Source of the DNA: a virus
DNA length: 24,688 nt
IMG/VR virus record: IMGVR_UViG_3300009156_000081
Coordinates: 1-24,688 of that record
Strand: one strand, 5' to 3'
In this document: piece by piece, positions 1 to 24,688 of the stretch
Position numbering within the stretch: the stretch's first letter is position 1
How the letters are laid out: the number at the start of each line of letters is the position of its first letter
Notes under the pieces: generated by a model
The model's database searches: none
What the model saw: the letters and a program-made list of their open reading frames with translations, nothing else
Told to the model about the DNA's origin: nothing
Made by a program: the position numbers and the translations under genes

Positions 1-1
1 C

Positions 2-220
2 CGTCGCGCCCGCACACGCAACCCTATCGCCGCCGCGTCCGCGCTCGCTGCGACCGCAACCATGGCCGTCGTTCCAGCGGTCCTCTTCACCGGCATCTTC
101 ACGGCCGAAATCGTGGAGCGCTACGACGGAAACACACAGTGGCACGTCTTCCTCGCTGTCTTGTTTGGCAGCTGGTTCATTAGCTTTATCGCACTCAACC
201 GCATGGTCTTTGGAGACTAA
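2..220 (+). CDS. Small membrane protein, 5' end outside window
   Basis: An open frame runs from the window edge to TAA at 218-220, giving at least 72 residues. There is an internal ATG at 62, but the frame is open upstream, so the true start is probably outside the window. Two hydrophobic segments are visible, one starting MAVVPAVLFTGIFTA and one WHVFLAVLFGSWFISFIAL, separated by a short polar loop (EIVERYDGNTQ), which suggests a two-pass inner-membrane protein. The next gene starts 2 bases after its stop, so they are co-transcribed. Function is unknown. A holin is conceivable from size and topology alone, but nothing in the sequence proves it. Confidence 0.55.
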   Translation, partial: RRARTRNPIAAASALAATATMAVVPAVLFTGIFTAEIVERYDGNTQWHVFLAVLFGSWFISFIALNRMVFGD

Positions 221-222
221 CG

Positions 223-741
223 ATGAATATCACGTACGCAAAAGTCACACGCACGGTTCCAGTGAACTGGCCCGCGCTCCGAAGTCCGGCTGATGTTTTG
301 GCGTACGCACGCGCGATTGCCTGTGCCTGCGCGACCGCGACTGACGAGGATTTGGCCCGGCTTCCGGCAGTCATACGCTGCATGAACCAGTACACACCAA
401 ACGACGAACCAAACTTCGACGTGGACTGCCAGCCCCACAGAGCTTCCGCATCGAAGACCGGCGAAGCCGCTTGGTATATGCCTTCATGGGCACGCCACGG
501 CGTTCGATACCTTGAGCCACACACCGACCTGTTCTCACTCGACCCTGAAGTTTGGGTGTCCGGGTTCATGGCCACCGTGGACCGCATATTCGAGGACCTC
601 CCCCAAACGGAACGGGCGATGTTCGAAATGTGCGAGCGTTCGATGCAGTTCGACATAGACGAACGACGCGCTGCTTTGGACAACCAGACCGTTTTGGTCG
701 ACTCCGGCAAGATTCGTAGGGCATTCGGACTCCGTACTTGA
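223..741 (+). CDS. Hypothetical early protein, 172 aa
   Basis: The start ATG at 223 has a GGAG Shine-Dalgarno site about 8 bases upstream (in TTTGGAGACTAACG) and lies 2 bases after the preceding stop. The 172-residue product is soluble-looking, with no membrane segment or signal peptide. Trp, Cys and His residues are scattered through it (for example MNQYTPNDEP and VDCQPHR), and no family motif is recognised. The TGA stop (739-741) lies inside the -35 hexamer of the next promoter, so this gene ends its transcription unit exactly where the next begins. Overlapping minus-strand frames in this stretch have no plausible ribosome site and are treated as shadows. Confidence 0.7.
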   Translation: MNITYAKVTRTVPVNWPALRSPADVLAYARAIACACATATDEDLARLPAVIRCMNQYTPNDEPNFDVDCQPHRASASKTGEAAWYMPSWARHGVRYLEPHTDLFSLDPEVWVSGFMATVDRIFEDLPQTERAMFEMCERSMQFDIDERRAALDNQTVLVDSGKIRRAFGLRT

Positions 742-766
742 CAGCCGCCCCGGCCCATGGTATAAT
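738..766 (+). promoter_or_regulatory. Sigma70 promoter P1
   Basis: TTGACA (738-743), a 17-base spacer and TATAAT (761-766) match the sigma70 consensus perfectly. TGG directly before the -10 gives an extended -10 element. An upstream GGACTC block and ACTTGACAGCC are shared with three other promoters in this window. It drives the gene at 796. The -35 overlaps the stop codon of the preceding gene. Confidence 0.93.
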
Positions 767-795
767 GGGTCTCCCTTGACAGCAGGAGCTTTACC

Positions 796-1050
796 GTGAC
801 ACTTGAACACGCCCTCGCAATCCTCGCCCTTCGCCATCAGCCCATTCCGATCGAGCTCGGCATTGAGTACCACCCCGAACTCGGCGACGAATGGTGCTGG
901 GTCGCGGCCGTTACCCTTTGGGAGCGCGAGGGTACGGATGAACAACCGATCATCTGCGAAGCATCGGGCGGCACGCCGATTGACGCATTCGACGAGCTGC
1001 TTGAACGCCTCGTCAACCACACGATTCCGGCCGGGATGCCGCTGCGCTGA
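796..1050 (+). CDS. Hypothetical small acidic protein, 84 aa
   Basis: A GTG start at 796 is chosen because AGGAG lies at 784-788 and the frame begins just behind promoter P1. The product is acidic and rich in Glu, with the segments LGIEYHPELG and AVTLWEREG followed by a probable helix, DAFDELLERLV. The pattern (two beta strands then a helix, ending near residue 80) looks like a compact alpha/beta fold, but no family is recognised. It is the only gene between P1 and P2, so it forms a single-gene unit. Alternative frames at 803-1141 and on the minus strand lack start signals. Confidence 0.7.
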   Translation: MTLEHALAILALRHQPIPIELGIEYHPELGDEWCWVAAVTLWEREGTDEQPIICEASGGTPIDAFDELLERLVNHTIPAGMPLR

Positions 1051-1066
1051 CATTCTGACTCGGGAC

Positions 1067-1096
1067 TTGACAGCCCGGGTCCGGATGTGGTCTAAT
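1067..1096 (+). promoter_or_regulatory. Sigma70 promoter P2
   Basis: TTGACA (1067-1072), an 18-base spacer and TCTAAT (1091-1096), with the extended -10 TGG. The upstream ATTCTGACTC block (from about 1052) is shared with promoter P4. One mismatch in the -10 and an 18-base spacer predict a somewhat weaker promoter than P1 or P4. It drives the gene set beginning at 1138. Confidence 0.88.
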
Positions 1097-1103
1097 AACG
1101 TAT

Positions 1104-1122
1104 CGGGGGCATGCCGCCCCCG
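1104..1122 (+). promoter_or_regulatory. 5' mRNA stem-loop behind P2
   Basis: CGGGGGC (1104-1110) pairs with GCCCCCG (1116-1122) around the loop ATGCC, giving a 7-bp GC stem. The expected start of transcription from P2 is about 1103, so the hairpin would sit at the very 5' end of the mRNA. No T-tract follows, so it is not a terminator. A 5' stem that slows RNA decay is a reasonable inference. Confidence 0.6.
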
Positions 1123-1137
1123 GATTTGGAGCCCGAA

Positions 1138-1347
1138 ATGAACAGCTTTACGATCCGTATTTCCGAGGAACAGCGCGTCATTCTGATGAACGCGCTATGC
1201 GCCACCTTCAACGGCATGTGTCCGCCCGATGTTGAGTCCGAAGATGCCCTCCTCTTCGACATGATTCGCGACCTGCCTGAACAGGATGCCCGCGCGCGAG
1301 CCGATTACCCCGATTCCGGCGCACCCGTTCATGGGTTTGCCCTTTAA
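1138..1347 (+). CDS. Small early protein, 69 aa (paralogue of the gene at 1611)
   Basis: ATG at 1138 is preceded by GGAG at 1128-1131. An in-frame upstream ATG at 1111 lies inside the leader hairpin loop and lacks a ribosome site, so it was not used. The N-terminus, SFTIRISEEQRVIL, closely resembles YTIMISEDQREAL of the protein encoded at 1611, and both share a downstream D-x-DLP type segment (MIRDLPEQD against LMDLPDAEE), so the two look like diverged duplicates. The predicted form is one strand plus one or two helices. Function is unknown. Confidence 0.72.
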   Translation: MNSFTIRISEEQRVILMNALCATFNGMCPPDVESEDALLFDMIRDLPEQDARARADYPDSGAPVHGFAL

Positions 1348-1355
1348 CTGGCCCC

Positions 1356-1381
1356 GCCCGGGGGGTTCATCCCCCCCGGGC
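1356..1381 (+). other. Very stable GC hairpin between early genes
   Basis: GCCCGGGGGG (1356-1365) and CCCCCCGGGC (1372-1381) form a perfect 10-bp stem with a 6-base loop, in the 52-base gap between two small genes. No T-run follows, so ordinary intrinsic termination is unlikely. It may act in mRNA processing, stabilise a 3' end or attenuate transcription. Confidence 0.7.
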
Positions 1382-1399
1382 CCCGATACCGAGGTTTGC

Positions 1400-1609
1400 A
1401 TGACTCTTATCCTTCAGTACCCTTCGAAGAAGGCGCTCAAGACCCAAGTCGGCAAGAAGCTCGACTTTATCGACCCTTCGCCCATCGCCAAAGAGTACAC
1501 CCCGAACGGCGTGGTGTTTGGCTCTAACCGGCCGCATTTGACCGGTTACAAGACCGAATTCTTCGCCAAAATCACCATCAAAGACGGCATTATTGCCAAG
1601 GTAGAATGA
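1400..1609 (+). CDS. Small hypothetical basic protein, 69 aa
   Basis: ATG at 1400 has GAGG 6 to 9 bases upstream. An earlier in-frame ATG at 1286 lies inside the preceding gene and would run through the GC hairpin, so it is rejected. The 69-residue product is lysine-rich (PSKKALKTQVGKKLDF) and ends in a strand-like FFAKITIKDGIIAKVE segment. It looks like a small beta-rich protein, but no family is recognised. The following gene starts 1 base after its TGA, so the two are probably translated together. Confidence 0.72.
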   Translation: MTLILQYPSKKALKTQVGKKLDFIDPSPIAKEYTPNGVVFGSNRPHLTGYKTEFFAKITIKDGIIAKVE

Positions 1610-1610
1610 C

Positions 1611-1775
1611 ATGAAATACACCATCATGATTTCCGAGGACCAGCGTGAAGCGCTGCTCGATGTTTTGGTCCACACACCCATTGGGGAGGAAGCAGCCCGC
1701 GTTCGCGACGGCCTGATGGACCTTCCTGATGCCGAGGAAGAGTGCCCCACCGCCATCCACGATTTCACCTACTGA
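1611..1775 (+). CDS. Small early protein, 54 aa (paralogue of the gene at 1138)
   Basis: This 54-codon frame runs from ATG 1611, 1 base after the preceding TGA, to TGA 1773-1775. The upstream AAGGTAGAATGAC provides a modest AAGG ribosome site. The product starts MKYTIMISEDQREALLDVL and resembles the 69-residue protein encoded at 1138 along much of its length, but lacks that protein's C-terminal tail. It is acidic (DLPDAEEEC). Function is unknown. Conservation of the shared N-terminal pattern supports both as real genes. Confidence 0.68.
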   Translation: MKYTIMISEDQREALLDVLVHTPIGEEAARVRDGLMDLPDAEEECPTAIHDFTY

Positions 1776-1782
1776 GGTTTCC

Positions 1783-1998
1783 ATGGAAAACCCGATCATT
1801 GACACCATCATGGCTCTTGCGGCCGTCATTACACCCCGCGAACGCGTCGCTTTGGCCCTCACGCTGATTGACGTCGAAGCTCAATGCGCCGACCTGCCCG
1901 GATTTGTCGAGCAAGAAGATCGCATCGACAACGCATGCGCCTTCCTACAAGCCGTCCGCGTGCCGAAGGACGCAAACCCTGTTCAGGTGACAGCGTGA
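1783..1998 (+). CDS. Small helical acidic protein, 71 aa
   Basis: ATG 1783 is chosen over an in-frame TTG/ATG at 1729 because GAGG lies at 1775-1778 and the gene begins 7 bases after the preceding stop. The product is predominantly helical, with TIMALAAVITPRERVALAL, then an acidic middle (DVEAQCADLPG, EQEDRIDNAC) and a Val/Pro C-terminus. The first helix is moderately hydrophobic but too polar for a clear membrane segment. The next gene starts inside its stop (GTGA), indicating translational coupling. No family recognised. Confidence 0.68.
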   Translation: MENPIIDTIMALAAVITPRERVALALTLIDVEAQCADLPGFVEQEDRIDNACAFLQAVRVPKDANPVQVTA

Positions 1999-2153
1999 TC
2001 AGCCCCAAGCAGAAAGAGGCGCTCGAAGAGCTTGCCAGAAGCCTTGGGTCCCGACGTGGGACCCTTCGCCCCAACCACACCCAAGTTGCCCGCCGTATTC
2101 GCGAAATCGTGAACATGCGGGACCGTCGCTCCTACAGGAAGTCCAAAGCATGA
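1995..2153 (+). CDS. Small basic protein, 52 aa
   Basis: A GTG start at 1995 overlaps the preceding TGA as GTGA, with AGGTGA about 6 bases upstream. The longer in-frame reading from 1884 would overlap the previous gene entirely and is rejected. The product is strongly basic: SPKQKEALEELARSLGSRRG, then QVARRIREIVNMRDRRSYRKSKA. Two amphipathic helices with many Arg/Lys residues suggest a nucleic-acid-binding or partner-binding peptide, which is inference only. A 7-bp hairpin (2046-2052 with 2058-2064) is embedded in the coding sequence. Confidence 0.6.
   Translation: MISPKQKEALEELARSLGSRRGTLRPNHTQVARRIREIVNMRDRRSYRKSKA
2046..2064 (+). other. Intragenic hairpin
   Basis: GGGTCCC (2046-2052) and GGGACCC (2058-2064) form a perfect 7-bp stem with the 5-base loop GACGT, inside the coding region of the gene at 1995. 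It could be an RNA hairpin or simply a chance inverted repeat in GC-rich DNA. Confidence 0.4.
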
Positions 2154-2371
2154 ACCGAGTCAAGCTGTTCCACCTGTGCGCCCTTCGGGGCGCTGTAAAT
2201 CTGGAGAAGCACGGGATGACTCGGTCCCGGCGTCAGCGACCGGCGCGTTCCATCGCGTGCGATGAACTGGGTCTGGACAAGCACACTTCACATGACGACG
2301 TGATTGAAGCCCTGAATAAAGCGATTGACGCGTTCAAGGTATCTTCTGACTCGACTGCGTCCGGGACTTGA
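2150..2371 (+). CDS. Small hypothetical protein, 73 aa
   Basis: ATG 2150 overlaps the preceding stop as ATGA and has AGGAAG upstream, so it is coupled to the gene before it. The 73-residue product has a basic middle (HGMTRSRRQRPARS) and a helical C-terminal half (SHDDVIEALNKAIDAFK). A perfect CUUCGG tetraloop hairpin (2178-2193) lies about 28 bases inside the reading frame. The TGA stop (2369-2371) falls within the -35 box of promoter P3, the same arrangement as at P1. Function unknown. Confidence 0.65.
   Translation: MNRVKLFHLCALRGAVNLEKHGMTRSRRQRPARSIACDELGLDKHTSHDDVIEALNKAIDAFKVSSDSTASGT
2178..2193 (+). other. UUCG tetraloop hairpin inside a gene
   Basis: GCGCCC (2178-2183), TTCG, then GGGCGC (2188-2193) form a 6-bp stem closed by the exceptionally stable C(UUCG)G loop. 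It lies just downstream of the start at 2150. No T-tract follows. It could modulate translation or RNA processing. Confidence 0.6.
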
Positions 2372-2396
2372 CGGCGGCCCTCGCCTGTGGTATACT
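2368..2396 (+). promoter_or_regulatory. Sigma70 promoter P3
   Basis: TTGACG (2368-2373), a 17-base spacer and TATACT (2391-2396), with extended -10 TGG and downstream AAAAG as in P4. TTCTGACTC lies further upstream than in the other copies, and a short insertion separates it from the -35. The -35 contains the stop codon of the preceding gene. It drives the gene at 2439. Confidence 0.88.
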
Positions 2397-2438
2397 AAAA
2401 GCTCGACCCACCACCCACCCACCAAGAGGTATTGCACC

Positions 2439-2927
2439 ATGAACGACCAAACCGCCCCCGCAACTGTTGAAGACACCAAGGTCCGCATTCGTCCCAACCT
2501 CAAGCGCTATGTTCGGGACAAGTCCGGCCGTGGCAAGCGCACCCACCGCACCGACGATTTCGTCGCTCGCACACTCGCGGGCAAGAACCTCGACCAAATC
2601 AAGCAGGGCGCGACCCTTCTGGGCATCGACCACAATAAGTGGTCGCTCCTGAACGACGGCCAACAGCGCATGCTGATCGGCAACAAAATCCGTCACCTGC
2701 TCTACGGGGTGAAGGACCCGACGATCAGCGAAGGCGACGTCACCGACGTTTACGGCGAGCCCGTTGCACCGGCCGAAGAGGCCAGCGCTGAAGAGACTGA
2801 GGTAGCTTCGGCCGATCCCGAAGAGGGTGGCGAACTGGGTTCTGACGAACCCGACACCGCCCCGCAGGACGAACCGACGCAGGAGCAGGCCACCACGCGC
2901 AAGCGGGTCTACAAAGGCAAGAAGTGA
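2439..2927 (+). CDS. Hypothetical protein with basic N-half and acidic tail, 162 aa
   Basis: ATG 2439 is preceded by AAGAGG, with the start about 8 bases downstream, and is the first gene behind P3. The longer frame from 2325 begins upstream of the promoter and is rejected. Residues 15-85 are basic (RPNLKRYVRDKSGRGKR, then ARTLAGKNLDQIKQGATLLG and a helix ending GNKIRHLLYG). Residues 100-150 are a Glu/Asp/Ala/Pro-rich disordered stretch, and the last residues are basic (TTRKRVYKGKK). The composition suggests a nucleic-acid or protein-binding early protein. No family recognised. Confidence 0.75.
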   Translation: MNDQTAPATVEDTKVRIRPNLKRYVRDKSGRGKRTHRTDDFVARTLAGKNLDQIKQGATLLGIDHNKWSLLNDGQQRMLIGNKIRHLLYGVKDPTISEGDVTDVYGEPVAPAEEASAEETEVASADPEEGGELGSDEPDTAPQDEPTQEQATTRKRVYKGKK

Positions 2928-2950
2928 TAGCGGCCCACCCCGCTGAGCAT

Positions 2951-2996
2951 GAAAGGCTTAACCTTTCCGACTCGCCGCCGTAAGCGGCTTTTCTCT
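2951..2996 (+). terminator. Tandem hairpins with T-rich tail, probable terminator
   Basis: GAAAGG/CCTTTC (2951-2956 with 2962-2967) is followed by GCCGC/GCGGC (2974-2978 with 2984-2988, loop CGTAA), then TTTTCTCTTGTTT. It lies 24 bases after the stop of the gene at 2439. The stems are short and the T-run is interrupted, so termination may be partial, letting some transcription enter the membrane-protein genes that follow. Confidence 0.65.
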
Positions 2997-3011
2997 TGTT
3001 TGGAGAACGCA

Positions 3012-3152
3012 ATGAACGCTTTCTTTACCAAATATCGGAATCCAATAATCTACATCCTGTGCTTCTGCGCAGGATTCGCTGTTTCAGTGGTAGTCTGCAA
3101 GGAGGTTTCACAGTGGACGTTGCCCTTGTTGACGCAGCCTTCATCTTCGTAA
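3012..3152 (+). CDS. Small single-pass membrane protein, 46 aa
   Basis: ATG 3012 is selected because TTTGGAGAACGCA places GGAG at the right distance. An in-frame ATG at 2949 would read through the terminator hairpins and is rejected. The product has a short basic N-terminus (NAFFTKYRN), then one hydrophobic segment (IIYILCFCAGFAVSVVV), then a polar tail ending LLTQPSSS. Its 3' end overlaps the next gene, whose ribosome site lies inside it. A lysis or membrane-modifying role is possible but not shown. Confidence 0.65.
   Translation: MNAFFTKYRNPIIYILCFCAGFAVSVVVCKEVSQWTLPLLTQPSSS
3099..3106 (+). promoter_or_regulatory. Perfect Shine-Dalgarno inside upstream gene
   Basis: AAGGAGGT is fully complementary to the 16S rRNA tail and sits 6 bases before GTG 3113, inside the coding sequence of the preceding gene. 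It fixes the start of the downstream frame and predicts strong translation there despite the GTG codon. Confidence 0.8.
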
Positions 3153-3298
3153 TGGCCGCCACCATCGGCCTGCTTGCGTGGGCCGTTGGTGTTGCGATGA
3201 TCGTCACCGTTCTGTTCTTCAACTGGATTGCCAAACATGTCTACTCCAGCGTACATAAGAAGCAGTCTGAATCAGCTAAGAAGCCTCTCTGGCCGTGA
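3113..3298 (+). CDS. Small membrane protein, 61 aa
   Basis: GTG 3113 is chosen because of the perfect AAGGAGGT 6 bases upstream. The frame opens earlier, but without signals. The product has a short acidic N-terminus (DVALVDAA) and a long hydrophobic stretch (FIFVMAATIGLLAWAVGVAMIVTVLFFNWIA), enough for one long or two short membrane passes, then a basic tail (KHVYSSVHKKQSESAKK). It overlaps the preceding small membrane gene by 40 bases in another frame. Two overlapping tiny membrane proteins recall holin/antiholin pairs, but no enzyme of a lysis cassette is seen next to them. Confidence 0.65.
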   Translation: MDVALVDAAFIFVMAATIGLLAWAVGVAMIVTVLFFNWIAKHVYSSVHKKQSESAKKPLWP

Positions 3299-3455
3299 TG
3301 ACTTGGTCTTCCCGATTCAAGAGTACATCGAGAATCAGGAGGCGGCTATCGCCGCCATGGGCAACCGGCTTGATTCCTATGAGGCCGAGCGGAAGCTCAA
3401 GCCCCATGTTCGTCTATTGCGCTGGCTTGGCGGCCTGCGTTTTGGAGGTAGCTAA
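3237..3455 (+). CDS. Small hypothetical protein with helical core, 72 aa
   Basis: The frame runs to TAA 3453-3455, and the best start is ATG 3237, which overlaps the preceding gene by 62 bases. No strong ribosome site is visible, so the start is uncertain. The product contains an acidic helix (PIQEYIENQEAAIAAMGNRLDSYEAERKL), likely a short coiled coil, followed by a basic C-terminal segment (HVRLLRWLGGLRF). Its stop overlaps the following ATG (TAATG), which suggests coupling to the zinc-ribbon gene. No family recognised. Confidence 0.58.
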   Translation: MSTPAYIRSSLNQLRSLSGRDDLVFPIQEYIENQEAAIAAMGNRLDSYEAERKLKPHVRLLRWLGGLRFGGS

Positions 3456-3718
3456 TGATTGACGTATCATGCCCCCGCTGCAATGCCAAGATCGCTGAAT
3501 ACAGCGGCCCCCTCGGATTCCATGTTCCTGTCAAATCCAAGTTTTACACGCGGATTGACGGCTCCCAACCAACACACGGCTCTTCAACCGCCCACAAGTG
3601 TCCTAACTGTGGCGAAACGATTAACGAATTGGACGCGACGCTTGCCGCCGCCGATAAATACCTAGCTGAGCATCCGGAGAACGAAAATGATAAGGTTATC
3701 GAGCACGGTAATCCGTGA
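3455..3718 (+). CDS. Zinc-ribbon protein, 87 aa
   Basis: ATG 3455 overlaps the previous stop as TAATG and has GGAGG at 3444-3448. Two CxxC knuckles, CPRC (Cys6, Cys9) and CPNC (Cys49, Cys52), are about 40 residues apart and would bind one zinc ion in a ribbon fold. The C-terminal third is an acidic helix (LAAADKYLAEHPENEND). Phage zinc ribbons often bind nucleic acid or RNA polymerase, so a regulatory role is possible, but the exact family is not recognised. The next small gene starts inside its 3' end. Confidence 0.75.
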   Translation: MIDVSCPRCNAKIAEYSGPLGFHVPVKSKFYTRIDGSQPTHGSSTAHKCPNCGETINELDATLAAADKYLAEHPENENDKVIEHGNP

Positions 3719-3851
3719 GAACATCAGGCAGACCACGCTTTCCGCTGGTCGCCATCACCGCCCCCTCAACCGTCGGAATCACTCGTCTGCTTGGCTGCTG
3801 ATGATTCCCGGCGTCCTCTTCGCCATCTTCATCATCAGGGTCCTCACATGA
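3687..3851 (+). CDS. Short membrane protein, 54 aa
   Basis: This 54-codon frame runs from ATG 3687 to TGA 3849-3851. GGAGA lies 8 to 12 bases upstream. It starts inside the zinc-ribbon gene (32-base overlap), and its stop overlaps the start of the following gene (ATGA), which supports a real coupled gene. The product is a basic N-terminal half (IRENIRQTTLSAGRHHRPLNRR) and one C-terminal hydrophobic segment (SAWLLMIPGVLFAIFIIRVL). The layout fits a small tail-anchored inner-membrane protein. Function unknown. Confidence 0.55.
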   Translation: MIRLSSTVIRENIRQTTLSAGRHHRPLNRRNHSSAWLLMIPGVLFAIFIIRVLT

Positions 3852-4354
3852 ACATGAAGCCTATCGCAATTGCCGCATCGGCCGCCTTCTGTATTGGCGT
3901 GTTTGCATACGCCTACGGAGCCGGAACCGTCACCCTCACCAAAGAGCATGTGCAAGGCGCACCGGGTGCCTGCATTCCATCGACCGGCGCAAGTAACGTC
4001 GTCGTCGGAACGCTCGTCATGCTTAACCGGGGCCCGACCACCGCCCTTGTTTCCTGCTCCCCGGCCATTGAAGTCAGCGCGAACGGCGCTACCGCATTCG
4101 GCGGCATCGTCAGCAACACCACCACTCTCGTTCAGCAGATCAAGTGCGTTGGTGGAATCAGCACCGATGGCCAAGGCCCGAAATACTTCACGAAGAACAT
4201 CATGGTGAATCCCGGCTCGCATGCTCGTGTCCAGTGGGATGCGGCACTCATGGGATGGACTACCTTTACCGGTGGACAAGTGGGCTTCACCTGCACCCTG
4301 CCCCCGAAGGTCGGCGTTTCGTGGGTCTTCACCACTACCAAGACCGGGAGCTGA
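3848..4354 (+). CDS. Exported cysteine-containing protein, 168 aa
   Basis: ATG 3848 (or ATG 3854) is chosen over the longer frame from 3791 because it gives a classic signal peptide: MNMKPIAIAASAAFCIGVFA followed by a small-residue region. The mature part is beta-rich and Gly/Thr/Val-rich with four spaced cysteines (in ACIPS, SCSPA, IKCVG, FTCTL), suited to two disulfides in the periplasm or at the cell surface. The gene is last before promoter P4. A role at the host envelope, such as superinfection exclusion, is possible by location only; the family is not recognised. Confidence 0.68.
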   Translation: MNMKPIAIAASAAFCIGVFAYAYGAGTVTLTKEHVQGAPGACIPSTGASNVVVGTLVMLNRGPTTALVSCSPAIEVSANGATAFGGIVSNTTTLVQQIKCVGGISTDGQGPKYFTKNIMVNPGSHARVQWDAALMGWTTFTGGQVGFTCTLPPKVGVSWVFTTTKTGS

Positions 4355-4368
4355 TTCTGACTCCGCAC

Positions 4369-4397
4369 TTGACAGCCAGCCCCGGCTGTGGTATAAT
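4369..4397 (+). promoter_or_regulatory. Sigma70 promoter P4 of the replication module
   Basis: TTGACA (4369-4374), a 17-base spacer and TATAAT (4392-4397), with extended -10 TGG and the upstream block ATTCTGACTCCGC. It is a perfect consensus promoter, and the best candidate to drive the whole helicase-polymerase-Z operon because no other clear promoter was seen before 14455. Confidence 0.93.
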
Positions 4398-4405
4398 AAA
4401 AGTCT

Positions 4406-4426
4406 GGGGGTCGAGCGTCGACCCCC
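4406..4426 (+). promoter_or_regulatory. 5' mRNA stem-loop behind P4
   Basis: GGGGGTCGA (4406-4414) and TCGACCCCC (4418-4426) form a perfect 9-bp stem with the 3-base loop GCG. Transcription from P4 should start near 4404, so the hairpin would be at the extreme 5' end of the replication mRNA. The ribosome site and ATG 4445 lie just after it. Protection of the 5' end from RNase E-type decay is inferred. Confidence 0.7.
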
Positions 4427-4444
4427 TTGAACGAGAGCCAAACG

Positions 4445-5989
4445 ATGATCGAATACGCGAACAGTGCCTACCGAGTTCCGGGAGGCTGGACCAACAGGAT
4501 TCGAACCGCCCCCGAACGAACGTATCAAGCACACCTACGAAGCTGGCTTGTTCCAGACACCGCCGCCAACCGGCGATTCCTTAAGTCCAGTTTCCTTTCA
4601 GCTGAGTTCTCCCCCGCTGCTCACGCTGCAGTCCGCACTGAGCCCGCCATCCGCGATGGCCGTGCGTTCCCCGCCCGCCCTTTGGGCATCCTGCCCCACC
4701 AGCAGGAAGCGCTGGAACTGGCCTACGGGCTGAAATCCTACGCATTCTTCCATGAAATGGGGTCGGGCAAGTCCCGCACCCTGCTTGAACTGTGGAAGGT
4801 GTACTGGCAGGAAGGCCGGATCACTGAGGCTTGGGTGATCTGCCCCAATTCCATCATCGCCAACTGGCATGAGCAAATCAGCATCTGGGCACCTGAACTG
4901 CGTGACGTGATCAGGGTCTACGGCATTCTGAGCCTGTCCGCTGGAAGACTCCCGACCGAGCTCGTCACCCGAGCTCACGACAAGCTTGCTGTCGTCGTCG
5001 ACGAATCCCAGCGAATCAAGAACTCGCAGGCCAAACGAACCAAAGTGATGCAGGAAATCGGCAAGCATGCCGCCTTCCGCACCATCATGACAGGCACCCC
5101 AAATACCAAGGGAATCGAGGACCTCTACAGCCAATACGGCTTCCTCGACCCACAGATAGTCGGCTTCAAGTCCTTCTACTCCTTCCGCAACCGCTACTGC
5201 GTGATGGGCGGCTTCGAAAATAAACAGATCGTCGGATACCAGAACATACCGGAGCTGCTCACTGCCCTCGCCCCCTACACGCACGTCGTGAAGGACCCGG
5301 TCGAACTCCCGCCCCAAGCGCACGAGGACCGTTCGGTCCCGCTTTCGGCCGAGCAGAAGCGACTGTTGCGTGAGTTGAAGGAAATGATGATGACCGAGAT
5401 GGAAGGCGAGAGGCTTTCCGTCACGAACGCCCTGACATATTACACGCGCGGCGCGCAGATTTTGGGCGGGTTCTTCCCTTTGGCTGAGGGTCGAGTGGCA
5501 ATGCTCGACGACAACCCCAAACTGGACGAACTGATCGAAGTAGTAGAAGGCACCGATAAGAAGATAGTCATCTTCTGCCGGTTCATCCCGGAGGCCAAGC
5601 TGATCGAGCGCAAGCTGGAGAAGTACGGCATCGTCCGCCTTGGAAGCGACAGCGAAGATATACAAGGACTGGTCAACCAGTTCCAGACCGACCCCGACAC
5701 CCGGCTATTGGTATCGACCTACGGCATGGGCTCGATCGGCTTCACCTTGACCGCTGGTAAAGTACTGGTCAAGTACTCAGGCACCTTTAACTTCGAGGAC
5801 GAAATACAGAGTGAGAAACGCATCCACCGAATCGGCCAAACCGAAAACACTATGGTTATCCGATTGGTGGCGGATTGTAAGCTGGACCGCCACATTAAAG
5901 CGATCGCCCAAAACAAGCAAACGATGGCAGATTTCGTGTCCTCGTCCTTGCGCGACCCAAAGCAGCTGCTGTCACTTTTGGAGGACTGA
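4445..5989 (+). CDS. SNF2-type DEAD/DEAH-box helicase
   Basis: This is a superfamily 2 ATPase of the SNF2 type that probably moves along or remodels DNA during replication or recombination. ATG 4445 is preferred to the in-frame TTG 4427, because TTG 4427 directly abuts the leader hairpin; GAGAG lies upstream of ATG. The 514-residue product shows a Q-type entry (LPHQQEAL), Walker A HEMGSGKS (103-110), motif Ia region VICPNSIIANW, motif II VVVDESQ (DESQ 186-189), motif III TGTP (216-219), and in the second RecA domain VSTYGMGSIGFTLT and QSEKRIHRIGQ (455-465), the SNF2 signature motif VI with its arginines. It is first in the replication operon. Confidence 0.93.
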   Translation: MIEYANSAYRVPGGWTNRIRTAPERTYQAHLRSWLVPDTAANRRFLKSSFLSAEFSPAAHAAVRTEPAIRDGRAFPARPLGILPHQQEALELAYGLKSYAFFHEMGSGKSRTLLELWKVYWQEGRITEAWVICPNSIIANWHEQISIWAPELRDVIRVYGILSLSAGRLPTELVTRAHDKLAVVVDESQRIKNSQAKRTKVMQEIGKHAAFRTIMTGTPNTKGIEDLYSQYGFLDPQIVGFKSFYSFRNRYCVMGGFENKQIVGYQNIPELLTALAPYTHVVKDPVELPPQAHEDRSVPLSAEQKRLLRELKEMMMTEMEGERLSVTNALTYYTRGAQILGGFFPLAEGRVAMLDDNPKLDELIEVVEGTDKKIVIFCRFIPEAKLIERKLEKYGIVRLGSDSEDIQGLVNQFQTDPDTRLLVSTYGMGSIGFTLTAGKVLVKYSGTFNFEDEIQSEKRIHRIGQTENTMVIRLVADCKLDRHIKAIAQNKQTMADFVSSSLRDPKQLLSLLED

Positions 5990-5991
5990 AA

Positions 5992-6324
5992 ATGGGTATT
6001 GATAAAACTGTGCCGATTGAGGCCGACGCAATGATTGACCACGTCATCGACGTCGTCAAGACGGAATCCGACCGCATTCGGATCGCGACACTTGGTACTG
6101 CCCCGATCACCGTCGAGAACGATGCCGCGTTTGGCATGACGATCATGTCGGATTTCATCAACTCCCACCCGTTCGTCGTCGACGAATCTGGAGTGAAGGG
6201 AGTGCTGGATATCATGGGCATGTTTCGCCAGTACATGCTCTACCGCCTGACCGGAGTGAACGTCTGCTCCGACTGCCAAACCGAAATCGCAATTGAAGAG
6301 GCCAAAAATGTCAAAGCTCACTGA
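5992..6324 (+). CDS. Hypothetical protein of replication operon, 110 aa
   Basis: ATG 5992 follows the helicase stop by 2 bases, and GGAGG lies just upstream inside the helicase gene, so the pair is coupled. The 110-residue product is acidic in its N-terminal half (DKTVPIEADAMIDHVIDVVK) and has a single CxxC pair (VCSDC) near the C-terminus, which alone is too little for a zinc site unless it dimerises. Its end overlaps the next gene by 17 bases. No family recognised. Confidence 0.75.
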   Translation: MGIDKTVPIEADAMIDHVIDVVKTESDRIRIATLGTAPITVENDAAFGMTIMSDFINSHPFVVDESGVKGVLDIMGMFRQYMLYRLTGVNVCSDCQTEIAIEEAKNVKAH

Positions 6325-6697
6325 TCTAATCAAAGAAATGGACGGCGTCCGCGCCAAGCTGGACGGACTCGACCTCCTTTGGAAACCGCTCCAGAAGCGG
6401 TACGACGAACTTCGACTGAACGATATCCCGGCTGAAATGGCCGAGGAGGACGTTCGCTCCATCACTGGCGATTTCGGTCGCTGCACCCTCCAGTCGGACC
6501 TGCACGTCAGCGCCCCCGACAAGATGAAGCTGCACTCGTGGCTGGAGGAAACTGGCAACGGGTCGTTGATCATTCCCACGGTCAATGCCCAGACTCTCAA
6601 AGCCTTCTGCAAGGAGCAGATGACCAACGGTACCGAACTGCCTGAGTCGGTATTGAAGGTGACACCTTTCTCTCGGGCCATCATCTACAAAAGCTGA
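6308..6697 (+). CDS. Hypothetical coiled-coil protein of replication operon, 129 aa
   Basis: ATG 6308 is chosen over an in-frame TTG at 6293 because AGAGG lies just upstream. The N-terminal 45 residues form a probable coiled coil (LIKEMDGVRAKLDGLDLLWK). The C-terminal half contains HSWLEETGNG, VNAQTLKAFCKEQ and a final strand, VTPFSRAIIYKS. The pattern 'short-helix pair, LHxWL, NAQTLKAF, LPE, VTPFxRA' resembles small proteins often found beside SSB-like genes in phage replication modules. That is recognition by memory only, without a known function. Confidence 0.75.
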   Translation: MSKLTDLIKEMDGVRAKLDGLDLLWKPLQKRYDELRLNDIPAEMAEEDVRSITGDFGRCTLQSDLHVSAPDKMKLHSWLEETGNGSLIIPTVNAQTLKAFCKEQMTNGTELPESVLKVTPFSRAIIYKS

Positions 6698-6708
6698 GGA
6701 TACGAACA

Positions 6709-7452
6709 ATGAACGCGAAGAAAGAAGCTGTGAAGCAGGACCTTCAGACGAAGGTAGCTGGTACGTCGATCACCGATCAGCGGCCCGAATGGCTGAGTGC
6801 GGATTCCGGGCGTGGTTCCGAAGACGTTACTATCGATGATATGATCCTTCCCCGGGTCGAGGTACTGCAGGCGCTCAGCCCGCAGTTGAAGAAGACCGAC
6901 CCGCAATACATCCCGGGTTCGGAGCAGGGCATCATCTTCAACACGGTGTCCGGCGAGCTCTACGGACCCAGCATCACGATCATCCCGGTGGTCTTCCGCA
7001 GGGAGTTCATCGTGTGGCAGGACCGCAAGCTTGGCGGCGGTTTCAGGGGTGCTTTCAACACGGCCGAAGAAGCCGAGCAGGAGCGCCAGTCGCTGGAAAA
7101 CCCGGACCAGCATGAAGTGACTGAAACCCACGTCAATTTCGTCCTGTTGGTCCACCCGGACGGCAAGATGGAAGAGGCGGTGCTCAGCTGGTCGAAGAGC
7201 AAGCGCAAGGTGTCGCGCAAGCTCAACTCCCTCGTCCAGATGATCAACAGCGACCGGTTCGCCCGGGCTTACAAGCTCACTGCGATTCCGGTCGACGGCC
7301 CAAAGGGCGAGTACTGGTCCTTCGACGTCAGCCCGATTGGCTACATCAGCAAGCCGATGTACGACAAGGCCACTTCGTCGTACGAAGCGATCCGTCGCGG
7401 CGAACGCATCGTGGCGCACGAAACGGACCCGGCTGATTCTGCCGTAGTCTGA
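6709..7452 (+). CDS. Replication-associated protein, 247 aa
   Basis: ATG 6709 has GAGG about 9 bases upstream. The product begins with a polar leader, then a beta-rich core with LPRVEVLQALSPQL, IPGSEQGIIFNTVSGELYG, ITIIPVVFRREFIVW and DRKLGGGFRGAF, a variable charged middle, and a C-terminal segment (MINSDRFARAYKLTAIPV). This pattern is common in phage proteins located near polymerases and nucleases and often left unnamed. A role in binding single-stranded DNA or assisting recombination is possible from location. A strong GC hairpin lies directly after its stop. Confidence 0.78.
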   Translation: MNAKKEAVKQDLQTKVAGTSITDQRPEWLSADSGRGSEDVTIDDMILPRVEVLQALSPQLKKTDPQYIPGSEQGIIFNTVSGELYGPSITIIPVVFRREFIVWQDRKLGGGFRGAFNTAEEAEQERQSLENPDQHEVTETHVNFVLLVHPDGKMEEAVLSWSKSKRKVSRKLNSLVQMINSDRFARAYKLTAIPVDGPKGEYWSFDVSPIGYISKPMYDKATSSYEAIRRGERIVAHETDPADSAVV

Positions 7453-7458
7453 TAAACA

Positions 7459-7489
7459 GGCCCCCGGTGGGCAACTGCCGGGGGCCTTT
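7459..7489 (+). terminator. Strong hairpin, probable partial terminator
   Basis: GGCCCCCGG (7459-7467) and CCGGGGGCC (7478-7486) form a perfect 9-bp stem with a 10-base loop, followed by TTTC. The T-tract is only three bases, so it may lower, rather than stop, transcription into the SSB-like and polymerase genes, or protect the 3' end of the upstream message. No promoter was seen between it and the gene at 7507. Confidence 0.65.
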
Positions 7490-7506
7490 CATCTCTGGAG
7501 AAGATC

Positions 7507-7821
7507 ATGGCCTTTGAGATTAAGGAAAAACGGGGTTCGCTGTTTAAGAACGATAACAAAGAGCGGGAGAATCAACCCGACTTCACTGGTAACATGAAGA
7601 TCGGCGGCAAGGTTTGGCGCGTTGCGGGGTGGAACACCGAATCTAGGGGCGGGACTGAGTACATCAGCCTCAGCATCAGTGATCCGGAAGATTTTAAGCG
7701 GCGTGACGACCCGGCACCCGCGCCTAAGCCTCGACTGACGGACGAAGAGTTTGAGAAGAAGCGTCAGCAGTTCAGGGCCAACCTGAACGACGACTTCACT
7801 GATGATGACATTCCATTCTAA
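7507..7821 (+). CDS. Probable phage single-stranded DNA-binding protein with SSB-type tail
   Basis: ATG 7507 is preceded by GGAG in CTCTGGAGAAGATC. The 104-residue product has a small beta-rich domain (residues 1-62): GSLFKNDNK, PDFTGNMKIGGKVWRVAGW and TEYISLSISDP, a pattern like DUF736-type or OB-fold proteins. A Pro-rich linker (PAPAPKP) and charged helix follow, and the chain ends DDFTDDDIPF. The last six residues, DDDIPF, equal the C-terminal tip of Escherichia coli SSB, which recruits replication and repair partners. The gene sits directly before the polymerase and overlaps it by 1 base. ssDNA binding is inferred from fold pattern, tail and position. Confidence 0.78.
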   Translation: MAFEIKEKRGSLFKNDNKERENQPDFTGNMKIGGKVWRVAGWNTESRGGTEYISLSISDPEDFKRRDDPAPAPKPRLTDEEFEKKRQQFRANLNDDFTDDDIPF

Positions 7822-9614
7822 TGGAACCAATCATCGCCCTCGACACTGAAACCACCGGGCTCGGTCCAACGGACCGGGCTTTCGGCGTGAGTTGGATGCT
7901 GACTAACGCCCCGCCACGATATATTGACATTCGGCAGCAACACCCGGCCGAGTTGCTCGACCTGATCAACTCGACCCGGCACCGAATCGTCTGCCACAAT
8001 GCGTCATTCGATTACCGCATGATGCTCCGAGCGGGCATCAGGCTACCGATCGAACGACTGGATGACACCGTGATCAGGGCAACCCTGATTGACGAACATC
8101 TGATGCACTATTCTCTGGACGGCCTTGGCCAGAAGTATCTGGGCGAGGGCAAGCTGGAGGAGATATACGAAGAGTTGGCGCGCATGTTTGGCGGACGCGC
8201 CACCAAGAATGTCCAAATGCCACGCATCGCCAGCGCCCCGCCTGAAATGGTCCGGCCTTACGCGTGCCGGGATGCGAAGCTCTGCCACAACCTCTGGCAG
8301 TGGCAGGAGCGGGAGATTGAGAGGCAGGGCATCCAAAAGATCGTTGAATTCGAACGGTCACTGATGCCGACAATCATTCGCAACGAAGTGATGGGCATTC
8401 GGGTCGACACCGAAGCGGCTAACAAGGCCGTGAACGGGCTGACCGGGGAGATTAACCTCGCCACTGCCGATATTTACAATAAGGCGGGGAAGAAGTTCAA
8501 TATCGACTCTCCAAAGCAGGTGCGAGAGGTCTTCAACCCGCACAAGGGTATGGACGGCGTTTGGCGTAATGCGCGCGGGTACGTTTTTCCATCCACGCCC
8601 GGGGGAGCTCCGTCGTTCTCGGCTGAAGCTCTGCGGGAAACCGGCGACCCACTGGCCGCCGCGATACTTGCCGCCCGTTCCTTGGTAAAGACCCGGGATA
8701 CGTTCCTCAAGGGGCATATCCTTGGGCGAGAGGTAGGGGGAAGAGTCTATCCGAGCATCCACCAAACCAAAGGAGACAACGGAGGAACTGGTACCGGACG
8801 ATTCAGCTACACCGAACCGGCGATGCAGCAGATTCCGTCCCGCAATAAGCGGGTCGCGGCAATCGTCAAGCCCATCTTCCTACCGGACGAGGGGCAGGTT
8901 TGGGTCGACGCGGATATGCACTCCTTCGAGGTCCGGGTCTTCGCCCATCTGGTGAACAACGCCCGCATCGTTGCGGCGTATCAGGCAAATCCCAGGCTCG
9001 ACTTCCATCAGCACGTGGCGGAATTGACCGGGCTACCACGTGCCGCCGAGTACAGCGGGCAGGCTAACGCCAAGCAACTGAACCTGAGCATGATCTTTAA
9101 CAGCGGCCGGGGTGCAATTGCCGAGAAGATGGGAATGCCGTGGTCGTGGGATTCATTTAGCAAGGGTGGCTCGGAGATACGTTACAAAAAAGCCGGAACG
9201 GCAGCGTGCGATGTGATTGATCGCTATCACCTTGCCATGCCGGGTGTGAAGGACTTGGCGGATAGAGCGTCAAAGATCGCTAGTCAGTACGGATTCGTCG
9301 AGACCCAGTTTGGCCGACGACTCCGGTTCCCTAAGGGGGAAAAGCTGTACAAAGCATCTGGCTTGACCATTCAGGCGACAGCGGCAGATATCAATAAAAT
9401 GAACTGGCTGCTGATTGAGGAGGCCATGGGTGGCGAGGGAAGGCTAGTGCTGAACACGCACGACAGCTACGGCATGTCAATGCCGGAGCACTGGCTTCCT
9501 GTCTGGGAACGTGTCAGGCAGGCCGTGGAAGGTGGATTTTCTTGGTTCAGAGTGCCGATCGTGCTTGACTTGTCGGGCTCTGGGCCAAACTGGTGGGAGT
9601 CACTGAAAAAATGA
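7821..9614 (+). CDS. dpoZ: Family A DNA polymerase with 3'-5' exonuclease, DpoZ-like
   Basis: This replicative polymerase is expected to insert 2-aminoadenine opposite T. The start ATG 7821 overlaps the previous stop (TAATG). Exonuclease motifs: D8-x-E10 in ALDTETTG, HNASFDYR (N60, D64), YACRD (Y147-D151). Polymerase motifs: TGTGRFSYTEPAMQQIP (323-339), motif A DMHSFEVR (D365, E370, R372; family usual DYSQIELR), O-helix AKQLNLSMIFN (K418; family usual AKxxNFGxxYG), motif C HDSY (D548; family usual HDE). The catalytic aspartates are kept, but the Phe, Tyr and Glu of the usual pocket are replaced. At 597 residues it lacks a 5' nuclease domain. Its stop overlaps the PrimPol start. The DpoZ name rests on purZ, mazZ and datZ following it. 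Confidence 0.9.
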   Translation: MEPIIALDTETTGLGPTDRAFGVSWMLTNAPPRYIDIRQQHPAELLDLINSTRHRIVCHNASFDYRMMLRAGIRLPIERLDDTVIRATLIDEHLMHYSLDGLGQKYLGEGKLEEIYEELARMFGGRATKNVQMPRIASAPPEMVRPYACRDAKLCHNLWQWQEREIERQGIQKIVEFERSLMPTIIRNEVMGIRVDTEAANKAVNGLTGEINLATADIYNKAGKKFNIDSPKQVREVFNPHKGMDGVWRNARGYVFPSTPGGAPSFSAEALRETGDPLAAAILAARSLVKTRDTFLKGHILGREVGGRVYPSIHQTKGDNGGTGTGRFSYTEPAMQQIPSRNKRVAAIVKPIFLPDEGQVWVDADMHSFEVRVFAHLVNNARIVAAYQANPRLDFHQHVAELTGLPRAAEYSGQANAKQLNLSMIFNSGRGAIAEKMGMPWSWDSFSKGGSEIRYKKAGTAACDVIDRYHLAMPGVKDLADRASKIASQYGFVETQFGRRLRFPKGEKLYKASGLTIQATAADINKMNWLLIEEAMGGEGRLVLNTHDSYGMSMPEHWLPVWERVRQAVEGGFSWFRVPIVLDLSGSGPNWWESLKK

Positions 9615-11893
9615 TTAACATCGACCTAGAAACTATACGCAAGCTGGATGCTATGCCCCGCAATCAGCGGGTACTGGAAGCAGCCAGATATTACGTGTCT
9701 ATGGGCCAACGCGTAATTCCGCAGATCGGCAAGGCCCCGCAAGTAAAGGAAGCAGACGCGTCCTCCAACTTGGCCACCATCTACGAGTGGTTCGGTCCCG
9801 GGGGACAGTACGAAGGAAAGAACGTAGGGTTGGTCCTTGAAGGGTGCCGGGTATTGGACCTCGACCGGCACGACGGAAAGGACGGGGTCAAATGGCTGGG
9901 GGTGGACGTCAACCAATTGGCATGCCCGCGCGAGGTAACGCCTCGCAACGGGTACCACATCATCATTGCAGACACCGACCTGAAGGGTCGAGGCGACAAG
10001 GGTGTCGATATTCGGACCCGGTTTACGACCTACCCATCGGTGGTTGATGGGATTCCGTACAGGTGGGAAGTCGGGGGCGCTCCCGGTCGTTTGGGAGGGA
10101 GCGCTATCCTTAAGCTGGGGGGTCGCCAAAAGAACACGCCGACCGAGGCATTTTCATCCAAGTTCGACCCGCTGGCCCCGGCGTCATACATCAATTTCCA
10201 TCTGGAACACATCGACCCGGATGCTGATTATGACACGTGGCTGAAAGTGGGTATGGCGATCCACAGTAATGACAGCGGGTATGACTCGCAGAGGGTTTGG
10301 GAAGAGTGGAGCCGGGGAGGGAGCAAGTTCAAGGAAGGGGAATGCGAGGCTAAGTGGGGGACATTTAGCGTCGATCGAGAGAAATCCGTCACTATCCGAT
10401 GGCTGATTACCGAAGCCAAGAAGAATGGGTGTCCGGCGCATGATCACGATAGCATTTATTACCAGAACCCCGGCTCCACTGTCCGAGACCTCAACGAGAA
10501 ATACGGATTGTATAACGCCAAAGGCAAGCCGTACATCGTAAGTGTGAACCATAAGGGTGAGGCATGTTTCTCCACGCCGACTGACTTGGAACACATCCTA
10601 GCGAATAAACCGGTAGTCATCAACGGCAAGGCCGTCAGCGCGGCAAAAGTATGGATGACAAGTCATGAACGAAGAGAAGTACGGGAAATCGGAATGTGGA
10701 TACCGGGGAAGGAGCCCCCGGACTCGCTCAATACCTACACCGGGTTCGCCATCGACGCAGTTGATTGCAACAGCGATGAAGAGATTCGGGACTGGTTGGA
10801 TTTTTGCCTACATGATATCTGTTGCGGCAACCTCAAGTACGCAGAATATCTATGGGACATGCTCGCCAAAAAGATACAGAACCCGCTCGGCCGGATGGGC
10901 ATTTGCCTCGTCCTATTGGGCGGGGAGGGGACCGGCAAAGGGCTGCTCACCGGCACGATCAGCAACATCATCGGGCCGAACCACGCAAAGTCGATCAGTA
11001 GCAGAGATTCTCTGATCGGAGCGTACTCCGGCGACATTATTTCCAACGCAATCTTTGTCGAGGCACACGAAGCATCGTGGGCTGGCAACCATACCGAGGG
11101 CAGCCGGTTGAAGGCCCTGATCACCGAGCCCCGGCTCGACTGGAACGGCAAGTTTAAGCCGTACTGGGAGCAGGACAACAACATCTTCGTCACGCTTACC
11201 ACTAACGACGACTGGGCGGCTCCTGCTGGCATCGACAGCCGCCGCTTCTTCGTGCTTCGCACAGCGGACACGCGCAAGTATGAAACGTCGCATTGGCAAA
11301 AGCTGGTGTCTTTGATCAGCGTCGACAGGTACACCAAGAAGATCAACAATCCGGAATATCTGGGGAAGATCAGGCACTGGCTGGAGAACCGGAAGATCAC
11401 TAATGACTTGTCCCGGGCCATGGACACCGAGTGGGTCATCAAACAACGCAAGGAAACGGCAATCGACAGCCGCGAGGACATGCTACTTGGGTGGGTCCGC
11501 GCCACATTTGGCGAGGAAAATGCATATGGATTTGCGCGCTCTGGTGGGGAAATGATCGCCAAAGTGAAAGTAGGAGACGACGAACGACGGTATGTTAGGA
11601 CAGGGAAGATATCGCAGGATTACCGGGACTACGTTAACAAGCGCGCCAAGAACAGACGTTCCACGTATGACGATGGAACTCTCAACGATAAAATGGCTCT
11701 GCTCGGATTTGAACGAAAGATGGTGCGAAGGCACCGCATATTTGAAGGAGGAAAACCGCTAGCTGATACTTACAGCGACACCAAGACCAGTGTAATGATA
11801 GTGCCCCCGCCCGATGTAATCGAGGCGAACATAACTAAGAATTTCTCACTATTTGCGGAGACATGTGATGACAGCGATGACAGTGATAGTTGA
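9611..11893 (+). CDS. PrimPol-helicase: AEP primase-polymerase, PriCT-2 and SF3-like helicase
   Basis: This fusion protein should prime DNA synthesis and unwind the fork. ATG 9611 overlaps the polymerase stop as ATGA; the in-frame start at 9593 is rejected. It has 760 residues. The N-terminal bifunctional primase-polymerase domain shows V-LDLD (D83, D85) and TPRNGYHII (H116), with GVDIR (131-135). A PriCT-2-like region spans about 200-270 (DPDADYDTWLKVGMAIH, WEEWSRGGSKF). The helicase domain follows, of DUF5906/D5-like type: Walker A GGEGTGKG (437-444), IFVEAHEA (481-488), a TTNDD sensor and the arginine region GIDSRRFFVL. The C-terminus is a short Asp/Ser tail, CDDSDDSDS, coded where purZ begins in another frame. 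Confidence 0.92.
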   Translation: MINIDLETIRKLDAMPRNQRVLEAARYYVSMGQRVIPQIGKAPQVKEADASSNLATIYEWFGPGGQYEGKNVGLVLEGCRVLDLDRHDGKDGVKWLGVDVNQLACPREVTPRNGYHIIIADTDLKGRGDKGVDIRTRFTTYPSVVDGIPYRWEVGGAPGRLGGSAILKLGGRQKNTPTEAFSSKFDPLAPASYINFHLEHIDPDADYDTWLKVGMAIHSNDSGYDSQRVWEEWSRGGSKFKEGECEAKWGTFSVDREKSVTIRWLITEAKKNGCPAHDHDSIYYQNPGSTVRDLNEKYGLYNAKGKPYIVSVNHKGEACFSTPTDLEHILANKPVVINGKAVSAAKVWMTSHERREVREIGMWIPGKEPPDSLNTYTGFAIDAVDCNSDEEIRDWLDFCLHDICCGNLKYAEYLWDMLAKKIQNPLGRMGICLVLLGGEGTGKGLLTGTISNIIGPNHAKSISSRDSLIGAYSGDIISNAIFVEAHEASWAGNHTEGSRLKALITEPRLDWNGKFKPYWEQDNNIFVTLTTNDDWAAPAGIDSRRFFVLRTADTRKYETSHWQKLVSLISVDRYTKKINNPEYLGKIRHWLENRKITNDLSRAMDTEWVIKQRKETAIDSREDMLLGWVRATFGEENAYGFARSGGEMIAKVKVGDDERRYVRTGKISQDYRDYVNKRAKNRRSTYDDGTLNDKMALLGFERKMVRRHRIFEGGKPLADTYSDTKTSVMIVPPPDVIEANITKNFSLFAETCDDSDDSDS

Positions 11894-12962
11894 CCTACAA
11901 TTCGGCAGCACCGGTAAGGGGTTGATTGCCGGGTACCTGAGCCAAAAGAAAGAGTTCGACACAGTGGTATCCGCCAACATGCCAAATGCAGGGCATACAT
12001 TCGTGGATGCGCGCGGCAAGAAGTGGATTAACAAGGTCCTTCCGTCCGGCCTGTACAGCCCCTCGCTCACCTACGTGGGCATCGGACCCGGGGCGGTGTT
12101 CGACCCGGCCCAGCTGGTCAAGGAAATCGACGAAATGCGGGAGCGGATCAACACCGACCCGCAAATCCTTATCCACGAATGCGCCGCCATCCTCCTGCCC
12201 GAACATAAGGAGGCGGAGCAAAAGCTGAACCCGATCGCCAGCACCATGCAAGGGTCCGCCGAAGCCTGCATCCAAAAGATGCGGCGAGAGGGAATCGGGT
12301 CCAATGTGGCTGGCCTGAGCCCAGAATACCTCGGTACTTTCTTCACCAACCGGGGCGAGCCGCTGAGCAGGTTCCTCGTAACCAGCCAACAGTGGTTCGA
12401 TCTGATGCTGCTGTCGGACAACATCTTGTGCGAAGGATCGCAGGGCTACTCGCTCGGCATCAATGCCGGGTTCTACCCATACGCCACCAGCCGGGATTGC
12501 ACGGTCAACCGGCTCCTGTCGGATTGCGCCTTGCCGCCCACCAGCCTGAAAACGGTGGTTGGTACGGCCCGGGTTCATCCGATTCGGGTCGGCAATACCA
12601 ACGGTGGCAATAGTGGCCCCCACTATCGTGATCAAGTCGAAACGAGCTGGTCGGAAATTGGCGTAGAGCCCGAAATGACCACCGTGACCGGCCGGGTCCG
12701 GCGCGTGTTCACCTTCTCGGAAATGCAGGTGCGGGAAGCGATGACCATGAACGCCGTCGACCGGGTCTTCCTCAACTTCTGCAACTATGAACCGGCAGAA
12801 GCGATCAGAGTGGCCAAGATCATTAACGCTTTCGGCAGCGAGGTTTACGCCCGGCGGGGATTGGGGGCGTGGGCCGGTGACTACCATCCCCAAGTCGTGC
12901 GCTACCTTGGGTTTGGCCCCAAGGCTGAGCACATCATGGAAGTCGACGGATACACTGGGTAG
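11868..12962 (+). CDS. purZ: PurZ, dGMP-aspartate ligase (adenylosuccinate synthetase homologue)
   Basis: PurZ joins dGMP and aspartate, the committed step to 2-aminoadenine deoxynucleotides. ATG 11868 is chosen because GGAG lies 8 bases upstream; ATG 11877 is also possible. The product (364 residues) has the PurA fold motifs: FGSTGKGLIAGYL (residues 12-24) at the P-loop, MPNAGHTFV with catalytic His43, a LPSG segment, EGSQGYSLGINAGFYPYATS, and TARVHPIRVGN. In PurA the P-loop reads GDEGKGK with a catalytic Asp; here it is GSTGKG, so Asp is replaced by Ser, a change reported for PurZ enzymes that act on dGMP. It overlaps the PrimPol gene by 26 bases and is followed by mazZ. Confidence 0.95.
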   Translation: MTAMTVIVDLQFGSTGKGLIAGYLSQKKEFDTVVSANMPNAGHTFVDARGKKWINKVLPSGLYSPSLTYVGIGPGAVFDPAQLVKEIDEMRERINTDPQILIHECAAILLPEHKEAEQKLNPIASTMQGSAEACIQKMRREGIGSNVAGLSPEYLGTFFTNRGEPLSRFLVTSQQWFDLMLLSDNILCEGSQGYSLGINAGFYPYATSRDCTVNRLLSDCALPPTSLKTVVGTARVHPIRVGNTNGGNSGPHYRDQVETSWSEIGVEPEMTTVTGRVRRVFTFSEMQVREAMTMNAVDRVFLNFCNYEPAEAIRVAKIINAFGSEVYARRGLGAWAGDYHPQVVRYLGFGPKAEHIMEVDGYTG

Positions 12963-12971
12963 GAGAAGACG

Positions 12972-13286
12972 ATGATCACACTCAAGGAACTGCAGGAAGA
13001 CGTCATTACGTGGGCGGACGGAATCTCTCCGGAACGCTCGCCAAAAGACGCCGTCGTCAAGATGGTGGCTGAGACGTCGGAACTGCTGGATGCTGTCTTG
13101 AACAAGGACAGAATGGCTGTTGAGGGGGAATTGGGCGACTGCCTGATTCTCCTCCTCGACATTGCCAAGATGTACGACGTTGATTTGGTCAAGGCCGGGG
13201 ATATGAAGATGACCATCAACTGGAACCGCAAGTGGGAGAGCGTCAACGGGGTCATCCGCAGGAAGAGGAACGGAGGCCAGCTGTGA
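12972..13286 (+). CDS. mazZ: MazZ, MazG-like dNTP pyrophosphohydrolase
   Basis: The protein is a 104-residue single all-helical MazG-like domain. It shows the metal-binding pattern ExxE (E34-x-x-E37 in AETSELLDAV) and, 15 residues later, ExxD (E53-x-x-D56 in EGELGDCLIL). In Z phages MazZ converts dGTP to dGMP and pyrophosphate, feeding PurZ and trimming the competing pool. ATG 12972 follows the purZ stop by 9 bases with AGGAGA at 12961. Its stop overlaps the datZ start as GTGA, and GGAGG for datZ lies in its 3' end. The general MazG role in nucleotide housekeeping cannot be excluded by sequence alone, but the context argues for MazZ. Confidence 0.9.
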   Translation: MITLKELQEDVITWADGISPERSPKDAVVKMVAETSELLDAVLNKDRMAVEGELGDCLILLLDIAKMYDVDLVKAGDMKMTINWNRKWESVNGVIRRKRNGGQL

Positions 13287-13762
13287 ACATACATGAAAAA
13301 CTCAGGCTGCAAGAGGTAAAGAGGTTCCCAATCTGCCACACTAACAAGGACCAAAGTGTGGCGGAGCACTCGTTTAACGTGGTCCTGATCGCCATGGATT
13401 TGGTCGCAGAGGAAGAGGACACCCGGCTCAAGTTTGAGGTACTGTTGTACGCCCTCGAACATGATATGGATGAAGTGTTCACCGGAGACATACCCTCCGG
13501 GTTCAAGCGCAAGCTGCGCACCGAATGTCCCGCCGTGATCAAGCTGCTCGATGGCGAGAAATTCGTCAACCCAGAGGTAAAGGCCGTCGTGAAGCTGGCC
13601 GACTGGCTGGAGGCCATCTACCACCTGCGCCATTTTGGGGGCAGCAGGCTGGCTGAAGGCATCATCCCCGAAATGCTACAAAACTTCTTTCATGCCGCCA
13701 ATACCAGCGGCGTGAGAGACACCGTCCGACTGAGAGCCTTGGAACTGGAGAAGGTACTATGA
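13283..13762 (+). CDS. datZ: DatZ, HD-domain dATP triphosphohydrolase
   Basis: The 159-residue product is an HD-domain phosphohydrolase of the YfbR-like group. GTG 13283 is used, with GGAGG at 13272-13276; the longer frame from 13232 lies inside mazZ. Metal ligands: H29 in VAEHSFNV, H60-D61 in LEHDMDEV, and D107 in KLADWLEAIY; GDIPSG (68-73) is the substrate loop typical of this group. DatZ removes phosphates from dATP in Z phages so that adenine does not enter DNA. Short length and the operon with purZ and mazZ support DatZ over a general 5'-nucleotidase. The next gene starts in its stop (ATGA). Confidence 0.9.
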   Translation: MNIHEKLRLQEVKRFPICHTNKDQSVAEHSFNVVLIAMDLVAEEEDTRLKFEVLLYALEHDMDEVFTGDIPSGFKRKLRTECPAVIKLLDGEKFVNPEVKAVVKLADWLEAIYHLRHFGGSRLAEGIIPEMLQNFFHAANTSGVRDTVRLRALELEKVL

Positions 13763-14220
13763 GCGCAAGCGTGAAATTTCCGAAGGACCCGATCACTGTG
13801 CCCCTGCCAATCGTCATCCGCGAAGAGCGGGACTTGCGCAAGTACATCACCCGGGCCTTGGAGGGGCTGGCGCACGTGGCCAATATTGAGGCGCACGAAA
13901 CGGCGGCCGGGATACCTGATATGTCCATCTTCATGGACGGCCGCGACATTTGGGTCGAGCTCAAGATTCTGAGTGATCGGAAGCCCCCCAAAATGCGCCC
14001 CACCCAAAAGAGGTGGCACCGGGACCGTTGGGCATACGGCGGATTGTCATGGGTAATCGTCTATGACGTTGACGACCATGTTCTGCTGGTTATCCCGGGG
14101 CACACGGCGGCCACTCTAGGCCCGCGAGTCGTGTCGTGGCGAGAGAGCGGAGTGGTCCGGAATACCGACGAAATCGTCGACGTCATCAGAAGCATGGTCA
14201 AGAGGACTCGAAATGCGTAG
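13759..14220 (+). CDS. VRR-NUC-like PD-(D/E)xK nuclease, 153 aa
   Basis: ATG 13759 overlaps the datZ stop as ATGA. Residues 40-100 hold the nuclease signature: E43/E46 region, GIPDMSIF (Asp54), 12 residues, then VELK (Glu67, Lys69), and a downstream QKRWHRDR (Gln83) followed by a SWVIVY strand. GxPD-x12-ExK with a downstream Gln matches the VRR-NUC family, known from phage nucleases and from FAN1-type structure-specific enzymes. It may resolve branched replication intermediates. Position immediately behind datZ puts it in the Z operon, and it presumably acts on Z-containing DNA. Function is inferred from motif only. Confidence 0.82.
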   Translation: MSASVKFPKDPITVPLPIVIREERDLRKYITRALEGLAHVANIEAHETAAGIPDMSIFMDGRDIWVELKILSDRKPPKMRPTQKRWHRDRWAYGGLSWVIVYDVDDHVLLVIPGHTAATLGPRVVSWRESGVVRNTDEIVDVIRSMVKRTRNA

Positions 14221-14455
14221 CGATCACCCCACTGTCCAAATCCGCCGCGCCGTCCGGGAATCCCCAGAACCGCACTTCCGCCGGTTGGCCGATACTTGGT
14301 CTGGCCTGTTGGGGATTCCTATCTCCCCGGAGCAGGCGTGCTTGATGTTGGCCACGCTCAAGATCGTGCGTGAATTCGCTCACCACGAAGATGATAACAT
14401 ACACGACGCGCACGGATACTTGTCACTTATCCCGGAAATCCGGGGCGACGAGTAG
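14213..14455 (+). CDS. Small protein resembling DUF6378, 80 aa
   Basis: ATG 14213 overlaps the nuclease stop by 8 bases, and GAGG lies about 8 bases upstream. The sequence pattern HFRRLADTWSGLLGIPIS, EQACLMLATLKIVREFAHHEDDNIHDAHGYLSL matches, from memory, the small phage family DUF6378: Trp, two helices, LKIxR and a DxxGY end. Proteins of this shape are commonly found in phage nucleotide or replication operons; their biochemical role is unclear. This is the last plus-strand gene. Its TAG stop (14453-14455) touches the stop of the first convergent gene. Confidence 0.75.
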   Translation: MRSDHPTVQIRRAVRESPEPHFRRLADTWSGLLGIPISPEQACLMLATLKIVREFAHHEDDNIHDAHGYLSLIPEIRGDE

Positions 14456-14728
14456 CTACTTAGGAACACCAGCCCAGCGAGTGAACCTCTGCTGGGCTTG
14501 GTCCGGTGACATTTGGACCGGAACCCCGTCCCAGCGCCCGGTTTCCACCATCAATTGCGAAGTAACAGCGAGCGCCAGTTCCATGATCAATGGTCCTGGC
14601 GCAAAGTTGCCGCTTGCTATCAACGCCGCCACCGTTTGGCCCAGCATCACGTCAAAGAACGATGCATTGGCGTATTGATCCGGTACAGCAAACGGGACCT
14701 GTAGCGGAGGAGGAGGATTGATGGGCAT
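14456..14728 (-). CDS. Small protein downstream of tail fibre, 90 aa
   Basis: ATG at 14728-14726 overlaps the TAA stop of the tail-fibre gene (TAATG). No ribosome site is visible, so translation is likely coupled. The N-terminus is proline-rich (INPPPPLQVPFAVP), followed by two helices (FFDVMLGQTVAALIASG and LIMELALAVTSQLM) and a C-terminal helix (SPDQAQQRFTRWAG). A tail-fibre accessory or assembly role is suggested by position only; no family is recognised. Its stop abuts the convergent plus-strand gene with no gap. Confidence 0.72.
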   Translation of the reverse strand: MPINPPPPLQVPFAVPDQYANASFFDVMLGQTVAALIASGNFAPGPLIMELALAVTSQLMVETGRWDGVPVQMSPDQAQQRFTRWAGVPK

Positions 14729-17286
14729 TACAGCACCACATAGCTAAAGGTGAAGGTGAGGGAAGAGTTTGTGGTGGTAGGCGATAGCCACGAGAATAGC
14801 GCCGTATCGTTAGCGATATCGGCGTTGATAGCAACAGGGGCTGAAGCCGGGGTGCCGCTGAAGAGGATGCAGCCAGAGCCACCAAGCCTAGGAGCTACGT
14901 CAATGGCAGAGGCAATGGGCAGCGAAAGCCGTAGCTGAGTAAGGGTATTGGCAGCAGCCGTAGCTTGCGCGCTTATTTGGCCAGCCACCGTTACCACATT
15001 GCCTACCCGAATGAACTGAGTTACGTTGGGCGTACTGCCGGTAAGGTTTGCTACGTTAGTGAGCGTAGGTGTATAGGTACCGGACGAAATGTACTGGTTA
15101 GTCGTGCCAGCATTGCCCGCTGGATTGTTGTGGATCGCCGTACCAAAAATCCGGCTCCCAACGATTCGCACATCGCCCTGTGCGACAAGGTCAATGTTCG
15201 CCGTGCCGCCTGAGGCGATTTGGATGAGACCATTATTAATGCTCTCGTTACCGGAAACGGTGATCATGCCACCGCGAGTAGCACCAGTGGCACCGCCGCC
15301 TTGAATCACGATGCGCGCATTGTCCGCACCATCAGCCGTTACCGGCTGAATACGGAAGTCAATATTCGAGTAATTGAAATTCGTGGACCCGCCTGTCATA
15401 TTCAGGTCTTGGGTGACAGTGACCGGGCCACCAGCCAACACAAGAGGAGCACCGGTACCGGCAGTAATGGTGACTTGACCGGGGGTGACTGCCGCTTCAT
15501 TACCAGCTAGCGAAATACCGGCACCACGGACGCCGCCAAGGATAGGCGCAGAACTGATGGTAATCGTCTGGTTATCAGCACCGTCAACACTAGTGCCTCG
15601 GATGAAGAAATTGGTGCCAGTGTAGTTGATATTGGACGTAGCGCCAAAGACAAAATCGCCACTCGTCAGAGTCTTGCCGCCACCAAACGACGAGCCGAAT
15701 GCCACGACTGGCTTGCTTGGATTGGTGGAATCGACAGTGATGCCGTCGCCAGCGATGACCTGATCGACCGCCCGAACCCATACCGTGTTACGACGGCCAT
15801 AGGTGAATCCGTCGACCGGGGCCTCACTAATGGAACCGGCCGCGCCCACGGAATATGACGTGCCGCCCTGTGGAACGATGCGACAGGTCGCCGTGTTATT
15901 GAGCGCAACGCAGTTCTTTTGGGCGACCACCAGCGAAAGGAGAGTGGCATTGACCAGCAGGGCCGGGATTTTCAGCGTCTGAGTATCGACACCGATGTTC
16001 GCAATAGCTGTGGCCAGATCAGTGTATTGGTTCTGACCATATAGCCAAACAAGCGTGCCAGCCATAACGTATATGCGATGAATCGAAGCCGTTGTCGCGC
16101 CGCCTGGAATCGCTGTTACGACGCCAAGGCCGCCCGGGTCGTAACTCGTGACCGGGGCTGTTTGGGTTATCGCCGTGTGACCGGATGCACCAGTCACCGG
16201 GAAGAAGGAAAAGTCCGGCACTGCAACGAACGGTACGATGTTTGGCCCGTTGGTTTCATTAGGTGCTCCACCAATCTGCCAAACAACGCCAGCAGCAAGG
16301 TCCATGTGAAGCAGATTACCGGCGTTGGCAGTGATCAGACCACCCGACAGAAGCATGTTGTTGAAGAGAGACGCCAAATCGTATGCGGCATAGGTCATAT
16401 CGCCGTAAATGGCCGGTCGAGTGCGGATGGAATCAATCTCGCCGCTCACGTGGGCGAGGGTAGCGAGGATGATGTTGCCCCTAGCAGCGGAAGGTAGGGC
16501 GTTGCCCGCGAACTGAACGATCGTGCCGAATTCATTGACGGCTACGATCGAAGACCACTGGGCGAGATTCGTCACCACTACATCTTGGGTGGGCCAGGAT
16601 ACTTCGGTCACACCGGAAATATCCCGGGTGCTGGGCGCGATGATTCGGCCAGTGCCACCGGGCACATTAATCGTGAACTGATTAACCTTCGTGACCGGGG
16701 GATACGCGCCGGAAGGAGATGGCCGATCCCAACCAGACATTGCCGCCTGAGCGAATGTCGAAGCATCTGTACCGGTGATCAGTTCAAAGGCAACGCCATT
16801 GAACATCAATAGATATGCTTTGCCGAGAACCATATCGCCCGCGCCGAGCTGATTGCCCACGCCGGATACGATTTGGACCGTGTCGATGCCGTTAATGTTC
16901 AGCGTAACTGGGCCAGTGCTGGTAGCAACCGGCTGCAGTTGAACGATCATGCCCAAAGAGTAAGAGCTCAACCCGCCCGGAAGCACGGCAGAAATGGCGT
17001 TAGTGCCAGCGATATTAATCAGCTGGTAGTGGGAGCCGTCCTGAATATAGCCGAGGGTGGCGTAGTCATTACGCAGGACCGGGTCGCCGCAACCGGTATG
17101 GTGGAATCCGCCCATCGGAAGGTTAGCTGTCGGAACCGTCTGACCATCCCGGGCGATGGATTGCGTGATGGCCGAAGCCACGTCTGACAGAGTGGTGTTA
17201 GCCCAGTTCGACGTAATAAGCGTCTGCGTTACAACCGGGTTGATACCACTGGGCAGGGCATATTGGCCTGAACCGTTACGGGGCAT
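14728..17286 (-). CDS. Tail fibre protein, 852 aa
   Basis: This long Gly/Thr/Ala/Asn-rich protein likely forms trimeric fibres that bind the host surface. The start at 17286 has AAGGAG 7 to 12 bases upstream. The N-terminus (MPRNGSGQYALPSGINPVVT, ITSNWANTTLSDVASAI, DGQTVPTANLPMGGFHHTG, YIQDGS) is the virion-attachment region typical of many podovirus and siphovirus fibres. The middle holds a repeat of about 84 residues: DGADNQTITI at 568 and DGADNARIVI at 652, each followed by VRG/TRG-G and GNE. The C-terminus (SGTYTPTLTNVANLTGS, FIRVGNVVTVAGQI, LRLSLPIAS) is a common fibre-tip beta domain. No enzymatic motif is seen. It overlaps the upstream gene by 11 bases. Confidence 0.9.
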   Translation of the reverse strand: MPRNGSGQYALPSGINPVVTQTLITSNWANTTLSDVASAITQSIARDGQTVPTANLPMGGFHHTGCGDPVLRNDYATLGYIQDGSHYQLINIAGTNAISAVLPGGLSSYSLGMIVQLQPVATSTGPVTLNINGIDTVQIVSGVGNQLGAGDMVLGKAYLLMFNGVAFELITGTDASTFAQAAMSGWDRPSPSGAYPPVTKVNQFTINVPGGTGRIIAPSTRDISGVTEVSWPTQDVVVTNLAQWSSIVAVNEFGTIVQFAGNALPSAARGNIILATLAHVSGEIDSIRTRPAIYGDMTYAAYDLASLFNNMLLSGGLITANAGNLLHMDLAAGVVWQIGGAPNETNGPNIVPFVAVPDFSFFPVTGASGHTAITQTAPVTSYDPGGLGVVTAIPGGATTASIHRIYVMAGTLVWLYGQNQYTDLATAIANIGVDTQTLKIPALLVNATLLSLVVAQKNCVALNNTATCRIVPQGGTSYSVGAAGSISEAPVDGFTYGRRNTVWVRAVDQVIAGDGITVDSTNPSKPVVAFGSSFGGGKTLTSGDFVFGATSNINYTGTNFFIRGTSVDGADNQTITISSAPILGGVRGAGISLAGNEAAVTPGQVTITAGTGAPLVLAGGPVTVTQDLNMTGGSTNFNYSNIDFRIQPVTADGADNARIVIQGGGATGATRGGMITVSGNESINNGLIQIASGGTANIDLVAQGDVRIVGSRIFGTAIHNNPAGNAGTTNQYISSGTYTPTLTNVANLTGSTPNVTQFIRVGNVVTVAGQISAQATAAANTLTQLRLSLPIASAIDVAPRLGGSGCILFSGTPASAPVAINADIANDTALFSWLSPTTTNSSLTFTFSYVVL

Positions 17287-19333
17287 TTCGCTTCTCCTTC
17301 TCTCGCTCTTCCTTGTGCCGCTTCAACTTCTCTTCCGAGCTCTCGTGATGGCCTGGAAGCATCGACCGCAAGGAACGCACTATCGATCCAGTGATGGGAC
17401 GTCCGCGTGACTGCATATTTACTGGCGACCGGCCAGCTTCATATAGCTCCCGCAAATGGAGTAATTGGCGCTCGTTGGCCTTGCCTATCGTCGGGAAAAA
17501 GTGTTCGTCCAGAACTTTCCGCATATCTGCCATGCCGTGCGCACCAGCGCCGCCCTTTTCCGCAGCCTCTGCGCCTAGACCGGCGTACAATTTCTGCACG
17601 TCTTCGCCTGACATACCGCCTCTGGGCCCCTGATGCGGCGCATTCGGGTCTTGAGGAGGATACTTGGACTTGGCCGGTGGTGCTGCCTTCTTCGTAGCAG
17701 GCTTCAGATTCTTGAGCGGAGTCGGAGAAATTGGAGCCTCGGAAGAGGGAGTAACTTTCCCGGTTCCGGTGTCCAAAGGAGTCCCGTCCTTCAGCTTCTT
17801 CGGGGCCTTCGGTTCCTTCAGCGCCTTGACCTTCGCGGACTTGGACGTCTTTGGGACGACCTTCTTGGCTAGCTCCTCCTTGCCAGCCTTCGTCAGCTTT
17901 GCAGCTTCCCGCTTGGCTGCCCTTTCGGCAGCGATCTTCTCAGCGATAGCCTTGGTCTTTGACGTCTGGGTTTGTTCCGCAGTCTTCATAGCCTTTTGGC
18001 TCGGGACCTTCTTGCTCAGCAGGCCAGCCTTCTGATTGGCGAGTGCTTTGGCTCTGGCCGTGCTGGTCGAAACGACCGGCTTAGCCTCACCGGCCTTAAA
18101 CAATACTTCATTTCCCTCTGCGTCAAACACCTTCTCAGCCTTCGGCGGCTTGGCGGGTTTGGCAGCCGCAGCCTTTGCCTCTTTGGGTTTGACCACTTTT
18201 GGAACCGCCGCCGTAACAGGCTTTGCCTCTTTGAGCGCCTTTACCTTTGCCGCCGACACTTTCGCGGGCCCGCTTTCCTTGATGATCCTCTTCAGACGGT
18301 CGTCAGCCCATTCGCCCATTGACTTACCGAAATCCCTGCGGATTTTCTTCATCTGCTGGTGAATATCATCGCCGTAACCGAGGCCCGGAGAGGAATGGAC
18401 GATTTCCTTCATCTCATCCCACACTTTCTTCCTGACGCCCTTCAACTCCTCCGGGGACTCCTTGAGCTTACGGGCAGCAAGATGACCAATAGCGGTTATC
18501 TGCTTCGGCACCATCTTACCAAGCATAGCAGATGTAACGGAAAGCGGTAGCTTGCCCGCCTTCTTCAAGTACTGCTGGGCACCGGGGAACGCGGCACTAA
18601 GAACAGCGTTACGCACCACGTTAGCAGATCGGTGTTCGCCCTTGATAGTTGGTTCCAGAGCACCCATTACGCCGCCGCCTACACCTTCAGCCGCCGAAAC
18701 GGTAGCCAAACTGCGAAGCGCGCCGCCTTTGAGGAAAGGCGCGAGTGCCTGTAACGCTTTCGCTCCTTTGGCAACACCAGCGGCCGGGATGATAGACTGC
18801 AGAATATGGCCGCCCACTTGGCCAATCCGACCACCTGCGGTAGCCAAAAGAGGCGCGTCCAACCTACGGGATTCTTCCTCTTCCTTCTGCAACCGGGCTA
18901 GGTCTTCCTTATCCCGGGTCGCCCAATTCCACAACTGCTGGATGCCGCGACCGGTGGAAGCAACAGATTGACCAGCGCCCGCGAGCGCGAGCTCGCCAAA
19001 GGACATGCCAGTAGTCGGATCAATCGGAGCGGAACCGCCGATATCAACCTCTACAACACGCCCTTGTTCATCTGTTTTGTAATTAGGTGTTGCCGCCGCA
19101 GCGGGCGGCCCTCCGGGCGCGATGACTGGGGGGGTCGCTATAGGGGTAGCTCCAGGCTGGCCTGCGGGCGTCCCGGGCGCGGCGGGGCCGCCTCCCGGGG
19201 CTGGGGGCGCGGCCGGGGGCCCGCCGCCGCCCGCCTCTAGGGCCTCGATTTGAGCCATGATATCCGCCGCGCCAGCAGTATCTCCTGCAGCGTCAGCAGC
19301 ATCAAGCATCTGATATAGTTCGTCGAGTTCCAT
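17276..19333 (-). CDS. Large Lys/Ala/Pro-rich probable internal virion protein, 685 aa
   Basis: ATG 19333-19331 lies directly after the stop of the upstream frame (TAA 19336-19334). Residues 1-35 are an acidic helix pair (ELDELYQMLDAADAAGD). About 36-75 is Gly/Pro/Ala-rich linker. About 95-320 is helical and alanine-rich with hydrophobic helices (LATAGGRIGQVGGHILQSII). About 345-565 is strongly basic and rich in Lys, Ala and Pro, similar in make-up to histone H1 tails. The C-terminus is charged (KLKRHKEEREKEKRN). Such size and composition fit a DNA-associated or ejected virion protein. No lytic enzyme motif is seen. Named by composition and operon position, not by homology. Confidence 0.72.
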   Translation of the reverse strand: MELDELYQMLDAADAAGDTAGAADIMAQIEALEAGGGGPPAAPPAPGGGPAAPGTPAGQPGATPIATPPVIAPGGPPAAAATPNYKTDEQGRVVEVDIGGSAPIDPTTGMSFGELALAGAGQSVASTGRGIQQLWNWATRDKEDLARLQKEEEESRRLDAPLLATAGGRIGQVGGHILQSIIPAAGVAKGAKALQALAPFLKGGALRSLATVSAAEGVGGGVMGALEPTIKGEHRSANVVRNAVLSAAFPGAQQYLKKAGKLPLSVTSAMLGKMVPKQITAIGHLAARKLKESPEELKGVRKKVWDEMKEIVHSSPGLGYGDDIHQQMKKIRRDFGKSMGEWADDRLKRIIKESGPAKVSAAKVKALKEAKPVTAAVPKVVKPKEAKAAAAKPAKPPKAEKVFDAEGNEVLFKAGEAKPVVSTSTARAKALANQKAGLLSKKVPSQKAMKTAEQTQTSKTKAIAEKIAAERAAKREAAKLTKAGKEELAKKVVPKTSKSAKVKALKEPKAPKKLKDGTPLDTGTGKVTPSSEAPISPTPLKNLKPATKKAAPPAKSKYPPQDPNAPHQGPRGGMSGEDVQKLYAGLGAEAAEKGGAGAHGMADMRKVLDEHFFPTIGKANERQLLHLRELYEAGRSPVNMQSRGRPITGSIVRSLRSMLPGHHESSEEKLKRHKEEREKEKRNAP

Positions 19334-19945
19334 TTATTGGCCTCTCTTACTATACTTCTTCTTTAGCTCCGCAGCCCTATCAGCGGATACTCCGGCCGGG
19401 GGCCTATACGCAGGACCACCGGGCTGGGTGATTCGGCCAGCGCTATAATCGCCTCCGATCACCGCCTTGATCTTTTCAATACCTACATTGTACCAGTAGA
19501 AGAAGTCATCCATGGCCTTCTTGAACTCGACCGGGTCCGACGTGGCATCCATGCGGCTCAAAGCCGCCGAAGCCTTCTTGCCCTCTAGGTCGGTAATTTG
19601 GCCACCGCCCTTAAGGGTCTCGAATGCGGGCATGAATACTTCGTTCTTGATCTGCGACAGTCGAGCCGCTGCACCAGCAGCCGGGGTACCGGCTTGGGTC
19701 AAGTCGAATACCATCTCTGTGCCGGGAATCTTGCCCAGTCTCGGCCAAAGACCCGAACCGACCACTTTGGCAAATCCCGGGTGAGCCAGCAGTTCCTTGC
19801 CGTGTAGCGTCATACTGTCGTACGCTGTTTGCATATCCGGGAGCGCGGCACGAGCAGCGCCCATGGTCTTCGCGTCGAACTGAGCAGCGCCGGTTGCAGC
19901 TTCCTTCTGGGCCGCCGCAGCAGCTAGCCTGTCGGACGCGGCCAA
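19334..19945 (-). CDS. Virion protein segment after in-frame TGA, 203 aa from TTG
   Basis: A frame of 203 residues from a TTG codon at 19945 ends at TAA 19336-19334. It is open further back to 20023, immediately after the TGA stop of the preceding gene and in the same frame, with no ATG or GTG between. So it is either started at TTG (a GCGGAG lies close before it) or made by TGA readthrough as the C-terminal part of a 588-residue protein. The product is alanine-rich and helical: AAAAAQKEAATGAAQ, MQTAYDSMTLHGKELLAHPG, then VFDLTQAGTPAAGAAARLSQ and FKKAMDDFFYWYNVG. The FFYWYNVG element and the preceding helix suggest an ejection or internal virion protein; no family recognised. Confidence 0.62.
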   Translation of the reverse strand: MAASDRLAAAAAQKEAATGAAQFDAKTMGAARAALPDMQTAYDSMTLHGKELLAHPGFAKVVGSGLWPRLGKIPGTEMVFDLTQAGTPAAGAAARLSQIKNEVFMPAFETLKGGGQITDLEGKKASAALSRMDATSDPVEFKKAMDDFFYWYNVGIEKIKAVIGGDYSAGRITQPGGPAYRPPAGVSADRAAELKKKYSKRGQ

Positions 19946-20023
19946 CTCCGCGTCAATTTGTGCTTGCTTCGTCCTTCCCGCCGCATCCCAATCAGAGACA
20001 CCTTGATATGGTGCAGTGGATGG

Positions 20024-20032
20024 TCAGGGGGG
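20024..20032 (-). other. In-frame TGA in C-rich context, possible recoding site
   Basis: On the minus strand the reading is CCC CCC TGA CCA, with TGA at 20026-20024. The frame continues open for 229 codons behind it. TGA followed by C is the leakiest stop context in bacteria. A +1 slip on the C-run leads to a stop at 19924, and a -1 slip to a stop after 11 codons, so frameshifting alone does not give the long extension. Confidence 0.5.
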
Positions 20033-21100
20033 AGGAGCGGCAACAGGGGCGGGAGCAGGTACGGGAGGCGGGGGAGCAGCCACTTGGGCTCCGGGAACAG
20101 GACCGGGCTGGGGAACAGCTCCCGCTGCAACGGGCGGAGGGGGTCCAACTGGGGCGGGCGGAACAGATCCGGCTGCATCTGGCATGACTCCCGGCTCTAT
20201 AGTAACACCAGCTTCATCAGGGGTACCAGTAGCCTTGGCCACTTCAGTCATGACATACCGCTCAATGATCGCGGGGTCAATACCCTGATCGTTCATGAAC
20301 TGGACCTGTCTGCCCACTTCCGCCTGTTTCTCGGGCGGGAGCTCTTCGAGACCCGTTACAGTCGTTGGTGCGTTGCCTTGGGGCGGGCCGCCCTGTTCTT
20401 CGGTGAGCGGGGGAGCTTGATCGCCACCGCCGATGGAAGGCGGGTGTTGATACCCGGCAGGTGAGCCTTGGAATGTCTTGCCCAAACCAGCGCCAGAAGT
20501 ACCAACCTGAACAATCGTGCCATCAGGCATCTTCCAACCCTGCGCAGTCCATTTGGCCTTCATATCCGTTACTTTGGTATTACCGTCGGACATGTTGTAC
20601 ACAATCGTGCCGTCGGCCAAAACATCACGGGAGGACACATGAGGGGCCTTGCCGACGATATCCTTAAGGTCGAGGTCGCCTTCTTGGTCCATCCCGGCCA
20701 AATAAGCGCGAATCGTAGCATCGCTCGGCCCACCTTCTTGGCCCAGCATCTCAGTGGCTTCGAGAACGGCCGGATTACGGGCAGCGTTTAGTTCATCTTC
20801 GGCCATATCCGCTTGCTTACCCCCATAAATACTACCGATTCCGCCAATCATCTTATCAGCCATTCCCTGATAATTGGGAATATAGGAACCGATGGGGTCA
20901 AAAGCCGCTCGGCTTGTGCCGGTTAAACCACGAGTTACGGGGGCTGTCATGCCGCCAAGCTCTATTTCCTTGTCCCGCATGGCTTCATAACCCGTTTGCT
21001 GCCCCCGCAGCCTTTTGGCACGGCGGGAACGTCTCTGGACGTCTGACAGACTATCCAGAATCTTTTGCATCATCGCCGGGTCCATTTGGGTCGTCGCCAT
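20024..21100 (-). CDS. Probable virion protein with Pro-rich tail, 358 aa
   Basis: ATG 21100-21098 has AGGAGA upstream. The first 60 residues are helical and charged (MDPAMMQKILDSLSDVQRRSRRAKRLRGQQ). About residues 75-115 contain GMADKMIGGIGSIYGGKQAD. About 165-200 are beta-like with VLADGTIVYNMSDGN and WKMPDGTIVQVG. The last 60 residues are Pro/Ala/Gly-rich (VGPPPPVAAGAVPQPGP). The TGA stop is unusual because the same frame continues for 229 codons into the next gene, so this may be the shorter of two products. Neighbouring short, Gln/Pro-rich genes suggest virion or ejection components. No family recognised. Confidence 0.72.
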   Translation of the reverse strand: MATTQMDPAMMQKILDSLSDVQRRSRRAKRLRGQQTGYEAMRDKEIELGGMTAPVTRGLTGTSRAAFDPIGSYIPNYQGMADKMIGGIGSIYGGKQADMAEDELNAARNPAVLEATEMLGQEGGPSDATIRAYLAGMDQEGDLDLKDIVGKAPHVSSRDVLADGTIVYNMSDGNTKVTDMKAKWTAQGWKMPDGTIVQVGTSGAGLGKTFQGSPAGYQHPPSIGGGDQAPPLTEEQGGPPQGNAPTTVTGLEELPPEKQAEVGRQVQFMNDQGIDPAIIERYVMTEVAKATGTPDEAGVTIEPGVMPDAAGSVPPAPVGPPPPVAAGAVPQPGPVPGAQVAAPPPPVPAPAPVAAPPP

Positions 21101-21109
21101 TTCGCTCTC

Positions 21110-21400
21110 CTAACGCGGGCCAACAAAGCTGACCGGTTCTGGGATCGTTCCTGTGGTCGGTCCTGCCTTCATCGCCCGCTGTTGCTGCCAAGCGCCCACT
21201 AGCTGTCCTACCGCTTCCGCCAACTGTTGCTGCTGAGTCCCAGCACCGGACTTCGATGTTTGATAATCAGCAAAGCCGCGCAGTGCCCTTGCCATTCGCT
21301 CCCGTTGCTGCTGATAGATGGAAGGCATGGGCTGTTGTTCCTGCATCATGGGCTGCGCCTGCGGCATCGCGGGCTGTGGCTGTTGCTGCGGCATGTACAT
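21110..21400 (-). CDS. Small Gln/Met/Pro-rich protein, 96 aa
   Basis: ATG 21400-21398 (MYMPQQQPQP) follows GAGGATACGGAT on the minus strand, and the gene ends 9 bases before the next start. The N-terminal 30 residues are a low-complexity Gln/Pro/Met stretch. A helix follows (QRERMARALRGFADYQ), then AEAVGQLVGAWQQQRAM. It looks like a small virion-associated or scaffolding-type protein; function is not known. Its neighbours share the same low-complexity style, suggesting that these proteins act together inside the capsid or tail. Confidence 0.72.
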   Translation of the reverse strand: MYMPQQQPQPAMPQAQPMMQEQQPMPSIYQQQRERMARALRGFADYQTSKSGAGTQQQQLAEAVGQLVGAWQQQRAMKAGPTTGTIPEPVSFVGPR

Positions 21401-21411
21401 ATCCGTATCCT

Positions 21412-21903
21412 CTATGCTTGTCCGCCACCACCCGGTGGCCGAATTACTGGCTTGATTGGCGGTGGCGGTGTCGCTTGCGGCGGCAATTGCGGCGGTGGCG
21501 GTGGCGCTTGCGGCGGCCTATTAGACGGAATCAAGAAGCCCATGCCCTGATTCGGTACATTCTGGAACATCTGATTCCCCGGCAAAGTAGGGGGAGGTGT
21601 CCAATTATTAAGATTACCAAAATTAGGCGGGACAATAGGCAAAGAGGACAATTGCCTACCCACATTCGTCTGTTGAGGTATGGGCTTATTGCTAGCGAGC
21701 TGAAAACCGGTAGCCGCTGTAGGCTTAAACATACCGCCCACATTAGGCTGCCGATTGCCGGGTAGCATAAAGTCCAGACTCATACGGCGCAAAGCGCCTG
21801 CGCGGGATTGTTGCTGAGCAGCCGCATAATCTGCATATCGCCGCTCTAGGTCAGGGCCTTCTGACTGATCGCGAATAGTTCCCACTGGGCCGGTATATTT
21901 CAT
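21412..21903 (-). CDS. Pro-rich probable virion protein, 163 aa
   Basis: ATG 21903-21901 has AAGGAT upstream. The N-terminal 45 residues form an amphipathic helix (GPDLERRYADYAAAQQQSRAGALRR, then MSLDFML). The rest is low in structure and rich in Pro, Asn and Gln, with a polyproline run near residues 132-150 (QAPPPPPQLPPQA, TPPPP) and a Gly-rich end. No catalytic motif is visible. It is the middle member of a run of small genes between the S74-domain protein and the larger internal proteins. Function is inferred only from the operon. Confidence 0.72.
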   Translation of the reverse strand: MKYTGPVGTIRDQSEGPDLERRYADYAAAQQQSRAGALRRMSLDFMLPGNRQPNVGGMFKPTAATGFQLASNKPIPQQTNVGRQLSSLPIVPPNFGNLNNWTPPPTLPGNQMFQNVPNQGMGFLIPSNRPPQAPPPPPQLPPQATPPPPIKPVIRPPGGGGQA

Positions 21904-21915
21904 GGCGGCCTATCC

Positions 21916-22272
21916 TTATTTGCCCTTAGACTTAAGGACTTTTTCTGCTACGTTGTATTCCGCGCGCTTGAGCGCCCGGGCCTTTGCCGCTGCACTGATG
22001 GGAAGGCCTTTAGCCTTACGGATAGCGTAGTCGGCGTTTTGAGCACCGGCCATAAGGCCCTGATTAGCGTGAGCCGCAGCTTCCACGGCAGGGGCAAAAC
22101 CCCTGGAGGTTTCGGCATTTCCTATGGCCTGTTTAGCAGCCCGCTTAGCGTCATTAGCAACGTATGCCGGAGATACCTCTACACCGGCCTCGTCGTAAAT
22201 CTTGCCCTTACGCACGGCGTAGTTGGAGCCCCATTTCCCGGCACCTGAGATGAAGCCTTCTTTACCGGCCAT
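21916..22272 (-). CDS. Small basic helical protein, 118 aa
   Basis: ATG 22272-22270 overlaps the end of the S74-domain gene by 11 bases, with AAGGAGAAGG upstream in that gene. The product is Lys/Ala-rich: a Gly-rich start (AGKEGFISGAGKWGSNYAV), then helices with SPAYVANDAKRAAKQAIGNA, VEAAAHANQGLM, AAAKARALKRAEYNVAEKVLK. The net charge is positive, which suits contact with packaged DNA. No family recognised. A virion role is inferred from its place in the structural operon. Confidence 0.74.
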   Translation of the reverse strand: MAGKEGFISGAGKWGSNYAVRKGKIYDEAGVEVSPAYVANDAKRAAKQAIGNAETSRGFAPAVEAAAHANQGLMAGAQNADYAIRKAKGLPISAAAKARALKRAEYNVAEKVLKSKGK

Positions 22273-23425
22273 TTGCCTTCTCCTTCGCTAGATGGCGGAA
22301 CGCGCCCAGCAGGAGGGCGGTAAACGCTTCGTAGTCCACCATCAAGTACCCTTGGTCTCCCGAACGGACCAGATGTGGGAACTCTTTGGCCACTTCCTGA
22401 GCAATCAGGCCAGCGGCACGTTGCCCGCTTGGCCACACGAAGGAATGGGGCTGAATCCGCTGCATCGCGTTGTACGCGTCCTCGTCCGGAATGACGGTGA
22501 TGCGATCCTTGAGGTCGGCATCCGAATACAGGTACCCGCCTGCTGCGCCGCCAACGGCAGCGCCTGCTTGCGGCTGGCCAAAATAGGTACCGACTGCGGC
22601 ACCGGCAAGGGCTCCCCAACCTGAACCCTGTGCCTGACGGCGTGCTGCACGGTCAGTTGCCTGCTGAACCTGAGCAGCATACTGGCTCTGCGCCGCGCCC
22701 ATCATGTCTGCACCCGGCGATCCTTGAGACGTGCCATAGCCTTGATAGCTCGGCATATATGCGCCCCACGAACCGGCCGTAAGGTCTTGCATCTGGCCCG
22801 CCGTTTGATACGGCATCATATATTCCTGCAAGGATTGTGCATTCCTTTGCTGTTGGCCCTGCATCTGAGTCTGATAATTAGCGCGAGCTTCCGCGCCGCC
22901 AGCTAACATGCCTTCCAGCTGGGCCTTAGCGTTAACGTCTCCTTGCGACGTCAGCAGATTCTGGTATGCACGGTTGTAAGCCTCGCTACCGGGAACTAGG
23001 CCCTGTAGCCGAAGCTTTGTTTCCATCTGCTGCTTGTCGATTTGCTGCTGGGGAGTAACCCGCGCCAGCAGGTTTTGGGTAAACATCTTGGAATAAGCAT
23101 CCCCAGTCTTCGAATCGTACTCCGTAGCACCGGAAACAGTTTTAAATGGATCGCGGGTATTCAGCTTGGAAAGCTGGCCCATCTGCTGACCCTGCTGCGC
23201 AATAGCCTGGTCTTGAATGGCTTTGATGCGCGGGTCTAAAGTTTCCTTTTGAATCCACCTTCCGGTAGTGGGATCAAGGGCCCAGTCAACGCTACCCAAA
23301 AGACCAATTTGGGTAGGCCGATTGGCAATAGTGTTCTGCTGGTTCGCCTGCTTGTCTATGTCCGCCTGCTGGCGAGCAAGAGCAGCGTAATCAGGAGGGG
23401 GAGTCGAACCGCCGCTGGGGCCCAT
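22262..23425 (-). CDS. Virion protein with C-terminal S74-type chaperone domain, 387 aa
   Basis: ATG 23425-23423 has GAGG upstream and lies 2 bases after the GNAT gene stop. Residues 1-260 are Gln-rich and helical, with LDPRIKAIQDQAIAQQGQQM, VTPQQQIDKQQMETKLRLQG and GQQQRNAQSLQEYMMPYQT. Residues 265-298 form a glycine-rich zipper (GWGALAGAAVGTYFG, GAAVGGAAGGY). Residues 301-380 fit the intramolecular chaperone (Peptidase_S74) pattern: SDADLK with Ser301 and Lys306, RIQPHSFVW, AAGLIAQEVAKEFPHLV, VDYEAFTALLLGAF. The Ser-x4-Lys spacing equals the self-cleavage dyad of endosialidase-type spikes, and cleavage would fall before Ser301. It is short for a spike and may be an internal or tail protein. 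Confidence 0.85.
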   Translation of the reverse strand: MGPSGGSTPPPDYAALARQQADIDKQANQQNTIANRPTQIGLLGSVDWALDPTTGRWIQKETLDPRIKAIQDQAIAQQGQQMGQLSKLNTRDPFKTVSGATEYDSKTGDAYSKMFTQNLLARVTPQQQIDKQQMETKLRLQGLVPGSEAYNRAYQNLLTSQGDVNAKAQLEGMLAGGAEARANYQTQMQGQQQRNAQSLQEYMMPYQTAGQMQDLTAGSWGAYMPSYQGYGTSQGSPGADMMGAAQSQYAAQVQQATDRAARRQAQGSGWGALAGAAVGTYFGQPQAGAAVGGAAGGYLYSDADLKDRITVIPDEDAYNAMQRIQPHSFVWPSGQRAAGLIAQEVAKEFPHLVRSGDQGYLMVDYEAFTALLLGAFRHLAKEKANGR

Positions 23426-23427
23426 GG

Positions 23428-23898
23428 CTATGTCCTCACCAAGTCGTATCTCTTACCATACGTAGGAGGAGGGGTAGCTCCACTACGATAGCGTTGCCAG
23501 TGCTTAGCTGTTTCAGGGGTAAGTCTAAAGATCAGCGTATCGCCGTCCCTATAATGATCTGGAAGGCGAGCAATCAATTCCCAACCACCAGTTTCCGCTG
23601 CGCGGATTACATTGCGATTTGTTTCCCTCGCCATGCCAAACCCCTGCTTTACTCCTAACTGATTAAAGGGGTAGTCATGAACCGCCCACCACCAGACGCG
23701 GGACGGCCTACGACCCTTCGCAATCCAGATATGGAAATTGATAGAGACGACCGTATAGTCATCATACGCGGCTGCTGCAATCGGTATTCCATCCTCGAAT
23801 TCAAAGATAACACGAGGATCGGGGAGATGAGGCACGTAATCAGTCAATTCCGTGTAGAGCGGAATAAGTTCATCATGCGTGCTAATCCAGCGACTCAT
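23428..23898 (-). CDS. GNAT-like protein in virion operon, 156 aa
   Basis: ATG 23898-23896 overlaps the preceding TGA (ATGA) and is preferred to the longer frame from 24072, which would lie inside the upstream gene. The 156-residue product begins MSRWISTHDELIPLY. It then shows strands (VIFEFEDGIPIAAAAYDD, TVVSINFHIWIAKG), a helix with YPFNQLGVKQGFGMARETN and a RAAETGGWELI end, the pattern of the GNAT acyltransferase fold with a beta4 FNQLG element often seen in phage tail/virion operons. The clear acetyl-CoA P-loop (Q/RxxGxG/A) is not evident, so it may be a structural GNAT-like domain rather than an enzyme. Confidence 0.7.
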   Translation of the reverse strand: MSRWISTHDELIPLYTELTDYVPHLPDPRVIFEFEDGIPIAAAAYDDYTVVSINFHIWIAKGRRPSRVWWWAVHDYPFNQLGVKQGFGMARETNRNVIRAAETGGWELIARLPDHYRDGDTLIFRLTPETAKHWQRYRSGATPPPTYGKRYDLVRT

Positions 23899-24688
23899 AC
23901 CAAGCCCCCGGGCTCGTAGACCCATTGAATCGACGCGATGGCCAAAAGAGTAGAAGTAGACACCTGAAGTTGCCACGCCAGCGCATATCCCAGGACATTC
24001 GCCGATACCCATGGCCGGTAAACCTGCTCTAGACCAGCCCAGTTGGTCTGGTCCCAGAAGGACAGGTCCCATTTGGCGTTACCCTTAGCCAAACTTGGCG
24101 CGGGTTGCTGCAGGAACGGGTCGAGTCGGAAGTCCGGGAGCGCACGCATCACGAACGACGGCTTTACCTCCGTTTGGAAGGTCGGTCGCATGAATTTGGC
24201 GTGCTTGTTGGATGTGTTATCGCCTAGATACGAATAAGCGCCGAACACATAGCTTTCAATCGGGTCGCCACCGGTACCGTCTCTCAGCACGTTATCGATG
24301 GTGCCAGCAACGAGCAGCACCCGGCCATCATCCGTACCCATATAGATCGTTCGATCTACGCTCTTGATTGTGCGGACCGGCCAATCCCATTTGCCCCATG
24401 CCCCGGTGAGAGCATTCATCACGAGCTGAATCTTCCTATCGTTAATCCAGTCGTAGATGTTTATGATTACAGCCGTCAAGTTCGGATGGAAGTTGACTTC
24501 AACCGGGTATGGTTGAGTAGTAGGGCGCGTAAGCTGATTAACCGTGCGGGAAATTCGCCGAGTCAGCACATTGGAGTACATGACCTGATCAATGGAACCC
24601 TGCACCAAAGTGGAGAGCGGCAACAGACCGCGCCGGGTCAGCATGATAACATCACCACCATAATCAGCTGTGGCGCGAGGCCCGAGCG
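23895..24688 (-). CDS. Virion structural protein, C-terminal part only
   Basis: The frame is open through the window edge (codons before ATG 24644 read LGPRATADYGGDVI), so the apparent Met start is internal and the N-terminal part lies outside. The visible 264 residues contain RRGLLPLSTLVQGS, IINIYDWINDRKIQLVMN, TGAWGKWDWPV, YMGTDDGRVLLVAG, AYSYLGDN and KFMRPTF. The alternating beta strands with a conserved MNxxTGAW and GxxDGRV pattern resemble podovirus virion structural proteins of the tail/DNA-stabilisation type. The exact family is not certain. It is upstream of and coupled to the GNAT-like gene. Confidence 0.8.
   Translation of the reverse strand, partial: LGPRATADYGGDVIMLTRRGLLPLSTLVQGSIDQVMYSNVLTRRISRTVNQLTRPTTQPYPVEVNFHPNLTAVIINIYDWINDRKIQLVMNALTGAWGKWDWPVRTIKSVDRTIYMGTDDGRVLLVAGTIDNVLRDGTGGDPIESYVFGAYSYLGDNTSNKHAKFMRPTFQTEVKPSFVMRALPDFRLDPFLQQPAPSLAKGNAKWDLSFWDQTNWAGLEQVYRPWVSANVLGYALAWQLQVSTSTLLAIASIQWVYEPGGLV

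Follow-up and report, generated by a model that had tools for sequence, protein, structure and literature searches.

The DNA analysed here, called the window throughout, is a stretch of 24,688 nucleotides, a 24.7-kb fragment whose record end falls inside a virion-region gene. It holds a replication module that begins with an SNF2-type helicase and includes genes associated with the replacement of adenine by 2-aminoadenine (Z), followed by tail and virion genes on the opposite strand:

4445-5989, plus strand: SNF2-type superfamily II helicase (Pfam PF00176, PF00271; phrog_62; same place in phiVC8 and BUCT555)
6308-6697, plus strand: DUF7307/Pam3 gp33-like protein (PF23984, 7.6e-30)
6709-7452, plus strand: Pam3 gp34-like protein (PF23977, 2.9e-66)
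7507-7821, plus strand: single-strand DNA-binding protein, SSB (phrog_7364, phrog_18154)
7821-9614, plus strand: DpoZ, family A DNA polymerase with 3'-5' exonuclease (NF038380, 833 bits; 7pbk, 3e-202)
9611-11893, plus strand: primase-polymerase/D5-type helicase, PrimPol-helicase (PF08707, PF19263)
11868-12962, plus strand: PurZ (phrog_1211; phiVC8 PurZ structure 6fm1, 4e-87; residues; tree)
12972-13286, plus strand: MazZ, MazZ-1 type (7ody, 1.5e-10; residues)
13283-13762, plus strand: DatZ, HD-type dATP triphosphohydrolase (phrog_7076, 1.3e-27; 6zpa best; residues)
13759-14220, plus strand: nuclease (phrog_2165, phrog_93, phrog_5702)
14456-24688, minus strand: tail and virion genes belonging to this phage (homology and order as in BUCT555; PF13884 tail-fibre chaperone; tail and acyltransferase PHROGs)

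The Z cassette occupies positions 7821 to 13762 in the order DpoZ, PrimPol-helicase, PurZ, MazZ, DatZ. A preliminary description, made from the letters alone, had placed five such genes there in one run with mostly overlapping start and stop codons; all five are present, with family and structure matches far beyond chance. The PrimPol-helicase start overlaps the end of DpoZ by 4 nt, the PurZ start overlaps PrimPol by 26 nt (with GGAG seven bases 5' of the PurZ ATG), a single gap of 9 nt separates PurZ from MazZ, and MazZ and DatZ overlap by 4 nt (GTGA). DatZ in turn overlaps the nuclease by 4 nt (ATGA), and this nuclease, the SSB and the SNF2-type helicase belong to the same module beyond the cassette. 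We also noted an alternative GTG start for the PrimPol-helicase at 9593. No match was found when phage records were searched at the nucleotide level with the window as query, nor when bacterial and archaeal genomes were searched with the polymerase for a host.

The polymerase scored far above the cut-off of 500 bits of the NCBIfam DpoZ_1 model and is closest to the phiVC8 DpoZ structure. It keeps the clade residues L455, F459 and G548 (phiVC8 numbering; F459 and G548 are F426 and G514 in the window protein), and its exonuclease residues D26, E28 and D85 are intact. Position 548 of phiVC8 corresponds to Asn845 of E. coli Pol I, on the minor-groove side. The PrimPol-helicase aligns with the homologues of phiVC8, ZP6 and BUCT555, and the AEP motifs DLD and TPRNGYH can be read by eye in this alignment.

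For PurZ, MazZ and DatZ we compared residues whose roles are described (PMC8342488, PMC8065100). The P-loop of the window PurZ is FGSTGKG, in which Ser occupies the position of Asp13 of E. coli PurA (S-2L position 23), confirming the Asp-to-Ser ligase recognised in the preliminary description. Almost all contacts for dGMP and ATP listed for S-2L and phiVC8 PurZ are kept (N49, T132, R146, Q190, R240, V241, T273-T276, R280, N305, F306, G335 and P336); positions 130 and 204 are Ala, and 308 is Asn, as it is in phiVC8. In a tree with E. coli PurA as reference, set against the possibility of a host-like PurA, the window protein clusters with phage PurZ, separate from PurZ0 and PurA, with moderate branch support (84/90). 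On the NCBIfam model NF038379 it scored 298 bits for a cut-off of 300, which is a threshold of the model and not a biological feature.

The best PDB matches of MazZ and DatZ are both S-2L structures, 7ody (E=1.5e-10) and 6zpa (E=1.9e-7), respectively. MazZ has the metal ligands E35, E38, E50 and D53 as well as the C-terminal region, including R83 and W85, while E34, the exception among the conserved MazZ ligands (PMC8342488), is Ala. D60, which reads the guanine N2, is kept. In DatZ, all nine HD metal ligands and phosphate contacts are present (R19, H34, H66, D67, E70, D75, K81, K116 and D119), and the adenine-selection residue I22 is conserved.

By analogy with the characterised homologues, which are our basis for inferring each of the cassette reactions and the presence of Z in virion DNA, MazZ would convert dGTP to dGMP, which PurZ would join to aspartate, with ATP or dATP, giving succino-2-amino-dAMP; host PurB and kinases would complete dZTP, DatZ would destroy dATP, and DpoZ would prefer dZTP opposite T. 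The identities of the genes, their order and the tests at residue level agree in supporting the interpretation as a Z-DNA cassette, and the window very probably derives from a phiVC8/BUCT555-like podophage with adenine replaced by Z in its DNA.

Substitution might instead be partial, with an active cassette and DNA containing a mixture of A and Z. Three base-contact residues differ from those of S-2L, namely N20 of MazZ, a guanine contact (Ser in the window), and W20 and P79 of DatZ, involved in adenine selection (Phe and Gly); therefore, the specificity of MazZ or DatZ could have drifted. However, the same positions also vary in BUCT555, phiVC8, ZP6 and Bm1 and the catalytic ligands are all kept, making a mixed DNA improbable. 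It is hardly plausible that the phage, with ordinary DNA, has captured an adenylosuccinate synthetase from a host to boost its adenine nucleotide supply. In favour of this, the PurA-like protein has the PurA fold and scores slightly below the PurZ cut-off; against it, the catalytic Asp is replaced by Ser, the protein clusters with phage PurZ and the neighbouring dATP hydrolase would counteract such a purpose.

The nearest isolate is the Stenotrophomonas phage BUCT555 (MW291508), whose PurZ, DpoZ and DatZ are 56%, 62% and 53% identical to those of the window. Both share the order helicase-p33-p34-SSB-DpoZ-PrimPol-PurZ-MazZ-DatZ-nuclease and matching tail genes, whereas there is no nucleotide match at megablast level and the early genes are mostly unrelated; in the literature examined, we found no treatment of BUCT555 as a Z phage. 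The characterised Z phage phiVC8 of Vibrio (JF712866) has the gene order of the window (PurZ 44% and DpoZ 53% identical, characterised residues kept), but at the place of mazZ it encodes a shorter MazG-like protein where the window encodes a MazZ-1 of the S-2L type. The Alteromonas phage ZP6 (Mareflavirus), reported to carry a Z-DNA gene set (PMC8515928), has the same module, with a short MazG and with PurZ and DpoZ 45% and 51% identical to the window. Cyanophage S-2L carries PurZ, MazZ and DatZ in the window's order, and its MazZ and DatZ are the nearest homologues of known structure; it lacks DpoZ and replicates by PrimPol (PMC8065100), whereas the window has both DpoZ and the PrimPol-helicase. 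Finally, PurZ0 phages of the Ghobes, DrRobert and Wayne type resemble the window in having a PurA-like enzyme with Ser for Asp and a polymerase with Phe at 459, but their polymerases form a separate clade with Asn at 548, and DutZ/DmtZ stand in place of DatZ/MazZ (PMC12884076). The window phage is a new podophage lineage, and its Z cassette is of a known type.

We also found in IMG/VR four lineages with DpoZ-clade polymerases and without PurZ. One of them, the sister of the window's group, misses precisely purZ-mazZ-datZ; the nuclease, 3' of the Z genes in Z phages, adjoins PrimPol in this sister clade. Closed genomes exist in two of the four lineages, and L123 and L173 are each known from one incomplete contig. 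In the PurZ-less relatives L018, L019, L037, L038, L044 and L047, replication, packaging and virion genes are as in the window where checked, PrimPol lies directly beside the nuclease, and purZ, mazZ and datZ are absent. Their polymerases are about 60% identical to that of the window and above the DpoZ model cut-off, and differ from it at 452, 459, 460, 544, 547 and 548. Profile searches found no PF00709 domain in the full records of the PurZ-less relatives and no YfbR-like PF12917 domain in the records of four of them, and no replacement modification system was recognised among ten L018 and L170 proteins. The makeup of the Z set given in the preliminary description was consequently revised: PurZ, MazZ and DatZ stand, but a DpoZ-type polymerase alone is no mark of Z-DNA because relatives with DpoZ-clade polymerases are without PurZ, and the PrimPol-helicase, also found in PurZ-less relatives, is therefore part of the replication module.

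Six-base palindromes containing A or T were less avoided in 76 PurZ-bearing sequences than in the PurZ-less sister clade (medians 0.83 vs 0.49), with no difference between the two for GC-only palindromes. This contrast was absent in the remaining PurZ-less lineages. The palindrome statistics are weakly compatible with Z-DNA, and we rejected palindrome avoidance as a general test, the contrast being confined to the sister clade.

The comparison of polymerases pointed to a single position. Gly was found at 548 in 81/81 distinct polymerases of PurZ-bearing phages, and Ala or Ser in all four PurZ-less lineages; of 77 columns conserved among the former, only 548 was changed in all four. No such column emerged in any of 300 control sets, each made up of four PurZ-bearing lineages (0.0008 expected if independent). 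Loci lacking PurZ but having Gly548 were set aside as truncated and counted neither way, as the sequence stops with the polymerase gene or shortly beyond it (L079, L114, L122, L142, L156) or within it (L144). Phe459 was changed in two of the four lineages, and the PurZ-less polymerase of 3300011440_000017 has M459, G460 and A548; F459 alone was rejected as a Z marker, L123 and L173 keeping it without PurZ. Gly548 was likewise rejected as a universal marker, considering the Asn of PurZ0-type polymerases and the different polymerase of the PurZ-bearing phage OH. The distribution of residues at 548 therefore makes this position, by correlation, a strong candidate for a determinant of Z versus A. 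The likeliest reading is that Gly548 leaves space at the minor groove to accommodate the 2-amino group of Z, and we hypothesise that a side chain there would restore good dATP use.

The change at 548 could be unconnected with the choice of Z, reflecting drift or an effect of the host or of an accessory protein. The contrasts number only four, so that a sign test cannot reach 0.05, PurZ0-type polymerases serve Z phages with the canonical Asn, two lineages are represented by the incomplete contigs, and we formulated the hypothesis only after observing the first PurZ-less clade. On the contrary, the uniqueness of this column and the empty control sets speak for a connection, as do its location on the minor-groove side (KlenTaq Asn750, PMC7155079) and the lowered selectivity of Klenow N845A (PMC3347538). 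We regard an unrelated change as a serious but less favoured possibility. That the PurZ-less state is ancestral, the Z genes having been acquired several times instead of lost, seems rather unlikely. Two PurZ-less lineages, L166-L170 and L173, branch early in a quick tree, but the window's sister clade and L123 sit deep within PurZ-bearing phages, the AU test disfavours a single PurZ-bearing clade (p=0.027), and the history of PurZ agrees with that of the polymerase, their distances co-varying across 81 phages (Mantel r=0.67). Taken jointly, that at least four DpoZ-clade lineages lost (or repeatedly acquired) Z synthesis, that 548 is a main determinant of Z versus A in this clade and that PurZ-less phages have ordinary adenine DNA is a proposal to which the sequences lend about even confidence.

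In conclusion, the window adds one uncultivated podophage lineage with a complete Z cassette to a known system, and the PurZ-less comparison outweighs the cassette in importance. A 2026 survey reported that Z-type polymerases match the PurZ/PurZ0 split (PMC12884076); as phages without PurZ pass the DpoZ cut-off, a polymerase by itself is no safe basis for calling a Z phage. Structural work found no single element responsible for the preference of DpoZ for Z over A (PMC8599892). Naturally occurring relatives without PurZ offer pairs of matched enzymes in which a few residues stand out, 548 above all, and they suggest that the Z trait can be lost in nature.

The replication module occupies the plus strand of the window from 4445 to 14220 and contains the five genes that the preliminary description had joined into a 2-aminoadenine (Z) cassette; they were placed as described, and matches in Pfam, PHROGs, NCBIfam and solved structures agreed with them. 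According to the database searches, the five products are an exonuclease-bearing family A polymerase (NF038380 DpoZ, 833 bits, cut-off 500), a primase/D5-type helicase, a ligase resembling PurA (phrog_1211; NF038379, 298 bits versus a cut-off of 300), a MazG protein and a hydrolase of the HD type (phrog_7076, dATP triphosphohydrolase). For all four Z proteins, the best solved structures were characterized Z-phage enzymes: phiVC8 DpoZ (7pbk, 3e-202), phiVC8 PurZ (6fm1, 4e-87), S-2L MazZ (7ody, 1.5e-10; second-best 0.034) and S-2L DatZ (6zpa, 1.9e-7; then YfbR, 8.7e-6). A grouping of PurZ with host-like PurA had been named as an argument against Z DNA; in a tree, PurZ grouped with phage PurZ, apart from both PurZ0 and E. 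coli PurA.

We also compared the four proteins with residues of published role (PMC8342488, PMC8065100, PMC8599892). PurZ has the Ser that stands in for the catalytic Asp, and of the listed contacts to dGMP and ATP it retains nearly all, the exceptions being Ala at both G130 and C204. In DatZ, I22, the phosphate contacts and every metal ligand are unchanged, W20 is replaced by Phe and P79 by Gly. MazZ retains E35, E38, E50, D53, D60, R83 and W85, with Ala for E34 and Ser for N20, and DpoZ keeps the exonuclease residues together with L455, F459 and G548 (phiVC8 numbering, used throughout). The first proposal of a Z cassette is upheld; the cassette is a further example of an already known type. 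We infer all steps of the pathway from characterized homologues: MazZ would convert dGTP to dGMP, PurZ would join dGMP and aspartate into succino-dZMP, host PurB and kinases would carry this to dZTP, DatZ would remove dATP and DpoZ would select dZTP.

The window (24,688 bp) is the complete IMG/VR record, itself a genome fragment, and its genes follow the order seen in phiVC8, ZP6, K300 and BUCT555, save a few additional small genes. Among isolates, BUCT555 is closest (PurZ 56%, DpoZ 62%), and the order of its tail genes matches the minus-strand half of the window; an acyltransferase-like gene (phrog_4470) lies among the tail genes at 23428-24072 on the minus strand, and BUCT555 has the same gene, annotated GNAT, among its own. 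At 12972-13286 the window carries an S-2L-type MazZ-1 within a phiVC8-like genome, whereas the MazG of phiVC8 and ZP6 at this place is shorter and other relatives have DUF550 fusions; of the cassette's parts, the dGTP hydrolase is the one most readily exchanged. The window also has a repeated family of putative early promoters.

Putative early-promoter repeat family in the window
736-771, repeat copy
about 1051-1095, repeat copy
2366-2401, repeat copy
4367-4402, repeat copy

Two copies hold a perfect TTGACA-17-TATAAT, with TG ahead of the second hexamer, within longer conserved repeats, a pattern that suggests that the early genes are transcribed by host sigma-70.

A polymerase search of IMG/VR revealed phages that share replication and virion genes with the window and have a polymerase about 60% identical, without PurZ, MazZ or DatZ. 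In this sister clade (loci L018, L019, L037, L038, L044 and L047), the genes for PrimPol and nuclease overlap or directly abut, precisely at the point where purZ-mazZ-datZ lies in Z phages.

PrimPol-nuclease junctions without Z genes
L018, 14068-14096
L019, 14080-14108

A PF00709 search of the full records of these relatives gave no match. Exact 123-bp terminal repeats, the mark expected of a closed assembly, are present in three of the records (41,126, 38,851 and 42,412 bp); the absence of Z genes in these three is therefore not a gap. In the two records tested, the polymerases scored 769-770 bits, above the NF038380 cut-off. Metagenome 3300009610 contains both kinds of phage from the same group, with Z genes (L004, contig 000131) and without (L038, contig 000053; L044, contig 000049). 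The phage collection comprised 50,697 records; every listed polymerase with an identity of 41% or more to that of the window came from a PurZ-bearing phage, and no PurZ-less members were seen among isolates in the part of the records checked.

The polymerase set was enlarged by more profile searches to 161 loci, many of them duplicates of one contig, and a tree of 97 distinct polymerases was built with positions 452, 455, 459, 460, 544, 547 and 548 left out. Four PurZ-less lineages on supported branches interrupted the 81 PurZ-bearing polymerases.

PurZ-less lineages
The window's sister clade, six members
L166-L170, one member of 37,168 bp with an exact 127-bp terminal repeat
L123, a single incomplete contig
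L173, a single incomplete contig

L123 has a gene for a deoxynucleoside monophosphate kinase (phrog_139, 5699-6844) at the position that PurZ, DUF550 and DatZ take up in its sisters L118 and L119. A single clade of all PurZ-bearing polymerases was disfavored in a smaller, rooted tree (AU test, p = 0.027), and distances between PurZ proteins were correlated with those between polymerases (Mantel r = 0.67, p = 0.001). Both results fit losses of the Z genes, at least in the sister clade and L123, while repeated gain is possible in the two early-branching PurZ-less lineages.

With the sister clade alone, 10 polymerase columns separated PurZ-bearing from PurZ-less phages, six of which (452, 459, 460, 544, 547 and 548) lie within motif B or motif 6 or next to them. 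Among the 77 of 586 columns conserved in at least 95% of PurZ-bearing polymerases, position 548 alone differed in every one of the four PurZ-less lineages (Ala, Ala, Ser, Ser), Gly548 being present in 81/81 PurZ-bearing polymerases; F459 was changed in two lineages (Met, Tyr). If the lineages were independent, 0.0008 such columns would be expected, and none was found in 300 control sets of four PurZ-bearing lineages, drawn from a hand-made branch list with unmatched branch lengths. The scan was done after the sister clade had been seen, the other three lineages being found later, and the covariation is correlative and comprises four contrasts, too few for a sign test to reach significance.

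The extra amino group of Z sits in the minor groove. By alignment, 548 corresponds to E. coli Pol I Asn845 and 459 to Tyr766, and KlenTaq Asn750 is the equivalent of 845 by a constant offset of 95 (Tyr671 to Tyr766). Through a water molecule, Asn750 contacts the incoming nucleotide on its minor-groove side (PMC7155079), and N845A lowers the selectivity of Klenow (PMC3347538). Gly548 plausibly makes room for the amino group of Z.

In polymerases of the PurZ0 type (Ghobes, DrRobert), 459 is Phe and 548 is Asn; at most, therefore, Gly548 is a solution particular to the phiVC8-like clade. The only paper found to name the residue lists it as one of several atypical ones, characteristic of this clade, and reports G548 also in the polymerase of vB_VspP_pVa5, a phage without a Z cluster (PMC8599892); therefore Gly548 is not sufficient for Z DNA. 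In one PurZ-bearing group (L161, L162, L165, L172, L174, L175, L178, L179-L183 and L206), F459 and G548 are kept and 460 is Gly instead of Asn, so N460 is not required with PurZ. Ochrobactrum phage OH (L016, 5957-7783) has PurZ, DatZ, a PrimPol and a family A polymerase outside the DpoZ clade, with neither F459 nor G548; because of this polymerase and the PrimPol, its Z replication may work differently.

Six-base palindromes with A or T were less avoided in 76 PurZ-bearing sequences (median 0.83) than in the PurZ-less sister clade (0.49), groups whose hosts may differ; GC-only palindromes showed no difference, and the other PurZ-less lineages showed no such avoidance. The contrast would favor a real adenine modification in the window's group as against its PurZ-less sisters. 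Beyond the cassette, the analysis adds natural PurZ-less relatives and a polymerase residue that tracks PurZ.

Follow-up and report, generated by a model that had tools for sequence, protein, structure and literature searches.

Motif 6 glycine covaries with purZ among the phiVC8-type (DpoZ-2) DNA polymerases of phages

The base Z is A plus a 2-amino group, which lies in the minor groove and provides a third hydrogen bond to T. In the Z-phage pathway, PurZ makes the dZMP precursor, MazZ supplies dGMP and DatZ destroys dATP. On the polymerase side, Czernecki et al. measured the dZTP preference of phiVC8 DpoZ and solved its structure in 2021, listing four departures in this enzyme: L455, F459, G548 and S583 (PMC8599892). 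Single departures from this list are also found in polymerases without Z genes (L455 in phiJL001, G548 in pVa5 and S583, as HDS, in T5), and the authors found selectivity not to be explained by any single mutation, proposing a base-pair-sensitive backtracking (PMC8599892). An exonuclease-dead phiVC8 DpoZ retains the Z preference, and an R161A/M165A mutant has raised selectivity (PMC8599892). A preference for dZTP is also reported for the DpoZ of phage SH-Ab 15497, and Wayne-like DpoZ is likewise Z-selective and keeps Asn at the position of Gly548 (PMC8599892). The 2021 structural study left the location of the Z preference unsettled; a 2026 paper has since split DpoZ into two independently acquired groups (PMC12884076). 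In Klenow, a shape-sensing role at the 3′-terminal pair has been suggested for N845, the equivalent of Gly548, and the N845A mutant loses selectivity (PMC3347538).

The window examined here is the whole of a 24,688-nt stretch, positions 1 to 24,688 of IMG/VR virus record IMGVR_UViG_3300009156_000081, and all of its features described below lie on the plus strand. The open reading frame at 7821-9614 runs from ATG to stop and encodes a family A DNA polymerase of 597 aa with a 3′–5′ exonuclease domain. Its top match in the PDB, by both sequence and fold, is phiVC8 DpoZ (7PBK; E 2.6e-202, ~53% identity), followed by Klenow at 3e-35, and its AlphaFold model (mean pLDDT 91.6) aligns to 7PBK with a fold Z of 40.1 over 574 residues at 53% identity. 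In our tree the window polymerase is nested in a clade with the phiVC8 and SH-Ab 15497 enzymes, and Pol I and the PolA of other phages lie outside that clade. Together with motifs that recur family-wide, these results firmly support the common ancestry with DpoZ that an earlier note, written from the DNA sequence alone, had offered as one account of this polymerase’s unusual pocket. The window polymerase is thus a further DpoZ-2 member, with pocket departures that were already published in 2021 for phiVC8 DpoZ.

Each motif described in the earlier note is present as it was read. Motif A is DMHSFEVR (D365 to R372; 8913..8936), in which Asp365 corresponds to Klenow D705 and Glu370 to E710. The O-helix (motif B) is AKQLNLSMIFN (residues 417-427; 9069..9101) and contains Leu422 (9084..9086; Klenow Phe762, phiVC8 L455) and Phe426 (9096..9098; Klenow Tyr766, phiVC8 F459). 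Motif C, placed by sequence and alignment, is HDSY (His547-Asp548-Ser549-Tyr550; 9459..9470). The catalytic residues are intact in both the polymerase (D365, D548) and exonuclease (D8, E10, D64) sites; within the latter, the aligned exo1 element Asp8-Thr-Glu10 (7842..7850; phiVC8 D26/E28), taken with Asp64 (phiVC8 D85), has residues that are invariant in alignment set A5. What the earlier note missed is a fourth pocket departure, Gly514 in motif 6 (9360..9362; Klenow Asn845, phiVC8 G548), and all three insertions of the phiVC8-type DpoZ, at residues 318-322 (palm strands 7-8), 409-415 (helix O) and 440-457 (fingers tip). The equivalent of Klenow R754 is retained as R407, before the 7-residue insertion in helix O. 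In the alignment, the characteristic phiVC8 residues L455, F459 and G548 are thus matched by Leu422, Phe426 and Gly514, and the motif departures in the window are not chance, since identical residues are found again in other phiVC8-type DpoZ.

The resemblance to phiVC8 DpoZ, itself a DpoZ-2 enzyme, covers 99% of the length and takes in the O-helix Leu and Phe, the motif 6 Gly, HDS, the three insertions and the exonuclease residues; phiVC8 also has purZ and datZ downstream in the same order. The two differ as follows: at Leu420 and Ser423 of the window enzyme, that of phiVC8 has Met and Gly, and the window enzyme has a shorter N-terminus, is without the phiVC8 loop 117-127, and carries His for Ala in motif A and Lys129 for Arg161. 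Closer in sequence is the polymerase of Stenotrophomonas phage BUCT555 (62% identity), which matches the window enzyme exactly in motifs A, 6 and C and in the O-helix core and lies in the same gene order (helicase-gp33-gp34-ssb-pol-primase-purZ-DUF550-datZ-VRR), although the genome is a different one and GenBank annotates the protein only as DNA polymerase I; the literature yielded no biochemistry for it. The DpoZ of Acinetobacter phage SH-Ab 15497, of the same subfamily, shares the O-helix Leu and Phe, the motif 6 Gly, the insertions and an adjoining purZ, but it is only 43-44% identical and has DLDQHEFR as motif A and HDEY as motif C. Wayne-like DpoZ (DpoZ-1) has Phe at the Tyr766 position and HDS, yet it has no meaningful homology to the window enzyme beyond family A, keeps Phe762 and Asn845 and has no helix-O insertion (PMC8599892, PMC12884076). 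It is paired with PurZ0 and DutZ, and the corresponding loop of the Wayne PurZ reads GSEAKG where the window PurZ has GSTGKG; with Gly514, the helix-O insertion and GSTGKG, the window locus does not belong to that group. Nor is the enzyme a classical Pol I of A-DNA: it shares with Klenow and Taq Pol I the fold, the catalytic Asp residues, TGR and the motif B Lys and Arg, but it is changed at Tyr766, Phe762, Asn845 and HDE.

In the window, dpoZ is encoded together with purZ, a mazZ-like gene and datZ. Just upstream of it lies a gene for an ssDNA-binding-like protein (7507..7821; phrog_7364 / phrog_18154), and downstream come genes for a primase-helicase-like protein (PriCT_2, DUF5906; 9593..11893, first Met at 9611), a 2-aminoadenylosuccinate synthetase-like PurZ (11868..12962; phrog_1211 E 1.9e-78, PF00709 E 4.4e-38), a MazZ-like protein of DUF550/MazG type (12972..13286), DatZ, an HD-domain dATP triphosphohydrolase (13283..13762; phrog_7076 E 3.6e-27, PF12917), and a VRR-nuclease-like protein that closes the cassette (13759..14220). 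The datZ frame is open from 13232, with a probable GTG start near 13283. PurZ is 56% identical to that of BUCT555 and 44% to that of phiVC8, and the MazZ-like protein is 51% identical to the BUCT555 DUF550 protein and 63% to its counterpart in L004. The downstream order is that of BUCT555 and, in outline, of phiVC8. In the phage collection that we compared, purZ is also present in 57/57 records whose polymerase shares 41% identity or more with that of the window; phiJL001, the published relative without purZ, is absent from that collection.

Eight IMG/VR scans and one genome scan gave ~190 distinct polymerases, ~150 of them DpoZ-2, from which ~140 purZ-carrying relatives could be set against four lineages without purZ. 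The rule for the latter was blind to residues: no match to the purZ or datZ family in the contig, and downstream sequence extending beyond the usual purZ distance, which, measured from the end of the polymerase, ranges from -18 to 2885 nt in the purZ-carrying loci with a single exception. The purZ-less lineages are R1 (L002, L003, L026, L027, L028 and L074, with polymerases 58-61% identical to the window’s), R2 (L089, L090/L091, L093 and L095), L087 and L108; only L090 has too little downstream sequence to pass the rule, and it encodes the same polymerase as L091. These contigs, whose completeness is uncertified, measure 23-42 kb in R1, up to 37 kb in R2, 31 kb for L108 and 19 kb for L087, the last two being partial. 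We excluded L036, L045, L058, L081 and L086, in which the polymerase lies within ~2.4 kb of the contig end, and L053, L110, L279 and L294, in which the gene is cut off. L169 had looked purZ-less from its locus and was rejected, as its purZ sits at the other end of the contig. One DpoZ phage, L146, has purZ 9.75 kb upstream of the polymerase rather than in the usual place just downstream. The genome-contig scan contributed two purZ-carrying loci, one of which is masked at motif 6. Motif 6 is masked in L213 (Desulfobulbus sp. Tol-SR contig JROS01000092.1), which has a divergent DpoZ, purZ and datZ; although filed under a bacterial genome, it is possibly a prophage or phage contig.

In the whole contigs of the four purZ-less lineages, PF00709 and the datZ family gave no match, and this includes five R1 contigs that, at 39-42 kb, are as large as the complete BUCT555 and phiVC8 genomes. 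These five near full-length contigs (L002, which is IMGVR_UViG_3300011440_000017, L003, L027, L028 and L074) are missing purZ, mazZ and datZ altogether, although the site is syntenic in other respects: the R1 gene order is retained, but the primase abuts the VRR nuclease where the window has its Z cassette. Such a site represents a natural deletion or the state before gain, in either case next to Z phages. At the corresponding site of L087 there is instead an ORF (5699-6844) for a putative nucleotide kinase-like protein with the P-loop GRSGCGKNT.

The earlier note had proposed the changes in motif A, the O-helix and motif C as candidates for Z:T selectivity, and had named as evidence against this their occurrence in close relatives without purZ. 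Such relatives exist, and three of the four changes fall with them: R1, at ~60% identity, keeps DMHSFEVR, Leu422 and HDSY, and Leu422 is kept in all four purZ-less lineages. The comparison with other Z-preferring enzymes points the same way for two of the three. phiVC8 DpoZ shares Leu, Phe and HDS, but the DLDQHEFR and HDEY of the SH-Ab 15497 enzyme mean that Z preference does not require the motif A and motif C of the window. None of the three features (motif A, Leu and HDS) is therefore a marker of Z use; judged from the alignments, they are family or lineage marks, not determinants. The remaining change, Tyr to Phe, fares better. Phe426 is invariant in the purZ-carrying DpoZ-2 polymerases; R1 has Met in its place and R2 has Tyr, although L087 and L108 both retain Phe. 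Wayne DpoZ likewise has Phe at the Tyr766 position, and three distant phage PolA (L309, L311 and L314; ~25% identity, no purZ in the locus) have Phe there with Asn at 845, so that the Tyr-to-Phe change is not confined to Z phages.

We scanned every alignment column for invariance in 127 purZ-carrying polymerases and then for its state in the four purZ-less lineages. There are 37 invariant columns, and Gly514 alone departs in all four lineages: it is Gly in 127/127 purZ-carrying polymerases, Ala in R1 and in R2, and Ser in L087 and in L108, whereas the number of such columns expected under independence is ~0.0001. Phe426 is the second column, departing in two of the four. Among 2,000 random control quartets of purZ-carrying lineages, no column departed in four or even in three. 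Motif 6 was first inspected by eye, having been named in the 2021 paper, and the scan, the control quartets and a set of purZ-carrying polymerases fetched later guard against that choice; the later set has Gly in 12/12 sequences with a readable motif 6 and Phe in 13/13.

When the motif columns are left out of tree building, purZ and Gly each change four times on the tree, and the two shift in the same direction in 3/3 well-supported independent pairs, which are too few for sign-test significance. AU tests reject a single clade of all purZ-carrying rows (p 2e-6) and do not reject a root on any one purZ-less lineage (p 0.18-0.79); these results support at least three separate switches without proving loss in any one of the lineages. 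Four lineages carry the covariation, and within it Gly514 is the best residue correlate of purZ among the columns scanned. Because pVa5 has Gly without Z genes and Wayne-like DpoZ has Asn, Gly is neither sufficient nor universal, and it can be a determinant only within DpoZ-2.

These observations suggest a mechanism in line with the published backtracking model, in which DpoZ would extend Z:T ends efficiently while weaker A:T ends fray and return to the exonuclease. We predict that Gly514 and Phe426 jointly underlie selectivity through an effect at the 3′-terminal base pair. With the Asn845 side chain gone, extension may hinge on the strength of the terminal pair and so favor pairs with three hydrogen bonds; relatives without Z genes would put a side chain back, as Ala or Ser. 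Since the exonuclease-dead phiVC8 enzyme keeps its Z preference, excision is not the sole basis, and the effect would bear on extension as well. The window gene is very probably a phiVC8-type DpoZ (DpoZ-2), the replicative polymerase of a phage that replaces A with Z, with selectivity predicted to work through Gly514 and Phe426 and with motif A, Leu422 and HDS as marks of lineage. A more tentative proposal from sequence comparison, to which we give a probability of roughly 0.4, is that DpoZ-2 polymerases switched between Z-DNA and A-DNA replication in evolution mainly at Gly514, with Phe426 assisting, and that repeated cassette loss was followed by refilling with Ala or Ser, which restored the copying of A:T pairs.

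Against such a role of the two residues stands the possibility, doubtful but to be taken seriously, that Gly514 and Phe426 track purZ by accident or through general tuning and that Z preference is distributed over the insertions, thumb and exonuclease dynamics and backtracking, as the 2021 paper favored. The failure of any single mutation to explain selectivity (PMC8599892), the raised selectivity of R161A/M165A, and the presence of Gly548 in a polymerase without Z genes and its absence from Wayne-like DpoZ all fit such a distributed basis. However, all three insertions are also found in the purZ-less lineages, the equivalents of R161 and M165 are the same or conservatively changed there, and one column alone switches in 4/4 lineages, which never happened in 2,000 control quartets. 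A Z-selective pocket formed by the whole set of DMHSFEVR, the O-helix Leu and Phe, and HDS is very improbable. The window does combine all four, as do phiVC8-like purZ-carrying phages, whose motif A has Ala instead of His; yet three of them are unchanged in purZ-less R1 at 60% identity, HDS is reported in the T5 polymerase (PMC8599892), and motif A and HDS, being absent from the dZTP-preferring SH-Ab 15497 enzyme (PMC8599892), are refuted as parts of it.

The argument for the Gly514 switch would also lose its force if the purZ-less relatives were still Z phages, with purZ elsewhere or missed, as the covariation would then be uninformative on Z. Their contigs are not certified complete, and L087 and L108 are partial, but this is unlikely, as purZ, mazZ and datZ are all missing between a primase and a VRR nuclease that are joined directly in R1, and the searches of whole contigs, including the five of 39-42 kb, found neither PF00709 nor the datZ family. 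Least credible of all is that the window enzyme is an ordinary phage PolA copying A-DNA beside an incidental purZ: although relatives as close as 60% are without purZ, the window carries the purZ-mazZ-datZ cassette in full, its polymerase is 53% identical to one whose Z preference has been measured, and both purZ-linked residues are in the Z state.

Natural relatives without the cassette thus offer ready-made comparisons for residues of Z preference, and by that comparison none of motif A, the O-helix Leu, the motif C Ser or the three insertions marks Z use by itself. One strong candidate (Gly514) and one weaker (Phe426) are left, and Gly514 is a specific experimental target; the question, which bears on the making of polymerases for Z-DNA, becomes answerable with a small number of point mutants and a single natural enzyme. 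Further loci show variation at other positions of the pocket or outside DpoZ-2. The purZ-carrying DpoZ of L216 (4247-6121) and L217 (7947-9821) have DIMSCDVR as motif A, in which Asp replaces the steric-gate Glu (Klenow E710). Ochrobactrum phage OH (L008) encodes PurZ with DatZ-like and MazG-like proteins, yet its PolA (4941-6767) is 28% identical to the window’s, falls among non-DpoZ polymerases and carries Ser where the window has Phe426 and Gly514, which counts against the proposed link; the phage also has a primase-polymerase.

Follow-up and report, generated by a model that had tools for sequence, protein, structure and literature searches.

The gene at positions 11,868 to 12,962 of the window (the whole stretch of DNA analysed, i.e. 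the 24,688 nucleotides of IMG/VR virus record IMGVR_UViG_3300009156_000081) very probably encodes a phiVC8-type PurZ, from a podovirus-like phage of the kind whose DNA carries 2-aminoadenine (Z) in the place of adenine, a base that PurZ helps such viruses to make, as judged from sequence comparisons and a structural model; we infer the activity and the Z DNA from characterised relatives. The enzyme itself is known and, apart from its sequence being new, ordinary; its Ser in place of the catalytic Asp of PurA is a known, family-wide hallmark that has already been described and is not special to this genome. Knowledge of PurZ is unchanged by the gene; what the record contributes is a further complete Z-cassette, found in the sequence of an uncultivated phage, in which the Ser-for-Asp swap also holds. 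In annotation, purZ and not purA is the right name for this gene, and the virus is predicted to carry 2-aminoadenine DNA.

The purZ gene and its P-loop

The predicted features of the replication module and the cassette are given below with their window positions, strand and supporting matches.

4427..5989, + strand: superfamily II DNA/RNA helicase, upstream member of the replication module (Pfam SNF2-rel_dom and Helicase_C; PHROG 62)
7507..7821, + strand: probable single-stranded DNA-binding protein (PHROG 7364 and 18154)
7821..9614, + strand: dpoZ, family A DNA polymerase with 3'-5' exonuclease, phiVC8-like aminoadenine-incorporating type (NCBIfam NF038380)
9611..11893, + strand: primase/helicase with PriCT-2 and DUF5906, likely start ATG 9611 (Pfam PriCT_2, E 5.8e-21, and DUF5906; PHROG 1156, DNA primase)
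11868..12962, + strand: purZ, predicted 2-amino-adenylosuccinate (dSMP) synthetase, 364 aa (phmmer, PHROG, NCBIfam, residue map, fold match)
12972..13286, + strand: mazZ, MazZ-1 type MazG-like pyrophosphohydrolase, expected to convert dGTP to dGMP (Pfam MazG, 28.2 bits, cut-off 22)
13283..13762, + strand: datZ, predicted HD-domain dATP triphosphohydrolase, with a likely GTG start codon at 13283, so that it overlaps the stop of mazZ (PHROG 7076, E 3.6e-27)
13759..14220, + strand: VRR-NUC-like nuclease/resolvase, syntenic in BUCT555, ZP6 and phiVC8 (PHROG 2165 and 5702; alignment with BUCT555, phiVC8 and ZP6)

The purZ frame starts with the ATG at 11868 and runs uninterrupted over 364 aa until its stop codon, 12960-12962; a GGAG stands seven bases 5' of the ATG. 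The P-loop region of the protein reads Q11-F12-G13-S14-T15-G16-K17-G18. In the residue map, for which the protein was aligned with E. coli K-12 PurA and 15 further sequences, Ser14 (codon AGC, 11907-11909) falls on the catalytic Asp13 of E. coli PurA, so that GSTGKG replaces GDEGKG as the earlier note had read from the sequence. Further pairs between the window protein and E. coli PurA are Thr15/Glu14, Lys17/Lys16, His43/His41, Thr126/Thr129, Arg140/Arg143, Gln192/Gln224, Thr207/Thr239 and Arg278/Arg305; the catalytic His43 (in NAGHT) and the TARVxxxRVG loop (TARVHPIRVG, residues 233-242), both claimed as kept, are indeed in place. The same note had asked whether the Asp might be kept elsewhere in the P-loop; the alignment places no Asp or Glu elsewhere in this loop, and the closest Asp, D9, lies where strand 1 ends.

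Asp9 (11892-11894), five residues ahead of Ser14, is itself invariant across the aligned phage PurZ sequences; E. coli PurA and the PurZ0 rows of the alignment have Gly there, and the PurZ literature consulted assigns no role to this Asp.

Ser14 is invariant in 11/11 aligned phage PurZ sequences, and in all 33 window and contig sequences of a set that was partly fetched with the GSTGKG pattern and is biased to Ser. Unbiased support comes from the tblastn matches to named phages, from loci fetched with non-P-loop patterns, and from a 2026 survey in which 147/147 (100%) phage PurZ/PurZ0 sequences carried Ser, with 99% conservation of Asp13 in the PurA group (PMC12884076). The serine is not a matter of chance.

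Family assignment and the Z-genome cassette

The assignment of the gene to PurZ, made in the earlier note from the sequence, is borne out by phmmer, PHROG, fold, tree and cassette alike. In phmmer searches against the PDB, the first match was phiVC8 PurZ (6FM1 and kin; E 3.7e-87) and the second S-2L PurZ (7ODX; E 2.9e-61), compared with only 1.1e-25 for the best PurA. The protein matched PHROG 1211 ('2-aminooxy adenylosuccinate synthetase'; E 1.8e-78), the Pfam adenylosuccinate synthetase fold, and the NCBIfam PurZ model NF038379 over the full model length (E 6.6e-89) with 298 bits, 2 short of the curated cut-off of 300. The best score with a PurA-type equivalog model was 134 bits; TIGR00184 (purA) gave 130.7 bits against a cut-off of 395.55, and the catalytic Asp13 is lost as well.

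The AlphaFold model (pLDDT 88.9, pTM 0.89; input, the 33 window and contig sequences) superimposed on phiVC8 PurZ 6FM1 with Z 49.7 and an rmsd of 1.8 Å over 339 residues; Z values were 49.7-49.8 for 6FM1 and 6TNH and 46.8 for S-2L PurZ (7ODX), against 38.8 for archaeal PurA, 38.0 for PurZ0 (7VF6) and 31-36 for E. coli PurA. Foldseek and VIA-align likewise gave phiVC8 and S-2L PurZ as best matches to the model. In the tree, the deeper forks of which are weakly supported, the protein falls within phage PurZ, where its companions are BUCT555 and L002; E. coli PurA and PurZ0 stand separately.

The window, a 24.7-kb fragment, carries the rest of the known Z-genome cassette, and the gene order is the same as in BUCT555, phiVC8 and ZP6. 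The polymerase scored 833 bits with NF038380 (cut-off 500); its L422, F426 and G514 correspond to L455, F459 and G548 of phiVC8, and the insertions of the phiVC8 clade are present (reference residues and insertions from PMC8599892). MazZ keeps counterparts of S-2L K31, E35, E38, E50, D53, I56, D60, N80 and R83, which include the metal ligands (E35, E38, E50, D53) and guanine-reading residues (I56, D60) of the S-2L enzyme (PMC8342488); these residues and identities of 50% to BUCT555 and 34% to S-2L MazZ, and of only 19-25% to the MazZ-2 of phiVC8 and ZP6, assign it to the MazZ-1 type. In DatZ, the HD residues and the equivalents of R19, I22, Q29, A32 and K81 are kept, with W20 replaced by Phe and P79 by Gly (reference residues from PMC8065100).

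In the window and in BUCT555, a DpoZ/primase module like that of phiVC8 is accompanied by an S-2L-like MazZ-1, at the place where phiVC8 and ZP6 have MazZ-2; the dGTPase slot thus appears to have been exchanged between lineages. Outside the cassette, 22262-23425 (- strand) encodes a tail-fibre-like protein whose C-terminal domain is a peptidase S74 intramolecular chaperone.

Substrate prediction, proposed pathway and other readings

The predicted use of dGMP is supported by comparison with S-2L PurZ, which was crystallised with dGMP and for which the contact residues are listed in PMC8342488. The alignment gives identical counterparts for the contacts G22, S23, N49, A50, T132, R146, Q190 and T205, and also for R240, V241, T273-T276 and R280; in window numbering, the dGMP and Asp contacts and the catalytic His that are kept comprise H43, N40, T126, R140, Q192, T207, R240, V241, T271-T274 and R278. 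Changes in this pocket are Y21 to Phe (as in phiVC8) and G130 and C204 to Ala. In the ATP pocket, S-2L N305 and F306 have identical counterparts and Q308 corresponds to an Asn that phiVC8 also has, so that N303/F304/N306 of the window protein equal the N/F/N of phiVC8; the E. coli PurA equivalents are T330, K331 and D333, and the GTP-specifying TKxD of PurA is replaced by NFCN. In S-2L PurZ, Ser23 adjoins the guanine 2-amino group at 3.7 Å from the nitrogen, a gap too long for a firm hydrogen bond, with Ser being polar and roomier than Asp, and V241 works against the ribose 2'-OH; known PurZ relatives take dGMP and Asp as substrates together with ATP or dATP (PMC8342488). This structure (Ser23, 3.7 Å) is consistent with the view that, once the Asp is lost, there is space for the 2-amino group of dGMP. 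The substrate predicted from the residue, dGMP, is a sound prediction, but the Ser alone does not fix the substrate, because PurZ0 (GSEAKG) has it too. For this reason the dGMP prediction rests on the whole pocket (N303/F304/N306, V241) together with the DpoZ, MazZ and DatZ neighbours.

In the proposed pathway, MazZ would convert dGTP to dGMP, as S-2L MazZ does, and PurZ would form dSMP from dGMP and aspartate, at the expense of ATP or dATP, as in phiVC8 and S-2L, whose pocket is conserved here; Ser14 in place of the catalytic Asp of PurA would let the guanine 2-amino group fit without steric or polar conflict. Host enzymes would convert dSMP to dZMP and on to dZTP, a route that is cited in PMC8342488 as published for phiVC8 with V. 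cholerae enzymes. DatZ is expected to destroy dATP, and DpoZ, a family member by its sequence, would place Z opposite T.

A phage-borne PurA that acts on IMP with GTP and supplies adenine nucleotides, its Ser a product of incidental drift, would be in keeping with the Pfam adenylosuccinate synthetase fold and with the catalytic His and Arg of the window protein, and some phages do carry a PurA with the Asp kept (e.g. LR756501); this reading is nevertheless highly improbable, given a score of 131 bits against a purA cut-off of 396, the loss of both Asp13 and TKxD (NFCN in the window), the position of the protein within PurZ in the tree, and neighbouring DpoZ, MazZ and DatZ that would be without a role. 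There is hardly any probability for a PurZ0-type enzyme (of the Wayne/Archimedes kind), with other nucleotide cofactor use and partners: the loop motif of PurZ0 is GSEAKG, not GSTGKG, the N/F/N pocket is absent from it, identity is about 30% compared with 43-56% to the closest PurZ, and the published PurZ0 partners are DutZ and DmtZ (PMC12884076), whereas the window has DatZ and MazZ-1; what the two have in common is the same Ser and the same overall fold (7VF6, Z 38.0). The full-length open frame, the complete set of catalytic positions and the complete cassette make a decayed or inactive PurZ relic just as scarcely credible, for which the only point is the score slightly below the NCBIfam cut-off. 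A prophage in a bacterial genome was also considered and set aside; the window is a free-standing virus record.

The points counted against the preferred reading, a phiVC8-type PurZ, are the 2 bits lacking in the NCBIfam score, the changes of S-2L Q308 to Asn and of G130 and C204 to Ala, and the two DatZ substitutions. It is improbable, if somewhat less so than a phage PurA, that substrate detail differs from that of the relatives, with Phe and Gly at W20 and P79 of DatZ and a PurZ of relaxed 2'-deoxy selectivity leading to partial replacement of adenine.

Distribution among viruses and likeness to known systems

With tblastn, matches were found in 206 phage records, which include PurZ, PurZ0 and some PurA-type homologues. 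An alignment-based scan of IMG/VR gave at least 374 related places on viral contigs, of which 80 loci were kept; the scan used the GSTGKG pattern, by which its Ser counts are biased, and they were left out as evidence. Ser among these 80 loci, partly fetched with that pattern, was rejected as an independent argument. DpoZ was present in 61 of the 62 related loci with at least 4.5 kb upstream, and DatZ in 70 and a MazZ in 63 of the 77 with at least 1.5 kb downstream.

Related genes were also noted in two other viruses. IMG/VR contig 3300033696_000004 (119,931 bp) encodes a GSTGKG PurZ (locus coordinates L065:4917-5987) with a radical-SAM protein directly upstream, and no DpoZ, DatZ or MazZ was detected within about 5 kb of it. 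Flavobacterium phage MaF61 (PQ858689.1, 168 kb; ORF141 and ORF149, locus coordinates L104:18052-19395 and L104:29736-31091) encodes a PurA-family protein that has diverged very far, in which GSSGKG puts Ser at the Asp13 position and the nucleotide pocket is a PurZ-like N/F/N; an adenylosuccinate lyase (Lyase_1 and ASL_C domains) and a ribonucleotide reductase are also encoded by the phage itself. The MaF61 protein, whose place in the tree is unsure because of its long branch, may be a remote PurZ whose phage also encodes the second step; known Z-phages have that step supplied by the host.

Among named systems, phiVC8 PurZ (6FM1/6FKO/6TNH) has the GSTGKG P-loop, the dGMP pocket, the N/F/N ATP pocket and the fold in common with the window protein, within the same DpoZ-primase-PurZ-MazZ-DatZ order; it is 43-45% identical and has 343 aa compared with 364 aa, the window protein being longer in its C-terminal part and carrying a short insertion behind V241, and phiVC8 carries MazZ-2 rather than MazZ-1. 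The PurZ of Stenotrophomonas phage BUCT555 (MW291508) is 56% identical, with the same gene order and a MazZ-1-type neighbour; its primase counterpart is annotated as 'integrase', and its MazZ, DatZ and DpoZ are only 50-62% identical to those of the window; BUCT555 is a different phage species. Cyanophage S-2L PurZ (7ODX) has the same active-site residues and also MazZ-1 and DatZ 3' of purZ, but is 36-39% identical (structure alignments), and S-2L has a PrimPol and no DpoZ. E. coli PurA shares the fold and the catalytic His, Arg, Gln and Thr, and differs in Asp13 (Ser in the window) and TKxD (NFCN in the window), with the window protein scoring far under the PurA cut-off.
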